Positions 1 to 64,000 of a stretch of 64,000 bases of DNA are shown piece after piece (within the stretch, counting starts at the first letter, position 1; every line of letters begins with the position of its first letter). The DNA is taken from assembly GCF_900106805.1 (NCBI RefSeq), contig NZ_FNNP01000001.1:1240001-1304000 (forward strand), in the 5' to 3' direction. The stretch is from Ruegeria halocynthiae (GTDB taxonomy: Bacteria > Pseudomonadota > Alphaproteobacteria > Rhodobacterales > Rhodobacteraceae). Both the position numbers and the translations under genes were made by a program. A model generated the notes under the pieces. That model searched no databases and had not been told where the DNA came from. It saw nothing but the letters and a program-made list of their open reading frames with translations.

Positions 1-1314
1 CTTTATTACCGCCGCCGCCCTGAAAACACGGATCGTAAGGTCGGCAATATCGCAGATTGGGTCAGCCGCTGGGGCGCCGACTGGGATGCGATGCTGGTAC
101 TGGATGCCGACAGCCTGATGACCGGGCGCGCGATCACCCGTTTGACTGATGCGCTGGCGCGTGATCCAGCTGCAGGTCTGATCCAGAGCTATCCGCAACT
201 GATCGGCGCGCAATCGGTCTTTGCGCGAATGCAGCAGTTTGCTAATGGTGTCTATGGCATCGCATTTGCCGAAGGTCTTGCGCGGTGGTGCGGGCAAGAA
301 GGTAACTACTGGGGGCATAACGCCATCATTCGGACCCGTGCGTTTGCCACTAGCGCAGGTCTGCCCAAGCTGCGGTCTCTCAATGGTCAGGACAAGCTGA
401 TCATGAGCCACGATTTCGTCGAAGCCGGTCTGCTGCGTCGCGCCGGATGGGCCGTACGCTTTTTGCCGCGCATCCGTGGATCGTATGAAGAAACACCCCC
501 CACACTCATTGACCACGCAATGCGCGATCGCCGCTGGTGTCAGGGCAACTTGCAACACCTGAAACTGCTGGGCTCAACCGGATTCCGTGCGGTCTCGCGT
601 TTTCACATGTTCCACGGCGCGGTCGGCTATCTGATGTCGCCCCTATGGTTTGCACTCCTGCTGATGTGGGCTTTGATCGGCCAAGGCAAAGAGGCCTCGG
701 TCCTGCATTATTTCAGCCCGGACAACCCACTGTTCCCACAATGGCCTGAGATGTCCGAAACACGCCATGTGCTAATCATTCTGGTGATGTATGCGATGCT
801 GTTGGCCCCCAAGGTTCTGGGTGTGATCGCCCTGCCCCTCAGCGGTGTGCGCTATTCCGATTTCGGCGGCAGGCGGAAGTTCTTCACTTCGTTCCTGTCC
901 GAGGTTGTCTTGTCGATTCTCTACGCCCCGATCCTGATGGTGCAGCAGATGATCGCAGTTTTTCGCACCACTCTGGGCATTCAGAAGGGTTGGTCTCCGC
1001 AGGCACGTGACGGAGGCAACTATGGCTTGCGCACACTGATCTTGTGCCACGCACTGGAAACCGTCAGTGGTGTTGCATTAACCGTTGGTATCCTTGCTGG
1101 TCTGGTGTCTGTCTGGCTGGCTCCGATCGCAATCAGCCTTGCGCTGGCGATTCCGCTTTCTGCGCTCAGCGGCGTATCTGCAGGCACCGCGCGTCGCATG
1201 ATTGGTATGCGTGAAGATGTCAGCGAGCCCGCCATCACCCGCTCGGCCCGGCATTACCGCAATGAACTCAAGCGTCTGATCGAAGGCAAGGGTGTCGTCA
1301 CACCGGCGGAATAA
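1..1314 (+). CDS. opgH: Glucan biosynthesis glucosyltransferase H, C-terminal part (5' end outside window)
   Basis: The reading frame is open from base 1, so only the last 437 residues are present. OpgH is an inner-membrane family 2 glycosyltransferase that makes the beta-glucan backbone of osmoregulated periplasmic glucans from UDP-glucose. Seen here: a YRRRPEN...KVGNI segment and the metal-binding DADS motif in VLDADSLM (about residues 33-40 of the fragment), an acceptor-region RRWCQGN motif like the QxxRW box of processive GT2 enzymes, then several hydrophobic spans (LWFALLLMWALIG and others) as expected for the membrane half. The missing N-terminus should carry more membrane segments. Its stop codon directly abuts the stop of the convergent esterase gene, leaving no intergenic base. 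Confidence 0.93.
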   Translation, partial: LYYRRRPENTDRKVGNIADWVSRWGADWDAMLVLDADSLMTGRAITRLTDALARDPAAGLIQSYPQLIGAQSVFARMQQFANGVYGIAFAEGLARWCGQEGNYWGHNAIIRTRAFATSAGLPKLRSLNGQDKLIMSHDFVEAGLLRRAGWAVRFLPRIRGSYEETPPTLIDHAMRDRRWCQGNLQHLKLLGSTGFRAVSRFHMFHGAVGYLMSPLWFALLLMWALIGQGKEASVLHYFSPDNPLFPQWPEMSETRHVLIILVMYAMLLAPKVLGVIALPLSGVRYSDFGGRRKFFTSFLSEVVLSILYAPILMVQQMIAVFRTTLGIQKGWSPQARDGGNYGLRTLILCHALETVSGVALTVGILAGLVSVWLAPIAISLALAIPLSALSGVSAGTARRMIGMREDVSEPAITRSARHYRNELKRLIEGKGVVTPAE

Positions 1315-2133
1315 TCAACCGCCGGGCAGGCCCTCGTACCAATCCAACATCATATCGGCCCAGCCTTTCGGGACCGTATGCCCACCCGGAAACAGAGCAA
1401 ATTCCAGCGCGCTGCCTTCGGCACATCCCATCCAGTTCCGGCGCATGAATTGGCCCGAGGTCGAAAATCCGCTGGGCTTGGTGTCAGCACATTCATTGGC
1501 AATCCGCCAGATTTCCAAACCAGCAAAAATATCCCCCTGATGGAACCGACCACCGCCCAGAATACGCCCCTCCAACGGGACCACATTGTCAATCCAGCCA
1601 TGAGTGTGGAACAGGCGCACAGGCCCTTCGCATGTCTGCGGATGTGGCCTCCAGAACCCGCCCGAGACCGGCGCATAAGCCGAGAACGTATCCGGCGCGG
1701 CACAGGCGAGGTAATAGACCATGAACGCGCCCGCCGAGAATCCGCTTAGCACAACGCGGTCGGGATCAACGCCAAAACGCTCGGCGGCGTCTTGCACCAC
1801 CTCGGTCAGAAAGGCCGCTTCGTCACGACCTTCCCAGCCGGGGAAAAAGTTCCAGCTCTGGCGCCCGTTCCGCTCGGCCCCTTCCGGGGCCATCACGGCA
1901 TAGCCACGTTCGAGGAGCGGCTCGACCATCGACCTGTTCCCGAGCGTGCCTGTCCCGCTGCCACCATATCCGTGCATAAATACCACAAGCGGTGGATTTG
2001 CAGCCGCGGGTAGCTCGATCTGATACTGCCCCGTCTCGGTCTCACACATCCCCTCTTCGCCGCCGCACGCGGCAAGTACGGTCTGCCCCACAAACGCCAA
2101 TCCCAAAGCCAAACAGAGTTTCACACGCATCAC
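1315..2133 (-). CDS. Secreted LpqC / polyhydroxybutyrate-depolymerase-like esterase
   Basis: An alpha/beta-hydrolase of 272 aa. The N-terminus is a signal peptide. It ends in LAAC (Cys23), which fits a lipobox, so the protein may be a lipoprotein, although Cys23/Cys30 could instead form a disulfide. Visible landmarks are the oxyanion segment HGYGGSG (about 54-60), the nucleophile elbow GFSAG (Ser133), a candidate acid Asp182 in HGWIDNVVP, and His252 in PGGH. The family (feruloyl esterase/PHB depolymerase, COG3509) cleaves ester bonds in polymers or small esters; the substrate is unknown here. The ATG overlaps the stop of the upstream rhodanese gene by 4 bases, so the two are probably co-transcribed and translationally coupled. 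Confidence 0.85.
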   Translation of the reverse strand: MMRVKLCLALGLAFVGQTVLAACGGEEGMCETETGQYQIELPAAANPPLVVFMHGYGGSGTGTLGNRSMVEPLLERGYAVMAPEGAERNGRQSWNFFPGWEGRDEAAFLTEVVQDAAERFGVDPDRVVLSGFSAGAFMVYYLACAAPDTFSAYAPVSGGFWRPHPQTCEGPVRLFHTHGWIDNVVPLEGRILGGGRFHQGDIFAGLEIWRIANECADTKPSGFSTSGQFMRRNWMGCAEGSALEFALFPGGHTVPKGWADMMLDWYEGLPGG

Positions 2134-2600
2134 GCACCCTCATTGTAGTCGTTGACAGGCAGACCAGCCCGTACCCAGCCGGGCCCCGCGGCAGAGCCCA
2201 ACATCCCTTCGGAAACATCAATAATGTGTGTGAATCCAGCCTCGGTCAGTTGGTTGCTCAACCGGGCCGAACGCACGCCGCGCGCACAGATCAGCGCCAC
2301 GGCTGCGGCGCGGTTTCCGCCAGTCAATCGATCCAGCGCCTGTACAAAATCATCCCGGCGCATGTCGATGGGATACGCCCCGTCCCCAACGCCCGTCGCC
2401 CGCCATTCGCGCGGCGTTCGAATATCAACCAGATAGACTGCACCTTCTTGCGCCAACCTGTGCGCACTGGAAACCGATATCTGGTCGCCCGCATAATCCT
2501 GCGGAATCAGCCGATATTCCCGTATGGCAAATCCCCCAGCTACGGCCCCCCCTACCCCGAGCAATACCCACCGGCGGGTTCTGTTGCCCTGTTCTGCCAC
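2130..2600 (-). CDS. Membrane-anchored rhodanese-domain protein
   Basis: 156 aa. A twin-arginine-like RTRRWVLLGVGG start leads into a single hydrophobic span (about residues 11-26), so the domain probably faces the periplasm. The rest is one rhodanese fold: VDIRTPREW (about 58-66) and an active-site loop with Cys105 in CARGVRS. Rhodaneses carry sulfane sulfur on this Cys; the physiological partner cannot be read from the sequence. It is the first gene of a two-gene unit with the esterase (ATGA overlap) and is transcribed divergently from the Mrp operon across about 210 bases (2601-2811) in which I recognise no further gene. Confidence 0.82.
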   Translation of the reverse strand: MAEQGNRTRRWVLLGVGGAVAGGFAIREYRLIPQDYAGDQISVSSAHRLAQEGAVYLVDIRTPREWRATGVGDGAYPIDMRRDDFVQALDRLTGGNRAAAVALICARGVRSARLSNQLTEAGFTHIIDVSEGMLGSAAGPGWVRAGLPVNDYNEGA

Positions 2601-2811
2601 TCTGTGCCTCCTATTGTCTTCTCAGGCCATATCATAGCCTGGTCCCCAATTCGCGGCTCTGTTTGCGACACATGTTCAAGATCATGTCATCGTGCTACAT
2701 TCTGCGCCATGACAGCAATCGCCGGCAAAAAATGGTCCAATCGCTGGACAGTTGGTGATTTTTCCTTACAAAATCGGGACTAGCTTGACCGCCCAGACCG
2801 GAGTATCGCAC

Positions 2812-5682
2812 TTGTCCCTATTCCTTATCGCGGCCCTTCCCTTTCTCGGAGCTGTGTTTCCAGCCCTCTTGATCCGGGCAGGACGAAACGCAGCGGCATC
2901 CGCGGCAGGGTTGACCACGTTCCTGGCCCTTATGGGGCTGTTGATACACATCCCCAGCGTTATGCGCGGAGACGTAGTGACGGCGCGGTTCGATTGGATA
3001 CCGGGGCTGGGACTGAACGCGAATTTCATGCTCGACGGGTTGGGATTCCTGTTCGCGCTGCTCATTCTGGGCATTGGTCTTCTGATCATTCTATATGCGC
3101 GATTCTATCTATCGCGTGAAGATCCGATGGGGCAGTTTTATACCTACCTGCTGCTGTTTCAGGGCGCGATGGTCGGAATCGTTCTATCTGATAATATCCT
3201 TCTTCTGCTTATTTTTTGGGAACTTACATCCCTAAGCTCATTCCTACTGATCGGATATTGGAGGCATCTGCCCGAAGGACGTCAAGGCGCACGCATGGCG
3301 CTGGCAGTGACCGGCTCAGGCGGATTGGCGATGATCGCCGGGATGCTGATTCTGGGTAATATCGTCGGCTCTTACGACCTCAGCGTGATCCTTCAGAACA
3401 AAGAACTGATCCAAGCATCGCCCTATTACTTGCCTGCGTTGATCCTTATCCTGCTTGGCTGTTTCACCAAGTCGGCGCAGTTTCCGTTTCACTTCTGGCT
3501 GCCCCACGCCATGGCTGCACCGACGCCGGTTTCAGCCTACCTGCACTCGGCCACGATGGTGAAGGCTGGCCTGTTCCTGATGGCGCGAATGTGGCCGGTT
3601 CTAGCGGGGACCGATGCGTGGTTCTACATCGTCGCAACAACCGGGCTGATTACCATGCTACTCGGCGCCGTAATCGCATTGTTCAAGGATGACCTCAAAG
3701 CTCTGCTCGCGTTTTCGACCGTCTCCCACCTTGGTCTGGTGACCATGTTGCTGGGCTTTGGCACTAAGATCGCAGCCGTCGCGGCCATTTTTCACATCAT
3801 CAACCATGCCACGTTCAAGGCAGCCCTGTTCATGACTGCCGGGATAATCGATCACGAAACTGGCACACGGGATGTAAAACGGCTGGGCGGGTTGCGCCAT
3901 CTGATGCCAATCACTTTTACCATTGGCACTATTGCTGCACTGTCGATGGCCGGCCTACCTCCGCTGAACGGTTTCCTGTCAAAAGAGATGATGCTTGAGG
4001 AGACGGTTCACACCACTTGGCTGCACTCGCATTATCTGGTTCCCGGCCTGGCGCTGTTGGCGGCGCTGTTTTCCGCCGCCTATTCTTTCCGCTTTGTCGC
4101 GCATGTCTTCCTCGGCCCCGAACGCGATGACTATCCCGCACACCCACATGACCCACCCGTCGGCCTGTGGCTGGCCCCGGCGTTCCTTGTGGTGTTGGTT
4201 GTTGTGATCGGCCTCTACTCGGCTGCCATTGTTGGCCCGCTTGTTGCCGTTGTTTCAAGCGCCGTGATCGGGGGTGAAAAGCTGCCCTATTATTCGCTAA
4301 AGCTTTGGCACGGCTTTACACCAGCGCTTTATATGTCTGCTGTGGCGACGCTGGGCGGCTTGTTCCTGTTGTCGCTGCACAAACGCGGTGAGAACCTTTG
4401 GAATGCCCTACCCCGCCCTGAGGCGAAAACAATCTTCGACGCAATCATCGGCGGCCTGACCCGCCTCAGCCGCAGGATCACCGATGAATTGCACAACGGT
4501 GTAATCAGCCGCTATGCGATCATCCTGATTACCTTCACCGTCGGGCTTGGTTACTACGCCTACGCCACGGGTACGATTGGCGTCGAAACGCGCATTCCTC
4601 TGCCAGCGCAGCCTATTCCAATCATTGGTTGGATCTGTCTGGTGGGCGCAACGCTTGCGATCATGTGGTTCCACCGCAACCGTCTGCTGTCACTGGTGCT
4701 GATAGGCGTCGTCGGCCTGATCGTTTCGATGGCCTTCAACTATCTCTCAGCCCCCGATCTGGCACTGACCCAGATTTCGGTCGAGGTGGTGACGATGATC
4801 CTGCTGTTGCTGTCGCTGAACTTTTTGCCGACCGAAACGCCGTGGGACAGCAGCGCGCCGCGCCGTTGGCGGGATGCTGCGATTTCCGTTGTTGCCGGGA
4901 TCGGCTCGGGCGCATTGATCTATGCGCTGATGATGCGGGACTTTGCCTTCCCGACCATCTCGGATTTTCATTTGGCGACCTCGTACAAAGGCGGCGGCGG
5001 CACCAATGTGGTCAATGTGATCCTCGTCGACTTCCGGGGTTTTGATACCTTTGGCGAGATTATCGTGCTGGGCATTGCCGCATTGATCATCTTTGCCCTG
5101 ACCGAGGCGGTCCTGAGCACCAATGTTCGCGGCTATCTGCTGAACCGCAAACCGCATTGGCCGCAGTCGGGCGACTCACATCCGCTGATGATGGTTGTCG
5201 CCACGCGGGTGATGATGCCGATTGCTCTGATGGTCGGCGCCTACATCTTCTTCCGCGGTCATAACCAGCCCGGCGGCGGCTTCATCGCCGGTTTGATCGT
5301 GGCCATCGCCTATCTGATGCAATACATGGCAAGCGGGTACACCTGGGCCATCGAACGACAGCGGTTCTATTATCATGGCACCATCGGTTGGGGCGTCCTG
5401 ATTGCCGCAGCCACCGGTCTGGGAGCATGGTTCAACGATCGTCCGTTCCTGACCAGCGATTTCGGCTATATCCACTGGCCCCCGTTGGAAGAGTTCGAAT
5501 GGGCAACCGCCATTCTGTTCGACACAGGCGTTTTCCTCGCCGTACTGGGCGCTGTGATGTTGGCGCTCGACAGCTTGTCGCGCTTTGCTTGGCAGCCGGG
5601 CATGGCGCAGGAATTCCCAATGGATATCAACCCGCTGCGGGACGACCCTCCTGAAGAAGAACAAGAGAAGGAGCAGGCCTGA
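2812..5682 (+). CDS. mrpA: Mrp-type Na+/K+:proton antiporter, fused subunits A and B
   Basis: The large membrane subunit (about 956 aa) of the multisubunit Mrp/Pha/Mnh antiporter, homologous to respiratory complex I NuoL. The central proton_antipo_M region shows HFWLPHAMAAPTPVSAYLHSATMVK and a DDLKALLAFSTVSHLG segment. The C-terminal part (from about residue 785) is a MrpB domain, with LMMVVATRVMMP and FFRGHNQPGGGFIAGL. This A-B fusion is the arrangement known from rhizobial PhaAB. Start choice: the frame opens upstream (TTG at 2752), but TTG at 2812 has GGAG 8 bases ahead and gives the usual MrpA N-terminus (SLFLIAALPFLGA). It heads an operon whose genes overlap or nearly touch. Likely role: sodium or potassium efflux and pH homeostasis. 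Confidence 0.93.
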   Translation: MSLFLIAALPFLGAVFPALLIRAGRNAAASAAGLTTFLALMGLLIHIPSVMRGDVVTARFDWIPGLGLNANFMLDGLGFLFALLILGIGLLIILYARFYLSREDPMGQFYTYLLLFQGAMVGIVLSDNILLLLIFWELTSLSSFLLIGYWRHLPEGRQGARMALAVTGSGGLAMIAGMLILGNIVGSYDLSVILQNKELIQASPYYLPALILILLGCFTKSAQFPFHFWLPHAMAAPTPVSAYLHSATMVKAGLFLMARMWPVLAGTDAWFYIVATTGLITMLLGAVIALFKDDLKALLAFSTVSHLGLVTMLLGFGTKIAAVAAIFHIINHATFKAALFMTAGIIDHETGTRDVKRLGGLRHLMPITFTIGTIAALSMAGLPPLNGFLSKEMMLEETVHTTWLHSHYLVPGLALLAALFSAAYSFRFVAHVFLGPERDDYPAHPHDPPVGLWLAPAFLVVLVVVIGLYSAAIVGPLVAVVSSAVIGGEKLPYYSLKLWHGFTPALYMSAVATLGGLFLLSLHKRGENLWNALPRPEAKTIFDAIIGGLTRLSRRITDELHNGVISRYAIILITFTVGLGYYAYATGTIGVETRIPLPAQPIPIIGWICLVGATLAIMWFHRNRLLSLVLIGVVGLIVSMAFNYLSAPDLALTQISVEVVTMILLLLSLNFLPTETPWDSSAPRRWRDAAISVVAGIGSGALIYALMMRDFAFPTISDFHLATSYKGGGGTNVVNVILVDFRGFDTFGEIIVLGIAALIIFALTEAVLSTNVRGYLLNRKPHWPQSGDSHPLMMVVATRVMMPIALMVGAYIFFRGHNQPGGGFIAGLIVAIAYLMQYMASGYTWAIERQRFYYHGTIGWGVLIAAATGLGAWFNDRPFLTSDFGYIHWPPLEEFEWATAILFDTGVFLAVLGAVMLALDSLSRFAWQPGMAQEFPMDINPLRDDPPEEEQEKEQA

Positions 5683-6041
5683 TGGAAGCGCTCGTAGCCT
5701 CTGCCGTAGGCGTCATGACCGCCGCCGGGATATTCCTGATCTTGCGTCGACGGACGTTCCCCGTGATTCTTGGCCTGTCATTGCTGACCTATGCCGTGAA
5801 CGTGTTCCTGTTCGCCACCGGCCGGTTGGCGCTGAATGCACCAGCCGTTTTGAACAAATACGAGGACGTGCCCTACACCGACCCTCTGCCGCAGGCGCTG
5901 GTACTTACGGCCATCGTAATCTCGTTCGGGATGACCGCAGTGATCGTGATGATCGCACTTTCGGCTTATCTGTCCTCGAAGGATGATCATATCGATATGA
6001 GCGCAAGCGACAGCGTGGACGCGCCGGGAGAAGACGCATGA
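5682..6041 (+). CDS. mrpC: Mrp antiporter subunit C
   Basis: 119 aa, NuoK-like, with three hydrophobic segments (residues about 4-22, 27-47 and 70-95) and the conserved LSLLTYAVNVFLF segment. It overlaps the end of mrpAB by one base (TGATG). The C-terminal tail is charged. In the Mrp complex subunit C pairs with A and D as the NuoK homologue; the protein is integral to the inner membrane. Confidence 0.92.
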   Translation: MEALVASAVGVMTAAGIFLILRRRTFPVILGLSLLTYAVNVFLFATGRLALNAPAVLNKYEDVPYTDPLPQALVLTAIVISFGMTAVIVMIALSAYLSSKDDHIDMSASDSVDAPGEDA

Positions 6042-7582
6042 ACCACTGGATCGTTGCGCCAATCGTCCTGCCCGCGATCCTGGCCCCCTTCATCATCATG
6101 GTCCTGCGATACCATCTGGACCTGCAGCGCATTTTCTCAGTTGCGGGTGTGATGGCGCTGTTGGGCATCGCGTTGACCATTACCGCGCAAGCCACGACCG
6201 GGGAAATCCAAGTCTATGAGCTGGGCGATTGGCCTGCTCCATTCGGCATCGTGTTGGTGCTGGACCGGATGTCGGCGATGATGGTGCTGTTGACCGCTTT
6301 GCTGGCCCTGCCCATTGTCCTCTATGCCATCGGATCGGGATGGGATGACAGGGGTAAGCATTTTCACGCGCTGTTCCATTTCCAACTCATGGGCGTGTGC
6401 GGAGCTTTCCTGACCGGAGATGCGTTCAACCTGTTCGTGTTCTTCGAAGTTCTGCTGATCGCATCCTATGGCCTGATGACCCATGGCGGTGGCGCAGTTC
6501 GGCTGAAAGCCGGTGTGCAATACGTCACCTACAACCTGCTGGGCTCGACCCTGTTCCTGTTTGCCTTAGGAACGATCTATTCCGTGACCGGCACGCTCAA
6601 TATGGCCGATCTGGCGGTTCGCGTGGCAGAAATTCCACCCGAAGATACCGCCCTGCTGCGTGTCGGTGCGGTATTGCTGCTGTTGGTCTTCTGCATCAAA
6701 GCCGCTGTGCTGCCGCTGCATTTCTGGCTGCCTGCCAGCTATGCCAACGCACCGCTGCCGGTGGCGGCCCTGTTCGCAATCATGACCAAGGTCGGTGCCT
6801 ATTCAATCCTGCGGGTCTATACGCTCGCCTTCGGACCGGATGTCGCCGTGACCGAAGGGCTGGTAGGTGCGTGGTTACAGCCAGCGGCCCTGGTGACACT
6901 TGCGGTTGGTGCCATTGGTATCCTGGGATCGCAACACATTGCACGCATGGCTGCCTTTTGCGCCATCACCTCGATGGGCACGCTGCTGATTGCCATTTCG
7001 CTATTTAACGAGGTCGCAATCGCTGCCGCGCTCTATTACATTTTCCACTCGACCCTAGCGACAGCGCTGCTGTTTTTGGTGGCCGATATGGTGATGGAGC
7101 GTCGCGGTGGTGTGATTGCCCCAACGGCGCCGATGGCGCAAAGCGGCCTGATCTCGGCCCTGTTCTTTGTTGGCGCAATTGCGATGGCCGGGATGCCGCC
7201 GCTCTCGGGTTTTGTCGGCAAGCTTCTGGTTCTGGATGCGTCGCGCGGGGCGCCGGATGCCAGTGCGATCTGGGCGGTAATATTGATCGGATCATTCGTG
7301 ACCATTGTGGGACTGGCCCGTGCGGGGTCGCTGATATTCTGGAAATGTCATGACGCTCAGGTCTGCCCACCGACTGAACCAGATGAAGAGGTCGCCGACA
7401 CCGCCCTGTTTGCCCCTGAGCCACATCCGGGCCTCGCGTTCACCTCTGTCTTTGGCGTGGTTCTTGGCCTTGTTCTGCTAACGTTGTTTGCAGGCCCGGC
7501 GCTGGAATACACCAGCAAAACTGCCGAGCAGCTGTTTACACCCGACATCTACATCTCGGCCGTGTTAGGGAGGGAAGAATGA
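6038..7582 (+). CDS. mrpD: Mrp antiporter subunit D
   Basis: 514 aa, a NuoM/NuoN-like antiporter subunit with about 14 hydrophobic helices. Family landmarks are a GDAFNLFVFFEVLLIASYGL helix carrying the conserved Glu, KAAVLPLHFWLPASYANAP with the conserved Lys, and MAGMPPLSGFVGKLLVL near helix 12. It begins with a 4-base ATGA overlap of mrpC. Subunits A and D are thought to form the ion and proton pathways of the complex. Confidence 0.94.
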   Translation: MNHWIVAPIVLPAILAPFIIMVLRYHLDLQRIFSVAGVMALLGIALTITAQATTGEIQVYELGDWPAPFGIVLVLDRMSAMMVLLTALLALPIVLYAIGSGWDDRGKHFHALFHFQLMGVCGAFLTGDAFNLFVFFEVLLIASYGLMTHGGGAVRLKAGVQYVTYNLLGSTLFLFALGTIYSVTGTLNMADLAVRVAEIPPEDTALLRVGAVLLLLVFCIKAAVLPLHFWLPASYANAPLPVAALFAIMTKVGAYSILRVYTLAFGPDVAVTEGLVGAWLQPAALVTLAVGAIGILGSQHIARMAAFCAITSMGTLLIAISLFNEVAIAAALYYIFHSTLATALLFLVADMVMERRGGVIAPTAPMAQSGLISALFFVGAIAMAGMPPLSGFVGKLLVLDASRGAPDASAIWAVILIGSFVTIVGLARAGSLIFWKCHDAQVCPPTEPDEEVADTALFAPEPHPGLAFTSVFGVVLGLVLLTLFAGPALEYTSKTAEQLFTPDIYISAVLGREE

Positions 7583-8079
7583 TAAAGCTGCTGCACCGGA
7601 TATTCCCGCACCCACACCTGACCATTCTGCTGACGCTGGTCTGGATGTTGCTGGCGAATTCGCCGTCTTTGAACTCGCTGGTATTCGGTTTGTTGTTGGG
7701 GATCATCATTCCATTCATCACGCAACCTTATTGGCCCGACCGCCCCAAGCTGCGCAATTGGCCAATGGTCATGGAGTACATGTTAGTGGTGCTTTGGGAC
7801 ATTGTGATGGCCAATATCGCGGTCGCACGGATCATCTTGTTCAAACGCGATGCCGACCGGCAGCCCAACTTTGTCTGTGTTCCGCTGGAACTACGTACGC
7901 CTGAAGCAATCACCGTTCTGGCCGGAACCATCACCATGACGCCGGGAACCGTCAGTTGTGACCTGTCCGCGCAGGGGCATAACCTGCTGGTTCATTGCCT
8001 TGACGCGCCGAATCCCGAAGAGGTGCGGGATGAAATCAAACGCCGCTACGAGCGCCGTCTCAAGGAGATTTTCGAATGA
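7579..8079 (+). CDS. mrpE: Mrp antiporter subunit E
   Basis: 166 aa with two N-terminal hydrophobic segments (about residues 13-50) followed by a soluble part containing the family pattern LAGTITMTPGTVSCDLS (about 113-129), LLVHCLD and a basic C-terminus. ATGA overlap with mrpD. MrpE has no complex I homologue and is needed for full antiport in studied systems. Confidence 0.92.
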   Translation: MIKLLHRIFPHPHLTILLTLVWMLLANSPSLNSLVFGLLLGIIIPFITQPYWPDRPKLRNWPMVMEYMLVVLWDIVMANIAVARIILFKRDADRQPNFVCVPLELRTPEAITVLAGTITMTPGTVSCDLSAQGHNLLVHCLDAPNPEEVRDEIKRRYERRLKEIFE

Positions 8080-8345
8080 TCGGATATGCGATATATTTTG
8101 CATTCGCCTGTTTCGGCGCGGCGATCATGATGTGCCTGTGGCGGATCATCACGGCTGACGGTGTGGGCACACGCGTTCTGGCGCTGGATACGATGGTAAT
8201 CAACACCATCGCTCTGATGATCCTTTACGGGCTGAAACTGGGCAGCGAGATTTTCTTTGAGGCCGCCATGATCATTGCCATGCTCGGCTTCGTCTCAACC
8301 GTGGCCTATGCGCGCTTCATGCTGCGCGGCAATATTATCGAGTGA
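8076..8345 (+). CDS. mrpF: Mrp antiporter subunit F
   Basis: 89 aa with three hydrophobic helices. Matches the MrpF pattern: RIITADGVGTRVLALDTM after helix 1, then an EAAMIIAMLGFVSTVAYARF helix. It overlaps mrpE by 4 bases (ATGA) and ends 7 bases before mrpG. Confidence 0.92.
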   Translation: MIGYAIYFAFACFGAAIMMCLWRIITADGVGTRVLALDTMVINTIALMILYGLKLGSEIFFEAAMIIAMLGFVSTVAYARFMLRGNIIE

Positions 8346-8352
8346 GGGCGAA

Positions 8353-8739
8353 ATGACATCCATCTTCGAACTGCTCATCGCCTTCTTCCTCGTTATCTCG
8401 GGCATCTTCGGCTTTGTCGGATCGTTCGGCATGATCAAGCTCAAAGATCCGATGTCCCGTCTGCACGCCCCTACCAAGGCGACGACTCTGGGCGTTGGGG
8501 GCGTGTTGCTGGCGTCGATCACACATTCGGTCTTGATTGAGGGCAAACTCTCACTCCACGAATTGTTGATTACGCTGTTTTTGTTCCTGACAGCCCCAAT
8601 CACGGCCCTGTTCATTGCCAAATGGCACATTCATCGTCATGAAAAACCCAGCGATCTGCCGGATGCGGGAGAAGATGAGCTTTGGGCCACCCATGCGGTC
8701 GAGCAGGTCGAGGACGTCCCGGACCACAGCGCGAACTGA
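8353..8739 (+). CDS. mrpG: Mrp antiporter subunit G
   Basis: 128 aa. ATG at 8353 is preceded by a GAGGG Shine-Dalgarno (8344-8348). Three hydrophobic helices with the typical MrpG segment GSFGMIKLKDPMSRLHAPTK between helices 1 and 2, then a hydrophilic acidic tail of about 40 residues (EDELWATHAVEQVEDV), longer than the functional core. Last gene of the antiporter set; selD follows after only 5 bases. Confidence 0.92.
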   Translation: MTSIFELLIAFFLVISGIFGFVGSFGMIKLKDPMSRLHAPTKATTLGVGGVLLASITHSVLIEGKLSLHELLITLFLFLTAPITALFIAKWHIHRHEKPSDLPDAGEDELWATHAVEQVEDVPDHSAN

Positions 8740-8744
8740 ACCCC

Positions 8745-10904
8745 ATGCATACACCTCCGTTGCCTTTGACCCGCGATCTGGTTCTGATTGGTGGGGGCCA
8801 TACCCATGCACTGCTGTTGCGTAAATGGGGGATGAACCCGCTGCCAGGTGCACGGGTGACTGTGATCAACCCGGGGCCCACTGCGCCATATTCAGGAATG
8901 CTGCCGGGGTTTGTGGCCGGTCACTACCAACGGCAGGAGCTTGACATCGATCTGATCCGGTTGGCCCGATTTGCGGGTGCACGTGTGATCCTTGGGGCGG
9001 TTGACGGCATCGATACGGGCACGCGTCACATCCATGTTTCCGGACATCCGCCGGTGGCGTTTGATGTGGCCTCGGTCAATGTCGGAATCACGTCCGATAT
9101 GCCCGCATTGCCCGGTTTCGCCGGACACGCCGTTCCCGCCAAACCACTTGGTGCCTTCGCCGCGCAGTGGGAGAAGTATCTTTCAGAATCCGGCCTCGCC
9201 TCGGTCGCCGTCATAGGCGGTGGAGTTGCCGGTGTTGAACTGGCCATGGCCATGGCCCACGCGCTGCGATCCAAAGGGCGTGACGCTCGGATCACGCTGA
9301 TTGACAGTGCAACCGCCTTGACCGCGACGGTACCGAAAGCATCCGCGACGATCCGGCGCGCCATGGCGCGTCTCGGGATCGAAGTTCTGGAACAGGCTTC
9401 GATCAGGCAGGTTTCAGCAGATCAGATCGACCTAACCGACGGTCGCCAGATACCCGCCACTTTTGTCACCGGAGCAGCGGGTGCGCGGCCTTATGATTGG
9501 ATATCGGAAAGCGGACTTGCACTTCAGGACGGCTTTGTCGAAGTGAACACGTACCTACAATCCAGCGACCCCGCGATCTTCGCCGCCGGAGACTGTGCCC
9601 ATCTCTCTGAGAACCCGCGCCCCAAGGCCGGTGTCTTTGCGGTACGCGAGGCGCCGGTTCTGTATGACAACCTTCGTGCAGCGTTGGGTGCGGGGCAAAT
9701 GCGGCGTTATGTGCCGCAAAAGGACTATCTGAAGCTCATATCGTTGGGCGGCAAATCTGCACTGGCCGAACGATTGGGAACATCGTTCAGCGGGCCACTC
9801 ATGTGGAAATGGAAAAACCATATCGACCAGCGCTTTATGAACCAGTTCCGCGATCTGCCCCGTATGCCCGCGCGTGCGTTGCCCCGGCATCGCGCAGCGG
9901 GGCTGCATGAGGCATTGGGAGACAAACCCATGTGCGGCGGGTGCGGCGCCAAGGTGGGCCGAGGGGCGTTGCAATTCGCTTTGCAGGCACTACCACAGCC
10001 CAACAGGCCCGACATCACCCCACTGCCCGGCGACGACGCGGCGCTGCTGAGGACTGGTGATACACAGCAGGTCATGACTTCGGATCATCTGCGCAGCTTT
10101 ACCAATGATCCCGCTTTGATGACCCGCATTGCTGCTGTTCACGCGCTCGGTGATATCTGGGCGATGGGCGCACACCCGCAAGCCGCGACAGCCACGATCA
10201 TCCTACCCCGCATGTCTGCCGAATTGCAGCAGCGCACCATGACTGAAATCATGCGGGTCGCCAGCGACGTCATGCGTCATGCCGGGGCCGGGATCGTAGG
10301 CGGGCACAGCTCAATGGGAGATGAAATGACCATCGGCTTCACGTTGACAGGACTCTGCGAGGCTGAGCCCATCACGTTGAGCGGAGCAAAACCCGGTGAC
10401 GCGCTGATCCTGACAAAACCGCTGGGCAGCGGCGTCCTGATGGCGGCCGAAATGGCTGGTCAGGCGGATGGGGCCTGGATCGCGGAGGCTTTTGAACAGA
10501 TGGTACTGCCACAGGGTGAAGCATCCAGAATCCTGCATAACGCCCATGCGATGACCGATGTCACCGGGTTTGGTCTGGCCGGTCATTTGCAAGGCATTTG
10601 CGAAGCGTCCGGCTGCGGGGCAACCCTTTTCTTAAACTCGGTTCCGATGATGGCCGGGGCAACCGAGTTAAGCGAACAGGGCATTCGATCAACGATCTAC
10701 ACCGACAACTGCGCCATCGCCCCGGAGCTTCCGACCGGCGGCAGGGCCGACCTGTTGTTCGATCCACAAACTGCCGGAGGTCTGTTGGCCGCCGTCGCCT
10801 CTGACGATGCCGATTCACTATGCGCAGAACTGCGGGCCGCTGGATATCCTGCTGCTCTGATCGGTCACCTGGACGCGACGCCGGGGCTGCGGATTCAAAA
10901 CTGA
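8745..10904 (+). CDS. selD: Bifunctional NADH-dehydrogenase-like FAD protein / selenide, water dikinase
   Basis: About 719 aa from ATG 8745. The N-terminal half (about 1-385) is a pyridine-nucleotide-disulfide oxidoreductase fold of the COG1252 type: FAD-binding LIGGGHTH (14-21), a second dinucleotide motif VIGGGVAGVE (156-165) and FAAGDCAHLSE (about 279-289). The C-terminal half is SelD, which makes selenophosphate from selenide and ATP. CGGCGAK places Cys400 and Lys403 at the positions of E. coli Cys17 and Lys20. Cys is encoded, not Sec (no in-frame TGA). Other SelD landmarks are PGDDAALL, TDHLR-like SDHLR, VGGHS, and TDVTGFGLAGH. The oxidoreductase may supply reduced selenium; that is inference. 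It follows mrpG after 5 bases and its 3' end overlaps convergent mnmH by 10 bases. Confidence 0.93.
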   Translation: MHTPPLPLTRDLVLIGGGHTHALLLRKWGMNPLPGARVTVINPGPTAPYSGMLPGFVAGHYQRQELDIDLIRLARFAGARVILGAVDGIDTGTRHIHVSGHPPVAFDVASVNVGITSDMPALPGFAGHAVPAKPLGAFAAQWEKYLSESGLASVAVIGGGVAGVELAMAMAHALRSKGRDARITLIDSATALTATVPKASATIRRAMARLGIEVLEQASIRQVSADQIDLTDGRQIPATFVTGAAGARPYDWISESGLALQDGFVEVNTYLQSSDPAIFAAGDCAHLSENPRPKAGVFAVREAPVLYDNLRAALGAGQMRRYVPQKDYLKLISLGGKSALAERLGTSFSGPLMWKWKNHIDQRFMNQFRDLPRMPARALPRHRAAGLHEALGDKPMCGGCGAKVGRGALQFALQALPQPNRPDITPLPGDDAALLRTGDTQQVMTSDHLRSFTNDPALMTRIAAVHALGDIWAMGAHPQAATATIILPRMSAELQQRTMTEIMRVASDVMRHAGAGIVGGHSSMGDEMTIGFTLTGLCEAEPITLSGAKPGDALILTKPLGSGVLMAAEMAGQADGAWIAEAFEQMVLPQGEASRILHNAHAMTDVTGFGLAGHLQGICEASGCGATLFLNSVPMMAGATELSEQGIRSTIYTDNCAIAPELPTGGRADLLFDPQTAGGLLAAVASDDADSLCAELRAAGYPAALIGHLDATPGLRIQN

Positions 10905-11947
10905 TCCAGTAGTTTTGCAATGCGGTCTGCTGTTGCCGATAGTCCTACATGGTCAAGTGAGGGGGCATCAACCTGTGCGACCACGTCGGCGCGCTGAGCT
11001 TTGCGCGATTTGGCGTAAGCCGGGTCATAGTGTTGCTCCATCAGGGCCCGCGTCAGCCCGCGCCTATCCCCTGCATCAATCAACTTCAACCAACCGTCGA
11101 CAACCTCGTGACCGCGGTGAAGCCGTAGGCGCGCCAGGCGATCGCGCAGACGTTCGTTATCGGACAGAATATCGTCATATGCAGAAACCAGATATGTTGT
11201 TCGCGCTGCAATCGAGGCCGTGATCTGGATACGCGGCGCCTTGCACAGAGCTAACCACAGGCTCGGCGGAAGGATCAGGTTCCCGATCTTGGACGATTCC
11301 GCCTCGACTATGACGGGTCGCGCCGCGTCCAATTGATTCAAAGCGGCGGCCAATGCGGATTCAAAGGCTTTTTGACTGGGCTGCCCACCCGGCATTTCCC
11401 CCAGCAACGAGCCACGGTGATTGGCCAACCTCTCAAGGTCCAGTACCTGCACACCGCGTTCCCGCAGATACGCCAACAGGTCGGTCTTGGCCGTACCCGT
11501 ATAACCATCCAGCGCCATCAATCGATACGGCAACGCCTCGTCATATAGGAACTGTTTCACCAGCCGCCGGTAGGTGCGGTATCCACCTTCGACAACCTCG
11601 GCCCGCCAACCGATCTGTTGCAGCATCCACGTGAAGGAACCCGACCGCTGTCCGCCCCGCCAGCAATAGATCAGGGGTTTCCAGTCGCCTTCATGATGGC
11701 TGAGATGATTTTCAATGTGGCCAGCCGCATTGCGGAATACCAGCGCGGCCCCCAACTTGCGGGCCAAAAACGGACTTTTCTGAACATATATCGTTCCGAC
11801 CCGCGCGCGTTCCTCGTTATCCAGTACCGGCAAATTGATGGCGCCGGGTATGTGATCCTCGGCAAACTCGGCCGGGCTGCGTACGTCGATGATCGTATCG
11901 AATGGATGAGTATTAAGTTGCGGCAGGCTGGAGAATTTCAGTACCAT
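10895..11947 (-). CDS. mnmH: tRNA 2-selenouridine synthase (selenophosphate-dependent)
   Basis: 350 aa. Replaces sulfur by selenium in 2-thiouridine at the wobble position of certain tRNAs, using selenophosphate from SelD. The N-terminal rhodanese domain has IDVRSPAEFAEDHIPGA (about 20-36) and Cys95 in YCWRGGQRS, matching the catalytic Cys of E. coli SelU. The C-terminal P-loop domain carries GYTGTAKT (148-155); Ala replaces the usual Gly before the Lys, a deviation worth noting. It is convergent with selD, with the two 3' ends overlapping, so the pair is a physical module although not an operon. No selA or selB is in the window, so selenium use may be limited to tRNA in this region's genes. 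Confidence 0.92.
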   Translation of the reverse strand: MVLKFSSLPQLNTHPFDTIIDVRSPAEFAEDHIPGAINLPVLDNEERARVGTIYVQKSPFLARKLGAALVFRNAAGHIENHLSHHEGDWKPLIYCWRGGQRSGSFTWMLQQIGWRAEVVEGGYRTYRRLVKQFLYDEALPYRLMALDGYTGTAKTDLLAYLRERGVQVLDLERLANHRGSLLGEMPGGQPSQKAFESALAAALNQLDAARPVIVEAESSKIGNLILPPSLWLALCKAPRIQITASIAARTTYLVSAYDDILSDNERLRDRLARLRLHRGHEVVDGWLKLIDAGDRRGLTRALMEQHYDPAYAKSRKAQRADVVAQVDAPSLDHVGLSATADRIAKLLDQF

Positions 11948-12098
11948 GTCAGTGATCTACCCCGACTGTTGCCAGAAGAAAAGCCGGGTGACTGGTGGCG
12001 ATGCCGGACCATTGCAAACAAGAGCCATTGCAAACCCTTCTCACTTGGGTAATGAACCGTCGGTATTGGTTTCATTCTGACATGGGACGTGCGCTTAA

Positions 12099-13751
12099 AT
12101 GGCACAACAGACGGCAAAACCCCTCAAAAGCAAAGCGCTGGGCGATCTGGAGGCGGGCAAGTTGCCTCAGGCGCTAAAGAAGGCGCAACTGGGTGTCAAA
12201 AAATTCCCCAAGGATTCCGACTACCACGCCATCGCAGGTTTTGTTCTGACTGAGATGCAACGGTACAAGCAATCGATCCCGTATTTCGCCGAAGCCTCGC
12301 GACTGAAGCCAGACGATGCGCAATTCGTCGAGAATCTGGCCAATGCGCTGATGCAGACAGGCCAAATTCACCGCGCGCTGTCTTACGCCGAACATAAGCT
12401 CGAGCAGTTCCCGAATAACAAGGAACTGGTCCGCGTCGTCGATGAAATACAGCTCAAAGGTTCGAGTTGGCGGCTAATTATCGACCATACGACCCAAAGA
12501 CTGGAAAAAGACCCCGACAACACTGATCTGCTATATTCACGTGCCCGCGCCTATGGGCATGTGGGATTTACAGAACACAGCTCTCGGGACATTGCTCGGG
12601 CTTACGAACTGGCGCCCGACAAAGAAGGGATCGCGCTTGCCAAAGCCACGGATCTGCACCAGTCGGGGGATAAGCAGGGTTCCAGGAACATATTGGGTTC
12701 GGTGCTTGAGACAAATCCGGTCTGTGCCGCGGCGCTCTACAAGATGTCTATGATTGCAGGCAAGGACGAGGCGGATCACCTTATCGCTGCGATCGATACA
12801 GCCATTGTTGAAAGAGATCATGCCGACTCGGTGCTGGAATTCGCAAAAGCGCGGCTTATCTCAATGCGTGACGGTCTGAACGCGGCGCTGCCTCAGTTTG
12901 CACGTGCTAACGCCATCCAGCACGACATCAACCCATATGATAACGCGCGCGAAGAAACAAAATACGACGATATCTGCAAGCAGCTCTCTCTGGGCACGCC
13001 ACCCGTCACAGCAATACAGAGTGATGTCCCGAATCCGATTTTCGTAATCGGGCAGCCTCGCTCGGGTACGACACTCATGGAAATGATGCTCAGCTCGGTG
13101 CCGGGAATTGCGGGATGCGGAGAACTGACGATTGCAGGTGAACTGTCGCTGCAGGCTATTGAAAGCGGCAATCAATTCGACGCACGTGCTGCGACTGAAT
13201 TCGCAAAGGAGTATCGCCGGTTGATGCCTCCGATACCCAAGGATTCTACCGCGTTTGTAGATAAGATACCGCATAACTATCAGCGACTTGGATTCATTTT
13301 ATCGGCGTTCCCTAACGCACGAGTAATCAACATGATGCGCGACCCGCGGGATGTTGGCCTATCGAAATGGATCAGGCGTTTTGATGCGCCGGGAATGCGC
13401 TATGCGTCAAACCTTGAGGCGATTGCCCATTCGGCCAACCTGTACCGGCGTTATCTTGAACATTGGATGGGGGTATTCGGTGATCGAATTCTGACGATCA
13501 CCTATGAAGATCTGGTTGCGGACCCCAAGACCCACAGCCGGAAAGTCGCTGCCTTCTGCGATATCGACTGGGATGAACGGATGATGCACCCGGAGAAAAA
13601 CACCAAACAGGTTCGCACGGCCAGTATCGATCAGGTGCGCAAGAAAATCTCGACCAGTTCTATCGGCGGCTGGCGTGAGGTTGCAGTCCACATTCAACCG
13701 ATGCTGGACGGGCTCGATCCCGCGTTGTGGCCAGAATACGATTTCGATTGA
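12099..13751 (+). CDS. TPR-repeat sulfotransferase
   Basis: 550 aa. The N-terminal 290 residues are helical tetratricopeptide-like repeats (LGDLEAGKLPQALKKAQLG and following). The C-terminal part is a P-loop sulfotransferase: FVIGQPRSGTTLMEMML (about residues 314-330) is the 5'-phosphosulfate loop of PAPS-binding enzymes, and MMRDPRDVGLSKW (about 411-423) is the 3'-phosphate loop. Such TPR-sulfotransferases move sulfate from PAPS to a protein, lipid or polysaccharide; the acceptor is unknown. No signal peptide or membrane span is seen, so it is cytosolic. It stands alone, convergent with the nucleotidase gene, and ends just ahead of a hairpin terminator. Confidence 0.88.
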   Translation: MAQQTAKPLKSKALGDLEAGKLPQALKKAQLGVKKFPKDSDYHAIAGFVLTEMQRYKQSIPYFAEASRLKPDDAQFVENLANALMQTGQIHRALSYAEHKLEQFPNNKELVRVVDEIQLKGSSWRLIIDHTTQRLEKDPDNTDLLYSRARAYGHVGFTEHSSRDIARAYELAPDKEGIALAKATDLHQSGDKQGSRNILGSVLETNPVCAAALYKMSMIAGKDEADHLIAAIDTAIVERDHADSVLEFAKARLISMRDGLNAALPQFARANAIQHDINPYDNAREETKYDDICKQLSLGTPPVTAIQSDVPNPIFVIGQPRSGTTLMEMMLSSVPGIAGCGELTIAGELSLQAIESGNQFDARAATEFAKEYRRLMPPIPKDSTAFVDKIPHNYQRLGFILSAFPNARVINMMRDPRDVGLSKWIRRFDAPGMRYASNLEAIAHSANLYRRYLEHWMGVFGDRILTITYEDLVADPKTHSRKVAAFCDIDWDERMMHPEKNTKQVRTASIDQVRKKISTSSIGGWREVAVHIQPMLDGLDPALWPEYDFD

Positions 13752-13761
13752 ACAATGCAAA

Positions 13762-13784
13762 AGGCCGCCCCAAAAAGGCGGCCT
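13762..13784. terminator. Bidirectional intrinsic terminator between convergent genes
   Basis: AGGCCGCC and GGCGGCCT form a perfect 8-bp stem with a CCCAAAA-like loop, 11 bases after the sulfotransferase stop and 20 bases before the nucleotidase stop. A-rich sequence on the left (the U tract of the minus-strand transcript) and an ATTTTT run on the right suit termination from both sides. Confidence 0.75.
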
Positions 13785-13804
13785 CGTCATTTTTCAGGAT
13801 TACA

Positions 13805-15385
13805 TCATTTCTGTTTGATGCGCCCATCCAGATAAGGCTGGTAAGGCGCGTTTTCGGCCAGATACTCGGCGGTGACATCCGCCAGATCCGGGCCGTAGTC
13901 ATAGGCGTTCTTGTCATCGCCCGAAAACACGCTGTAGCCGTCTCCGCCATTGCGGACATAGTTGTTTGTCACGACCAGATAGGTCGCAGCCGGATCGATG
14001 GGTTCAAAACCGCCATCCTTTGCAACCAAAATCTCGGTAACGCGGCCTTCGTTCGGCGCGACAGAGGGGTCCCATGTGAAGGTCATTCCAGCCACCTGTG
14101 GGAAGCGACCTTTGACTTCTTCAACCTGACTTACACCGTTTTCCAGTGCGTCAATCACGCCCTGCCCGCTGATCTCGAAGGTTGACAGCGTATTCTGGAA
14201 TGGCAGAACGGTCAGCACCTCACCCATAGTCACGTCACCCGGATCGATCGAAGCGCGCAGCCCGCCCGAGTTCGCTATGGCTATCTGAGCGCCCTGATCG
14301 GCGACACGCGCCAGCATTGCATCCGCCACGAGGTTGCCCATCTCGCATTCCTGAACACGGCAAACCGATCGGTCACCTTCGATCGAATCCGCAGCGCTGG
14401 CTACGACTTTGTTGCGAATCTCGTCTAACGGAACGGCCAGTTCGGCGATACGATCGAGCGAAACCTGATCCTCCGTCACGGAGTTGTCCATGATCAGTGG
14501 CTCGCCTTCGGCCGACACAACACTACCGTCATCGTCGAAGGTAACATTCAATTCGCCAAGGAATTTCCCGTAGGCATAGGCCTGCACGATTTGCACGTTA
14601 TTCACAACTGTCGGATACGGCCCTGCGGCCTTGTCGGACGTGTTCGACAGAAAGGTGTTGGAATGCCCGCCTACGATAACATCCACACCGGTGGTTTCCT
14701 GCGCCACACGCTGATCCACAGCAAAACCCGAATGGCTCAACACGATGATCTTGTTCACGCCTTCACCGGTTAGCTTGTCCACCTCGGCCTGAACAGCCGG
14801 AACCGGATCAGAGAAACTGATGTTCGGGCCGGGCGAGGCGATGTCGTGCGTATCCTCGGGCGTCAGACCAATCAGACCAAGCTTTTCGCCGCCAACCTCG
14901 ATCACCGTCGATTTCTTGATCTTGTCGGTGAGAAGCTCTTCATCCTTGATGTCAGCATTCGACATCAGCACCGGGAAATCCACGGAATCGATAAAGCCGC
15001 GCAACACTTCCGGGCCATCGTCAAACTCGTGATTGCCCACGGTCATCGCGTCATAACCCAGTTTGTTCATAAACTCGGCCGCAACTTTACCCTTGTAATA
15101 GGTATAGAACAGAGAGCCTTGGAACTGATCCCCCCCATCTACCAAAATCGAATTCTCGGCCCGCCCACGCGCGCCTTCTACTGCTGTCACAAGGCGCGCC
15201 GATCCGCCAAAACACTTACCTTCTGTATTGTCTTCGTCACTGCAACCGCTGTCGTATTTGTTGATCGGTTCAAAGCGCGAATGGAAATCATTCGTGTGCA
15301 GAATGGTCAGTTTATACTCGGCGGCGGCCATGCCTGCAGTCATGCCCAGAATGGCGGCCGAGGCGAGCAATCGAGTGTACATCAT
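13805..15385 (-). CDS. Periplasmic 5'-nucleotidase / 2',3'-cyclic phosphodiesterase family protein
   Basis: About 526 aa. The start is set at ATG 15385 (MMYTRLLASAAILG), behind AGGGAG, because it gives a clean signal peptide ending AAA-EYK. Metallophosphatase domain: LTILHTNDFHSRFEP with the DxH ligand pair, VDGGDQFQGS, VGNHEFDDG (GNHE block), SHSGF and VGGHSN. The C-terminal nucleotide-binding domain has GNLVADAML, NSGGLRASI and NNYVRNGGDGYSVF. Enzymes of this UshA-like family hydrolyse extracellular nucleotides to nucleosides and phosphate, which would feed uptake and the salvage operon at 30822-35346 (inference). Several Cys residues (DSGCSDEDNTEGKC, CRVQEC) could form disulfides. Confidence 0.92.
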   Translation of the reverse strand: MMYTRLLASAAILGMTAGMAAAEYKLTILHTNDFHSRFEPINKYDSGCSDEDNTEGKCFGGSARLVTAVEGARGRAENSILVDGGDQFQGSLFYTYYKGKVAAEFMNKLGYDAMTVGNHEFDDGPEVLRGFIDSVDFPVLMSNADIKDEELLTDKIKKSTVIEVGGEKLGLIGLTPEDTHDIASPGPNISFSDPVPAVQAEVDKLTGEGVNKIIVLSHSGFAVDQRVAQETTGVDVIVGGHSNTFLSNTSDKAAGPYPTVVNNVQIVQAYAYGKFLGELNVTFDDDGSVVSAEGEPLIMDNSVTEDQVSLDRIAELAVPLDEIRNKVVASAADSIEGDRSVCRVQECEMGNLVADAMLARVADQGAQIAIANSGGLRASIDPGDVTMGEVLTVLPFQNTLSTFEISGQGVIDALENGVSQVEEVKGRFPQVAGMTFTWDPSVAPNEGRVTEILVAKDGGFEPIDPAATYLVVTNNYVRNGGDGYSVFSGDDKNAYDYGPDLADVTAEYLAENAPYQPYLDGRIKQK

Positions 15386-15490
15386 GAAACTCCCTGTAGT
15401 TGTTTGGCGTGATCGTGCGCCTTGCATCGCAAAGAGTCAAAGGGGGAAAACCGACTTGATTCCAGCAGCGGTGCGGGGCATCAGACTCTT

Positions 15491-15829
15491 ATGCTGATCT
15501 ACAAGATTTTCCGGGCCGACGAATGGGCCAATTTGCAGGCGCAAGGCGCCTCGGACGGTGCTCCCATTGATGTGACCGACGGGTTCGTCCACTTCTCAAC
15601 CAGTGAACAAGCAGCTGAAACCGCAGCCAAACACTTCGCAGGTGTCGAGGGTCTTACATTACTGGCCTGTAACGCGGGTGCCATGGGTGACGAGTTGAAA
15701 TGGGAAGTTTCGCGCGGTGGTGCGCTGTTCCCTCATCTCTACCGCCAAATTCGTATGGCCGACGTGATCTGGTCGTGTGCTTTGCCATTCGATGGTCAGC
15801 AGCACCAATTTCCGGAACAGATGGAATGA
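15491..15829 (+). CDS. DUF952 family protein
   Basis: 112 aa starting MLIYKIFRADEW at ATG 15491; the frame is open further upstream but the family begins at this point. The conserved pattern DGFVHFSTSEQAAETA and the C-terminal HLYRQIRMADVIW block identify DUF952, a small alpha/beta domain of unknown function, often beside pyrD in Rhodobacteraceae. First gene of a unit coupled by ATGA overlaps to the DUF1330 gene, pyrD and the ArsC-like gene. Confidence 0.85.
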   Translation: MLIYKIFRADEWANLQAQGASDGAPIDVTDGFVHFSTSEQAAETAAKHFAGVEGLTLLACNAGAMGDELKWEVSRGGALFPHLYRQIRMADVIWSCALPFDGQQHQFPEQME

Positions 15830-16257
15830 CCGCCTTTGTCGATCCTGAACGTGCCCAATTCGAAGCCTTCAAGGATCTGGATCGCGATCACCCGATCGAG
15901 ATGCTCAATCTGATAAAGTTCCGTGCCAAAGCCGCGTACCCCACCGACCACCAGCTTGCGAATGCAGATCTGACCGGTGCACAGGCCTATCGAAACTACG
16001 GGGTCGAGACTGCCCCGATCATCGCGCGCCTCGGGGCATCAATCCTGTGGCGCGGAACGTTTCATACAACACTGATCGGCCCTTCGGATGAGATATGGGA
16101 TGAGATGTTTATCGCCCGCTATCCCACCGCGCATGTGTTTCTCGAAATGGTGACCGATCCGGTCTATCGCTGCGCCGTCATTCACCGGCAGGCAGCGGTT
16201 GAAACGTCGCGGCTGATCCGCTGCGCCCCGACAACAGGTGGAACTTCATTCGGATGA
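15826..16257 (+). CDS. DUF1330-like small protein
   Basis: 143 aa from ATG 15826, overlapping the DUF952 stop by 4 bases. Landmarks [32 protein letters not shown] and [19 protein letters not shown] resemble the dimeric alpha/beta-barrel DUF1330 proteins, which have no settled activity. No signal peptide. Its own stop overlaps the pyrD ATG by 4 bases, so it is translated in step with pyrimidine biosynthesis; whether that is functional is unknown. Confidence 0.75.
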
Positions 16258-17312
16258 AATTGACCGAAAAACTTGGGCTGGCCGCCCTGCATCGCCTTGA
16301 CCCCGAAACCGCACATGGGCTGTCGATCAAGGCGCTAAAGTCTGGTCTTGCGCCATCGCCGGGACCGGTGACTTCAGATCGGCTGAGGACACAGGTGGCG
16401 GGGCTCGACCTGCCAAACCCGGTTGGGTTGGCCGCCGGGTTCGACAAGAACGGTGAAGTTCTAACCCCGCTGTCGCGCGCTGGTTTCGGCTTTGTCGAGG
16501 TGGGTGCCGTGACGCCACGGCCTCAGCCCGGGAACCCAAAGCCACGCTTGTTCCGGCTGACCGAAGACCGCGCTGCGATCAACCGGTTCGGGTTTAACAA
16601 CGAGGGTATGGAGGTCATGGCCACCCGGCTTGCCAGCCGCCCGAAAGATGCGGTGATCGGCCTCAATCTGGGCGCGAACAAAGACAGCGACGACCGGCCC
16701 GGTGATTTCGCCAAAGTACTGGCCCGTTGTGCCGAGTATCTGGATTTCGCGACGGTCAATGTCTCATCTCCGAACACCGAAAAGCTGCGCGATTTACAGG
16801 GAAAGGCGGCACTGAGTGCGCTGCTGAGCGGAGTGGTCGAAACCCGCAACGCTCTGACCCGCCCGATTCCGATCTTTCTGAAGATCGCGCCTGATCTGAC
16901 CGAGGCCGAATTGCAGGATATTGCGGATGTTGCCCGCGAAACCGGCGTAGATGCGGTGATCGCCACAAACACTACGTTGTCACGTGACGGATTGCACAGC
17001 AGGCACAAAGAACAGGCCGGCGGTCTGTCCGGCGCACCTTTGTTTGAGAAATCGACCCGTGTTCTGGCGCAGTTGAGCCAGTTGACAGAAAGGCAGATCC
17101 CTTTGATTGGCGTCGGCGGCATCAGAAACGCGCAGCAGGCCTATGACAAAATCTGCGCTGGTGCATCGGCCATTCAATTCTACACCGCAATGGTATTTGG
17201 CGGCATCTCGTTGGCTGCGGATATCGCACGAGATTTGGACAAACTGCTGGCCCGCGACGGGTTTGACACTGTTGCGCAGGCAGTTGGTAGCAAACGAAAG
17301 GACTGGTTGTGA
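16254..17312 (+). CDS. pyrD: Dihydroorotate dehydrogenase (quinone), class 2
   Basis: 352 aa. Oxidises dihydroorotate to orotate in de novo pyrimidine synthesis, passing electrons to quinone at the membrane. The N-terminal helical extension ([22 protein letters not shown]) is the membrane-associating element typical of class 2 enzymes. FMN and substrate landmarks: [57 protein letters not shown] with the class 2 catalytic Ser region, IATNTT, and IGVGGI. Third of four coupled genes; its stop overlaps the GTG of the next gene. Confidence 0.96.
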
Positions 17313-17650
17313 TCGAATATTGGCATAATCCACGGTGTTCCAAATCCCGCGCCGGGTTGGCTTTGCTCGAAGAGCAGGGCGCGGAAGTGCGCGTGCGGAA
17401 GTATCTGGAAGACGCACCGTCTGCCGAAGATCTGCGTAACACACAATCGAAACTCGGGCTTACGGCCATCGAAATGATGCGCACCGGCGAAAAACGGTTC
17501 AAGGAACTCAACCTGACCAAAACCGCGTCGGAAGCAGAGCTGATTCAGGCCATGGCCGAAAACCCGATCCTTATCGAACGACCCCTGGCGATTTCGGATG
17601 ATAAGGCCGCCATCGGACGCCCGACAGAGGCGCTTCTGTCTCTGCTTTAG
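17309..17650 (+). CDS. arsC: ArsC-family (glutaredoxin-like) arsenate reductase
   Basis: 113 aa, GTG start inside the end of pyrD (4-base overlap). The thioredoxin-fold N-terminus [13 protein letters not shown] has the single catalytic Cys (NPxC) of Ars[18 protein letters not shown] near the end holds the conserved Arg/Pro region. Reduces arsenate with glutathione and glutaredoxin in studied members; no other ars gene is present, so a housekeeping Spx/YffB-like role is also possible. Its 3' end overlaps the convergent MATE gene by 4 bases. Confidence 0.88.
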
Positions 17651-18963
17651 GCAATCTGTGCCTCAAGCCGGGGGTACCGCCAACCCAGAGTAAGCCCCCG
17701 CGCGATGTTCAGAACCATCAGCGCCGCCCACAGCCCATGGTTTCCGAAGGTCGGAACCAGAATGAACAAGGTAACCACATAGACGGCAACCGACTGGATC
17801 ATCGCGTTACGCATATCGCGGGTCCAGGTGGCCCCGATGTAGATGCCGTCGAACATCCAGCTTGCCACCCCGACAATTGGAGCCAAGGCAGCCCAGAACA
17901 GAAACTCGCGCGCCGTTATCCGCACATCGGCTGACGTTGACATAAGATCAATCAGCGCGGGCCCTGCCAGATAGAACACCAACCCAAGTCCAATGGCCCC
18001 GCCAACACCCCATTGCGATGCCATTAGTGACGCGCGCCTGACCTGTTGGCGGTCGCGCGCGCCGACTGCGCCACCAACCAGTGCCTCGGCTGAAAAGGCA
18101 AAACCATCCAATGCAAAGGCAGTGATTTCCAGGAACTGCAATAACACCTGATTTGCAGCCAGATTCACGTCGCCCAGATCAGAACCTACAAACAGAAACG
18201 TGGTGAAGGCACCGGTCAGCAGAACCGAGCGCACCATGATATCGCCATTCACCTGCAACATCCGATGTAAACGCTTGGCATCAAAAATGCGCGGCCAGTC
18301 CCGCCATTGTTTACCGCCAAACGCATCACCGCAGAGCCACAGACCCAGCGCGAGGCCTGTCCACTCGGCGATCAGTGTAGCGATGGCCACGCCTTCGACG
18401 CCCCATCCAAGGCCAAGCACGAACCATAAATCCAGTACGATATTCAGTCCGTTCATCCAGATCTGCAGGATGAACACCCCGCGTGTACGCTCGACCGCAA
18501 TCAACCAACCCGTCACCGCGTACAGCGCAATTGTAGCCGGTGCGCCCCAGATGCGAATTTCAAGATAGGCCCGTGTAAGGGATTCGACCTCGGCGCTGGC
18601 GGGTGACAGTGAAAATGCCCCAAGGAACACCCAAACCTGAGTGGCAATAAAAAACAGCCCCGCTGTTCCGCCCAGCAGCAGACCACGCATCAGCAATGCC
18701 CCGGTTTCCGCAGTATCACCCGCGCCCCGCGCTTGTGCCGCAAGCCCTGTGGTGCCCATCCGCAAAAAACCGAAAATCCAATAGATCGACGACAGGATCA
18801 CCGCACCCATGCCTACAGCCCCGATCGGAGCCGCCAGCCCCATCTGGCCGACGACGCCTGTATCCACCGCACCAAGAATCGGCACAGTTGCATTGGACAG
18901 CACGATCGGCAGTGCGATCTTCAATACGCGCCGGTGGGTGATGGGCGTGGTTGCGTCGTCCAC
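17647..18963 (-). CDS. MATE-family efflux transporter (DinF-like)
   Basis: About 438 aa from GTG 18963, which starts 2 bases after the stop of the upstream hotdog gene. A longer frame exists upstream but would run through that gene. Twelve hydrophobic helices in two halves; the first half begins RVLKIALPIVLSNATVPILGAVDTG, typical of MATE exporters, and the second begins about residue 220. MATE proteins export organic cations or drugs using Na+ or H+ gradients; the substrate is unknown. Last gene of a three-gene minus-strand unit with two thioesterase-like genes. Confidence 0.9.
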   Translation of the reverse strand: MDDATTPITHRRVLKIALPIVLSNATVPILGAVDTGVVGQMGLAAPIGAVGMGAVILSSIYWIFGFLRMGTTGLAAQARGAGDTAETGALLMRGLLLGGTAGLFFIATQVWVFLGAFSLSPASAEVESLTRAYLEIRIWGAPATIALYAVTGWLIAVERTRGVFILQIWMNGLNIVLDLWFVLGLGWGVEGVAIATLIAEWTGLALGLWLCGDAFGGKQWRDWPRIFDAKRLHRMLQVNGDIMVRSVLLTGAFTTFLFVGSDLGDVNLAANQVLLQFLEITAFALDGFAFSAEALVGGAVGARDRQQVRRASLMASQWGVGGAIGLGLVFYLAGPALIDLMSTSADVRITAREFLFWAALAPIVGVASWMFDGIYIGATWTRDMRNAMIQSVAVYVVTLFILVPTFGNHGLWAALMVLNIARGLTLGWRYPRLEAQIA

Positions 18964-18965
18964 GT

Positions 18966-19481
18966 TTAGGCTTTCGTCGAAGGCTGCGGCATCAGGAAAT
19001 GTCCTGTTCCTTGCGCAAAAAGCTTGGCGTGGTTGTCCTGCCATGCCTCGACTCGGACAGAAGCATAACGCCGACCCGACCGGTTGATGAACGCGCGCGC
19101 ATAGGCGTCACGTGGGAGACCGGACCGCAAGTAATCAACTGTGAAATCGATAGTTTTGGGAAAGCGGATATGCTCATCGCTTAAGATATCTTCTGCCCCG
19201 ATCTCACCGCTTTCGATCCTTGGGAACATGTGCTCCCAGCTTAGCGTGATAACAGCAGTCACTTCGAGGAAAGCCGCCGTCACCCCGCCATGTATGGCAG
19301 GCAGGAATGGATTTCCGATGAGTTTGTCGTCAAAATTCAGCACACCGGTCAGTTCATCTCCGCGCCGATCAAATGAAATATTGAGGAAGCGGATATAGGG
19401 CACGCCTTCGACAAGCGCATTTAGCGCTGCGTCACGGCGTTGTTTGACCACCTGCATCGGTTCGGGACGAGGCCGCACCAT
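18966..19481 (-). CDS. PaaI-like hotdog thioesterase
   Basis: About 171 aa from ATG 19481, one base after the upstream stop. The hotdog pattern LPAIHGGVTAAFLEVTAVI (about residues 60-80) and DFTVDYLRSGLPRDAYARAF match the PaaI/YbgC-like acyl-CoA thioesterase fold. The usual catalytic Asp or Glu after HGG is present as a Glu (AAFLEV). Likely hydrolyses an acyl- or aryl-CoA. It shares only the fold pattern with its neighbour, so the two may form a heteromer or act on different substrates. Confidence 0.85.
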   Translation of the reverse strand: MVRPRPEPMQVVKQRRDAALNALVEGVPYIRFLNISFDRRGDELTGVLNFDDKLIGNPFLPAIHGGVTAAFLEVTAVITLSWEHMFPRIESGEIGAEDILSDEHIRFPKTIDFTVDYLRSGLPRDAYARAFINRSGRRYASVRVEAWQDNHAKLFAQGTGHFLMPQPSTKA

Positions 19482-19482
19482 G

Positions 19483-19902
19483 TCAGCTTCCCTCCACGGT
19501 GAATGCGCCCGACGCGGTTGCAACGGGTCGATCACTATCGTCATCCGTCGCCGTCGCACGAACGAAGGCCACGTTACGCGTTATGTGATAGCAGGTCGCG
19601 CGGGTTCGGATGCTTTGCCCAGGCGTAGCAGCCCGCATATAATCGATGCGGAGATCGATGGTCGCCGTTCCGCCAGGCGCCGACGGGTGGCTCATCACTG
19701 CAGCACCACAGCATGTATCCAGCATGGCTGAAACCGCACCGCCATGGATCACCCCGGTTCTGGGATCACCAATCAGCTGTTCGTTATACGGCATGGAAAT
19801 TTCAGCCTCGCCCTCGCCGATATGCGTCAGATCAAGCCCCAGCGCCTTGGCGTGCGGGATCGCCTCGATGAATTGCCGTGCTAATACTGTCTTATCGACC
19901 AT
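19483..19902 (-). CDS. PaaI-like hotdog thioesterase
   Basis: 139 aa with the classic motif TGVIHGGAVSAMLDTCCGAAV (about 49-69), where HGG and the following Asp (MLD) are the usual active-site elements, then IDLRIDYMRAATPGQ. A predicted acyl-CoA thioesterase. First gene of the minus-strand unit with a second hotdog protein and the MATE exporter. Its promoter region (19903-20019) is shared divergently with the first MerR gene. Confidence 0.88.
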   Translation of the reverse strand: MVDKTVLARQFIEAIPHAKALGLDLTHIGEGEAEISMPYNEQLIGDPRTGVIHGGAVSAMLDTCCGAAVMSHPSAPGGTATIDLRIDYMRAATPGQSIRTRATCYHITRNVAFVRATATDDDSDRPVATASGAFTVEGS

Positions 19903-20019
19903 GGGGTTGGGTCCTGTCTTCTTGCCTGACCCTTTATTGGCCTGCGTTTACGCCAAGGGCAAGCCCGGCTGTTGCGCTTGCCGTCACGACGCCCTAGGTT
20001 GCAGCCAAGGAGACCCCGA

Positions 20020-20388
20020 ATGTCCGACAACCGTTTGTCATTCAAAGAGATGTGCGCCGAGTTCGACGTAACTCCGCGCACGCTGCGCTATTACGAATAT
20101 ATAGAATTGCTGCAACCCGACCGCGAGGGCCGATCGCGGTTTTACGGGCCTCGTGAATGCGCTCGGATGAAGCTGATCCTGCGTGGTCGCAAGTTCGGAT
20201 TTCCGCTGGAAGAGATTCGCCAGTGGCTTTTGATCTACGAGGATCAGGGTGATCAGGCGCAGATGGCGACCTTCATCGAGATGGCCGATCGCCAGATGGA
20301 AGAGTTGCGCCAGCAGCGTTCACAGCTGGATGAGGCGATGGATGCGCTTCAACAATTGCGAGATCAAACGGTCAAACTGTTGAAGTAA
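20020..20388 (+). CDS. MerR-family transcriptional regulator
   Basis: 122 aa from ATG 20020, with AAGGAG at 20007-20012. N-terminal winged helix: SFKEMCAEFDVTPRTLRYYEYIELLQPDREG, then a KLILRGRKFGFPLEEIRQWL helix and a C-terminal coiled coil (MADRQMEELRQQRSQLDEAM) for dimerisation. There is no Cys-rich effector loop, so it is not a metal sensor; the short effector region is like that of MerR members controlling acyl-CoA metabolism. Closely similar to the next MerR gene, suggesting tandem duplication. Confidence 0.9.
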   Translation: MSDNRLSFKEMCAEFDVTPRTLRYYEYIELLQPDREGRSRFYGPRECARMKLILRGRKFGFPLEEIRQWLLIYEDQGDQAQMATFIEMADRQMEELRQQRSQLDEAMDALQQLRDQTVKLLK

Positions 20389-20426
20389 ACACCCTTCCCT
20401 TACGGCAAGATAATTGCCGCAACCAT

Positions 20427-20492
20427 CGTTTACGCGACCGGATGTTACGTCAACTTATTTGTGACGCAGCGTCCGCATTACGTAAACGTCAC
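20427..20492 (+). promoter_or_regulatory. ACGT-type palindromic operator(s) upstream of the second MerR gene
   Basis: The 174-base gap before the second MerR gene holds related elements: CGTTTACGCG (20427-20436), TGTTACGTCAAC (20443-20454) and ATTACGTAAACGTCAC (20477-20492). The last has the ACGT-spacer-ACGT form I recall for LiuR-type MerR regulators of branched-chain and fatty acyl-CoA catabolism. A single CGTTTACG element also lies near 19943 in the divergent promoter before the first MerR gene. That these are binding sites is inference. Confidence 0.45.
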
Positions 20493-20562
20493 TTGTGTGT
20501 TGTAAAACATCTATCGACTGCGCAACTCAGCTTGCATGACGCCAGTGATGAGAGTTTGAACC

Positions 20563-20964
20563 ATGACCGAAGATCTGCTGACCATCCGTGAAATGTGCGA
20601 GACCTATGATGTCACGCCCCGCACCTTGCGGTTTTATGAGGCCAAAGAGCTTCTGTTTCCGATCCGTGACGGCCAAAAGCGGTTGTTCACAAAACGGGAC
20701 CGCGCGCGCCTGAAACTGATCCTGCGCGGCAAGCGCTTTGGCTTCAGTCTTGAAGAAATCCGCCAGCTTCTGGATTTGTACCATGTGGGCGACCAGCAAG
20801 TGACCCAGATGTCGCGCACCTATGAAATCGCGTGCGAGCGTCTGGCCGACATGGAATCGCGCCGCGAAGAGCTGACACAGGCAATCGACGAGTTGAAAGA
20901 GCAGTTGCGCTGGGGCGAGAAGGTCATCGCCTCGATAAAACAGGAAAAGAAGGCGGCTGAATAA
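20563..20964 (+). CDS. MerR-family regulator of the beta-oxidation operon
   Basis: 133 aa. Winged helix LTIREMCETYDVTPRTLRFYEAKELLFP, then RLKLILRGKRFGFSLEEIRQLLDLY and a coiled coil MESRREELTQAIDELKEQL. Very like the MerR protein encoded 175 bases upstream. It lies 42 bases before the acyl-CoA dehydrogenase gene on the same strand and downstream of ACGT-type palindromes, so it probably autoregulates and controls the fatty-acid genes that follow (inference). No Cys pair for metal sensing. Confidence 0.9.
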   Translation: MTEDLLTIREMCETYDVTPRTLRFYEAKELLFPIRDGQKRLFTKRDRARLKLILRGKRFGFSLEEIRQLLDLYHVGDQQVTQMSRTYEIACERLADMESRREELTQAIDELKEQLRWGEKVIASIKQEKKAAE

Positions 20965-21006
20965 CCTCGCCGACCCTTCCGGACATATGAAATAAGGGAG
21001 CTTCAC

Positions 21007-22788
21007 ATGCCCGTCTACAACGCGCCAACCAAAGACACGCAGTTCATCCTGCACAACGTTCTGAAAGTCTCGGAATCGGACATCCCCGGCTATGATGAAT
21101 TGGAATCCGAATTCACCGGCGCGGTTCTGGAAGAAGCCAGCAAGGTTGCCACCAACGTGTTGCACCCTCTGAATGTGGTCGGTGACACCGAAGGGTGTCG
21201 GTTAGAGAACGGCATTGTGTATACGCCAACAGGCTTCAAAGACGCCTTCGAGCAGATGAAAGAAGGTGGCTGGACCGGGTTGGACATGCCCGAAGAGTAT
21301 GGCGGCCAGAACATGCCCTATGTGATGGGCACAGCCGTGGGCGAGGTGTTCTCGGGTGCGAACCAGGCGTTCGTCATGTATCAGGGCCTGACCCATGGAG
21401 CGGCCTCGGCCATTCTGGCACATGGAACTGAAGAGCAGAAGAACAAGTACCTGCCCAACATGGTCAGCTGTGAATGGACCGGCACCATGAACCTGACCGA
21501 ACCGCACTGCGGCACCGATCTGGGCCTGATGCGCACCAAGGCAGAACCGCAAGGCGACGGCAGCTACAAGATTTCCGGCCAGAAGATCTTTATCTCGGCT
21601 GGCGATCACGACATGGCTGACAACATCATCCATCTGGTATTGGCCAAGATCCCCGGCGGCCCCGAGGGCATCAAGGGCGTATCGCTGTTCATCGTTCCAA
21701 AGTTCATCGTCAACGACGACGGCACGCCGGGCGAACGCAATGGCGTCTCAGTCGGCAAGATCGAAGAGAAAATGGGCATCCACGGCAACTCGACCTGCGT
21801 CATGAACTATGACGAAGCTACCGGTTGGTTGCTGGGCGAGGAACACAAAGGCATGCGCGCCATGTTCACCATGATGAACGAAGCGCGTTTGGGTGTTGGT
21901 ATGCAAGGCCTGTCGCAGGCCGAGGCTGCGTACCAGAATGCCGTTGAATACGCCAAGGATCGCCTGCAGGGTCGCGATGTGACTGGTGTGAAAAATCCGG
22001 ACGGCCCGGCCGATCCCCTGATCGTTCACCCCGACATCCGCCGCAACCTGATGGATCAGAAAAGCTTTACCGAAGGTGCGCGCGCGTTCATCCTGTGGGG
22101 CGCGACCATGATCGACAAGGCGCACCGTTCTGATGACAAGGACGCGGACGGGCTGATCTCGCTGCTGACCCCGGTTATCAAAGGCTTCCTGACGGACGAA
22201 GGTTACGACATGACCGTTCAGGCACAGCAGGTCTATGGCGGTCACGGCTACATCGAAGAATGGGGTATGTCACAATACACCCGAGATGCCCGCATCGCGA
22301 TGATCTACGAAGGCGCAAACGGTGTTCAGGCACTGGATTTGGTGGGTCGTAAGCTGGCACAGGATGGCGGCAAGCACGTCATGGCGTTCTTCGATATGGT
22401 CAAATCATTCTGCAAGGAAAACGCAGGTCAGAATGAAGCTTTTGACAAAGCTTTCATTGAACCGCTGAAAGCTGCATCCAAGGATCTGCAAGCCGCCGGT
22501 ATGTACTTCATGCAGGAAGGTATGAAGAACCCGAACAACGCACTGTCCGGTTCGTATGACTTCATGCACTTGTTCGGCCATGTCTGCCTGGGCCTGATGT
22601 GGGCGCAGATGGCAAAAGCCGCACAAGACGCACTGGACGGCGGCGCCTCGGACAAAGAGTTCTACGAGACCAAGATCAACACTGGTCGGTTCTACATGGC
22701 CCGCCGACTGCCCGCGACCGCGATGCATCTGGCACGTATTCAAACCGGAGCGGACACAGTAATGGCACTGGACGCTGCGAGCTTCTGA
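21007..22788 (+). CDS. Acyl-CoA dehydrogenase, long form with C-terminal extension (FadE/DmdC-like)
   Basis: 593 aa flavoenzyme making the alpha,beta double bond in acyl-CoA. Signature blocks: [13 protein letters not shown] (about 159-171) and [23 protein letters not shown] (about 406-428). Beyond the normal roughly 400-residue core there is a helical C-terminal domain, as in the DmdC (methylmercaptopropionyl-CoA dehydrogenase) and long-chain families. I cannot tell DMSP-derived from fatty acyl substrates by sequence alone; the thiolase and FadJ downstream favour beta-oxidation. It has a GGGAG Shine-Dalgarno and a spacing of 42 bases from the MerR gene. Confidence 0.92.
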
Positions 22789-22841
22789 TCTCAGTGTGGG
22801 TTCGGGCGTCATAACCCGGGCCCACCCACGGAGGAGACAAG

Positions 22842-23054
22842 ATGCCAAAACGATTTCGCCTGACCCGCCGATTTCCCGTCGCCATGACCGAAGATGGCTA
22901 TCGCAAACTCCGCGGTTTCGCGCGAGAGGCGGGATTGGATGAAGGTGAGGCTCTCTCGTTTCTGTTCGAGAATTTCAACAGCGTGATCGACGAGGAAAAC
23001 CTGACGCATAGGCTACGCATATTTAATTCAGAGCTGGATGCGAGAAAGCGCTAA
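22842..23054 (+). CDS. Conserved small basic protein of unknown function
   Basis: 70 aa behind a strong GGAGGAG-like site (22831-22835). It begins PKRFRLTRRFP, then a helical region (YRKLRGFAREAGLDEGEALSFLFENF) with a helix-turn-helix or ribbon-helix-like look and a charged end. I do not recognise a family. Its place between the acyl-CoA dehydrogenase and the GST in one orientation suggests it is part of the operon. The strong ribosome site and clean coding frame support a real gene. Confidence 0.65.
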   Translation: MPKRFRLTRRFPVAMTEDGYRKLRGFAREAGLDEGEALSFLFENFNSVIDEENLTHRLRIFNSELDARKR

Positions 23055-23107
23055 CTGCGCGCAAATCATCGCTGGGACATTCAATACGCCTTGGGAGGGG
23101 CGCGCAC

Positions 23108-23746
23108 ATGACCATTCAACTGCACTGCTTCGGAGAAAGTGGAAACAGCTACAAAGCCGCTCTTGCCTTAGAAATGTCTGGTCTGGACTGGGAGCCGGTC
23201 CATGTCGATTTCTTCGGTGGCGCGACGCGCACGCCTGAATACCGCGCTGAAGTGAACGAGATGGGTGAAGCTCCGGTTATGGTAGACGGTGATTTCCGCA
23301 CCAGTCAGTCCGGTGCTATTCAGGCTTATGTGACCGAAAAGTCCGGAAAGTTCGGCGGCAAGGATCGTGATGAGAATTACGAGATTTTCAGATGGGTTCT
23401 GTGGGACAACCACAAGCTAAGTTCGATGGCCGGGCTAACCCGTTTCCTGATCAATTTTCTGCCCGAGAAGCACCGCAACCCGGATGTGATCGCGTTCAAT
23501 CAGGGTCGGCTCAAGGCCGCATATCAGACGCTGAACGCCCATCTTGAGGGCCGCGATTGGATCGTTGGCGACGGCATGACCAACGCCGATATCAGCTGCT
23601 GCGGCTACCTCTATTATCCCGAACCTTTCGGCTTTGATCGTGCTGACTGGCCCAACATTGACACCTGGCTGACGCGCCTCAGCGAACAGCCCGGCTGGAA
23701 ACACCCCTATGACCTGATGCCCGGCAACCCGTCGGATCGAGCTTAA
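23108..23746 (+). CDS. Glutathione S-transferase family protein
   Basis: 212 aa. The N-terminal thioredoxin fold has LHCFGESGNSYKAALALEMSG, with a Ser or Tyr at the usual glutathione-activating position, NEMGEAPVMVDGDFRTSQSGAI (the cis-Pro and the QS glutathione contacts), and a helical C-terminal domain with MTNADISCCGYLYY matching the N-capping box of GSTs. Cytosolic. It sits within the beta-oxidation cluster, 12 bases before the thiolase gene, so it may detoxify or isomerise an intermediate; the substrate is unknown. Confidence 0.88.
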   Translation: MTIQLHCFGESGNSYKAALALEMSGLDWEPVHVDFFGGATRTPEYRAEVNEMGEAPVMVDGDFRTSQSGAIQAYVTEKSGKFGGKDRDENYEIFRWVLWDNHKLSSMAGLTRFLINFLPEKHRNPDVIAFNQGRLKAAYQTLNAHLEGRDWIVGDGMTNADISCCGYLYYPEPFGFDRADWPNIDTWLTRLSEQPGWKHPYDLMPGNPSDRA

Positions 23747-23758
23747 GGAGAAAACCCC

Positions 23759-24970
23759 ATGACCGAAGCCTATATCTATGACGCCCTGCGCACCCCGCGC
23801 GGCAAGGGCCGCAAGGATGGCAGCCTGCACGAGGTAACCTCGGTGCGCCTGTCCGCCCTGACCCTGAACGCGATGAAAGAGCGCAACAACCTGGAAGGTC
23901 ACGCCGTCGAGGACGTGATCTGGGGCAACGTCACGCAAGTGATGGAGCAAGGCGGCTGTCTCGCGCGCTCGGCCGTTCTGGCCTCGGATCTCGATCAGTC
24001 GATCCCAGGTTTGGCGATCAACCGGTTCTGTGCCTCGGGCATGGAGGCCGTGAACCTCGCCGCGAACCAGGTGAAGGGTGGCGCAGGCGAAGCTTACATC
24101 GCTGGAGGTGTCGAGATGATGGGCCGCGTTGCCATGGGCAGCGACGGTGCGGCGATCGCGGTTGATCCGACTCTGGCGATGGACACTTATTTTGTGCCGC
24201 AGGGTATCTCGGCCGACATCATAGCGACCGAGTATGGCTTTAGTCGCGATGATGCCGACGCGCTGGCGGTAGAATCGCAGAAACGGGCTGCGGCGGCTTG
24301 GGAAGACAACCGGTTCGAGAAATCAGTCATCACCATCAAGGATCAGAACGGCCTGACCATTCTGGATCGCGATGAGTACATGCGCCCGGGCACCGACATG
24401 CAGTCGCTTGGCGCGCTGAATCCCGCCTTCCAGATGATGGGCGAGCAGATGCCGGGCTTCGACAAGGTGGCGATGATAAAGTACCCGCATCTTGAGCGGA
24501 TCAACCACATCCACCATGCGGGCAACAGCTCGGGCATCGTGGATGGAGCTGCTGCGGTATTGATCGGGAACAAGGAATTCGGTGAGAAATACGGTCTGAA
24601 GCCCCGCGCCCGCATCAAAGCGAGCGCAAAGATTGGCACCGATCCGACGATCATGCTGACCGGCCCGGTGCCGGTGACCGAGAAAATTCTCGCCGACAAC
24701 GGCATGAAGATCAGCGATCTGGACCTGTTCGAGGTGAACGAAGCCTTCGCCTCGGTTGTATTGCGGTTCCAGCAGGCGTTCGACGTCGATCCTGCGTTGG
24801 TCAACGTCAATGGCGGTTCGATCGCGATGGGCCATCCGCTGGGTGCGACCGGTGCGATGATCATTGGTACCCTTCTGGATGAGCTGGAGCGTCAGGACAA
24901 AGAAACCGGTCTGGCCACCCTCTGCATCGCGTCCGGCATGGGTGCGGCGACAATTATCGAGCGTGTTTGA
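23759..24970 (+). CDS. Acetyl-CoA C-acyltransferase (thiolase)
   Basis: 403 aa. Cleaves 3-ketoacyl-CoA with CoA in the last step of beta-oxidation. Active residues are visible: nucleophile Cys in INRFCASGMEAVNLA (about residue 90), EVNEAFASV, His in NGGSIAMGHPLGATGA (about 359) and the second Cys in LCIASGMGAA (about 388). Ribosome site AAGGAG. The stop overlaps the cupin ATG by one base. Confidence 0.95.
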   Translation: MTEAYIYDALRTPRGKGRKDGSLHEVTSVRLSALTLNAMKERNNLEGHAVEDVIWGNVTQVMEQGGCLARSAVLASDLDQSIPGLAINRFCASGMEAVNLAANQVKGGAGEAYIAGGVEMMGRVAMGSDGAAIAVDPTLAMDTYFVPQGISADIIATEYGFSRDDADALAVESQKRAAAAWEDNRFEKSVITIKDQNGLTILDRDEYMRPGTDMQSLGALNPAFQMMGEQMPGFDKVAMIKYPHLERINHIHHAGNSSGIVDGAAAVLIGNKEFGEKYGLKPRARIKASAKIGTDPTIMLTGPVPVTEKILADNGMKISDLDLFEVNEAFASVVLRFQQAFDVDPALVNVNGGSIAMGHPLGATGAMIIGTLLDELERQDKETGLATLCIASGMGAATIIERV

Positions 24971-25458
24971 TGCCTAAAATTGATCTTTCCAAGATTCCGT
25001 TTCGGAACGGTTCGGGTTATCCCGGCAAACTGGCGAAAGCAGGTGACGACCGTTACGTCCAACCGTTGGGCGATGCGAACGGCCTGACCCAAATTGGCGT
25101 CAACATTGTGCGGCTCGAACCCAACGGTCTGTCCTCGCTGCGCCACTACCACATGGAGCAGGACGAATTCGCAATCATGCTTAGTGGCACCTGCACGCTG
25201 ATCGATGACGATGGCGAACACGAAATGCAGCCCGGCGATTGCGCCGCCTGGCCTGCGGGTGACACCAATGGCCACCACCTTGTGAACAAGACCGATGCGC
25301 CTGCGACCTTTCTGGTGGTGGGCACGCGGACCCCGACCGAGACCGGCTATTACAGCGACTTAGACATGATGGTGAAGTTTGACCCCGACGGTTTCGCTTT
25401 CACCCGCAAGGATGGCAGCCCGCTGACGGCTGACCAGATTGGAGATGACAATGACTGA
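24970..25458 (+). CDS. Single-domain cupin protein
   Basis: 162 aa. Both cupin motifs are complete: RHYHMEQDEFAIMLSG (two His and a Glu as metal ligands) and PGDCAAWPAGDTNGHHLVN (third His). An N-terminal strand precedes the barrel. Enzyme or sensor function cannot be assigned. Overlaps with both neighbours (1 base with thiolase, 8 with fadJ) tie it to the fatty-acid operon, which is an unusual place for such a protein. Confidence 0.85.
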   Translation: MPKIDLSKIPFRNGSGYPGKLAKAGDDRYVQPLGDANGLTQIGVNIVRLEPNGLSSLRHYHMEQDEFAIMLSGTCTLIDDDGEHEMQPGDCAAWPAGDTNGHHLVNKTDAPATFLVVGTRTPTETGYYSDLDMMVKFDPDGFAFTRKDGSPLTADQIGDDND

Positions 25459-27652
25459 TTTCACTCTGAGCAAAGACGCAGACGGCGTTGCCTTCATCAC
25501 CTGGGACGCCCAGGCCAAATCCATGAACGTTCTGACCCGCGAGGCCTTTCAAGAGGTCAGCCAACTGGTCGATCAGGCCCTGTCGGATGATGAGATCAAG
25601 GGCATCGTCATCACCAGCGGCAAAGAAGGTTCATTCGCCGGCGGCATGGACCTCGGCACTCTTGCCACGATCCGTCAGGAAGCCGGTGACGAGCCAGCAC
25701 AAGCGCTGTTCGACTTTGTTATGGAAGGCCACCACATCCTGCGTAAACTGGAACTGGCGGGCATGGACCCCAAGTCCAAGAAGGGCGGCAAGCCGGTGGC
25801 TTGTGCCATCAATGGCACCTGCGCCGGGATCGGAACCGAGATAGCTCTGGCCTGTCACCACCGGGTCATGACCAATAACCCGAAATCCAAGATCGGTCTG
25901 CCAGAGATCATGCTGGGCATCTTCCCCGGAGGTGGCGGCACCATGCGTTACAGCCGTATGGTTGGTGCGATGGCCGCCGCTCCGGTCTTGTTGGAAGGCA
26001 AGATGATGGACCCGGCCAAGGCCAAGGGTGCACAACTGATCGACGCAGTGTCAGACGATCCAGTCGCTGCGGCCAAAGAGTGGGTTCTGAACGCCAAGGA
26101 TGCCGATTTGGTCAAGCCATGGGACGCGAAGGGCTACAAGATGCCCGGTGGTGCGCCCTACCACCCCGCTGGTTTCATGACCTTCGTTGGCGCCAACGCC
26201 ATGGTGAATGGCAAGACCCAAGGCGCCTTCCCGGCGGCTAAGGCCCTGCTGAGTTCGATCTACGAAGGTGCATTGGTCGACTTCGACACCGCGCTGAAGA
26301 TCGAGGCGCGCTGGTTCACCAATGTGCTGATGAACCCATCCTCGTCAGCGATGATCCGGTCGCTGTTCCTGAACAAGGAAGCGCTGGAGAAAGGCGCTGT
26401 GCGACCCAAGGATGTGCCCGATCAACGGGTCAAGAAGATCGGCGTTCTGGGTGCGGGCATGATGGGGGCCGGTATTGCACTGGTGTCGGCTCAGGCAGGT
26501 ATGGAAGTTGTGCTGATCGACCGTGATCAGGATGCTGCCGACAAGGGCAAAGCCTATTCCGAGGCCTATCTGGACAAGGGCATCAAGCGCGGCAAGGTCA
26601 CGGCTGAGAAAAAAGAAACCATGCTGGGCCAGATCACGGCTACCCCCGACCTAGAGCACCTCAAAGGCTGCGATCTGATCATCGAGGCCGTGTTCGAAGA
26701 TCCTGGCGTAAAGGCCGAAATGACCAAGAAGGTCGAGGCGATTATCCCTGAGGATTGCATCTTTGCCTCAAACACCTCGACCTTGCCGATCTCGGATCTG
26801 GCCAAGGCGAGCGTTCGTCCGGATCAGTTTATCGGCATCCACTTCTTTTCACCTGTTGAGAAGATGTTCCTGGTCGAGATCATCAAGGGCCGCGAAACCG
26901 GGGACCGTGCGGTCGCCAAGGCGCTGGACTATGTACGCCAGATCCGCAAAACGCCGATCGTGGTCAACGATGCCCGCTTCTTCTACGCCAACCGCTGCAT
27001 CATTCCTTACATCAACGAAGGTGTCCGAATGATCGCCGAAGGCGTCAGCCCTGTGCTGATCGACAACGCGGCGCGTCAGCTGGGCTTCCCGGTGGGGCCG
27101 ATCCAGCTGACCGATGAGACCTCGATCGATCTGGGTGCCAAGATCGCACGGGCCACCAAGGCGGCTATGGGCGATGCTTATCCGGAAAGCCCCTCGGACG
27201 ATCTGATTTTCTGGATGGAGGAACAGGGCCGTCTGGGTCGCAAGGTCAATGCAGGGTTCTTCGACTATGACGAAAAGGGCAAGCGCACAGAGTACTGGAA
27301 AGGCCTGCAAGTAAAATACCCTCATGCCGCAAACCAGCCCGATCTGATCGAAGTGCAGGAACGTCTGATGTTCGCGCAGGTTCTGGAAGCGGTCCGTGCG
27401 TTGGAAGAGAGCGTTCTGGAAGATATCCGCGAAGGCGATGTTGGCGCTATTCTAGGCTGGGGCTTTGCGCCCTGGTCCGGTGGCCCGCTCAGCTGGCTGG
27501 ACATCATCGGCACGCCCTACGCTGCCGAGCGTTGCGATCAACTGGCCGAGGCGTACGGTGAGCGCTTCACCTGCCCTCCGCTGCTGCGCGAGATGGCTGA
27601 AAAAGGTCAGAGCTTCTATGGCCGCTTCAACCCCGAAACCCGGGCTGCCTGA
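25451..27652 (+). CDS. fadJ: Multifunctional enoyl-CoA hydratase / 3-hydroxyacyl-CoA dehydrogenase
   Basis: About 733 aa from ATG 25451, with GGAG 6 bases ahead. The N-terminal crotonase domain (about 1-200) has GSFAGGMDLG and PEIMLGIFPGGGGTMRYSR, bearing the oxyanion-hole glycines and a Glu. The NAD-binding domain starts KIGVLGAGMMGAGIALVSAQAG (about 326-347), with FASNTSTLPIS and IGIHFFSPVEKM around the catalytic His. C-terminal 3HCDH domains end near 700. It carries out hydration and NAD-linked oxidation of enoyl-CoA. Last gene before a strong terminator. Confidence 0.95.
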   Translation: MTDFTLSKDADGVAFITWDAQAKSMNVLTREAFQEVSQLVDQALSDDEIKGIVITSGKEGSFAGGMDLGTLATIRQEAGDEPAQALFDFVMEGHHILRKLELAGMDPKSKKGGKPVACAINGTCAGIGTEIALACHHRVMTNNPKSKIGLPEIMLGIFPGGGGTMRYSRMVGAMAAAPVLLEGKMMDPAKAKGAQLIDAVSDDPVAAAKEWVLNAKDADLVKPWDAKGYKMPGGAPYHPAGFMTFVGANAMVNGKTQGAFPAAKALLSSIYEGALVDFDTALKIEARWFTNVLMNPSSSAMIRSLFLNKEALEKGAVRPKDVPDQRVKKIGVLGAGMMGAGIALVSAQAGMEVVLIDRDQDAADKGKAYSEAYLDKGIKRGKVTAEKKETMLGQITATPDLEHLKGCDLIIEAVFEDPGVKAEMTKKVEAIIPEDCIFASNTSTLPISDLAKASVRPDQFIGIHFFSPVEKMFLVEIIKGRETGDRAVAKALDYVRQIRKTPIVVNDARFFYANRCIIPYINEGVRMIAEGVSPVLIDNAARQLGFPVGPIQLTDETSIDLGAKIARATKAAMGDAYPESPSDDLIFWMEEQGRLGRKVNAGFFDYDEKGKRTEYWKGLQVKYPHAANQPDLIEVQERLMFAQVLEAVRALEESVLEDIREGDVGAILGWGFAPWSGGPLSWLDIIGTPYAAERCDQLAEAYGERFTCPPLLREMAEKGQSFYGRFNPETRAA

Positions 27653-27661
27653 CCAAGTGAT

Positions 27662-27694
27662 GCGGGCGCATGTCACTATGCGCCCGCGCCTTTC
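27662..27694 (+). terminator. Intrinsic terminator of the beta-oxidation operon
   Basis: GCGGGCGCAT (27662-27671) pairs with ATGCGCCCGC (27678-27687) around a GTCACT loop, followed by GCCTTTCT. A 10-bp GC-rich stem 10 bases after the fadJ stop; the opposing Hint gene ends at 27706, so it may serve both. Confidence 0.75.
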
Positions 27695-27705
27695 TCACAA
27701 CAGTT

Positions 27706-28482
27706 TCATTGCGACTTCCATTCTGGCCGCAGAAACAGTGCAGGCACATCGGGCCGCCCCGGCCGCCCCGGTCGGCGTATCCCCATGGAGGGACGGATCG
27801 GAAAAATAGGCTCTTGCGACATAGGTGCGGGCAGCGCTGCCAATGGGTTTGCCAAAGCCGAGATATCACCTCTATTCTCAACGGCTTCGATCAGAAGGTC
27901 AGCATGTTCGTCGTCGGCGACTTCATACCGCACGCGATTTCGAACAGGCGCGGCGCTCATGCGGCCGGACGCGCAATACGCCTGAAACCCTCCTTCGATG
28001 AACACCAGCTCATCCTGATCAAAAAACAACGATGTTACATCAAATGACTGCGCTGGCGTATCGGATTTCAGACGCCCTACGCCACTCAACAATCGGGCGG
28101 GAATGACCGAAATACCCTCGATACCGACGGCGAGTTTGCCCTGATCCAAAGCCACCCCCTGTTCCGGCATCAACCAGACGGGCCGTCCGTTATAGGCGGC
28201 GCGGGATGGAACAAGAACTGGCAGATGTTCGGATCGGCGCTCGTCTCCGGGTACAACAATCCGATCAACGCTGACGCGTCTCAACTCTTGAAATCCATGG
28301 TCCAACGTCCGTACCAGATCACCTGCGACCAATCTTTCCACCCGCTTCCAGCCACCGGTCGTGGAAACCTTGGTTCCGTGCAGCAATCCCCCACGGCGTG
28401 CTGATGCCGCCTTTCCTGCAAAGGCCTGCGGGCCTTTGACATCTCGTTTCGAATACCCCGAAACACTCACTAACTCTAACAC
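27706..28482 (-). CDS. Hint (Hedgehog/intein-like) domain protein lacking the catalytic Cys
   Basis: 258 aa from GTG 28482. About residues 32-180 follow the Hint_2 pattern common in Rhodobacteraceae: HGTKVSTTGGWKRVERLVAGDLVRTLDHG matches the usual CFxxGTxIxTxxGxxxVExLxxGDxVxTxDxG. At the position of the invariant Cys there is Gly32 (sequence GGLLHGT), so canonical N-S acyl shift self-cleavage is not expected. A VLVPSRAAYNGRPVW segment follows (the usual region is S-HR--). The C-terminus is Pro/Arg-rich and low in complexity. No signal peptide is seen. It may be a degenerate relic or a binding-only domain. Confidence 0.72.
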   Translation of the reverse strand: MLELVSVSGYSKRDVKGPQAFAGKAASARRGGLLHGTKVSTTGGWKRVERLVAGDLVRTLDHGFQELRRVSVDRIVVPGDERRSEHLPVLVPSRAAYNGRPVWLMPEQGVALDQGKLAVGIEGISVIPARLLSGVGRLKSDTPAQSFDVTSLFFDQDELVFIEGGFQAYCASGRMSAAPVRNRVRYEVADDEHADLLIEAVENRGDISALANPLAALPAPMSQEPIFPIRPSMGIRRPGRPGRPDVPALFLRPEWKSQ

Positions 28483-28717
28483 GTGCCTTCCCCCCTGTTG
28501 GCACCTTCAAATAGCTCAGATAAATTGCTCAGAAGGTCCAAACTAATGTGCCCCATCGGGACTTAGTTTTGCCACATTTAGGACTAATTTGAGCCTGCTT
28601 TGCCTTAATATCTAGCCGATATGTAAACAAACTGGCGCTCAGAGATGGCTTTAGGTGCGGCGCGGAAACGATAAGAGTACAACAGACGGCAGACTGGCTG
28701 CGAATCTGCACTTGCGG

Positions 28718-29656
28718 TCACCGGGCCTCATATGACGTCGAAGATATCCGGCTTTCCCGCGACCCCAGCAACACCCCAGCAAAGGCGATCATTCCGATGC
28801 CAATCACCTGCATCTGACCGATCGACTGTCCAAATGCCACCCAGGCAAAAAGTGGACCAAAGATCATAACCGAATACTCGAAGACGGCGACGTAAGAGGG
28901 CTCTCCCAATTGATAGGCTTTGATCAGCATGAAGACGGCAACCGTCGAACCCACGGCCTGAACGACAATCCAGGGCAACACCTCGTGCATCGGCCATACC
29001 CAACCCCGCATGGCAAACCCATCCGCCCCGGCAGGCCCCCCAACAGGCACCAAGGCCAGCCAGATCAATCCCACCGCGCCCGCAAGCCCAAGTGTCACGA
29101 CCAACGCTGCCAGCAGCGCAACCGTACTTTCATTCGCGCACTGTGTCCGTGTCACAATCGCGCCGAGCGCATAAAAGAATCCGCCTGCAACCGGCAGCAG
29201 CGTCTTGACTTCAAATGAGGTCGGATCCGGTTGCAAAACGCACAGAATTCCGGAGAACCCCAATACAACCGCCACAATCCTCCAAGGACCGATCCGCTGC
29301 TTCAACAACAATACCGAGATCAGCAGTACAAAGATCGGCGATGTAAACAATCCCGCCAATGCCTGCGCAATGGGCATCAACGCCAGTGCGCTGAAATAGA
29401 AAAGCATCGACATCGTGATCAATACGCTTCGCAACGCAACAATGCCGTATCGACGCGGCCTTAGCGTTCCCAGACCGAGCAGGGAAAGCAAAACGATCAG
29501 CGGCAGCATCAGCAAAGAGCGGCTCAGGTGAAATTGCCAGAGCCCGATGCCCTCGGCCAACCGGATCACAAAATTGTCGATCACACCAATAATGGCCATC
29601 GACGCAACCATCAGCATAGACGCCGCTACCAAATGGGTTGGTTGTGTTGATTGCAT
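28718..29656 (-). CDS. EamA/DMT-family transporter
   Basis: About 312 aa from ATG 29656 (MQSTQPTHLV), behind a purine-rich GAGGCGGGG. Ten hydrophobic helices in two five-helix repeats, beginning ASMLMVASMAIIGVIDNFVI and with SALALMPIAQALAGLFTSPI and GEPSYVAVFEYSVMIFGPLF, the second-half landmark of EamA drug/metabolite transporters. Substrate unknown. The 235 bases between it and the Hint gene (28483-28717) are fairly AT-rich; I see nothing there beyond a probable promoter. Confidence 0.88.
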   Translation of the reverse strand: MQSTQPTHLVAASMLMVASMAIIGVIDNFVIRLAEGIGLWQFHLSRSLLMLPLIVLLSLLGLGTLRPRRYGIVALRSVLITMSMLFYFSALALMPIAQALAGLFTSPIFVLLISVLLLKQRIGPWRIVAVVLGFSGILCVLQPDPTSFEVKTLLPVAGGFFYALGAIVTRTQCANESTVALLAALVVTLGLAGAVGLIWLALVPVGGPAGADGFAMRGWVWPMHEVLPWIVVQAVGSTVAVFMLIKAYQLGEPSYVAVFEYSVMIFGPLFAWVAFGQSIGQMQVIGIGMIAFAGVLLGSRESRISSTSYEAR

Positions 29657-29804
29657 CCCCGCCTCTGCCTTCGGACTGTCAGTGTTGACCTGAACTCTGC
29701 CCGGCACAGTCAGCACAATTCACAATCTATGCGCAACAAGTTTGCGCCGCTGGTTTTTGCCATGCTAAGCTTGGTGCAAAATAATACTCGAGCAGCATTA
29801 CCTG

Positions 29805-30818
29805 ATGACCGCACTCAAACAGTACCAGCGGATCGAAGCCACCGGTCTGTGGCGCCCCTCACCCGATGAACAACGGCGTGAGGTTGTGGTGTCGATTGGA
29901 GAAGCCACTCTGACGATCTCGGATTTCAATGACAGTGCGCTTACCCATTGGTCGCTGGCCGCACTCGAGCGGCAGAACCCCGGCACCTATCCCGCGGTAT
30001 TCAATCCCGATGGTGATCCAGGCGAAACGCTTGAGCTTGCGAAATCCGAATCCACGATGATTGAGGCTATTGACCGCCTCCAACGCGCCATCGACCGGGC
30101 CAGACCACATCCTGGGCGGCTGCGCTGGCTCAGCGTCGCCGGGGTCGTGCTGGCGGTTCTTGCCGTCCTGCTGTTCTGGCTGCCCGCTGCGTTGCAGCGT
30201 CACGTAATTGCCGTGGTGCCCGAGATCAAACGGCAGGAAATTGGCGATACAATCCTGCAGCGGATTGAACGGGTGTCTGGCAAGGCCTGTTCTTCGCCAG
30301 ACGCACAAGAGTCACTGGACCAGCTGGCCAAGAGAACGGGCGTGCGGCAAATCATGATTCTGCCCGCAGGGCTACCTGACAGTCTGAGTCTGCCGGGCGG
30401 GACCGTTTTGTTGAATCGCGCTCTGGTCGAAGATCATGAAGACCCTGCAGTTGCCGCAGGTTATGTGATCGCCGCACGCGCACGGGCAGTGCAAAAAAAA
30501 CCGTTGGATGATCTGCTTGACCGCACCGGGCCAACCGCCGCATTTCGGCTGCTGACTACGGGCGAATTGACGCCCGAGATCGTAGACGCCTACACCGAAG
30601 AAGTTCTGTCCCAGCCTCGTCCAGAAATTGCTGACAACGATCTGTTGGCCATTTTTGCTCAGGCGGCCCTGCCCTCGACCCCCTACGCATATGCGCGTGA
30701 CATCACGGGTGAGACTGTACTGGGTCTGATTGAGGCTGATCCAATGGCAGGGCGCACTCTTGAACAGGTATTGCCGGACCGCGATTGGGTCCGGCTGCAG
30801 AACATCTGCGGACAATAG
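29805..30818 (+). CDS. Membrane protein resembling an M48 peptidase without its zinc motif
   Basis: 337 aa. A soluble N-terminal domain (1-100), one transmembrane span (about 106-128, LSVAGVVLAVLAVLLFWLP), then a periplasmic domain. LPGGTVLLNRALVEDHEDPAVAAGYVIAARARA (about 194-226) aligns by eye with the M48 pattern LPGG...vtrgLl...dpdElAaVlaHEiaH, but the place of HExxH reads YVIAARARA, so no zinc site remains. Upstream GKACSSPDAQESLDQLAKR also resembles the M48 lead-in. A pseudo-peptidase is the best reading; an unrelated fold is possible. Its stop lies 3 bases from the convergent upp stop. Confidence 0.6.
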   Translation: MTALKQYQRIEATGLWRPSPDEQRREVVVSIGEATLTISDFNDSALTHWSLAALERQNPGTYPAVFNPDGDPGETLELAKSESTMIEAIDRLQRAIDRARPHPGRLRWLSVAGVVLAVLAVLLFWLPAALQRHVIAVVPEIKRQEIGDTILQRIERVSGKACSSPDAQESLDQLAKRTGVRQIMILPAGLPDSLSLPGGTVLLNRALVEDHEDPAVAAGYVIAARARAVQKKPLDDLLDRTGPTAAFRLLTTGELTPEIVDAYTEEVLSQPRPEIADNDLLAIFAQAALPSTPYAYARDITGETVLGLIEADPMAGRTLEQVLPDRDWVRLQNICGQ

Positions 30819-30821
30819 CGC

Positions 30822-31454
30822 CTATTTGGTTCCGAACATCCGGTCCCCGGCATCACCGAGCCCGGGCATGATGTAGCCCTTGGAATTCAGCTCACGATCC
30901 AGCGCCGCTGTGACGATTTTAACATCGGGATGCGCTTCTTTCATCCGAGCCACACCTTCGGGGGCGGCCAGCAGGCAGAGAAAGCGGATATCGGTGGCGC
31001 CCTGCTCTTTCAGCAAATCGATTGCCGCGGCCGAGCTGTTGCCGGTGGCCAGCATCGGGTCAACGGCGATGACCAGTCGATCCTTCAACCCTTCGGGCGC
31101 TTTAAAGTAATACTGGACGGGTTTCAGTGTTTCTTCGTCACGGTAGAGCCCGACAAAGCCAACTCGGGCCGAAGGGATCAGTTCCAGAACCCCATCCAGC
31201 ATCCCGTTCCCCGCCCGCAGGATCGACACCAGCGCCAGTTTCTTGCCTGCCAGAATCGGCGCATCCATCTCTTCCATCGGGGTTTCGATGTGGCGGGTGG
31301 TCAGTTTTAGCTCACGCGTGACCTCATAGGCCAGCAACAGCGTGATTTCGCGCAGCAACTGCCGAAATACTGCGGTCGAGGTACCCTTGTCCCGCATGAG
31401 CGTCAGTTTGTGTTGCACCAGGGGGTGGTCGACGACGGTCAGGTGATCGCTCAT
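30822..31454 (-). CDS. upp: Uracil phosphoribosyltransferase
   Basis: 210 aa. Makes UMP from uracil and PRPP. Landmarks: [16 protein letters not shown] at the N-terminus, the PRPP loop [23 protein letters not shown] (about 128-150) and the C-terminal uracil site [17 protein letters not shown]. Final gene of the cdd-deoA-deoB-add-upp operon, starting with a 4-base overlap of add. Confidence 0.97.
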
Positions 31455-32437
31455 GATGTCTCCAGTCTTTTCTTAACCCGCGCGCGGGTCTCTTCATCGC
31501 AAAAGGCCGCGTTCAGGGCCGTTTCATTCAAGGCTGCAAAGTCTTCAGCCTGCCAGCCAAATGCTGAACTCAGCATCTCATATTCCCGCCGCATCGTGGT
31601 ATGGAAAAACGGCGGATCGTCGGTAGAAACGGTGACCTTAACGCCGGCATCGCGCAACTTCGCTATCGGATGAGCCGCGAAATCAGGAAACAGGCCCAGA
31701 ACCACGTTCGAGCCCGGACAGACCTCAAGCGTGATGCCCCGGTCGACCAACTCGTGCACAAGGTCCAGATCTTCGATGGCACGGACACCATGGCCCAAAC
31801 GTTCGACCCCAAGATCACGGATAGCATCCCGTACACTTTCGGGGCCGCCGAACTCGCCGGCATGTGTGGTCAACTGCAACCCGGCCTCGCGCGCGCATTC
31901 AAAGGCCCATTTAAAGTCGCCCTGCTTTCCCATGGATTCGTTGCCACCCATGCCGAACCCGGTAATCCAGTCACCGGCGGTTTCAGCCGCGCAATAGGCA
32001 CTGCGCTTGGCTTGCTCTGGGCCAAAATGGCGCACACATGTGACGACACCGCGTAAAGTGATTCCAAATTTGCGCTCGGCCTCGTCAGCGGCATCCTGAA
32101 TGGCGGTCAGATAGTCTTTCCATGCGTGCAGATCGCCTCCACCGCAGAAATCGGGACTCAGGAAAGTTTCAGAATACACCACTCCGTTCGCGGCACTCTC
32201 CTCCAGAATGGCCAATGTCAGGCGACGGAAATCTTCTGGGGTCTTCAACACCTCGCAAGCGGTCTCGTACACGCTGAGAAAGTGGGCGAAGTCGCGGAAA
32301 TCGTAAGAACCGTCAGGCTTGAATATCCCGCTCAGATCCACGCGCTTCTCATGAGCCAACTGACGTATGAAAGCAGGTGGAGCTGCGCCTTCGTGGTGCA
32401 AATGCAGTTCAATCTTGGGGAGGTCGGCGACGCTCAT
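31451..32437 (-). CDS. add: Adenosine deaminase
   Basis: 328 aa zinc amidohydrolase converting adenosine to inosine. ELHLHHEGA (about 11-19) carries the HxH metal pair, [12 protein letters not shown] the third His and catalytic Glu, [12 protein letters not shown] the catalytic His, and [11 protein letters not shown] the Asp pair. The second His of the usual HVHLDG-type motif is shifted to an HLHH form, still consistent with metal binding. ATGA overlaps with both deoB and upp. Confidence 0.95.
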
Positions 32438-33645
32438 AGAAAAGTCCTTCCCGGCCCCTGCGCCGGTATATTCAAATAGTGGGCGATGCTGGCGGCGATA
32501 TCGGCAAATTCTACGCGACCAATCTCACCTGAACCTTGTCCTGCGATCAGTACAGGGGCTTGTTCACGCGTGTGATCGGTACCGCTCCAGCTTGGGTCGT
32601 TGCCATGGTCTGCGGTGAACAGCATCAGATCATCGGGGCGCATTTTTTGAAGGATAGCGCCGATCTCGTGATCAAACCATTCCAAGGCTCGGGCATAGCC
32701 GCTGATATCGCGGCGGTGACCATACAGGCTGTCAAATTCGACGAAATTTGCAAAGGTCAAACTGCCGTCCTCCGACTCGTCAACTAGATCGGACAGGTGG
32801 AGCACCAACTCCGCATCAGAGCCTTTTCTTAGCGTATCGATTCCCTGCATCGAGAATATGTCGCCAATCTTTCCAACCGCGTGCACTGGACGCCCGGCAT
32901 CCTGTGCCCAATTGGTCAGTACCGGTGCTGGTGGCAGAATAGCGAAATCCTTGCGGTTGGTGGTGCGAGTAAACCCGAGTTCCGGCGTACCCACAAACGG
33001 CCGGGCAATGACCCGACCCACCTTCATCTTGTGCAGGCGTGGCGCTAGGGCGCGACACATCTCCAGCAGCCGATCGAGCCCAAAGCTCTCTTCATGCGCG
33101 GCAATCTGGAACACGCTGTCGGCAGAGGTATAGCAGATCGGCCAGCCGCTCCGCATATGCTCCTCTCCCAGATCAGCGATGATCGTTGTGCCAGAAGCGT
33201 GGCAGTTGCCCAATATTCGGTCAGTCCCGGCCGCTTCGGCGGCAACTGAACTAAGCTCTGCAGAAAAAGCAGGCGTCGTATCCGGAAAGTAATGCCAATC
33301 CCATGGCACCGGCAATCCAGCCAGCTCCCAGTGGCCGGACGGCGTATCCTTGCCTAGCGAATGCTCGCGCGCGCAGCCCCAGCGGCCCGTTGGCGCGGCC
33401 TCCAGCCCCGGCGTTGTTGCGCCCGAGGCCAGACGCGTCGCAGCGCCCAACCCCAATGCGTCCAGATTGGGCAAATGCAACGGACCCGAGCGTCCCTCTT
33501 CTGCGCGTCCGTTGGCACAGGCCTGCGCAATATGGGCCACGGTGTTCGCACCGGTATCGGGTTTGGTTCCGTTGTAGAACTGATCGGCATCCGGTGCACC
33601 GCCGATACCAACCGAATCCATAACAACAAGAAAAGCGCGGGTCAT
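32434..33645 (-). CDS. deoB: Phosphopentomutase
   Basis: 403 aa alkaline-phosphatase-superfamily enzyme interconverting (deoxy)ribose 1- and 5-phosphate. VMDSVGIGGAPDA (about 8-20) holds the first metal Asp, GKDTPSGHWELAG the phosphothreonine region, and MLFTADHGNDPSWSGTDHTRE (about 337-357) the remaining metal ligands. Overlaps deoA and add by 4 bases each. Confidence 0.97.
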   Translation of the reverse strand: MTRAFLVVMDSVGIGGAPDADQFYNGTKPDTGANTVAHIAQACANGRAEEGRSGPLHLPNLDALGLGAATRLASGATTPGLEAAPTGRWGCAREHSLGKDTPSGHWELAGLPVPWDWHYFPDTTPAFSAELSSVAAEAAGTDRILGNCHASGTTIIADLGEEHMRSGWPICYTSADSVFQIAAHEESFGLDRLLEMCRALAPRLHKMKVGRVIARPFVGTPELGFTRTTNRKDFAILPPAPVLTNWAQDAGRPVHAVGKIGDIFSMQGIDTLRKGSDAELVLHLSDLVDESEDGSLTFANFVEFDSLYGHRRDISGYARALEWFDHEIGAILQKMRPDDLMLFTADHGNDPSWSGTDHTREQAPVLIAGQGSGEIGRVEFADIAASIAHYLNIPAQGPGRTFL

Positions 33646-34961
33646 ACGCTGATCCTTTCATGGATTTGGGGCGGCACTTCAACCGGTTTGTCGCTAAGGG
33701 TTATGGCGCCCAGAACTGCAGCAGCGGCCTGTTGCGCTGCATCTTCTCGCCCTGCGTGGACAACCGCCAACGGAGAACCATTCGAAACCTTATCACCAAG
33801 TCTCAGGATGTCCGAAATACCAACAGCCGGATCAATTTCGTCACTTTCAACCTGACGTCCGCCGCCAAGAGCAACAACCGCCAGGCCCAGAGCCTCTCCA
33901 TCGATGGCGGCAACGTATCCAGTCTGAGGTGCTTGTACCTCTTGGATCACGTTGGCCTCAGGCAGGAACCGCGCCCATGTGTCGACAAAGTGTACCGGCC
34001 CACCCACAGCGGCCATCATGCGGCCGAACCGATCGGCAGCGCGGCCATCGCGGATCACTTCGGCTATTTTCACCTTGCCCTCATCAGTCGTTGCGTACAT
34101 TCCGGCATCCGCCATCAGAACGCCACCCAATTCGGCCGAGATTTCCGCCAATGCCGAATCCTGACCACTGGTCAGTGCTTTCATCACCTCGGCCACTTCC
34201 AGAGCATTGCCCAGCGCCGAGGCCAGTGGCTGGCTCATATCCGTTATCACAGCGGATGTCCGGCACCCTGCAGTGTTCGCAGTCTCGGTCAGCGCCTGCG
34301 CTAGCCTGCGCGCATCGTCGAGCGATTTCATGAACGCGCCGCTACCGGTTTTGACGTCCAGAACCAGCGCATCCGGACTTGCCGCCAGCTTCTTGGACAG
34401 GATCGACGCGGTAATCAGATCGAGGCTTTCGACCGTCGCCGTCACATCGCGAATCGCATACAGTCGTTTGTCCGCCGGCGCGATCTGACCTGTCGCACCG
34501 ACAATGGCGGCTCCGGTTTCCTTCAGCACCTGCGCCAACCGAGCCTGCCCGATCTGGGTCGTCACACCCGGTATCGCCTCAAGCTTGTCGAGCGTACCTC
34601 CGGTATGGCCCAGACCACGCCCCGAGATCATCGGCACAAAAGCTCCGCATTCCGCCAACGCAGGCGCCAGCAGCAGACTGACGCAATCACCGACCCCACC
34701 GGTCGAATGCTTGTCGATTACCGGCCCATCCAGATCCCAGGTCAAAACCTCTCCGCTGTCGCGCATGGCGACGGTCAGATCAGCCCGCCCCTGCGCGTTC
34801 AGACCACCCATGCAGACGGCCATGGCAAAGGCACCTGCCTGCGCGTCACTGACGCCGCCATCGGCCAGACCTTGCGCGAACCAGTTCAGTTCTTCGCTCT
34901 TGGGAACCTCCTGACGGCGAAGCTTGGCAATGATCGAGCGTGCATCCATTGGGTCAGACAT
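33642..34961 (-). CDS. deoA: Thymidine phosphorylase
   Basis: 439 aa from ATG 34961 (MSDPMDARS), overlapping the end of cdd by 8 bases; the upstream open frame lies inside cdd and was not used. Splits thymidine to thymine and deoxyribose 1-phosphate. Landmarks: DKHSTGGVGDCVSLLLAP (phosphate loop), MISGRGLGHTGGTLDKLEAIPG (family signature), VKTGSGAFM. Confidence 0.96.
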   Translation of the reverse strand: MSDPMDARSIIAKLRRQEVPKSEELNWFAQGLADGGVSDAQAGAFAMAVCMGGLNAQGRADLTVAMRDSGEVLTWDLDGPVIDKHSTGGVGDCVSLLLAPALAECGAFVPMISGRGLGHTGGTLDKLEAIPGVTTQIGQARLAQVLKETGAAIVGATGQIAPADKRLYAIRDVTATVESLDLITASILSKKLAASPDALVLDVKTGSGAFMKSLDDARRLAQALTETANTAGCRTSAVITDMSQPLASALGNALEVAEVMKALTSGQDSALAEISAELGGVLMADAGMYATTDEGKVKIAEVIRDGRAADRFGRMMAAVGGPVHFVDTWARFLPEANVIQEVQAPQTGYVAAIDGEALGLAVVALGGGRQVESDEIDPAVGISDILRLGDKVSNGSPLAVVHAGREDAAQQAAAAVLGAITLSDKPVEVPPQIHERISV

Positions 34962-35346
34962 CCTCCATATGCGATGCATCAAATGCACCGGGCAGAAGAT
35001 CGGCAATCGTGGTTCTGGTTTCCAGACCATCCACTGTCGCCATAGTGACAACCACTTCGCCCTTGCCGAACTCGGCCAGTTTCTGTCGGCACCCGCCACA
35101 CGGGGGCACCGGTTGCGGGCTGCTGGCGACCACGTAGACTTCGGTCAATTCCTTTTCTCCGGCAGCGACCATCGCCGCGATCGCTCCGGCTTCGGCGCAG
35201 GTGCCTTCGGGATAAGCAACGTTTTCGACATTGCATCCGCTATAGACCACGCCCGCCACCGACCGGATCGCCGCCCCAACCTTGAAATTAGAATACGGCG
35301 CGTGGGCATTTTCCCGTACGGCCAAAGCTGCATCTTTCAAAGACAT
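34954..35346 (-). CDS. cdd: Cytidine deaminase
   Basis: 130 aa from ATG 35346 with GGGA 6 bases ahead (a TTG 12 bases upstream is possible but less likely). Zinc site: the first Cys and catalytic Glu in GTCAEAGAI (about 50-56) and PCGGCRQ (about 82-88). APYSNFKVGAA is the substrate-contact block. First gene of the nucleoside salvage operon; its promoter should lie in 35347-35441, where I see no clear operator. Confidence 0.95.
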   Translation of the reverse strand: MSLKDAALAVRENAHAPYSNFKVGAAIRSVAGVVYSGCNVENVAYPEGTCAEAGAIAAMVAAGEKELTEVYVVASSPQPVPPCGGCRQKLAEFGKGEVVVTMATVDGLETRTTIADLLPGAFDASHMEDV

Positions 35347-35441
35347 GGCGATTCCCAATTTTTGATCATCTGGTCAGAATACAATACACTAATGGAAAGC
35401 GCCTGAGGATTTGAAGCCCCACAACGTCTTTAACTGGACTC

Positions 35442-36554
35442 TTATTGATCCCAATCGATCATCGTGTTGAAGGTTCCGGGCAGTGTAACTTCGAGCAGTT
35501 CCATATCCGGTGAAGGATCGGACAGTCGTGTTTGCATTCCGGGCGGAATGACGAAGGCGTCTCCCTGCTCCAGCCGATATGGCTCGCGCCCTTGGCCTTC
35601 AAGGGTCAGCTCACCGTTCATGACAAAGGTAAAGTGGATATCGGTGTCATGGCTGGCCCATCTGGGATCGCCTTCACCGCGGCGCACAACCTGAACACCA
35701 GCCACTCCTTTGGTATTCGCTGCAATGGTCGTGTCACGACAAATGTAACCGGGCAATCGGAACGGGACCCATTCTGCATCTTTGGCCTGATTGTAAACGA
35801 ACCTCTGTCCTTGCCATTCACGATCCGGACGAAAATGCGAGGTTGGCAGCTTCATCTGATGATCGATCTCGGTCACATGCTCGGCGGGGACCCCAATCTC
35901 GATCACTTGCACATTGTCCGATGCTTCAAGCACACGGTGGCGAATTTCGGGCGGTTGAATAAAGCAGTCGCCTGCGGTCAGGCGTAATTTGTCGCCCTGA
36001 TCCTCGTACACTACATCGACCCAGCCGTGGATGCAGAAAATCAGCTGAAACCCGACCTTGTGAAAATGCACCATGTCCGGCACCGGCCCACCGTCAGGAA
36101 TGCGGATATGGCTGGCGATGATCGACCCGCCCAACCGGTCCGGTACGAGGTCACGATAGTGCATTCCGGCCCGCCCAATGATCCACGGCGCCTGGTCCTT
36201 GAGCCTGCGCACCACGAAGGAATGAACCGTATCCGGCATGACCAGCGGCGGGTTCAAATCTTCAATCTCGATCCGGGTCCCGTTCGGGGCAGTCAGGCTG
36301 CGCTGGCCATTCGCAAAATCGTCGGGATTTGACGTCAGAATACACAGCGTTCCGGCCGCTTCGGGCGCATCCTTCTCGATCCGCAATCGCAGGCCGTGAC
36401 CCGAAAACACGGCAACCCGGGGATCATCAGCCGGATAGATCATGTCCATCCTCATACCCAGCACTCTGGTGTAGAATGGAATATCGTCGCGCAATTCCTG
36501 CGTCGGCAGTCGGATTTCGGCACGCGTCTGGGTTTGGATTGGATCGCTGGTCAT
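35442..36554 (-). CDS. VOC-domain plus double-cupin fusion protein
   Basis: 370 aa in three parts. Residues about 13-120 look like a glyoxalase/VOC half (IRLPTQELRDDIPFYTRVLGM, VAVFSGHGLRLRI). About 140-230 is a cupin with MVHFHKVGFQLIFCIHGWVDV and GDCFIQPPEIRHRVLE, keeping metal-type His residues. About 275-360 is a second cupin with HDTDIHFTFVMNGELTLEG and GDAFVIPPGMQTRL. No signal peptide. The combination suggests a metal-dependent dioxygenase, isomerase or sensor for a small acid, but I cannot name the substrate. Monocistronic, divergent from maeB across 206 bases (36555-36760). Confidence 0.8.
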   Translation of the reverse strand: MTSDPIQTQTRAEIRLPTQELRDDIPFYTRVLGMRMDMIYPADDPRVAVFSGHGLRLRIEKDAPEAAGTLCILTSNPDDFANGQRSLTAPNGTRIEIEDLNPPLVMPDTVHSFVVRRLKDQAPWIIGRAGMHYRDLVPDRLGGSIIASHIRIPDGGPVPDMVHFHKVGFQLIFCIHGWVDVVYEDQGDKLRLTAGDCFIQPPEIRHRVLEASDNVQVIEIGVPAEHVTEIDHQMKLPTSHFRPDREWQGQRFVYNQAKDAEWVPFRLPGYICRDTTIAANTKGVAGVQVVRRGEGDPRWASHDTDIHFTFVMNGELTLEGQGREPYRLEQGDAFVIPPGMQTRLSDPSPDMELLEVTLPGTFNTMIDWDQ

Positions 36555-36760
36555 TCTGTATCTCGTCCGATTTCGGTCTTGCCCATCCGATCAGAACAAA
36601 GGCCAAAACGCCAATCGAAAATACATCTTGTGTTGAAGAAGTGCGCAACGTTCAATCAACCCGACAGGGGCATAGTTGGGTCGCAATCTGACGCAACATA
36701 GCCAAGCCACAAAAAATAGTTTAACCATCAAACGAATTCTGGAACGGAGTTGAATTGCCG

Positions 36761-39034
36761 ATGTCTGATACACCGAACCTGCGACAGGCTGCGCTTGACT
36801 ATCACGCCCATCCAAAACCCGGAAAACTTGAGATCAAGGCAACCAAACCGATGGCGAATGGCCGAGATCTGGCGCGGGCGTATTCTCCGGGCGTGGCCGA
36901 AGCCAGCCTTGAGATCAAAAGCGATGCGGCCAATGCCGAGAAATATACCGCGCGCGGTAACCTCGTGGCCGTGGTCTCAAACGGAACGGCGGTTCTGGGG
37001 CTCGGCAATATCGGCGCACTGGCCTCCAAGCCCGTGATGGAAGGCAAGGCAGTTCTGTTCAAAAAGTTCGCGGGCATCGACTGCTTCGATATCGAACTGG
37101 ATCAGCCTGATCCCGAGAAGCTGGCCGATATCGTCTGCGCGCTGGAGCCGACATTTGGCGCGATCAACCTTGAAGATATTAAGGCACCGGATTGTTTTAT
37201 TGTCGAAAAACTGTGTCGGGAACGGATGAACATTCCGGTCTTTCACGACGACCAACACGGGACCGCGATCGTCGTTGGCGCTGCTACGAAAAATGCCCTG
37301 CATGTAGCCGGCAAGAAATTCGAGGATATCAAAGTTGTGTCCACCGGTGGTGGCGCGGCAGGGATCGCCTGCCTCGGCATGTTGGTGAAGCTTGGCGTCA
37401 AACGCGAAAATATCTGGCTGTGTGACATCCACGGGCTAGTCTATGAAGGCCGCGCAGAAGATATGAATCCACACAAAGACCAGTTTGCGCAGAAAACCGA
37501 TCTGCGCACTCTGGATGATGTGATCCCGGATGCAGATCTGTTTCTGGGGCTTAGCGGGCCAAACGTTCTGAAGCCCAATATGGTCGAGAAGATGGCCAAT
37601 ACTCCGATTATCTTCGCATTGGCCAACCCTACTCCGGAAATCCTGCCCCAGGCGGCGCGCGAGGTTGCACCTGATGCGATCATTGCAACCGGCCGCAGCG
37701 ATTTTCCGAACCAGGTCAACAACGTCTTGTGCTTCCCGTTTATCTTCCGGGGCGCGCTGGATGTCGGTGCGACCGAAATCAATGACGAAATGCAGATTGC
37801 CTGTGTCGACGGCATCGCCGACATGGCCCGCGCGACAACCAGCGCCGAGGCCGCTGCCGCCTATAAGGGCGAGCAACTGACCTTTGGGCCAGATTATCTG
37901 ATCCCCAAACCGTTTGATCCGCGCCTTGTGGGTGTCGTTTCGTCATCTGTTGCGCAGGCAGCCATGAAAAGCGGGGTTGCAAAACGGCCCATTGATGATC
38001 TGGAAGCCTATAAAGAACGCCTGAACCAGACCGTGTTCAAATCTGCGCTTTTGATGCGGCCAGTATTTGAAGCCGCTGCGGTCGCCTCCCGCAGGATCGT
38101 TTTTTCCGAGGGCGAAGATGAGCGCGTATTGCGTGCAACGCAGGCTATTTTAGAGGAAACCACCGAAACTCCGATCCTGATCGGACGACCAGATGTGATC
38201 GGCGCCCGTTGCGAGCGATTGGGGCTTACTGTCCGGCCGGGGCAGGATTTCCAGATCGTGAACCCTCAGGACGATCCACGCTACTATGACTACTGGACCT
38301 CGTATCACCAGATCATGCAGCGTCGGGGTGTCACCCCTGATTTGGCCAAAGCCATCATGCGCACAAACAACACCGCCATTGCAGCTATCATGGTGCATCG
38401 CGGTGAAGCCGACAGCATGATCTGCGGCACATTCGGTGAATATCGCTGGCATCTCAACTATGTTGAACAGGTGCTGGGCCTTGGAGGTTTGCACCCACAC
38501 GGCGCACTGTCGCTGATGATCCTGGAGGATGGGCCTCTATTCATTGCAGATACACATGTCAGGCAGCTGCCTACGCCAGAAGAACTGGCCGAAACGACCA
38601 TCGGTGCGGCCCGTCATGTGCGGCGTTTCGGATTGGAAGCCAAGATCGCATTCTGCTCGCAATCTCAGTTCGGCAATCAGGCCGAGGGATCTGGCAAGCG
38701 ACTGCGAGCGGCGCTTGAGATACTCGATTCCGAGCCACGCGACTTTGGTTATGAAGGTGAGATGAACCTTGATTTGGCTCTTGATCCCGAGCTGCGCGCG
38801 CGCATTTTCCCAAACTCGCGCCTGGAAGGTACCGCGAATGTCCTGATCTTCGCCCACGCCGATGCGGCAAGCGGCGTGCGCAACATTCTCAAGATGAAGG
38901 CCGACGGTCTTGAGGTGGGTCCAATTTTGATGGGCATGGGCAACAGGGCGCATATTGTGACACCCTCGATTACTGCACGGGGCTTGCTGAATATGGCGGC
39001 AATTGCGGGGACGCCCGTGGCACATTACGGATAG
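36761..39034 (+). CDS. maeB: NADP-type malic enzyme with C-terminal phosphotransacetylase-like domain
   Basis: 757 aa. Decarboxylates malate to pyruvate, supplying NADPH and anaplerotic balance during growth on acids or acyl-CoA. N-terminal malic domains (about 1-430): [52 protein letters not shown] (dinucleotide fold), [17 protein letters not shown]. From about residue 430 ([16 protein letters not shown]) a phosphotransacetylase-like domain follows, as in alphaproteobacterial MaeB/DME proteins, where it is regulatory rather than catalytic. ATG 36761 was chosen; an in-frame TTG at 36755 is the alternative. Confidence 0.95.
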
Positions 39035-39094
39035 TCGACGGTTGAACATGCCCGTCTGATCCGAGGTCAACGCCGATTCTACCCATGGGGTTCA

Positions 39095-39214
39095 TTTGCA
39101 GGTGAGGGTTTGCAGATTTGCAAAACCGTACTCGCCCCACCCAATGCCTCCTTGTGTTCAATAGATTTGCAAAATTTGCAGAGCAACCTGAAAGGTTCTG
39201 CAAAGATTTTGCGA
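39095..39214 (+). promoter_or_regulatory. Cluster of TTTGCAAA-type operators upstream of prpE
   Basis: The 267-base gap between maeB and prpE contains repeated TTTGC half-sites: TTTGCAG-ATTTGCAAA at 39109-39124, ATTTGCAAAATTTGCAGA at 39165-39182, TTCTGCAAAGATTTTGCG at 39196-39213 and a lone TTTGCA at 39095. TTTGCAAA repeats are the known operators of ScfR/RamB-family short-chain acyl-CoA regulators (for example PccR of Rhodobacter sphaeroides). Position ahead of a propionyl-CoA synthetase gene fits this well. The regulator itself is not in the window. Confidence 0.7.
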
Positions 39215-39301
39215 TAAACTGACGCGCCGCCATCCGCATTGCTTGCCCGATACCTCGACGATGCCTAACACATTGCACAAGGGAATTGGGAGGAAGCCAA
39301 C

Positions 39302-41191
39302 ATGGCATATCAGGACGTCTACGAGAGCTGGAAGAATGACCCCGAAGTATTCTGGATGGATGCCGCAAAAGGGATCGACTGGGTTCAAGAACCCAGCAAA
39401 GCTTTGTTTGACGGCAATGCACCTCTCTATGAATGGTTCAGCGACGCCAAAGTAAACACGTGCTGGAACGCGGTTGACCGGCATGTAGAAAACGGCCGGG
39501 GTGAACAGACCGCGATCATTTATGATAGCCCGATAACGCATACCAAACGCGAAATCTCTTACGTTGAGTTGCGCAACCGCGTCGCCAATCTGGCTGGCGC
39601 ACTCCGTGCAAAAGGAATCGAGAAAGGGGATCGGGTGATCATCTATATGCCGATGATCCCCGAAGCCCTGGAGGCTATGCTGGCCTGCGCCCGGTTAGGG
39701 GCTGTACATTCGGTGGTGTTCGGTGGCTTTGCCAGCAACGAACTGGCAGTGCGGATCGACGATGCCAAACCCAAGGCGATCATCGCCGCTTCATGTGGGA
39801 TGGAGCCAGGTCGTGTCGTGCATTACAAACCGCTGCTGGATGGCGCCATCGATTTTGCCAACCATAAGCCCGAGTTTTGCGTGATCTTCCAGCGTGAACA
39901 GGAAGTTGCGCAATTGGTCGAGGGGCGCGATGTCAATTGGCATGGTTTCCAGTACGGAACCGAGCCCGCGGATTGTGTGCCGGTCAGCGGCGATGATCCT
40001 GCCTATATCCTCTACACCTCGGGAACGACCGGCGCCCCCAAAGGCGTGGTGCGTCCAACAGCAGGTCATTTGGTTGCGCTGAACTGGACGATGAAAAGCA
40101 TCTACAATGTTGACCCAGGCGACGTATTCTGGGCCGCATCGGATGTCGGCTGGGTCGTGGGGCATTCCTATATCTGCTACGCCCCGCTGATCCACGGCAA
40201 CACGACTATTGTTTTCGAGGGCAAACCTGTTGGCACACCGGACGCCGGAACCTTCTGGCGCGTTATCTCCGAGCACAAAGTCAAAAGCTTCTTCACCGCC
40301 CCGACCGCAATTCGTGCCGTCAAACGCGAAGATCCAAATGCAGAATTGATGTCGAAATACGATCTGACTTGCCTCAGTGCGATTTACCTTGCAGGTGAGC
40401 GGGCCGACCCTGACACGATCATCTGGGCGCAGGATGCGCTGAACGTTCCGGTGATCGACCATTGGTGGCAGACTGAAACCGGATGGGCAATTGCTGGCAA
40501 TCCGCTTGGGATCGAGGAACTGCCGGTCAAACTTGGCTCACCCGCAAAGCCCATGCCAGGATATGATGTTCAGATTCTGGACGAAGGTGGCCACCCGATG
40601 AAACCTGGTGAGTTGGGCGCCATCGCGGTTAAACTGCCTCTGCCGCCGGGTACTTTGCCAACCCTTTGGAATGCCGAAGCGCGATTCAAGAAATCCTATC
40701 TTGAGCATTTTCCAGGCTATTACGAGACCGGCGACGCAGGCATGATCGACGAAGACGGGTATCTCTACATCATGGCCCGCACAGATGATGTGATCAATGT
40801 CGCTGGCCACCGTCTGTCGACCGGCGGGATGGAAGAGGTGCTGGCTGCCCACCCCGATGTGGCAGAGTGTGCAGTGATTGGCGTGTCGGATCAGCTTAAA
40901 GGTCAGATGCCTGTTGGGTTCCTATGCCTCAATGTCGGGGCCGACAGAAACCATGACGATGTTGTGTCGGATGTCGTGAGAATGGTCCGTGAAAAAATCG
41001 GCCCCGTAGCGGCGTTCAAGAAAGCTGTTGTCGTAGACCGCCTGCCCAAGACACGCTCCGGCAAAATCCTGCGCGGCACAATGGTATCGATCGCTGATGG
41101 CAAAGAATACAAGATGCCGGCCACGATCGATGATCCCGCCATTCTGGATGAAATCACATCGGCACTGCGCGGTATCGGATACGCTCAGTAA
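39302..41191 (+). CDS. prpE: Propionate-CoA ligase
   Basis: 629 aa ANL-superfamily enzyme activating propionate (or another short acid) to its CoA ester through the AMP ester. AMP-binding motif YILYTSGTTGAPKGVVRPTAGH (about 235-256), DHWWQTETGWAI, YYETGDAGMIDEDGYLYIMARTDDVINVAGHRLSTGG, and the acetylatable Lys in KTRSGKILRGTM (about 583-594). It begins YQDVYESWKNDPEVFWMDAA like PrpE/AcsA proteins. Strong GGGAGGA site. Expected to be induced on propionate through the upstream TTTGCAAA sites. Confidence 0.94.
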   Translation: MAYQDVYESWKNDPEVFWMDAAKGIDWVQEPSKALFDGNAPLYEWFSDAKVNTCWNAVDRHVENGRGEQTAIIYDSPITHTKREISYVELRNRVANLAGALRAKGIEKGDRVIIYMPMIPEALEAMLACARLGAVHSVVFGGFASNELAVRIDDAKPKAIIAASCGMEPGRVVHYKPLLDGAIDFANHKPEFCVIFQREQEVAQLVEGRDVNWHGFQYGTEPADCVPVSGDDPAYILYTSGTTGAPKGVVRPTAGHLVALNWTMKSIYNVDPGDVFWAASDVGWVVGHSYICYAPLIHGNTTIVFEGKPVGTPDAGTFWRVISEHKVKSFFTAPTAIRAVKREDPNAELMSKYDLTCLSAIYLAGERADPDTIIWAQDALNVPVIDHWWQTETGWAIAGNPLGIEELPVKLGSPAKPMPGYDVQILDEGGHPMKPGELGAIAVKLPLPPGTLPTLWNAEARFKKSYLEHFPGYYETGDAGMIDEDGYLYIMARTDDVINVAGHRLSTGGMEEVLAAHPDVAECAVIGVSDQLKGQMPVGFLCLNVGADRNHDDVVSDVVRMVREKIGPVAAFKKAVVVDRLPKTRSGKILRGTMVSIADGKEYKMPATIDDPAILDEITSALRGIGYAQ

Positions 41192-41332
41192 CCTTAATGA
41201 GCGCTGACGCCCCTGTGCGAGGCTTTGCCTCGCGCACCGGGCCACCATCAGCCAGATTAGGGGCGGATCTATTTAAGATCGCCTCTTGCCATCGATCCTC
41301 GCCCGCAGCAGGCTATCGCGAGGAGGACGACA

Positions 41333-42772
41333 ATGACAAACGGCAACATCTGGCGTCTGAGTGCCACCGAGCTGGCCGCTTTGACCCGCGCAGGTGATCT
41401 GAGCGCCGAAGAGGCAGTTCAAGCCTCGCTGGACCGGATGCATCACGTCAACCCAGCCTTAAATGCGGTGGTCGAAGATCTGAGCACCGAAGCGCTGGAT
41501 CATGCCAGAGCGCTGGACAGGACACGCGCAAACGGCGCGCCCGTCGGACCTCTGCATGGTGTGCCGATCACAATCAAGGTGAATGTCGATCAGAAAGGCC
41601 ATGCCACAACAAACGGCGTGATTGCCTTGCGGGATGCGATAGCACCGGATGACGCTCCGGTGGTTGTCAATCTGCAAAAGGCGGGTGCCGTGGTCATCGG
41701 GCGCACGAACACACCGGAATTCTCGTTCCGCGCCGATACAGATAACCCGCTTTATGGGCGTACGCATAACCCCTGGGGGCGCCATATTTCACCTGGTGGA
41801 TCGTCTGGTGGCGCTGCGGCTGCGGTGATGGCTGGTATTGGCGCGCTGGGTCATGGCAACGATATCGGTGGCAGCCTGCGGTATCCTGCGGCAGCCACTG
41901 GTGCTGTTACCGTGAAACCGGGTCTTGGCCGTGTACCCGCCTGGAACCCGAGCCAAAAGGCCGAACGTGGAATTCTGGCGCAGTCGATGTCAGTACAGGG
42001 GTTGATCACACGCAACGCGGCCGATCTGCATTTATCGATGCCCAGCCTGATCGCCCCGGACGCCAGAGATCCGTTCCATGTGCCGATGCCGTGGCGAGGG
42101 GAGGCGCCGGGCGAGCCGATCAAGGTGGCCTTCACCAAACAGACGTTCAGTTATGCCCTGCACCCCGAGGTAGACAAAGCGCTTGATACCGCACGGGACG
42201 CGCTGATTGATGCTGGATATCTGGTCGAAGAAATTAATCCGCCGAATGCGTTCGAATGCGGACGAGTGGGCTATCGCACGCTGATGGGCGAGGTGCTGAC
42301 CCTGATGAAAAGCGATATCGAGGCTGCCGGGTCGCAAACCATCCGTAACATTTTCGACGTGTACTTTCAGGAGTTCCCCCCGATCGTCGGCCACGACCTG
42401 ATACAGGCACTGGCACAACGCAGCCATTATGCGCGCGAATGGGCGCTGTTCATGCAGGACTATCCACTGGTCCTGTCGCCGTTCCTGCCGCAGCCATTCT
42501 TCAAGCCTGATCGCGACACTGAAGGTCCCGAAGGCATTCATGAGGTTTTGGGGTGTGCAGTGTACTCCTATGCGATGAATTTCCTCGGGTTGCCCGCCGC
42601 GAGCGTTCCTGCGCGGCTGGCCGAATTGCCGAACGGGCCGCAACCGATCAACATCCAGATTGCTGCCAGGCGTTGGCGCGAGGATATGGCCGTGGATGCT
42701 GCAGTGGCCATTGAGGAACGCGTTGGAAAGATGGCACCGGAATTGTGGGATCGCATGGGCGCGCTGGTCTGA
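41333..42772 (+). CDS. Amidase (amidase-signature family)
   Basis: 479 aa. The Ser-cisSer-Lys triad is visible: Lys in VPITIKVNVDQKGH (about 80-93), the cis-Ser in SPGGSSGGAAAAV and the nucleophile Ser in GNDIGGSLRYPAA (about 181-193). Hydrolyses an amide of unknown identity; such proteins are often annotated as amidases of aryl or alkyl amides, and without gatCB neighbours it is not a tRNA amidotransferase subunit. GAGGAGG ribosome site. Stands alone, followed by a hairpin. Confidence 0.9.
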   Translation: MTNGNIWRLSATELAALTRAGDLSAEEAVQASLDRMHHVNPALNAVVEDLSTEALDHARALDRTRANGAPVGPLHGVPITIKVNVDQKGHATTNGVIALRDAIAPDDAPVVVNLQKAGAVVIGRTNTPEFSFRADTDNPLYGRTHNPWGRHISPGGSSGGAAAAVMAGIGALGHGNDIGGSLRYPAAATGAVTVKPGLGRVPAWNPSQKAERGILAQSMSVQGLITRNAADLHLSMPSLIAPDARDPFHVPMPWRGEAPGEPIKVAFTKQTFSYALHPEVDKALDTARDALIDAGYLVEEINPPNAFECGRVGYRTLMGEVLTLMKSDIEAAGSQTIRNIFDVYFQEFPPIVGHDLIQALAQRSHYAREWALFMQDYPLVLSPFLPQPFFKPDRDTEGPEGIHEVLGCAVYSYAMNFLGLPAASVPARLAELPNGPQPINIQIAARRWREDMAVDAAVAIEERVGKMAPELWDRMGALV

Positions 42773-42805
42773 GCCACCAGCCGGTCAGCGCTTGCACATA
42801 AAATT

Positions 42806-42831
42806 GACCCCGGGTTTTTGTACCCGGGGTC
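42806..42831. terminator. Hairpin terminator between amidase and nadK
   Basis: GACCCCGGGT (42806-42815) and ACCCGGGGTC (42822-42831) form a perfect 10-bp stem with loop TTTTGT. It lies 34 bases after the amidase stop. The plus-strand 3' flank has no T run; the minus-strand flank reads AATTTTA, so it may also stop nadK transcripts. Confidence 0.6.
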
Positions 42832-43005
42832 CGCATACTAAAATATGCCCAGATTTTGATGACGAGCGTAGCACCACCCACCCTCGCCAGCGCGTAAACT
42901 GCGCAACCATTCGAAAACACCTTTAGATGGCCACTCACTTCCACCTTGGCGTGTTCTCCGGGCAAGTTGACGTTAACAAATCCTTAAGCCAGCGCGTGTG
43001 AACTG

Positions 43006-43055
43006 GTTCACATAAGCGTCAGGAAAATGGTAAATGCGCTCAAACTTATGTGAAC
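43006..43055. repeat. Inverted repeat at the 3' end of nadK
   Basis: GTTCACATAAG (43006-43016) is repeated inverted as CTTATGTGAAC (43045-43055), 11 of 11 matching, with 28 bases between; the right arm overlaps the nadK stop codon. A further TGTGAAC just left of the first arm (42998-43004) makes a short palindrome with it. No T run follows. It could be an mRNA-stabilising hairpin or paired protein sites. The rest of 42832-43005 shows nothing I recognise. Confidence 0.45.
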
Positions 43056-43807
43056 TGCTCAGAGATTAGCCGTTCTTCCAAACCGTGTCCGGGATCAAAC
43101 AATATGCGGTGTTGAATCGTGTTTTTGGACCGAATTTCAACCCAGTCGATATCTGGAAACGAGATGGAGTCAGCGGCAACGATGACTGGGCGTTTGTCGG
43201 CTTCGATCACATCAAACCTGACTTTTGCCGCTTTGGGCAGTAAGGCTCCGCGCCATCTGCGTGGGCGAAACGCCGCGATAGGCGTCAGCGCCAGGACGTC
43301 AGCACCGATTGGAACAATCGGCCCATGCGCGGAATAGTTGTAGGCAGTCGACCCCGCGGGCGTGGCCAGCAACGCACCATCGCACACAAGTTCGGACATA
43401 CGCACCCGCCCATCCACACTGATCCTGAGCCGTGCGGCCTGAGGCCCCGCGCGTAACAGCGAAACTTCGTTGATTGCCAGTGCTTCGTGTTGTTGACCAG
43501 ACTGATCCATCGCAGTCATCATCAGTGGGTTGATGACTTCTTCCTCAGCATCTGAAAGCCGGGCCATCAGATCGGTCTCGGCATATTCGTTCATCAGAAA
43601 GCCGATTGTTCCGCGGTTCATACCATAAACCGGCGTATCAAGGTGCTGAACTCCTTGCAGCGTATTCAGCATGAAGCCATCGCCGCCCAACGCTACCACA
43701 ACATCCGCATCCCGCGGCGCTGCATGTCCATAGCGTGCCACAAGTGTTTCGCGGGCAGTTTGCGCCACTTTGGCATCGCTGGCCAGAAAGGCGATTCTCT
43801 TGGTCAT
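43046..43807 (-). CDS. nadK: NAD kinase
   Basis: 253 aa from ATG 43807 (MTKRIAFLASD). Phosphorylates NAD to NADP. Landmarks: VVALGGDGFMLNTL with the GGDG nucleotide motif (about 41-54), GMNRGTIGFLMNE, AINEVSLLRAGPQAARL (NE motif) and CDGALLATPAGSTAYNYSAHGPIV. Short form, as usual in alphaproteobacteria. Monocistronic on the minus strand, divergent from glyA. Confidence 0.94.
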   Translation of the reverse strand: MTKRIAFLASDAKVAQTARETLVARYGHAAPRDADVVVALGGDGFMLNTLQGVQHLDTPVYGMNRGTIGFLMNEYAETDLMARLSDAEEEVINPLMMTAMDQSGQQHEALAINEVSLLRAGPQAARLRISVDGRVRMSELVCDGALLATPAGSTAYNYSAHGPIVPIGADVLALTPIAAFRPRRWRGALLPKAAKVRFDVIEADKRPVIVAADSISFPDIDWVEIRSKNTIQHRILFDPGHGLEERLISEQFT

Positions 43808-43976
43808 GATATTGCGGTTTCCAGTGCTGCACATTTGGTTCCGAAACAAACATACCTTTCCGCATTACGCCAGACTTGACGCCACAGCGGGCCAATTCGT
43901 CGCTTTACAGCCTTTCTGAATTTCATCGTTTCCGATAGGAAATCCGCCAGATAAACACCAGCCCTGTGGAGCCACT

Positions 43977-45272
43977 ATGAACGCCAACCTTCGTGATACC
44001 GGTTTCTTCACCCAGTCCCTATCGGATCGTGACCCCGAGCTGTTCGGCTCGATCACATCTGAGCTGGGCCGCCAGCGCGACGAGATCGAGCTTATCGCGT
44101 CCGAAAACATCGTCTCTGCCGCCGTGATGGAGGCGCAGGGTTCGGTGATGACCAACAAATACGCCGAGGGCTATCCGGGTCGCCGCTATTATGGCGGCTG
44201 CCAGTTCGTCGATATCGCCGAGACCCTGGCCATCGACCGTGCCAAAGACCTGTTTGGGTGTGACTTTGCCAATGTGCAGCCAAATTCGGGAAGCCAGGCA
44301 AATCAGGGCGTTTTCCAGGCCTTGATCAAACCGGGCGACACCATTCTGGGCATGAGCCTGGATGCGGGTGGGCATCTGACCCATGGCGCCGCGCCGAACC
44401 AGTCGGGCAAATGGTTCAACGCCGTGCACTATGGTGTGCGCAAACAGGACAACCTGATCGACTACGATCAGATCGAGGCATTGGCAAAAGAACATCAGCC
44501 CAAGCTGATCATCGCAGGTGGTTCGGCCATCCCGCGCACCATCGACTTTGCACGCATGCGTGAAATCGCCGATATGGTTGGCGCCTATCTGCATGTGGAC
44601 ATGGCGCATATCGCCGGTCTGGTCGCAGCCGGTGCGCATCCCTCGCCTTTCCCACACGCGCATGTGGCGACGACCACCACGCACAAGACCCTGCGCGGCC
44701 CGCGTGGCGGCATGATCCTGACCAATGATGAAGCGATCGCCAAGAAAGTGAATTCGGCGATCTTCCCCGGCATTCAGGGCGGTCCGCTGATGCATGTGAT
44801 CGCAGCCAAGGCCGTGGCGTTCGGTGAGGCTCTGCGCCCCGAGTTCAAGGACTATATCGCGCAGGTCGTGACCAACGCGCAGGCCCTGTCGGATCAACTG
44901 ATCAAAGGCGGCCTGGACACCGTGACCCATGGCACCGACACCCATGTGGTTCTGGTCGATCTGCGTCCAAAAGGTGTGACTGGCAATATCGTCGACAAGG
45001 CTCTGGGCCGGGCGCATATCACGTGTAACAAGAACGGCGTGCCGTTCGACCCCGAGAAACCCACAATCACCAGCGGCATCCGCCTAGGCTCTCCTGCAGG
45101 CACAACCCGCGGCTTTGGCGAGACCGAGTTCCGCCAAATCGCCGATTGGATCATCGAGGTTGTCGACGGTCTAGCCGCCAATGGTGAAGATGGTAACGGT
45201 GCTGTTGAGGCCAAGGTCAAAGCCGAAGTCGCTGATCTGTGCGCGAAGTTCCCGATCTATCCGGATCTGTAA
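43977..45272 (+). CDS. glyA: Serine hydroxymethyltransferase
   Basis: 431 aa PLP enzyme converting serine and tetrahydrofolate to glycine and methylene-THF. Landmarks: [65 protein letters not shown] and the PLP-lysine motif [14 protein letters not shown] (about 230-243). The 127-base leader (43850-43976) was examined for a riboswitch-like fold and none was recognised. Followed by a strong terminator. Confidence 0.97.
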
Positions 45273-45296
45273 TTCAGATTCGAAGCAACACCAGAA

Positions 45297-45326
45297 AACG
45301 GCGCCCATCCGGCGCCGTTTTTTATT
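45297..45326 (+). terminator. Intrinsic terminator of glyA
   Basis: AACGGCGCC (45297-45305) pairs with GGCGCCGTT (45311-45319) around CATCC, followed by TTTTTATT. A textbook Rho-independent terminator 24 bases after the glyA stop; AAAA on the left side could also serve the convergent small gene. Confidence 0.85.
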
Positions 45327-45361
45327 GATTTTCAGGTATGTTGGCGCGATATTCTCACGTT

Positions 45362-45736
45362 CTAAATCAAGCCTCTCCAGCGCAGGATAATGACCGCCAC
45401 AGCGGACAGCACCAACAGACCCAATGCGATCGACCCGAGAAAACTTAGAAACCAACCCCAGCGTCGATCAGCAAGGTTGATGGCGTTAAGATGGCTCTGC
45501 ACGTCATCCGAGGCCTGCTCAAGTTTCGGTGTGTCCAGCACAAATCGCAACCTGGGATGATCCGCCATCTGCTCGGCCTGGGCCAACACCATCGCCTGTT
45601 TGTAGATCTTTCGCGGCAAGCGTCTTCTCGCGCGACGCACCGAGGCTGTCAGGCTCTTGTCGCGCACGCCCAGCTTTTTGCGCAGCAACAGAATGGCCTG
45701 TGCGATCCGGGTTTGAATATCGATTTCCTGCGACAT
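45362..45736 (-). CDS. Hypothetical protein with C-terminal membrane anchor
   Basis: 124 aa from ATG 45736 (MSQEIDIQTR), with AGGAG 6-7 bases ahead. The N-terminal 90 residues are basic and helical (SVRRARRRLPRKIYKQAMVLAQAEQ), followed by one hydrophobic span (about 96-117, FLSFLGSIALGLLVLSAVAV). It looks tail-anchored with a positively charged cytosolic domain. I do not recognise the family. Divergent from the hydrolase gene over about 90 bases. Confidence 0.7.
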   Translation of the reverse strand: MSQEIDIQTRIAQAILLLRKKLGVRDKSLTASVRRARRRLPRKIYKQAMVLAQAEQMADHPRLRFVLDTPKLEQASDDVQSHLNAINLADRRWGWFLSFLGSIALGLLVLSAVAVIILRWRGLI

Positions 45737-45825
45737 TGGCGTCTCCTGACGGGGCAATGTAGCCGCCTGCCCGGGCGGCGACAATGGGGCTGGTTGTTCC
45801 CTGCGGTGGCGAGTATCACATTGTC

Positions 45826-46584
45826 ATGCTGAACACGATCACCCATGGCGACCCGACTGACCATCCTCCTTTGCTGATAGCGCACGGTTTATACGGCTCG
45901 GCTCGTAACTGGGGTGTGATCGCACGGCGCTTGTCAGATGAACGGCAGGTGATCGCAGTCGACATGCGCAATCACGCCTACAGCTTTTGGGACAATCAGC
46001 ACGGCTACCGCCAACTGGCCCAGGATCTGGCCGATTTGATCGACAGCATAGGCGGAGTCGCGGATGTGGTCGGGCATTCGATGGGCGGAAAAGCGTCCAT
46101 GGTTCTGGCGCTGCAGCACGGCGAACTGATCCGCAAACTAGTAGTGGCTGACATCGCGCCCGTGACCTACGGTCATAGTCAGATCAAGTATATCGACGCA
46201 ATGCGCATCGTCGATATGTCACGCGTTGATCGCCGTTCGGATGCCGAAGCCCAACTGGCGGAACAGGGTGTTGAAAAAGCACTTCAAAGCTTTTTCACGC
46301 AATCCCTTGATGTCGAGAACAAAAGATGGCGACTGAACCTGGATGTTCTGGCCAGCGAGATGCCCAAAATCATGGGCTTTCCTGACGTAGGAGGTAGTTG
46401 GAATGGCCCTACGTTATTTCTGTCTGGCGCGGCCTCTGACTATGTTCTGCCCGAACACCGCGACCGAATTCGTGCGCTGTTCCCAGCAGCACGCTTTGCC
46501 AAGATTCCCGGCGCTGGCCATTGGCTGCACGCCGAGAAACCCCGCGAGTTCGAGGCTGCCGTCCGAACTTTCCTGAATGCCTAA
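45826..46584 (+). CDS. Alpha/beta-hydrolase (YbfF-like esterase)
   Basis: 252 aa from ATG 45826 (MLNTITHG). IAHGLYGSARNWG gives the oxyanion region, VVGHSMGGKASMVLAL (about 80-95) the nucleophile Ser, and IPGAGHWLHAEKP (about 226-238) the catalytic His. VAVDMRNHAYS matches the YbfF/ABHD11 pattern of short- and medium-chain acyl esterases. No signal peptide. Its stop is directly followed by the stop of the convergent small membrane protein gene, with no spacer. Confidence 0.88.
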   Translation: MLNTITHGDPTDHPPLLIAHGLYGSARNWGVIARRLSDERQVIAVDMRNHAYSFWDNQHGYRQLAQDLADLIDSIGGVADVVGHSMGGKASMVLALQHGELIRKLVVADIAPVTYGHSQIKYIDAMRIVDMSRVDRRSDAEAQLAEQGVEKALQSFFTQSLDVENKRWRLNLDVLASEMPKIMGFPDVGGSWNGPTLFLSGAASDYVLPEHRDRIRALFPAARFAKIPGAGHWLHAEKPREFEAAVRTFLNA

Positions 46585-46770
46585 TCAAGCGCCCTGATAA
46601 AGACGTTTTGCCACCAGCCACGAGACCGGAGCCGCAACAACCGCCCCACCGGCCGCAGCGTAGATGATGGCCATGGATGTGACCATCCCTGCGGCCAGGA
46701 CCGCGATTACGGCCGTGCCGGCAATGGCCGTGGCGATCAGAGAATAAAGCATGGCTGCAAGGCGTATCAT
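46585..46770 (-). CDS. Small two-helix membrane protein
   Basis: 61 aa, mostly hydrophobic: MLYSLIATAIAGTAVIAVL and SMAIIYAAAGGAVVAAPVSW form two likely transmembrane helices, with a short basic C-terminus (KRLYQGA). No known function. Coding status is supported by the tight convergent end with the hydrolase and the amino-acid pattern. Confidence 0.6.
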   Translation of the reverse strand: MIRLAAMLYSLIATAIAGTAVIAVLAAGMVTSMAIIYAAAGGAVVAAPVSWLVAKRLYQGA

Positions 46771-46855
46771 GGCCAGTTGTCCTGTTTGTTGGCTTTCATC
46801 TCTTACATTACAGCAATGGAATATGTGTGACTTTGATTTGGGTCAGATTGCGTTG

Positions 46856-47248
46856 CTACATACCGCTATCCATAGGCCCGACAGCTTTGCCACCGCCATT
46901 TACCCAATCTGAAAACCCGCCCAAGTTGTATATGTGCAAATACCCCATATCCTTTAGCAATTTTCCAGCCAGCGCCGCCCTGCCGCCTGATGCGCAATGC
47001 AGGATAATCACCCGATCCATGCGCAACTCCGGATCGTATGAGGGCAATTCAGGATCAGCTCGAAATTCCAGCATTCCACGCGGGATGTGATGCGAACCGA
47101 CAGCACGACCTGTCCGTTCCAGTTCAGGCGCATCTCGAATATCCAACAATAACGCGCCCTGCCCCATCAACTCTTTCGCTTGCTTTGAATCGATCCGCTC
47201 AACAACTGCGTTGGCTGCCTGCATCATGTCTTTGACCGTCAGAACCAT
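46856..47248 (-). CDS. Single-domain rhodanese
   Basis: 130 aa cytosolic rhodanese: LLLDIRDAPELERTGRAVGSHHIPRG (about 33-58) and active-site Cys in ILHCASGGRAALAG (about 80-93), then the closing LGGFSDWVNGGG. A sulfur-transfer or persulfide-carrying role. It starts 72 bases after the HlyD-type gene on the same strand, so it could be read from the secretion operon, although no functional link is evident. Confidence 0.88.
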   Translation of the reverse strand: MVLTVKDMMQAANAVVERIDSKQAKELMGQGALLLDIRDAPELERTGRAVGSHHIPRGMLEFRADPELPSYDPELRMDRVIILHCASGGRAALAGKLLKDMGYLHIYNLGGFSDWVNGGGKAVGPMDSGM

Positions 47249-47320
47249 TTTGGCCCCTCCACCAATGGAATTCTCGGAAGGCTAACATGCAGGAATCTGA
47301 AGGTGTAGGCGTTCAGGCCA

Positions 47321-48661
47321 TCAATGTTCCCGAAATGCGCGCGACATACTGTCGACTATTGGCTTGGCGATATAGGCCGCAAAGGTGCGCTCTTCGGTCT
47401 GAATCATGATCTCTGCTGGCATACCGGGCGTCGGCACAAAGCCCCGCACACGGCCCATCTCTTCCGTGGACAGGGAGATGCGCGCCAAATAGACCTCTTG
47501 CGGCATACCTTCTGAATCTTCGAGCAGTGAATCGGCAGAGACGTAATACACTTCGCCTTCAAGCACCGGAGTTGTTCGTTGGTTCAGCGCCACCAGCCGA
47601 ACCGTTGCGATCTGCCCGGTCACAACGCTGTCGATATCGGTACGTGGAATCTGCGCCTCAATGATCAGCGGCGCATCGGCGGGCAGGATCTCGGCAATCT
47701 GTTCACCGGTTTCGATCACTCCGCCGGGCGTGTGGTGGTGCAGTCGAACAACTGTACCTGTGACCGGTGCGCGAACCACGGCGCGGTCCAGAACGCTGCG
47801 GGCCTGACGCGCTTTTTCACGCACGCTTTCAAAGTCGGCTTCGATAACTCCCAACTCATCCAACGCGGCTTCGCGATAGGCTGAACGCGTGCGCAGTATC
47901 TGTTCTTCGTATTTGAGCAGCATCTGGTTGATCTCGGCCGTCTCAGCCCGCAGCCGCGCCAACTGACCTTCGGCTTCGGCTTGCACTCGCCGGATCGTGT
48001 TCAGATCACCCTTGCGCACAAGACCCTTCTCGAACAGCGAATACTTAGTGTCGTACTCTTCTTGTAAAATGTCCGATCGGCGCTCCATGCTGGATAACTG
48101 CGCTTCGAACCCCGAGGCCCGAATTTTCAACGCCTCCATGTTGCGTTGAAGCAGCGCTATGTCATTCAACAAGGTCTTACGCGAAATATTGAAGCTCAGT
48201 TTTTGGCTGTCGAGAATCGTCATGACCTCGACGTCATCTGATGCCTCGATCAACGCCGGCGTGAAGACGAGCTGTTCTTGTTCGCTATGCTCGGCCAAAA
48301 GCCGTTCAGTCATGGCCTGAAGGCGGATTTTCCGTATGAATAGCTCACGCTCATTGGCCTCTGCCGAGGTCTGATCAAGCGTCATCATGATTTGACCGGC
48401 TTGAACCGCTTCTCCTTCCGAGACCAGAATGTTTTCGATGATGCCACCTTCCAGGTGCTGCACGATCTTATTGCGGCCGGTAGCGACAAAGCTGCCTTGT
48501 GCAATAACTGCAGCCGCCAGCGGTGCACTGAAGGACCAGACACCAAAGCCGCCGAAACAGACAATCAGCATGACAAGCCCTATAATGATGAACTTGCCGA
48601 TCGAGCGTGGAACCTCGGCATACCAAAGCCCGGGATCGTCGGTGCGCGCCACTTCATTCAT
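47321..48661 (-). CDS. Type I secretion membrane fusion (HlyD/PrtE-type) protein
   Basis: 446 aa periplasmic adaptor. One membrane span near the N-terminus (about 24-45, IIIGLVMLIVCFGGFGVW), a biotinyl-lipoyl-like lead VQHLEGGIIENILVSEGEAVQAGQ (about 67-90), a long alpha-hairpin coiled coil (about 100-300), and the returning half VVRAPVTGTVVRLHHHTPGGVIETGE (about 290-315), then a beta-barrel. It bridges the ABC protein to a TolC-type outer membrane channel, which is not encoded here. It starts 3 bases after the ABC gene stop, so the two are one operon. Confidence 0.94.
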   Translation of the reverse strand: MNEVARTDDPGLWYAEVPRSIGKFIIIGLVMLIVCFGGFGVWSFSAPLAAAVIAQGSFVATGRNKIVQHLEGGIIENILVSEGEAVQAGQIMMTLDQTSAEANERELFIRKIRLQAMTERLLAEHSEQEQLVFTPALIEASDDVEVMTILDSQKLSFNISRKTLLNDIALLQRNMEALKIRASGFEAQLSSMERRSDILQEEYDTKYSLFEKGLVRKGDLNTIRRVQAEAEGQLARLRAETAEINQMLLKYEEQILRTRSAYREAALDELGVIEADFESVREKARQARSVLDRAVVRAPVTGTVVRLHHHTPGGVIETGEQIAEILPADAPLIIEAQIPRTDIDSVVTGQIATVRLVALNQRTTPVLEGEVYYVSADSLLEDSEGMPQEVYLARISLSTEEMGRVRGFVPTPGMPAEIMIQTEERTFAAYIAKPIVDSMSRAFREH

Positions 48662-48664
48662 CGC

Positions 48665-50974
48665 TTAGTCCCCCTTGCCCTGTATCTCGGGCGGTTGCTG
48701 GCGCGGCCCGTTGAGCTGTTCCAGCACCTGTTCGCGCTGACCAAACAGCGCCACGCGCCCATCAGTCAGCAGCATGATCTTGTCGACAACACTTAAGAGC
48801 GTCGGCTTTTGCGTGATCACAACCACCGTGATCTTGCTTTCCCGGGCCTGCTCAATCGCCAGCGCCAGCGCCTTGTCCCCAGCTACGTCGAGGTTCGAGT
48901 TCGGCTCGTCCAGAACAACAAGCCGTGGGTTTCCAAAAAAGGCTCGCGCAAGCGCGATACGTTGTTTTTGGCCGCCTGAAAGGGGTGAACCATCTGCAGT
49001 CACCACAGTCTCATACCCCTGGGGCAGCGTTGCGATCATATTGTGTACGTCAGCCAGAACAGCGGCGTCGTGGATTTGCTCATCCGTCGCATCGGCACGC
49101 ATCCGGCCAATATTGTCCTTGATGGTGCCAGGGAATAGCTGCACGTCCTGCGGCAGATATCCGATGCTTTCACCGAACTGGCGCGGATCCCAGTTGCGGA
49201 TATCCATAAGGTCCAGCCGGACACTTCCCGAGGTTGGAAGAACCGATCCCACCAGCGTTTTACCAAGTGTCGTTTTACCCGCCCCGGAATTTCCGATGAT
49301 CGCCAACGTCTCACCCGGGTTCAGCGCAAAGGTAATCCCGTTCAGAACGACCCGCTTGGTGCCGCCAGGGACATAGAGAAGGCGTTCTACGTCCAGCCGC
49401 CCTTCGGGCCGCGGCAGGCGCAGTTTTTCGTATTGCAGAGCTGAATTTGACAACAGAGCCTTGATCCGCGCAAAGGCGCCCCGCGTCAGCAGGAAGGTAT
49501 TCCAACCTTCGATCGAGCCTTCGATCGGTGCAAACGCACGTCCCGCGATGATCGAGGCCGCGATAACCATGCCGCCTGTGATCTCACCCTGCAGGGCCAG
49601 AAATGCGCCCCACCCCAGAATGCCAATCTGAGTCAGCAGACGCACAGCGCGCGAGATCGCGGCGAAGATCACATTGCGGTCCTGCGCCTTGACTTGCCAG
49701 GTTAGCGATTGCGCGGTGTCGCGCCCCCATATGCGCACTGCCTCGGGGATCATCGCCAATGCATTGATAATCTGACTGTTGCGCGACATCGAATCCAGAT
49801 GTTGGTTCGCCAGTGATTGCGCCTGATTGGCCTTGGCAAATGGCTTGGCCGTCATCTTTTGATTCACAAGCGCGATGACCATGAGGATCAGAGCGGTAGT
49901 CACAACGATCATTCCCAACTGCGGGTGCACCAGAAAGATCATCAAAATGAACAGAGGCGCAAAAGGCACGTCGAGGAATGAGATCAATGTGCCCGAGACC
50001 AGAAAGCCCCGCACCTGCTGCAGATCACCCAAGGTCTGATACTCGCGCCCGTTACCGTGTAGCGACGCATGGGCAGCAGCGCTGAGAACCGGAGCGCCAA
50101 GTTGGGCCGCAACCTCGACTGCGGTGCGCATCAGCATGAACCGCCGGACCGCGTCGAAGGCAGACTGGAAAATCACCGCACCAGCAACAATCGCGGTCAG
50201 CATGATCAGCGTATCCAGCGACCGGCTGGTCAGCACCCGGTCACTGATCTGAAACAGGTAGATCGGGATTGCCAGGATCAGGACGTTTGTTGCACAGGTC
50301 AGCACAAGCACGAAAGCCAGATTGCGCCAGATTGCGCGAAGCGAAGTGCGCAACGTTTTTTGGAAATCCTCGGGCGGGGTACGTTTGTGGAAAGTTTGGG
50401 GTGGCCCCTTGCCATCGCCACCACCCGTCCCCGGGCGCAGCAAGGGTTGGTTTGCCTTGGCCTCGATCGTGGTGCCCATGCGGTCTTCACCGTCCGACGA
50501 CGCAGAGGGGGTCATGCGCGCAGTCGATTGATCGGCGGTTTCACAATCGGGGGTATCGGCATCGGCCACCCCAGTGTCGCCACCCGCAGGATCCTTATCT
50601 TGCGCGGGTTGCGACGACGCACGCCGAAGGGGAGAGCCGGCGCGCGGTTGTGACATTGGATCTTTCTGCTCTGCCTGACTTTGCCCCGGGCCATCGGGAT
50701 TTGTTGCCGCCTGAGGCGGTGTTTCCGGTTCTCCTGCACGCGCCACCGGTTCGGCGGATGGTGCACCGGATTGATCTACAGACTCGGGATTGGATTCGGT
50801 GTCTGCCAACTGCATCTCTCTTGTCAGACGCAGGCGGGAGGCCGTGTTGGAGACGTTGTTCTCGTTTGGCTTTGCCACGCGATCACGGGGTTCCAAGTTC
50901 AACGGACCTCCGCCTCCGTGCCGGTCTAGGGGACTTGCAAATCGGGTACGGCGCGACGAAAAAACGATCGACAT
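48665..50974 (-). CDS. Type I secretion ABC transporter (PrtD-like) with long disordered N-terminal extension
   Basis: 769 aa. Residues 1 to about 190 are low-complexity and rich in Pro, Gly, Ser, Asp and Gln, with no helix-forming pattern. The PrtD-like core starts near 200 (FQKTLRTSLRAIWRNLAFVLVL), has six membrane helices, then a nucleotide-binding domain: Walker A GNSGAGKTT, signature LSGGQKQR, Walker B LVVLDEPNSNLD. Usual PrtD proteins are about 570-590 aa, so the extension is extra. The start is supported by GGAAGG 7 bases before ATG 50974. No peptidase C39 domain. Lies 36 bases after the 648-aa gene, pointing to that protein as substrate. Confidence 0.93.
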   Translation of the reverse strand: MSIVFSSRRTRFASPLDRHGGGGPLNLEPRDRVAKPNENNVSNTASRLRLTREMQLADTESNPESVDQSGAPSAEPVARAGEPETPPQAATNPDGPGQSQAEQKDPMSQPRAGSPLRRASSQPAQDKDPAGGDTGVADADTPDCETADQSTARMTPSASSDGEDRMGTTIEAKANQPLLRPGTGGGDGKGPPQTFHKRTPPEDFQKTLRTSLRAIWRNLAFVLVLTCATNVLILAIPIYLFQISDRVLTSRSLDTLIMLTAIVAGAVIFQSAFDAVRRFMLMRTAVEVAAQLGAPVLSAAAHASLHGNGREYQTLGDLQQVRGFLVSGTLISFLDVPFAPLFILMIFLVHPQLGMIVVTTALILMVIALVNQKMTAKPFAKANQAQSLANQHLDSMSRNSQIINALAMIPEAVRIWGRDTAQSLTWQVKAQDRNVIFAAISRAVRLLTQIGILGWGAFLALQGEITGGMVIAASIIAGRAFAPIEGSIEGWNTFLLTRGAFARIKALLSNSALQYEKLRLPRPEGRLDVERLLYVPGGTKRVVLNGITFALNPGETLAIIGNSGAGKTTLGKTLVGSVLPTSGSVRLDLMDIRNWDPRQFGESIGYLPQDVQLFPGTIKDNIGRMRADATDEQIHDAAVLADVHNMIATLPQGYETVVTADGSPLSGGQKQRIALARAFFGNPRLVVLDEPNSNLDVAGDKALALAIEQARESKITVVVITQKPTLLSVVDKIMLLTDGRVALFGQREQVLEQLNGPRQQPPEIQGKGD

Positions 50975-51010
50975 TAGTTAACCTTCCGGTCACTCGTAAA
51001 TCAGGGAAAA

Positions 51011-52957
51011 TCAGGCCAGCATGGTCTGCAGGCCATCGGAGGAATTCGCCATTTCGCTCGGCGTAAGATCGTTACCATTCGGACCAATGCCGTTGTCATA
51101 GCCGGGTATACCCGCCTCTTCCATCAGGACGGCAATCGCCTCGTTGGTCATCTCGCTGATTTCCTCGTTTGTTGGCATGTCGATCAGGCTCGCCTGATGC
51201 AGCAACAAATCGGAATAAGATCCATCCTGCGCCATGACCACCGAATCCACTCCGGCCTTGGTGACGTTGGCCGCATTCAGCAAAGCATTGCTGCCCGCCA
51301 GAACCTCGGTCTCATCGGCATGAGGACCATTCAGATGAACGTCATCCTGATCCGCAAGGACAGTGGATTGCTCGGCGACATTGACCTGTACCAGCGATCC
51401 GTCGATCTTGAGGACACGCATCTGCTCCATGCCTGCAAACATCGGATCATTCATCAGCGCATCTTCCAGCGCAGCCATGTCGTCCTCATTCAGAGCCATC
51501 GCTTCGGCCATCGAATCCTGCATCTTCTGATGTGTGTCTTCGCCCTCTTTCTTGAGCGAAACCTCGTTCATGATCAGGTTCTCGTCCGATCCGTCGATGG
51601 GACCCGGCAATCCGCCCGTAATCACATCGTCATCCATCAATACATGTGTCTGGATAAACGCATCGACTGAAATCATGTCACCTTCGATCATGATCAGGTC
51701 GTAGTAGCTGCCGAGTTGCAGGATGTTCGTGACATCGACCAGTTCATTGTCACCCAACGCATAGAGCGTGGTCGTCGCCGTAATCTCGGCGTCGATATGA
51801 TCGATATCCGTTGCATCAATGCTTTGTTTGACGAAATTCGCAACGATCAGGTCGGTGGTAATCCAGTCGACATGAACAAATGTCGGAGCATCATCGTCAC
51901 TCGACCCTTGCTTCAACCACGGGGCTGACTTGCCTTCGACCTCTATCGTCGAAGAGTGCACCACTTTCGAATCCGATCCGCCATTCGTACCCTTGTCCAT
52001 GTCTGATACAACGGCGACCTGGCTGACCATAGTCAGTTCGATCGATTTACCGCCAACCGCGATATAGGGCGCATCCACCCACGCCACCGTCGCGCTGAGC
52101 TCGTTGATCGCAAGGTTACCACCCGCAATTACAGTGTGACCATCTGCGAATTCGGCCCCCTCTTCACGATCCCATTCGGCGGGCATCGCATCAGGTGTTT
52201 CATCTTCCTCTTCCTCGTCCGGCTGATGGTGAGCGGGCAGAAGGTCCGCCCACTCAGGGGCTTCGTCCACGTGCTCACCATTGACGATCACACCCATCGC
52301 ATCTTCGCCATGGAACTGATAAACAACTGCGCCTTCAACCTCGACGTTAATGGGCGCCAGCATCTGTTCGGCCAACTCCTCGACATACTCGACCGACAGG
52401 TAGTCCTCGATCATGAGTGAGGGAAGTGAGAATGCGTGCATCGAGGTCGCAACCTGCATGGCCGCCTCGGCCTGCGCAATAAGCTGATCGACGTCGCGGA
52501 AATCGCCCTCTCCGACAACATCATTGTCGCGTAAGAATATCTTCTGGAACGTATAGGTCACTGCCGACCCAATAAGTTCCGTCACAATCTCGAGTTTCTG
52601 TTCGATAATTATCGTCGCCGCGATGCCGGTGAATACTTCGGGCAGCGGTGGGCCGGATGAAGGTGGAGGCTCAAGCGCAATGACCGTCTGCAGTTCCGGC
52701 CCTTCAGATGGTGGTGGGAGTTCAAGAGTGGCGGGGGGGGTGTCAAGCCGATAGGACAATGGACCATACTTGCCCGGGTCCAGTTCCAGATCCGTCTTAA
52801 TGCGAATCTTTGCGGGATCTTCCAACTCGTCCAGTTCCGCCTTGCGTCGGTTGGCGGTGAACTCTTCGTACTGATCCCTAAGCCGGGCTTTTTCAATCGT
52901 AAGATCAAAAGTTCCAATAAAGTGTGCAATCGTTTCGGTAACACTATCGAATGACAT
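51011..52957 (-). CDS. Large acidic repeat protein, candidate type I secretion substrate
   Basis: 648 aa, strongly acidic, with no signal peptide and no Cys seen. Residues 1-60 are charged and helical, 72-108 Pro-rich, 110-270 mixed with a DEEEEDE run (248-254). From about 280 on there are at least three degenerate copies of a roughly 39-residue unit with spaced Asn, Val-Asp, Gly and Gln (281-319, 404-442, 557-593), with a partial copy at 460-468. There are no RTX GGxGxD nonapeptides. The hydrophobic tail LQTMLA resembles C-terminal export signals in general form only. Its position between the 812-aa gene and the ABC/HlyD genes suggests a secreted or surface protein; no family is recognised. 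Confidence 0.85.
   Translation of the reverse strand: MSFDSVTETIAHFIGTFDLTIEKARLRDQYEEFTANRRKAELDELEDPAKIRIKTDLELDPGKYGPLSYRLDTPPATLELPPPSEGPELQTVIALEPPPSSGPPLPEVFTGIAATIIIEQKLEIVTELIGSAVTYTFQKIFLRDNDVVGEGDFRDVDQLIAQAEAAMQVATSMHAFSLPSLMIEDYLSVEYVEELAEQMLAPINVEVEGAVVYQFHGEDAMGVIVNGEHVDEAPEWADLLPAHHQPDEEEEDETPDAMPAEWDREEGAEFADGHTVIAGGNLAINELSATVAWVDAPYIAVGGKSIELTMVSQVAVVSDMDKGTNGGSDSKVVHSSTIEVEGKSAPWLKQGSSDDDAPTFVHVDWITTDLIVANFVKQSIDATDIDHIDAEITATTTLYALGDNELVDVTNILQLGSYYDLIMIEGDMISVDAFIQTHVLMDDDVITGGLPGPIDGSDENLIMNEVSLKKEGEDTHQKMQDSMAEAMALNEDDMAALEDALMNDPMFAGMEQMRVLKIDGSLVQVNVAEQSTVLADQDDVHLNGPHADETEVLAGSNALLNAANVTKAGVDSVVMAQDGSYSDLLLHQASLIDMPTNEEISEMTNEAIAVLMEEAGIPGYDNGIGPNGNDLTPSEMANSSDGLQTMLA
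51179..52117 (-). repeat. Degenerate 39-residue protein repeats in the 648-aa protein
   Basis: Three segments align without gaps over most of their length: Asn281-Asp319 (52001-52117), Asn404-Asp442 (51632-51748) and Asn557-Asp593 (51179-51289). Shared positions are Asn at 0, Asn or Asp at 4, Val-Asp at 13-14 (copies 1 and 3), Gly at 22, Gln at 31-32 and a closing Asp. The pattern of alternating hydrophobic residues suggests beta-strands or a beta-solenoid. Alignment was done by eye. Confidence 0.5.
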
Positions 52958-53052
52958 TTCGATGATCCCTTACCCCCTTGCCGGCTTAAATTTCCGGTTC
53001 GGGATTTGCTGGGCCGAGGCCATACAACACGGCCCCGGCATTTTCATTGAAC

Positions 53053-53074
53053 GGGGGCCGGTAATGCGGCCCCC
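53053..53074 (-). other. Intercistronic hairpin between the two large secretion-locus genes
   Basis: GGGGGCCG (53053-53060) and CGGCCCCC (53067-53074) form an 8-bp stem with loop GTAATG, 11 bases after the 812-aa gene stop. A weaker GGGCCG/CGGCCC pair lies near 53020-53045. Neither is followed by a clear U run on the minus strand, so a partial terminator or mRNA-stabilising element that makes the first gene more abundant is more likely than full termination. Confidence 0.5.
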
Positions 53075-53085
53075 GAGATTTGGTC

Positions 53086-55524
53086 TTAGACCTCGGTATC
53101 GTCGCTCGAGTAAGTCGAGGTCATCGAACCACCAACCATGGTCGTGTCGACCGAGTTACCAAGCACGTTGGCACCCATGACGATCGATTGGTTGAAGGCT
53201 GATGTATCGACTACCGCAGCCGCCGATGCATAGGACTCACCGTTGACGATACCGTCGCCACCGTTGTTCGAGCCCCAGGTACCGGCGTTTCCACCCGCAC
53301 CACCAGCACCGGAATATGCACCAGATGCTTCACCACCGGTATTCATCGCACCCGTGGTATCGCCGCTGGTTGCAGTACCCATGACCGCGCCGCTGGTTCC
53401 GCCTGCTGCGGTTCCCGCGCCACCGGCACCACCTGCACCTGAGTACGCAGTGCCAGTCGCACTACCCGTACCGGTTGAGGTCGCGTCGTTGTCCGAGTTT
53501 GCTGCGCCACCGTAACCGGCAATCGCTTCGGCAAGACTGTCGGCTGAACCATCGGTGTCAGCAGTCGACCAGACCTGACCCGCACCGCCGTCACCAGCTG
53601 TGTTGGTCGCGTCCGCCGAACCCGCACCGCTACCGGCCGAGCTGGACGTCGGGGTGGTTGTACCACCGGCACCAGCGGTACCATCAGCAGTCGCTGCACC
53701 AGAACCCGAACCCGTGGACATGCCATTGGTCGAGTTGCTTCCGCCATCTCCACCTGAACCGTCTGGGGTCTGGGTATTGTTGGTGGTTCCGTCAATGTCA
53801 CCCGGTGTCTGCGTGATGTCAGGGCCACCGGCCGTTTGATCACCAACACCTTGTGCATTTGCATCTGTATCGACGTAGCCGCCACCTGCACCACCGGTTC
53901 CGGTTCCACCGGCTCCTGGGCCACCAGTACCCGTACCACCAGTACCTGTACCACCGGTACCCGTACCGCCAGAACCCGTACCACCGGTACCTGTACCGCC
54001 AGAACCTGCACCACCAGTACCACCGTCGCCGCCAGTACCGTTCGAGTTTCCAGCAGCTGCTTCTTCTTCAGCTTCCGGTTCTTCTTCCTCGACCACTTTC
54101 AGGAACGGGAAGGCTTCTTCGATAGTGCCGGAGTTTCCACCGATACCGTCTCCACCATTGGCGTTGCCGCCAGATCCGGCACCACCGGAACCCGCGCCAC
54201 CAGAACCTGGACCGCCAGAACCCGGACCGCCAGAACCTGCACCACCAGAGCCAGGACCACCAGAACCGGAGCCGCCAGTACCACTACCGCCATCGGCATC
54301 ATTGTAGCCAAGTGCGCCCGCACCAGCGAGACCCAGACCCAGGTTGCTTCCTGCGGTCGCGCCGTTCGCCTGATTGCTACCAGAGCTCGCGTTATCCGCC
54401 GAACCACTCGTCTGAGCGTTGCCGTCTCCGGCGTCTGCACCCTGTGCGGATGCATCTGTACCGGCCAAACCAAGACCCGCGCCCAATGCGCCGGAAGCCT
54501 GATCGCCACCATTGGCGTTGCCGCTAGCGCTCGAGCCTGACAGACCAAGACCCAGACCAAGACCAAGCGATCCAGCGTCGCCGCCTGCACCACCAGTTCC
54601 TGTTCCGCTTGCGTTCGAGCTACCGGTATTGTTTGCACTCGAGGTACTGTTGGCATTACCGCCATTGCCACCGGTGCTGTCACCATCAGCATGTGAACCA
54701 GACAGGCCTAGACCAAGGCTCGCATTATATGCATCACCCGAACCGGCACCATTGCCACCAGTTGCGTTGGCGTCCGCGCTTCCGGAGTGTCCTCCAAATG
54801 CCAGAGCGGTGCTACCGTGCGTACCGCCTGCGGCGTCACCACCGTAGCTCGTGCCGCCTTGGCCAGACGCGCCGCCATCGGCTTCGGCGTCAATGCCTTC
54901 TTCCGCATGGGCAGAACCACCCGTCGCGTTGCCGCTTTGGGTAAACGTACCACCGTTCGAAACGCTGGCACCGCTCAAGGTGTCATTGTCGTTCAGTGTG
55001 GCGGCCTGGTTGTTGATTGATGAGAAATCATTGCCTGGGCCATCAAGTGAGATATCCAGATTGATGTCATTGCCGGGATCATAGTCCAGGTCATCGCCAG
55101 CAGTAATTACATCACGCGTCGAAGCGTAATCTGAAACATCGACGTCAACCTTGTCGTCGTCGCGCGGAATCCATTCACCGCCGCTAAAGTCGATATCAAC
55201 CGTAGCATTGTTGGTGTTACTGTCGTTGCCACCATTGGTCTGAGAATTAGAGTCGTTACCACCATTGGTGTTGCTGTCGTTACCACCATTGGTGTTGCTG
55301 TCGTTACCACCATTGGTGTTGCTGTCATTCCCACCATTAGTGTTGCTGTCATCGCCACCATTGGTGTTGCTGTCATCGCCCTGCTGCTGTTGCTGTTGCT
55401 GCTGTTGGGCATTGATGTCTTCAGCTTCAACAACCTCTTCTTCGACCTGAGGTTCATCTACCACGGGGTCCTGATCTTCGATGACTTCTTGAACGTCAAT
55501 CATAGGAGTTGATCGTTGTACCAT
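53086..55524 (-). CDS. Giant Gly/Ala/Ser/Thr-rich repeat protein, candidate secreted matrix or surface protein
   Basis: 812 aa from ATG 55524 (GGAAG 5 bases ahead); the longer open frame upstream has an atypical basic, Cys-containing composition and was not used. Layout: an acidic N-terminus with VQEVIEDQDPVVDE; a run of nine Gln at 40-48; seven NDSNTNGG-type repeats (50-105); an Asp-rich linker (110-190); then about 550 residues of Gly, Ala, Ser, Thr and Asn tracts including GSGGPGSGGAGSGG and GTGGTGTGG arrays. The C-terminal 50 residues differ (NQSIVMGANVLGNSVDTT), and their G-x-N-x3-N pattern echoes the repeat of the 648-aa protein. No signal peptide and no RTX motif. First gene of the type I secretion operon. 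Confidence 0.85.
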   Translation of the reverse strand: MVQRSTPMIDVQEVIEDQDPVVDEPQVEEEVVEAEDINAQQQQQQQQQGDDSNTNGGDDSNTNGGNDSNTNGGNDSNTNGGNDSNTNGGNDSNSQTNGGNDSNTNNATVDIDFSGGEWIPRDDDKVDVDVSDYASTRDVITAGDDLDYDPGNDINLDISLDGPGNDFSSINNQAATLNDNDTLSGASVSNGGTFTQSGNATGGSAHAEEGIDAEADGGASGQGGTSYGGDAAGGTHGSTALAFGGHSGSADANATGGNGAGSGDAYNASLGLGLSGSHADGDSTGGNGGNANSTSSANNTGSSNASGTGTGGAGGDAGSLGLGLGLGLSGSSASGNANGGDQASGALGAGLGLAGTDASAQGADAGDGNAQTSGSADNASSGSNQANGATAGSNLGLGLAGAGALGYNDADGGSGTGGSGSGGPGSGGAGSGGPGSGGPGSGGAGSGGAGSGGNANGGDGIGGNSGTIEEAFPFLKVVEEEEPEAEEEAAAGNSNGTGGDGGTGGAGSGGTGTGGTGSGGTGTGGTGTGGTGTGGPGAGGTGTGGAGGGYVDTDANAQGVGDQTAGGPDITQTPGDIDGTTNNTQTPDGSGGDGGSNSTNGMSTGSGSGAATADGTAGAGGTTTPTSSSAGSGAGSADATNTAGDGGAGQVWSTADTDGSADSLAEAIAGYGGAANSDNDATSTGTGSATGTAYSGAGGAGGAGTAAGGTSGAVMGTATSGDTTGAMNTGGEASGAYSGAGGAGGNAGTWGSNNGGDGIVNGESYASAAAVVDTSAFNQSIVMGANVLGNSVDTTMVGGSMTSTYSSDDTEV
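53880..54290 (-). repeat. Short Gly-rich coding repeats (GTGG and GSGG arrays)
   Basis: Two arrays of 9- to 15-base units, about 53890-54030 encoding Gly-Thr-Gly-Gly repeats and about 54165-54285 encoding Gly-(Ser/Pro/Ala)-Gly-Gly repeats. Units vary at third positions, so the protein sequence rather than the DNA is conserved, but length change by slippage is still likely. Confidence 0.7.
55210..55377 (-). repeat. 24-base tandem repeat encoding NDSNTNGG
   Basis: Seven copies of a 24-base unit (one with an inserted Ser-Gln pair), encoding Asn/Asp-Asp-Ser-Asn-Thr-Asn-Gly-Gly. Middle copies are nearly identical at DNA level (TTACCACCATTGGTGTTGCT and similar on the plus strand), which marks recent expansion. 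A Gln-codon run (55378-55407) sits directly beside it. Confidence 0.85.
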
Positions 55525-56137
55525 AATAACTTCCACTTTTACTGAAGCACCGGACCGCCATTCATCTACAAAGCGGTTACTGGCGCGGTTGAAAAAGGCT
55601 TTGCGCACAGAGTGACAAACTGAACACTCGCGCGGCAGTGAAGATCTTCTTTTAGGTTTGCCCCCCTTTCTCGGCCAAGCCGATTCCATAACCACGGAAA
55701 TTTCGCTGAAATACGCGGTCCGTGGGCACGTCAGGTTCAGTACTGCTTCACCAATTGAAGCCTGATCATCGTTGCAGCGAAGGAAGGATGTGCATAGCTG
55801 GCCGAAAGCATTAATTTCGGCAAATATTTGTTTATAAAGTGATTTAATTCAGATTTTGGTCGAATTTACGCCAAACCGGCAATGAAACAATCACATCTAA
55901 AGTATCAGTATTATTAACGTTGCTATTTCATCAGGTTACGCTGAAATCCATGACTCAAAACCTGATCAATAGTTCTAGTACCAACCCCATGAAATTGGAC
56001 CTTTGGTTGCCGAAACTCGTACTTTCAGCTATAGTAGTGCTCTATTTGAACTAAAAAGTTAGTGTTTTGCGCCACCCAAGTTCTGGGCCCGGTTTTAAGA
56101 TTCAGAGGGCGGCGTTTGTATTAGTGGGGGAAGATCA
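55525..56137. promoter_or_regulatory. Long AT-rich divergent control region of the secretion locus
   Basis: 613 bases between the 812-aa gene (minus) and the LuxR gene (plus), the longest gene-free stretch in the window. The part 55800-56060 is clearly more AT-rich than its surroundings (TATTTGTTTATAAAGTGATTTAATT and similar), which is typical of heavily regulated promoters. I could not fix promoter boxes or an operator with confidence, and saw no small gene with a convincing ribosome site. Confidence 0.6.
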
Positions 56138-56899
56138 GTGAATATTTCATTGCAAGATGACGCCCGTGACCAAATTGAATACCCAGAAGAGCTGTCGATC
56201 ATTTTTATCGGCAAAGAGCTGTTCTATTCGAACCAAACCCTGAGAAGCGTTCAAAACGAATTCGGCGTTCGCGCATCGAGGTTCGATTGCCTTGATGACT
56301 TTCTCGCTGAGGCCGAACTCGCCACCTCGGCAGAGCGCATAGTGGTCGTGGACCAGATGATGCTCGAAGATTTTCTGGCGCGGCCTGCAGACTATTCCCG
56401 GATTGCCGAGACAGGTTGCCTGGCGTTTGCCTATCGCAAAAAAAGCCCGGCACGCACGCTGTTCGAACGTTGGGATCGTATGCGCTTTGGTAATATTGGG
56501 TATCTGCCCATGAATGTGGCCCCGGATGTCTGGCGTGCCATATTGCGCCTGCTGATGCACGAAGAGCTGCACCTGCCCTGCTTTCTGGCAGACAGTATGC
56601 CAGTAACCCCAGGCGCGCCGGGCACACCTGTCGAAAAGCTGCCAGCGACCAGAACCCGGTCACCTGAAAAACTGTTGCAATATGCCAAGTTGACACGTCG
56701 GGAAAAACAGGTTCTGCGGCTGGTTTCGCAGGGTAAAAGCAACAAGGGCATTGCGTCAAAGCTGGGAATAACTGAGCACACGGTCAAACTGCATATGCAC
56801 AATGTCTCAGGCAAGATTGATGTAAGCAACCGTACCGAAGCCGCTCATTTCTATTTTGAGGTCGCGCCAAACGAAGCGCGCAGCGCGTCCGTTGGATGA
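56138..56899 (+). CDS. LuxR-family regulator with CsgD-like pseudo-receiver domain
   Basis: 253 aa, GTG start behind a GGGGGAAG stretch. Residues about 18-145 look like a response-regulator fold, but the strand that should carry the acidic pair reads SIIFIGKELF, with no Asp, although VVVDQ (Asp72) sits near the phospho-acceptor position. Phosphorylation is therefore doubtful, as in CsgD/VpsT-type proteins. A Pro-rich linker (155-175) leads to a LuxR helix-turn-helix (184-240): LTRREKQVLRLVSQGKSNKGIASKLG then ITEHTVKLHMHNVSGKI. Divergent from the secretion operon, so it probably controls it (inference). Confidence 0.85.
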   Translation: MNISLQDDARDQIEYPEELSIIFIGKELFYSNQTLRSVQNEFGVRASRFDCLDDFLAEAELATSAERIVVVDQMMLEDFLARPADYSRIAETGCLAFAYRKKSPARTLFERWDRMRFGNIGYLPMNVAPDVWRAILRLLMHEELHLPCFLADSMPVTPGAPGTPVEKLPATRTRSPEKLLQYAKLTRREKQVLRLVSQGKSNKGIASKLGITEHTVKLHMHNVSGKIDVSNRTEAAHFYFEVAPNEARSASVG

Positions 56900-57389
56900 A
56901 GCTTTCGAAACCCGGTTTGACCGGCTCATCTTGCTGGTGGGTCGACTCAACTACATGTGGACGAATACTGAAAGTCTGCTGATCCACCTGATCGCGGGGC
57001 TAACCGGGGCCAACAAGGACGTGGCGGTTATCATTTTCCTAACCCTGAACACGACGCGCGCCCGCATTGATCTGGTCGAACGTCTCGCCAAGATGGAGGG
57101 CCGCCCCCCCGAAATCCGCGATCCGATCCTTGATCATACGCAGCGGCTGTCTCGCCTGTCATCCATTCGGAACAAATACAATCACTGCATCTATTCCTTT
57201 GATCAGGAAAGCGGCAACCCAAAGACCATCCTGATGCGAATTGCCGATCGCAAGACCGACATCAAACTTGGCCGTGAAGACACGGTTGACGACAAGGCCA
57301 TGAAAGAAATCGAGGATGTCGTAGCCCGGCTTTCAAACGCCAACAAAGACATCTGGAAGCTAATAACCCAGTTGGGTTTTCCGGTCTGA
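56892..57389 (+). CDS. Hypothetical helical protein downstream of the LuxR regulator
   Basis: 165 aa if TTG 56892 is the start (8-base overlap with the luxR-type gene); a TTG at 56856 would add 12 residues. All-helical pattern with no membrane span: FDRLILLVGRLNYMWTNTES, then LTLNTTRARIDLVERLAKM and LSRLSSIRNKYNHCIYSFD, ending KEIEDVVARLSNANKDIWKL. The RNxxxH-like RNKYNH suggests a HEPN-like helical fold, but this is weak. Overlap with the regulator gene suggests joint transcription. Confidence 0.65.
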   Translation: MDEAFETRFDRLILLVGRLNYMWTNTESLLIHLIAGLTGANKDVAVIIFLTLNTTRARIDLVERLAKMEGRPPEIRDPILDHTQRLSRLSSIRNKYNHCIYSFDQESGNPKTILMRIADRKTDIKLGREDTVDDKAMKEIEDVVARLSNANKDIWKLITQLGFPV

Positions 57390-57400
57390 GATCTTGCTGG

Positions 57401-57483
57401 TGCGGGCGGTGGGACTCGAACCCACACGGCACTAAGGCCTTCGGATTTTAAGTCCGATATGTCTACCATTCCATCACGCCCGC
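57401..57483 (-). tRNA. tRNA-Leu (anticodon TAA)
   Basis: On the minus strand the acceptor arms GCGGGCG and CGCCCGC pair perfectly, with discriminator A. The D-arm region is GATGGAATGGTAGACAT; the anticodon stem CGGA/TCCG encloses CTTAAAA with anticodon TAA; a long variable arm (GGCCTTAGTGCC) marks a class II tRNA; and the T arm is GTGGG-TTCGAGT-CCCAC. CCA is not encoded. It lies between the hypothetical gene and the catabolic operon. Gene-free 57484-57699 shows nothing else. Confidence 0.97.
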
Positions 57484-57699
57484 ACATCACAGCTCAGTTT
57501 CTTTTCGAACCGCGCCGATGACGTCCGCAAACACTTACAACCAACCAAAACGATTGAAAAGACACTCGTTCATCTGATCCGGAAATGCATGGATGGAATT
57601 GATCATTTCAGTGTCGCGAACCTACCGCAGCAATGCCAAGCTTGACAGCATTCCCGCAATTCGGTCACGACTGCGCAGCATCAGTTCAGGGAGCGAGAG

Positions 57700-58743
57700 A
57701 TGAAAATAGTCGACAACCCGTTTCGAAATGGCTCGAAGTTATCAGATCTGGCACCTTATCCTTCGGTCGAAACAGGTCGACTGGCACAACATCGCTCTTT
57801 TTGTCCCGACTTTGTCGCAACGCCGCTGGCCGATGCGTCAGCGCTTGCGCCTGTCGCAAAACTTTGGGTCAAGGATGAGCGAGGCCGGATGGGTCTCGGG
57901 TCGTTCAAAGCATTGGGCGCAGCTTATGTCATTGCCTGTCAGGCAAATGACATGTCCGACACACCTGACGGCAACACCCTCAAGGGGTACACCTATGTCA
58001 CGGCAAGTGCGGGCAATCATGGGATGAGCATGGCCGCAGGCGCGCGTGTCTTCGGTGCTGACGCGGTGGTCTATATCGCCGAAACCGTACCCGAAAGCTT
58101 TGCCGATCGTCTGCGCGCACAGAACGCGCGGGTGGTCCGGGCTGGCTCGGACTATGCGGCCAGTATGGAAGCCGCCAGTCAGGCGGCGGATCAGAACGGT
58201 TGGACACTGCTCTCGGACAGTTCGTGGGAGGGATACACCGAACTGCCTCACTTGCTGATGGAAGGTTATCTGCAGATGGCCGTCGAAGCGGCCGAGCAAT
58301 GCCCCGAGGCACCAACTCACATCATTCTGCAGGCCGGTGTCGGTGGCATGGCTGGCGCAGTTGCCGCCTATGCGCGTGTTGTCTGGGGTGATGCACCGCG
58401 GATCATCGTTGTCGAACCGACCTCGGCCCCGGCACTGCAGGCCAGCATCGAAGCCGGGCAGTGTGTTTTTGCCGATGGTCCCGACAGCATAATGGGGCGG
58501 CTGGACTGCAAGGAACCTTCGTTGATCGCGCTGAACGGGCTCGCCCGCGATGCCGATCTGTTTCTCACCATGGACGATACAGAGGTGGCCGCGCAGCTTC
58601 CGGTTATGTCGCAGGCGGGATTGGAGACCAGTGCCTCGGGTGGTGCCGGAATTGCTGCTGTACTGGATGACGCGACCCGCAGCGAGCTGGGAATAGGTGC
58701 CAATGACAAAGTGCTCTGTATGCTGACAGAGCAGCCCGCATGA
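57700..58743 (+). CDS. Diaminopropionate ammonia-lyase-like PLP enzyme
   Basis: 347 aa fold-type II PLP protein. QHRSFCPDFVATPLADASALA and VKDERGRMGLGSFKALGAAYV (PLP Lys70) follow the DpaL pattern; TASAGNHGMSMA is the substrate Asn/Gly loop and QAGVGGMAGAVAAY the phosphate-binding Gly loop. DpaL splits 2,3-diaminopropionate into pyruvate and ammonia; E. coli YgeX is about 50 residues longer. Related enzymes act on threonine-like or ectoine-pathway amino acids, so the substrate is open. ATGA overlap with the M24 gene. Confidence 0.85.
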   Translation: MKIVDNPFRNGSKLSDLAPYPSVETGRLAQHRSFCPDFVATPLADASALAPVAKLWVKDERGRMGLGSFKALGAAYVIACQANDMSDTPDGNTLKGYTYVTASAGNHGMSMAAGARVFGADAVVYIAETVPESFADRLRAQNARVVRAGSDYAASMEAASQAADQNGWTLLSDSSWEGYTELPHLLMEGYLQMAVEAAEQCPEAPTHIILQAGVGGMAGAVAAYARVVWGDAPRIIVVEPTSAPALQASIEAGQCVFADGPDSIMGRLDCKEPSLIALNGLARDADLFLTMDDTEVAAQLPVMSQAGLETSASGGAGIAAVLDDATRSELGIGANDKVLCMLTEQPA

Positions 58744-59885
58744 CCGGTTTCACGCCAGAGGAATTCGCGGCGCGCGTTGCGCGTGCGCAGCACCGGATGG
58801 AGGCAAAGGGACTTTCGGCCCTGTTGCTGACCACCGAGCCCGAATTGCGCTATTTCACCGGATATCTCACCCGGTTCTGGGAAAGCCCGACCCGGCCGTG
58901 GTTCCTGATCGTACCAGCCACGGGTAAACCCGTTGCCGTGATCCCCTCAATCGGTGCAGCGCTGATGGCGCAGACATGGATTGATGACATTCGCACCTGG
59001 AGCGCACCCGATCTCGAAGATGACGGGGTGACCCTGCTGGCCGACACGCTAACCGAACTGACCCCCGATGGTGCCGAAATTGGCTGCCCCGACGGTCATG
59101 AGACACATGTACGGATGCCACTGGCTGACCTGAGGCGACTGCAATCCGGCATCGGCGCCCGCCATATATCCGGTGACCACGGCATTCTGCGCGCCCTGCG
59201 CATGGTGAAATCCGACGCCGAGGTTGCCAGAATACGGACCGCGTGCCAGATCGCAGCCCGCGCCTTTGCGCGTGTTCCAGAAATCGCATCGGCGGGGGTG
59301 GCGATTGATCAGGTGTTTCGTCAGTTTCAGATGCTCTGCCTCGAAGAGGGTGCCGACTGGGTTCCATATCTGGCCGGTGGGGCCGAACAGGGCGGATATA
59401 CCGATGTGATCTCTCCTGCAAAACCGACCCCTCTTGTCGCGGGCGACGTGCTGATGCTGGATACCGGCCTTGTCCGCGATGGGTATTTCTGTGACTACGA
59501 CCGCAACTGGTCGGTCGGCCCGGCCAGCGCGGCAGTCCGGGATGCACACGCCAGACTGATCGAAGCTTCAGACGCCGCATTCGATCAAGCCCGACCCGGT
59601 GCAACGGCTTCTCAGTTGTTTCACGCTATGAATACAATCCTGACCGACGGCGGCGTGGGCACAGATGCCGGACGTCTTGGGCACGGGCTGGGCATGTCGC
59701 TGACCGAATGGCCGTCGCTCATTCCCGGTGACCATACGGAATTGCAGGCCGGGATGGTTCTGACGCTCGAACCAGGTGTCGCAGTTAATGGCAAAATCCT
59801 CGTGCATGAGGAAAACATCCTGATCACCGAAGGTGCGCCGGAATTCCTCAGCCCCCGCATCGGACCGGAGATCCCCGAGTTATGA
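58740..59885 (+). CDS. M24-family metallopeptidase-fold hydrolase (Xaa-Pro peptidase/creatinase-like)
   Basis: 381 aa. The N-terminal creatinase-like domain (1-150, LRYFTGYLTRFWESPTRPWF) precedes a pita-bread domain with metal ligands: Asp in MLDTGLVRDGYFCDYDRNW (about 237-255), His in GHGLGMSLTEWPSLI (about 313-327), Glu in LTLEPGVA and Glu in LVHEENILI (about 340-360). Relatives include Xaa-Pro aminopeptidase, creatinase and ectoine hydrolase DoeA, so it may open a C-N bond in a non-peptide substrate. Coupled by ATGA overlaps to both neighbours, which supports a joint pathway. Confidence 0.88.
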   Translation: MTGFTPEEFAARVARAQHRMEAKGLSALLLTTEPELRYFTGYLTRFWESPTRPWFLIVPATGKPVAVIPSIGAALMAQTWIDDIRTWSAPDLEDDGVTLLADTLTELTPDGAEIGCPDGHETHVRMPLADLRRLQSGIGARHISGDHGILRALRMVKSDAEVARIRTACQIAARAFARVPEIASAGVAIDQVFRQFQMLCLEEGADWVPYLAGGAEQGGYTDVISPAKPTPLVAGDVLMLDTGLVRDGYFCDYDRNWSVGPASAAVRDAHARLIEASDAAFDQARPGATASQLFHAMNTILTDGGVGTDAGRLGHGLGMSLTEWPSLIPGDHTELQAGMVLTLEPGVAVNGKILVHEENILITEGAPEFLSPRIGPEIPEL

Positions 59886-60595
59886 ACACCTTGCCCTATA
59901 CGCTTGATCCCGACGATGCCTCTGCGGTGCCGATGGGGTTGATCGTTCTGCAAACCGATGAAACGATCGAACCCGAGTTCCGCACTCTTTTTGTCGATGA
60001 TAAAAGTCCCCTCTATGTCAGCCGTATTCCCAGCGGGTCTGAGGTCAACACCGACACGCTGGCGCAGATGGAAACCGATCTGCCCGCCGCCGCCGATCTG
60101 CTGCCCAAGGCGCGTCCCTACCGCGTGGTGGGTTATGGCTGCACCTCGGCCAGCTCGGTCATCGGGTCGGAACGGGTTGAGCAGATGGTCAAACAGACCT
60201 GCAATGTTCACACCGTAACCAACCCGCTGCGTGCAGCCGCTGCCTGTGCCGAACATCTGGGCGTCTCGAGATTCGCCCTGCTCTCACCTTATATCGAAGA
60301 GGTAAACACCCCTCTCCGGCGCGCGTTTTTCGAACACGGAATCTCGATGGATGTGTTTGGCACGTTCGGCGAATCAGAAGAGGCCAAAGTGGTGCGAATC
60401 TCGAGCGAATCGGTGATCGAAGCCGCATCACGACTGGGTGCGGATAAGGCGGTTGATGCGGTATTTCTGAGCTGTACCAACCTACGGACACTGGATGCAA
60501 TTCCAAGGATCGAAGCACAGATCGGCAAGCCGGTCCTGTCCAGTAACCAGAGTTTGGCCTGGCATATGAGATACCTGAACTTGTCGCAAATCTAA
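59882..60595 (+). CDS. Asp/Glu racemase-superfamily enzyme (maleate isomerase/arylmalonate decarboxylase-like)
   Basis: 237 aa. The two active-site cysteines of the superfamily are in place: GYGCTSASSVIG (about residue 84) and LSCTNLRTLDA (about residue 196). VTNPLRAAAACAEHLGVSRFALLSPYIEEVN resembles maleate isomerases, and the C-terminal SSNQSLAWHMRYL matches the same group. It interconverts isomers of a dicarboxylic or amino acid or decarboxylates a malonate; which one is unknown. Last catabolic gene before the transporter genes (133-base gap). Confidence 0.85.
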   Translation: MNTLPYTLDPDDASAVPMGLIVLQTDETIEPEFRTLFVDDKSPLYVSRIPSGSEVNTDTLAQMETDLPAAADLLPKARPYRVVGYGCTSASSVIGSERVEQMVKQTCNVHTVTNPLRAAAACAEHLGVSRFALLSPYIEEVNTPLRRAFFEHGISMDVFGTFGESEEAKVVRISSESVIEAASRLGADKAVDAVFLSCTNLRTLDAIPRIEAQIGKPVLSSNQSLAWHMRYLNLSQI

Positions 60596-60728
60596 GCAAA
60601 AGTGACGCTATGGACAGCTCATTCGCTTTACTGACTTGCAACCATTTGTTAGCTTCGGCTTCAATGCACGAGAAGATCAATGAAATCTGGATCAACCGGA
60701 TAATCCATTGACGCAACAGGGGGTCTTG

Positions 60729-61829
60729 TTGACCGACACACATATCGAAGACGCGTTTGTTGAATTTCAACGCGTTCAAAAATCGTATGACGGCGAGAAT
60801 CTTGTCGTCAAAGATTTAAACCTGGCGATGCCAAAGGGCGAATTCCTGACGATGCTTGGTCCGTCAGGATCGGGCAAAACGACCTGCCTGATGATGCTTG
60901 CCGGATTCGAAACCGCCACACATGGCGAAATTCTGCTGGATGGCAAACCGATCAACAACATCCCTCCGCACAAACGCGGTATCGGGATGGTGTTTCAGAA
61001 CTACGCTCTGTTCCCACACATGACCGTTGCGGAAAACCTGGCTTTCCCGCTGGAGGTCCGCAAGCTGGACAAATCCACGCGCGAGGCCAAAGTGAAGCGT
61101 GCGTTGGACATGGTGCAGATGGGGGCTTTCGGAAATCGACGCCCTGCGCAACTGTCCGGCGGTCAACAACAACGGATCGCCCTGGCCCGTGCGCTGGTGT
61201 TCGAGCCGGAACTGGTCTTGATGGACGAACCGCTGGGCGCGCTCGACAAACAGCTGCGCGAACACATGCAGTTCGAAATCACGCGTCTGGCGCATGAACT
61301 GGGTATTACAACTGTATACGTGACCCACGACCAGACCGAAGCACTGACCATGTCCGACCGCGTTGCGGTATTCGACGATGGCCGCATTCAGCAGTTGGCC
61401 CCGCCAGATCAGCTGTACGAAGAGCCTGAGAACAGCTTTGTCGCTCAGTTCATCGGTGAAAACAACACCATGGAAGGTGTAGTTAAATCCATCGACGGTG
61501 ACACCTGCCTGGTGCAGTTGGATGACGGATCGGAAATCGACGCCGTGCCGATCAACGTTCACAATCCGGGCGACCGCACCAAAGTCTCGATCCGGCCTGA
61601 GCGGGTGGAATTCAACAAGGACCGCCTGCACGCCGATGCGCATACGCTGAAGGCGACGGTCAAGGAATTCATCTACATGGGTGACGTGTTCCGCTTCCGT
61701 ATGTCGGTAGCTGGCAATGACGAGTTCATTGTCAAAACACGAAACGCGCCCGATGCCGTCCGACTGCAGCCCGGTCAGGAAATCGACATTGGCTGGCTGG
61801 CCAAGGATTGCCGCGCGCTTGACGCATAG
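60729..61829 (+). CDS. ABC transporter ATP-binding protein, PotA-like
   Basis: About 366 aa from TTG 60729, with AGGGGG just ahead; a TTG at 60708 would add 7 residues. Walker A MLGPSGSGKTT, Q-loop VFQNYALFPHMTV, signature LSGGQQQR, Walker B LVLMDEPLGALD, switch His VTHDQTEAL, and a C-terminal TOBE regulatory domain (about 280-366). Energises import with the binding protein and permease that follow; the PotA class serves polyamines, putrescine-like compounds and some opines or amino-acid derivatives. Confidence 0.93.
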   Translation: MTDTHIEDAFVEFQRVQKSYDGENLVVKDLNLAMPKGEFLTMLGPSGSGKTTCLMMLAGFETATHGEILLDGKPINNIPPHKRGIGMVFQNYALFPHMTVAENLAFPLEVRKLDKSTREAKVKRALDMVQMGAFGNRRPAQLSGGQQQRIALARALVFEPELVLMDEPLGALDKQLREHMQFEITRLAHELGITTVYVTHDQTEALTMSDRVAVFDDGRIQQLAPPDQLYEEPENSFVAQFIGENNTMEGVVKSIDGDTCLVQLDDGSEIDAVPINVHNPGDRTKVSIRPERVEFNKDRLHADAHTLKATVKEFIYMGDVFRFRMSVAGNDEFIVKTRNAPDAVRLQPGQEIDIGWLAKDCRALDA

Positions 61830-61832
61830 ACC

Positions 61833-61857
61833 AAGTCGCACACAACAAGTGCGACTT
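61833..61857 (+). other. Intercistronic hairpin before the binding-protein gene
   Basis: AAGTCGCAC (61833-61841) and GTGCGACTT (61849-61857) form a 9-bp stem with loop ACAACAA, 3 bases after the ATPase gene stop. No U run follows. Probably an RNA processing or stabilising element that allows separate levels for the binding protein. Confidence 0.55.
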
Positions 61858-61931
61858 AACCGAGGGACCGGCTGGCGAGAACCCGTGCGCTAGCTGACAA
61901 GACAACAAACGGGAAGTACTGGGAGTAACAC

Positions 61932-63023
61932 ATGAAACCAACAAAAACTCTGCTGACGGCAGCAGCGCTTGCTACGGCAGCTGGTGCCGTTTCCGCCGAA
62001 GAGATGACGATCGTCTCGTGGGGCGGTGCCTATTCCAAATCGCAGCTTAAGGCGTATCACGAGCCCTATTCGGAAAAATCAGGCATCACCATCCTGAACG
62101 ATGACAGCTCGGCCGAAGCAGTCGCCAAACTGCGGGCGATGAACGAAGCGGGCAACATCACATGGGATGTGGTTGATGTTGTGGCTGCGGACGCGATTCG
62201 CCTGTGTGACGAAGGTCTGGCCATGGAGATCGACCCTGACACCATGCTGGCTCCGGCACCCGATGGCACCTCTGCTGCGGATGATTTCGGTGACCTGCTG
62301 GTCAGCGACTGTTTTATCCCGCAGATCGTGTATTCGACCACGTTCGGCTATCGCACCGATCTGGTCGGTGACACACCGCCCAGCGATGTTTGTGCCGTGT
62401 TTGATCTGGAAACCTATCCGGGCAAGCGTTCGCTTGAAAAGCGCGCGATCAACAACATGGAATGGGCTCTGATCTGTGATGGCGTTGCGAAAGATGACGT
62501 TTATGACGTTCTGGCCACCCCTGAAGGTCAGGATCAGGCGTTGGCAAAACTGGGCACCATCAAGGACAACGTTGTCTGGTGGTCTGCCGGTGCGGACACG
62601 CCGCAGCTTCTGGCCGATGGCGAGATCATCATGGGCTCGACCTATAACGGTCGTCTGTTCAGCGTGATTGAAGAGCAGAAGCAGCCTGTTGCCATGCTGT
62701 GGGACGCACAGATCTTTGACCTGGACGGCTGGATCATTCCTGCCGGTCTGAGCGAAGAGCGTCAACAGCGCGCGCTGGACTACATCATGTTCGCAACCGA
62801 CACCCAGCGTCTGGCGGATCAGGCCAAGTACATCTCGTACGGTCCGGCCCGTGCCTCTTCGGCTCCGCTGGTGGGTCAGCATGCCGACCTGGGTATCGAC
62901 ATGGCGCCGCACATGCCGACCGATCCTGAAAATGCCAAGAACACGTTCCTGTATAACTACGAGTTCTGGGCTGACTATCGCGACGATATCGAAGCCAAGT
63001 TCCAGGCATGGCTGGCGCAATAA
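61932..63023 (+). CDS. Periplasmic substrate-binding protein, PotD-like
   Basis: 363 aa with a Sec signal peptide (LLTAAALATAAGAVSA, cleavage before EEM near residue 22). The mature start MTIVSWGGAYSKSQLKAYHEPYSE and the internal VVWWSAGADTPQLLADGEIIMGSTYNGR are typical of the SBP_bac_8/PotD type. Captures the solute in the periplasm for the PotA/PotB-like transporter. Acidic and aromatic residues suggest a cationic or amino-acid-like ligand, but the ligand cannot be set. Strong GGGAG ribosome site at 61920-61924. Confidence 0.93.
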   Translation: MKPTKTLLTAAALATAAGAVSAEEMTIVSWGGAYSKSQLKAYHEPYSEKSGITILNDDSSAEAVAKLRAMNEAGNITWDVVDVVAADAIRLCDEGLAMEIDPDTMLAPAPDGTSAADDFGDLLVSDCFIPQIVYSTTFGYRTDLVGDTPPSDVCAVFDLETYPGKRSLEKRAINNMEWALICDGVAKDDVYDVLATPEGQDQALAKLGTIKDNVVWWSAGADTPQLLADGEIIMGSTYNGRLFSVIEEQKQPVAMLWDAQIFDLDGWIIPAGLSEERQQRALDYIMFATDTQRLADQAKYISYGPARASSAPLVGQHADLGIDMAPHMPTDPENAKNTFLYNYEFWADYRDDIEAKFQAWLAQ

Positions 63024-63046
63024 GCTTTTGATTTCATGAAACAGTC

Positions 63047-63066
63047 GGGGGCGGTGCGCCGCCCCC
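63047..63066 (+). other. Intercistronic hairpin between binding-protein and permease genes
   Basis: GGGGGCGG (63047-63054) and CCGCCCCC (63059-63066) with loop TGCG form a very stable 8-bp hairpin 24 bases after the binding-protein stop, without a U run. Such stem-loops commonly protect the upstream message so that binding protein exceeds permease. Confidence 0.65.
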
Positions 63067-63093
63067 AGACCCAAGCTGAACCAAGGGGCACAG

Positions 63094-64000
63094 ATGACTG
63101 ACGCAAGCCAAAATGCGGGACCGATGCTGGCAGCGGACGGAACGCCGCTCAAGCAATCTCTGGCACGTTCACTGCGGCGGCAGAAGTTGCGGGCATTGAT
63201 GCTCGTTGCTCCGCTTCTGCTTTTCGTCATGTTTTCCTTTATCGTGCCGATTGCGTCGATGCTGTTCCGATCGGTCGAAAACAGCATGGTGTCGGATACC
63301 CTTCCGCTCACGGTGGAAGCGTTACAAAGCTGGGACTCCCAAAGTGGTGAGCTGCCGGATGAAGCGGTGTACGATGCATTCGTTCGCGATATGGTCGTTG
63401 CCATCGATAACAAAGAACACACTCGCCTTGGCTCGCGTCTGAATTATGAAGAAACCGGTATGTCTTCGTTGTTCCGAAAGTCAGGGCGAAAGCTCAAGAA
63501 GCTGGACCCCGAAACAGACGGCCCTTTCAAGGAACAGTTGATCGAAATCCACGAAGGCTGGGGCAAGCCGAACACCTGGGCGGTGATCAAGACTCACTCG
63601 CCTGCAGTGACCAATGGCTATTTCTTGAACGCCGTGGACATGCGCCGCACCCCTGAAGGCGCGCAATCGCAGCCCGAAGACAAACAGATCCTGATCAAAC
63701 TGTTCGGTCGTACATTGTTCATGTCACTGGTAATCACCGGGGCCTGCATCCTGTTGGCCTATCCGGTCAGCTACCTGCTGGCGACCTTGCCGATGCGTGT
63801 GTCAAACCTGCTGATGATCCTTGTGCTGTTGCCTTTCTGGACCTCACTGCTGGTCCGCACGTCGGCGTGGAAAGTAATGCTCCAACAACAGGGCGTGATC
63901 AACGAAACGCTGGTCTGGCTTGGGCTGGTGGCCGACGATGCGCGGCTGGTGATCATCAACAATCAGATCGGCACGATCACCGCGATGACGCATATCCTGC
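63094..64000 (+). CDS. ABC transporter permease, PotB-like (3' end outside window)
   Basis: ATG 63094, open to the last base of the window (302 codons). The N-terminus is cytosolic, then a membrane span at about 36-57 (LMLVAPLLLFVMFSFIVPIAS), a long periplasmic loop of about 145 residues (58-205, charged, with GWGKPNTWAVIKTH), then further spans (SLVITGACILLAYPVSYLLA, LMILVLLPFWTSLLVRTSAW). The start of the binding-protein-dependent permease domain is visible; the EAA loop lies beyond the window. The long first loop is characteristic of this permease subgroup. Confidence 0.9.
   Translation, partial: MTDASQNAGPMLAADGTPLKQSLARSLRRQKLRALMLVAPLLLFVMFSFIVPIASMLFRSVENSMVSDTLPLTVEALQSWDSQSGELPDEAVYDAFVRDMVVAIDNKEHTRLGSRLNYEETGMSSLFRKSGRKLKKLDPETDGPFKEQLIEIHEGWGKPNTWAVIKTHSPAVTNGYFLNAVDMRRTPEGAQSQPEDKQILIKLFGRTLFMSLVITGACILLAYPVSYLLATLPMRVSNLLMILVLLPFWTSLLVRTSAWKVMLQQQGVINETLVWLGLVADDARLVIINNQIGTITAMTHIL

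Follow-up and report, generated by a model that had tools for sequence, protein, structure and literature searches.

An importer, a creatinase and an overlapping enzyme trio in Ruegeria halocynthiae: a possible salvage locus for small nitrogen-rich zwitterions

The window, that is, the whole stretch of 64,000 nucleotides of Ruegeria halocynthiae contig NZ_FNNP01000001.1 that was analysed, ends within a locus encoding three enzymes and an ABC importer. Its features are given below in window coordinates, followed by those of the contig stretch past the window (L002, in which a position equals the window position minus 62899).

57398..57483, minus strand: tRNA-Leu(taa), found with ARAGORN, just 5' of the locus and its boundary
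57700..58743, plus strand: PLP fold-type II lyase, diaminopropionate ammonia-lyase-like, Ala-type (NCBIfam PRK08206, PDB 5ygr/4d9g, AF2 model, alignment)
58740..59885, plus strand: M24 hydrolase, M24a (Pfam PF00557 and PF01321, alignment, model)
59882..60595, plus strand: EutA-like enzyme of the Asp/Glu racemase - arylmalonate decarboxylase fold (TIGR02990, PF17645, alignment)
60708..61829, start codon uncertain, plus strand: PotA-type ABC ATPase (TIGR01187)
61932..63023, plus strand: periplasmic binding protein, SBP, of the SBP_bac_8 type (PF13416; PDB 8jv1, 9d57, 6dgv, 4eq7)
63094..64000, plus strand: PotB-type permease, running off the window end (contig continuation)
L002:2834-4069, same contig: creatinase, past the window and after PotC
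L002:4101-5072, same contig, convergent: agmatinase-family ureohydrolase, past the window

The PLP lyase, M24a and EutA-like genes all lie on the plus strand, each neighbouring pair sharing a 4-base ATGA overlap, and they are separated from the importer genes by about 110 to 170 bases, according to which PotA start is chosen. The original prediction of an enzyme trio coupled by ATGA overlaps and followed by a PotA/SBP/PotB importer is borne out by the coordinates and by NCBIfam and Pfam matches. The window end cuts the locus in the PotB-type permease; past base 64000, the same contig carries the remainder of PotB, PotC, the creatinase and then the convergent ureohydrolase. A scan of the locus for promoters and terminators gave hits at chance level.

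None of the three enzymes reached the NCBIfam cut-off of its nearest named family. The PLP lyase reached 246 bits against PRK08206 (diaminopropionate ammonia-lyase; cut-off 276) and 66 bits against the EutB family (cut-off 413). Its AF2 model shows the diaminopropionate ammonia-lyase fold, matching 4d9g with Z 41.2 and an rmsd of 2.3 over 337 residues, and threonine deaminases form the next structural group, at Z 35.1 and below. Alanine at the position of Asp120 in diaminopropionate ammonia-lyase is typical of L-only dehydratases, such as human serine dehydratase, as opposed to Ser84 of serine racemase. The window enzyme has this alanine (A104, in an SAGNHG motif), invariant across 16 alignment rows, and 47 of the 55 PLP proteins from the compared loci have it as well. 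Lys77 and Asp120 are described as potential catalytic residues of diaminopropionate ammonia-lyase in the available part of PMC4000059; of this pair, only the lysine has an equivalent here, the PLP lysine K70. Fold, PLP lysine and an Asp189 equivalent are common to the window enzyme, whose residues include D173, and the E. coli YgeX type, whereas the alanine, a score under the curated cut-off and the new invariant residues R267, D269 and K271 set it apart. A plain diaminopropionate lyase was rejected, the window enzyme lacking Asp120.

An Asp-type PLP protein (TDGNHG signature) is encoded next to M24a in eight distant loci, and such proteins mostly carry MAGLSCGE where the window type has R267, D269 and K271. 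The four of them scored against PRK08206, from L112, L113, L128 and L129, all pass its cut-off (485, 485, 397 and 508 bits). An EutA-like gene is adjacent in L113, L114, L128 and L129 and lies 2 kb off in L059; none was recognised by tblastn in L110-L112. An M20 amidohydrolase gene adjoins the Asp-type gene in L112, L129 and L059. These neighbourhoods, and a window model nearest to diaminopropionate lyase, would fit a trio that turns an N-acyl, N-methyl or ureido/guanidino derivative of 2,3-diaminopropionate into pyruvate and ammonia, with a PLP enzyme truly descended from diaminopropionate lyase. However, with the window-type enzyme 30 bits short of the family cut-off, an alanine for the catalytic aspartate and three new invariant residues, we judge this explanation unlikely.

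M24a has all five metal ligands of M24 metallopeptidases (D, D, H, E, E), namely D241, D252, H315, E344 and E358, which were assigned by alignment to PepE and are invariant in 17 alignment rows. Its model is nearest to EutD/DoeA 6yo9 (Z 39.8), tied with a Xaa-Pro dipeptidase (Z 39.3), and the protein scored 69 bits against the curated EutD/DoeA family (cut-off 613). Alignment and model together characterise M24a as a predicted metal-ligand-bearing prolidase/EutD-like enzyme, detected in 39 of the 289 alphaproteobacterial genomes sampled. The kinship to creatinase or ectoine hydrolase first proposed for it holds as relatedness; M24a as the creatinase itself was rejected, as it has metal ligands absent from creatinase and the creatinase is encoded by another gene, past the window end. 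For the third enzyme, EutA (TIGR02990) is the best family, at 156 bits (cut-off 318), and Pfam PF17645 also matches. Both active-site cysteines of the two-Cys members of the Asp/Glu racemase superfamily are present (C87 and C198, invariant in 19 alignment rows), and the motif of the second cysteine was recovered in 63 of 72 proteins by a strict scan.

The importer ATPase passes the PotA cut-off of TIGR01187 (383 bits; cut-off 355.6). PotB, with 156 bits (cut-off 348), and PotC, with 149 bits (cut-off 326), miss the polyamine equivalog cut-offs, and no NCBIfam family, PotD included, gave a match to the SBP. The nearest solved relative of the SBP is 8jv1 (237 bits), named spermidine/putrescine-binding, for which a literature search found no paper. 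GABA-sensor and opine-type proteins come next (GABA sensors 9d57 and 6dgv; 4eq7, MotA and agropine permease among these sequence relatives), and the SBP is closer to 8jv1 than to them. The arginine of an NGR motif is common to the SBP, 8jv1 and 9d57, and R241, W257, D258, D263 and D265 are invariant in 18 rows. An ordinary polyamine operon was rejected on the PotB and PotC scores, the SBP without an NCBIfam family and the non-polyamine catabolic genes.

The gene that follows PotC aligns with the solved creatinase 1chm along its full length (536 bits, 4.8e-160, residues 13-409) and is, by sequence, a clear creatinase. Three soxA genes score above cut-off in the same genome, heterotetrameric sarcosine oxidases being encoded outside the locus; a genome search for urease alpha found none. 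The gene adjoining creatinase in L157, amidinotransferase-like by eye, has no NCBIfam match at 1e-40. Compared with known creatine utilisation (creatinase, sarcosine oxidase and CreT), a creatinase assigned by sequence and sarcosine oxidase subunits are present here too, but the importer is an ABC system, whereas CreT is an MFS protein. We know of no part for the PLP-M24a-EutA-like trio in creatine breakdown, and a literature search found no pairing of diaminopropionate lyase with creatinase or of creatine with a SAR11 solute-binding protein. According to the available part of PMC8864220, Roseobacter denitrificans degrades creatine, yet without a CreT homologue, and its uptake route is left open there; the accessible text of PMC11366302 discusses phytoplankton and animal creatine as a nutrient for marine bacteria.

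To compare gene neighbourhoods, 55 genome loci were obtained from one pattern-based search with the EutA-like protein, and their gene content was checked by tblastn. Such a search is biased towards close relatives, and 32 of the 55 records have Ruegeria or Silicibacter in their titles; three of the loci, L007, L048 and L049, are contigs shorter than 7 kb. Genes were called with an ORF picker that sometimes took the antisense frame (L192, L193 and L195), and 40 loci were re-checked by tblastn. Gene names denote similarity to window proteins, and glycine-cleavage, hemA-like and comparable labels were assigned by eye unless a family match is given. By tblastn, 41 of the 55 loci hold all three enzymes, 38 hold these plus PotA and SBP, and M24, EutA-like, PotA and SBP occur together in 46. 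The PLP gene is absent from eight loci that keep M24a, the EutA-like gene and the importer, M24a is absent from L012 and L057, and no PLP gene was seen by tblastn in the G169 locus (L109). The order of three enzymes plus importer is kept across loci, so the arrangement is not due to chance.

In the family sample, 97 genomes have both SBP and creatinase, and in 15 of these the two are no more than 12 kb apart; for SBP and M24a the figure is 14 of 79, counting from start coordinates and taking related genomes individually, uncorrected for ancestry. The samples overlap, G431 and G466 looking like records of L046 and L043. M24a and creatinase are at most 12 kb apart in nine genomes, all nine with SBP there. 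The importer is within 12 kb of creatinase, with M24a not near, in six family-sample genomes (G316, G332, G333, G381, G391 and G450; SBP identity of 62, 48 and 65% in G316, G333 and G450), and the same pairing occurs in the class sample in G267, G212 and G097 (L166, L168 and L169), whose SBPs are 78, 72 and 72% identical to that of the window. The importer adjoins the trio, with creatinase not near, in G327, G431, G458, G466 and G498 of the family sample, and also in G183 (L124). Sequence and gene positions in these genomes show two pairings, with the importer as the hub that recurs next to creatinase without the trio, next to the trio without creatinase, or next to both. In 15 further family-sample M24a stretches, of which 12 also have recognisable PLP and EutA-like genes, no such importer and no common partner gene were recognised; the trio, as identified by similarity, is also a free-standing alphaproteobacterial module.

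These counts bear on whether the locus is simply a general GABA/polyamine-type importer whose enzyme neighbours are unrelated and kept by chance and shared ancestry. SBP relatives do occur alone or beside hemA-like genes: among 19 SBP stretches, most of them picked away from M24a loci, four contain creatinase (five if G228 is included on its coordinates), four contain a hemA-like gene and none contains M24a. The GABA sensors among the solved relatives and the modest M24a-SBP count point the same way. However, both adjacency counts are far above the roughly 0.6% expected at random (12 kb in about 4 Mb; our own estimate, ancestry uncorrected), and the importer pairing recurs in a second family in a divergent arrangement (L124 and L127), and we consider such a fortuitous association improbable. 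The neighbourhood comparison envisaged in the original prediction has found linkage to the importer in many genomes together with an importer that is often alone, and enzymes unlinked from the transporter, named beforehand as evidence against it, are part of the picture. Genome-wide co-occurrence is strong, but the curated ectoine-hydrolase family TIGR02993, taken as control, gives equal odds ratios; co-occurrence, thus, says little and was dropped as proof of a link.

The eutABCDE clusters with their ueh/ehu importer encode, as here, an EutA-type enzyme, a PLP fold-II eliminase, an M24 hydrolase and an importer together, and relatives of the window also carry an aminotransferase, a deacetylase and an Lrp-type regulator, like ectoine/5-hydroxyectoine catabolism. 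The operon differs from them in being without EutC and EutE (none among the operon products scanned with NCBIfam), in the metal ligands of M24a, which the DoeA-like protein lacks, in its PotABCD-type importer and in the attached creatinase. A canonical ectoine cluster was rejected, the EutA, EutB and EutD cut-offs all being missed. A curated ectoine hydrolase gene lies directly 3' of the trio on the same strand in L117/L118 (746 and 756 bits; cut-off 613), adjoins the importer directly in L168 and L169, and is one gene off in L174. Of the five family stretches that have trio and importer without creatinase nearby, four contain a DoeA-like (ectoine-hydrolase-like) gene (L192, L193, L195 and L196, of which L192 is the same record as L046). 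In L192, L193 and L195, an aminotransferase gene stands 5' of trio and importer on the same strand, and the DoeA-like and ArgE-like genes are transcribed divergently. In L047, the trio adjoins an Lrp/AsnC-type regulator gene (69 bits, below cut-off), a type known from eut clusters (PMC5924519, available part). The L117/L118 and L192, L193 and L195 layouts lend support to the earlier guess of an N-acylated diamino acid or an ectoine-like ring as substrate.

The same layouts make it a realistic possibility, though one we lean against, that the trio serves as a parallel (hydroxy)ectoine branch and that the importer carries ectoines plus creatine. A DoeA-type hydrolase and an ArgE-type deacetylase would then give 3-hydroxy-2,4-diaminobutyrate, to be epimerised by the EutA-like enzyme, dehydrated and deaminated by the PLP lyase and finished by a class III aminotransferase, with M24a handling another acyl form. 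Besides the missing EutC and EutE and the missed Eut cut-offs, this is opposed by the DoeA-like proteins of L008 and L195, just below the ectoine hydrolase cut-off (606 and 594 bits), by the genome itself, whose best DoeA-like gene (520 bits) lies outside the locus and which has no ectoine hydrolase over cut-off, and by 33 of the 55 loci, in which tblastn found no DoeA-like gene.

Our tentative preference, at a little under an even chance, is for a salvage locus that takes up small nitrogen-rich zwitterions through one importer and degrades them by two catabolic arms; all of its stereochemical and substrate steps are ones that we infer. In one arm, imported creatine would be cleaved by creatinase to sarcosine and urea, and sarcosine would be converted to glycine by the sarcosine oxidases. 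In the other, the trio would act in the manner of EutD-EutA-EutB: M24a would open or trim a bond of the amidine or N-acyl (amide) kind, a stereocentre would be inverted by the EutA-like enzyme with its two cysteines, and the diamino acid so formed would undergo L-specific beta-elimination and deamination by the Ala-type PLP lyase. This analogy is drawn because EutA is the best family, the M24a model is nearest to EutD, an ectoine hydrolase follows the trio in L117/L118, a DoeA-like gene occurs in L192, L193, L195 and L196, and the order epimerase first, then PLP eliminase, is proposed for EutA-EutB (PMC5924519, available part). By this analogy, the trio substrate would most likely be a diamino acid of the ectoine or N-acyl type, or else a guanidino relative. 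Lone importers, PLP-less loci, non-specific co-occurrence, the urease search of the genome, its own DoeA-like gene elsewhere and the 15 M24a stretches without importer were counted against the two-arm view. A further proposal, which we hold to be doubtful, is that the PotABCD-type system is the missing importer for creatine and guanidino/amidino zwitterions in roseobacters and related Alphaproteobacteria, and the trio an undescribed module for a chiral amidino/diamino acid without a known degradation route; the trio would then need an epimerase because the lyase has lost the residue that enables D-substrates in diaminopropionate lyase.

Family scores and loci uphold the initial view of enzymes related to ectoine and creatine enzymes and linked with an importer. 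They also agree with its statement that the exact set fits no pathway familiar to it, all three enzymes being below named-family cut-offs and no matching pathway having been found in the literature; a literature search found no assigned substrate for the M24 of the trio and, among the matches listed, nothing on this gene set. The importer is a concrete candidate for creatine uptake in roseobacters, testable by a few gene deletions. Once solved, the substrate of the trio would give proper names to enzymes that at present bear the labels ammonia-lyase, aminopeptidase and racemase in many genomes.

The original prediction of three overlapping enzyme genes followed by an importer agrees with the coordinates and with the Pfam and NCBIfam assignments. 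The genes of the trio overlap by four bases at each junction, and both databases confirm the class of every product:

57700-58743, + strand, PLP enzyme
58740-59885, + strand, M24 hydrolase (M24a)
59882-60595, + strand, EutA-like Asp/Glu racemase-fold enzyme

The trio is followed on the + strand by genes for a PotA-type ATPase, a binding protein (SBP; 61932-63023) and a permease. Past the window end, the same contig (L002) carries the remainder of the permease, a second permease (giving a PotADBC-type importer), a 411-residue M24 protein and then a convergent gene for a 323-residue ureohydrolase. Searched against the PDB, the 411-residue protein matched creatinase 1chm with 536 bits (4.8e-160) and two further creatinases with 534 and 512 bits, all remaining hits scoring 85 bits or less; judged by sequence, it is a creatinase. 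The enzyme classes and importer linkage first described stand, and the interpretation given with them holds in part; the creatinase proper is a separate gene beyond the window. With 181 bits, the ureohydrolase exceeds the agmatinase cut-off of 174.3, and its closest solved relatives are agmatinase and guanidinobutyrase. Three sarcosine oxidase alpha genes scored over cut-off in this genome, in which urease alpha was not found.

We think that the locus serves the uptake of small amidino or guanidino zwitterions, with two catabolic arms on one importer. In the first arm, well founded by family assignment, the creatinase would act on imported creatine. In the second, the trio would act on a chiral diamino or amidino acid in the manner of EutD, EutA and EutB. 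The system is built from known enzyme families and is not a new kind of system.

The best family of the PLP enzyme in NCBIfam is diaminopropionate ammonia-lyase, whose cut-off it misses (246 versus 276 bits). Its AlphaFold model (mean pLDDT 90) also lies nearest to that fold (4d9g, Z 41.2, rmsd 2.3 over 337 residues), with threonine deaminases at Z 35.1 and below. The lyase lysine and the equivalent of Asp189 are retained, whereas the position of Asp120 is occupied by alanine (Ala104) in all rows of the PLP alignment (A3). Alanine at this position is characteristic of L-specific serine dehydratases. The E. coli diaminopropionate lyase is described as accepting both D and L substrate, and Lys77 and Asp120 are named as residues with a potential role in catalysis (PMC4000059). 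On these grounds, the Ala-type lyase would be L-specific and would require a partner that inverts the stereocentre. The same split of inversion by EutA and elimination by EutB is proposed for hydroxyectoine breakdown in a 2018 review, which emphasises that this scheme had received no biochemical evaluation (PMC5924519); a 2026 paper still terms the eutABC role proposed (PMC13188858).

Among 55 PLP proteins of the inspected loci, the Asp120 position holds Ala in 47 and Asp in eight, all from distant loci. The four Asp-type proteins that were scored (L112, L113, L128 and L129) all exceed the diaminopropionate ammonia-lyase cut-off. M24a and a EutA-like gene adjoin the lyase in L113, L114, L128 and L129, and a EutA-like gene lies 2 kb off in L059; tblastn of the stretches recognised none in L110-L112. 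These Asp-type loci with PLP enzyme and M24a (L110-L114, L128, L129 and L059) make up a second, unassigned module. An M20 amidohydrolase is adjacent in three of the eight (L112, L129 and L059), the L112 copy having DoeB2 as its best family, below cut-off.

All five metal ligands of M24a are invariant across 17 rows, whereas creatinase and the ectoine-hydrolase-like (DoeA-like) M24 protein are substituted at several of these positions in the alignment. For the M24a model (pLDDT 88), EutD/DoeA (6yo9, Z 39.8) and Xaa-Pro dipeptidase (Z 39.3) tie as the nearest structures, and creatinase follows at 36.6. The best DoeA-like gene of this genome (L197:8200-9369; G000:C17:1432200-1433369) scores 520 bits against the curated cut-off of 613; it adjoins what looks by eye like a metallo-beta-lactamase-fold hydrolase, and no deacetylase was recognised nearby. 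The EutA-like enzyme has EutA as its best family, although it misses the cut-off (156 versus 318). Both of its cysteines are invariant in 19 rows, as in the two-cysteine type of its superfamily. For the SBP, the closest solved sequence is 8jv1 (237 bits), named spermidine/putrescine-binding with four entries, followed by GABA sensors and other binders. R241 (in an NGR motif), W257, D258, D263 and D265 are invariant in 18 rows drawn from trio-linked, creatinase-only and other contexts; the arginine would suit a carboxylate and the acidic residues an amidinium or guanidinium group.

A pattern search of genome contigs yielded 55 loci with a EutA-like relative, 32 of them titled Ruegeria or Silicibacter. 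By tblastn, these contain M24 (50), the PLP enzyme (43), PotA (50), SBP (49), creatinase (41), ureohydrolase (24), DoeA-like M24 (22) and ArgE-like M20 (27). The whole trio is present in 41, the trio with PotA and SBP in 38, and these together with creatinase in 31. The gene set is strongly conserved, yet not indivisible, since eight loci combine M24, EutA-like enzyme and importer without a PLP gene, and two (L012 and L057) have PLP and EutA-like genes without M24. Five loci from AG-named isolates and metagenome bins (L042, L043, L044, L046 and L047) have the trio and full importer with no creatinase at the locus; in the genomes of L042-L049, assemblies of unstated completeness, the creatinase search hit nothing closer than remote M24 paralogues, with E-values of 2e-22 or weaker. 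Upstream of the trio in L008, L012 and L022 there is a recurring flank of luciferase-like monooxygenase, aldehyde dehydrogenase, cupin (UAAP-like, below cut-off) and ArgE-like M20, joined by a DoeA-like M24 in L008 and L022.

More broadly, of 289 alphaproteobacterial genomes, 39 encode M24a (alignment A2; E<=1e-100); 38 surrounding stretches were inspected and 15 re-checked by tblastn. In one genus of another family (L124 and L127), the trio and a complete PotADBC importer are divergently oriented, with SBP identities of 83% and 81%; creatinase (65%) is also present in L127, and the L124 stretch includes an aminotransferase. A same-strand DoeA-like gene lies 3' of the trio in L117 and L118 and exceeds the curated ectoine hydrolase cut-off (746 and 756 bits versus 613). 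In L128, an EctD-superfamily dioxygenase (top NCBIfam match chlorinating enzyme, 73 bits, under cut-off) precedes a trio with an Asp-type PLP protein, and the stretch contains ureohydrolase (70%) and creatinase (56%). Glycine-cleavage-like genes were seen by eye near L122, L126 and, closer to home, L046/L047, and L119 has a gene with sub-cut-off matches to soxA/GcvT profiles.

Elsewhere in the window, an 869-residue Gly/Asn/Ser-rich protein with GGNDSNTNG-type repeats (53086-55695, - strand) adjoins an acidic protein of 648 residues (51011-52957). What looks by eye like an ATPase and membrane fusion pair of the type I secretion kind lies nearby (47321-50974). The repeat protein may be secreted, with this pair as its exporter.

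We inspected 19 stretches around SBP homologues, with a tblastn re-check. Creatinase adjoins the importer in L166, L168, L169 and L176, the first three without M24a in the stretch, and in G228 (L175) it starts just beyond the stretch end. A curated ectoine hydrolase is immediately beside the importer in L168 and L169 and one gene off in L174. A 5-aminolevulinate synthase-like (hemA-like) gene near PotADBC in four stretches (L159, L167, L171 and L173), with the L171 copy scoring above its curated family threshold (646 versus 338.6 bits), points to a possible link with glycine or aminolevulinate. The remaining stretches have the importer without any of these three genes. In a 1.2 Mb streamlined genome (G222; L157, 8375-10711), creatinase (65%) lies beside a 372-residue amidinotransferase-looking protein with no NCBIfam match at 1e-40.

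Genome-wide co-occurrence of M24, SBP and creatinase in the class sample is strong (odds ratios 38 to 81). A control ectoine hydrolase family co-occurs equally strongly with the three (36 to 78). Either the control is part of the same lifestyle, or big heterotroph genomes carry every one of these genes. Co-occurrence was therefore dropped as evidence of linkage, and only adjacency was used. The sample of the window's family comprises 198 genomes, of which 133 have creatinase, 127 SBP and 95 M24. Where SBP and creatinase are both present (97 genomes), they are no more than 12 kb apart in 15 (six without M24 nearby). The same holds for SBP and M24 in 14 of 79 genomes (five without creatinase nearby) and for M24 and creatinase in nine of 75, with SBP there every time. 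The random expectation is an estimated ~0.6% of genomes of ~4 Mb, ignoring shared ancestry.

Five trio-importer loci without creatinase (L192-L196) all contain PLP enzyme, M24a, EutA-like enzyme, PotA and SBP. L192, L193 and L195 have a same-strand aminotransferase 5' of the trio and divergent DoeA-like and ArgE-like genes; L196 has a DoeA-like gene at the stretch edge and L194 a ureohydrolase (76%). In another 15 M24a loci from the family sample (L177-L191), neither an importer of this kind nor a shared partner was recognised; all three trio enzymes were found in 12, EutA-like not being picked in L184 and L185, nor PLP in L190.

Creatine transport by the importer has support from gene adjacency in several families, but the association is not exclusive. 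Roseobacter denitrificans is described as degrading creatine while being without the known transporter CreT (PMC8864220, citing Wawrik 2017). The PotADBC-type importer is a testable candidate for filling this gap in roseobacter creatine uptake.
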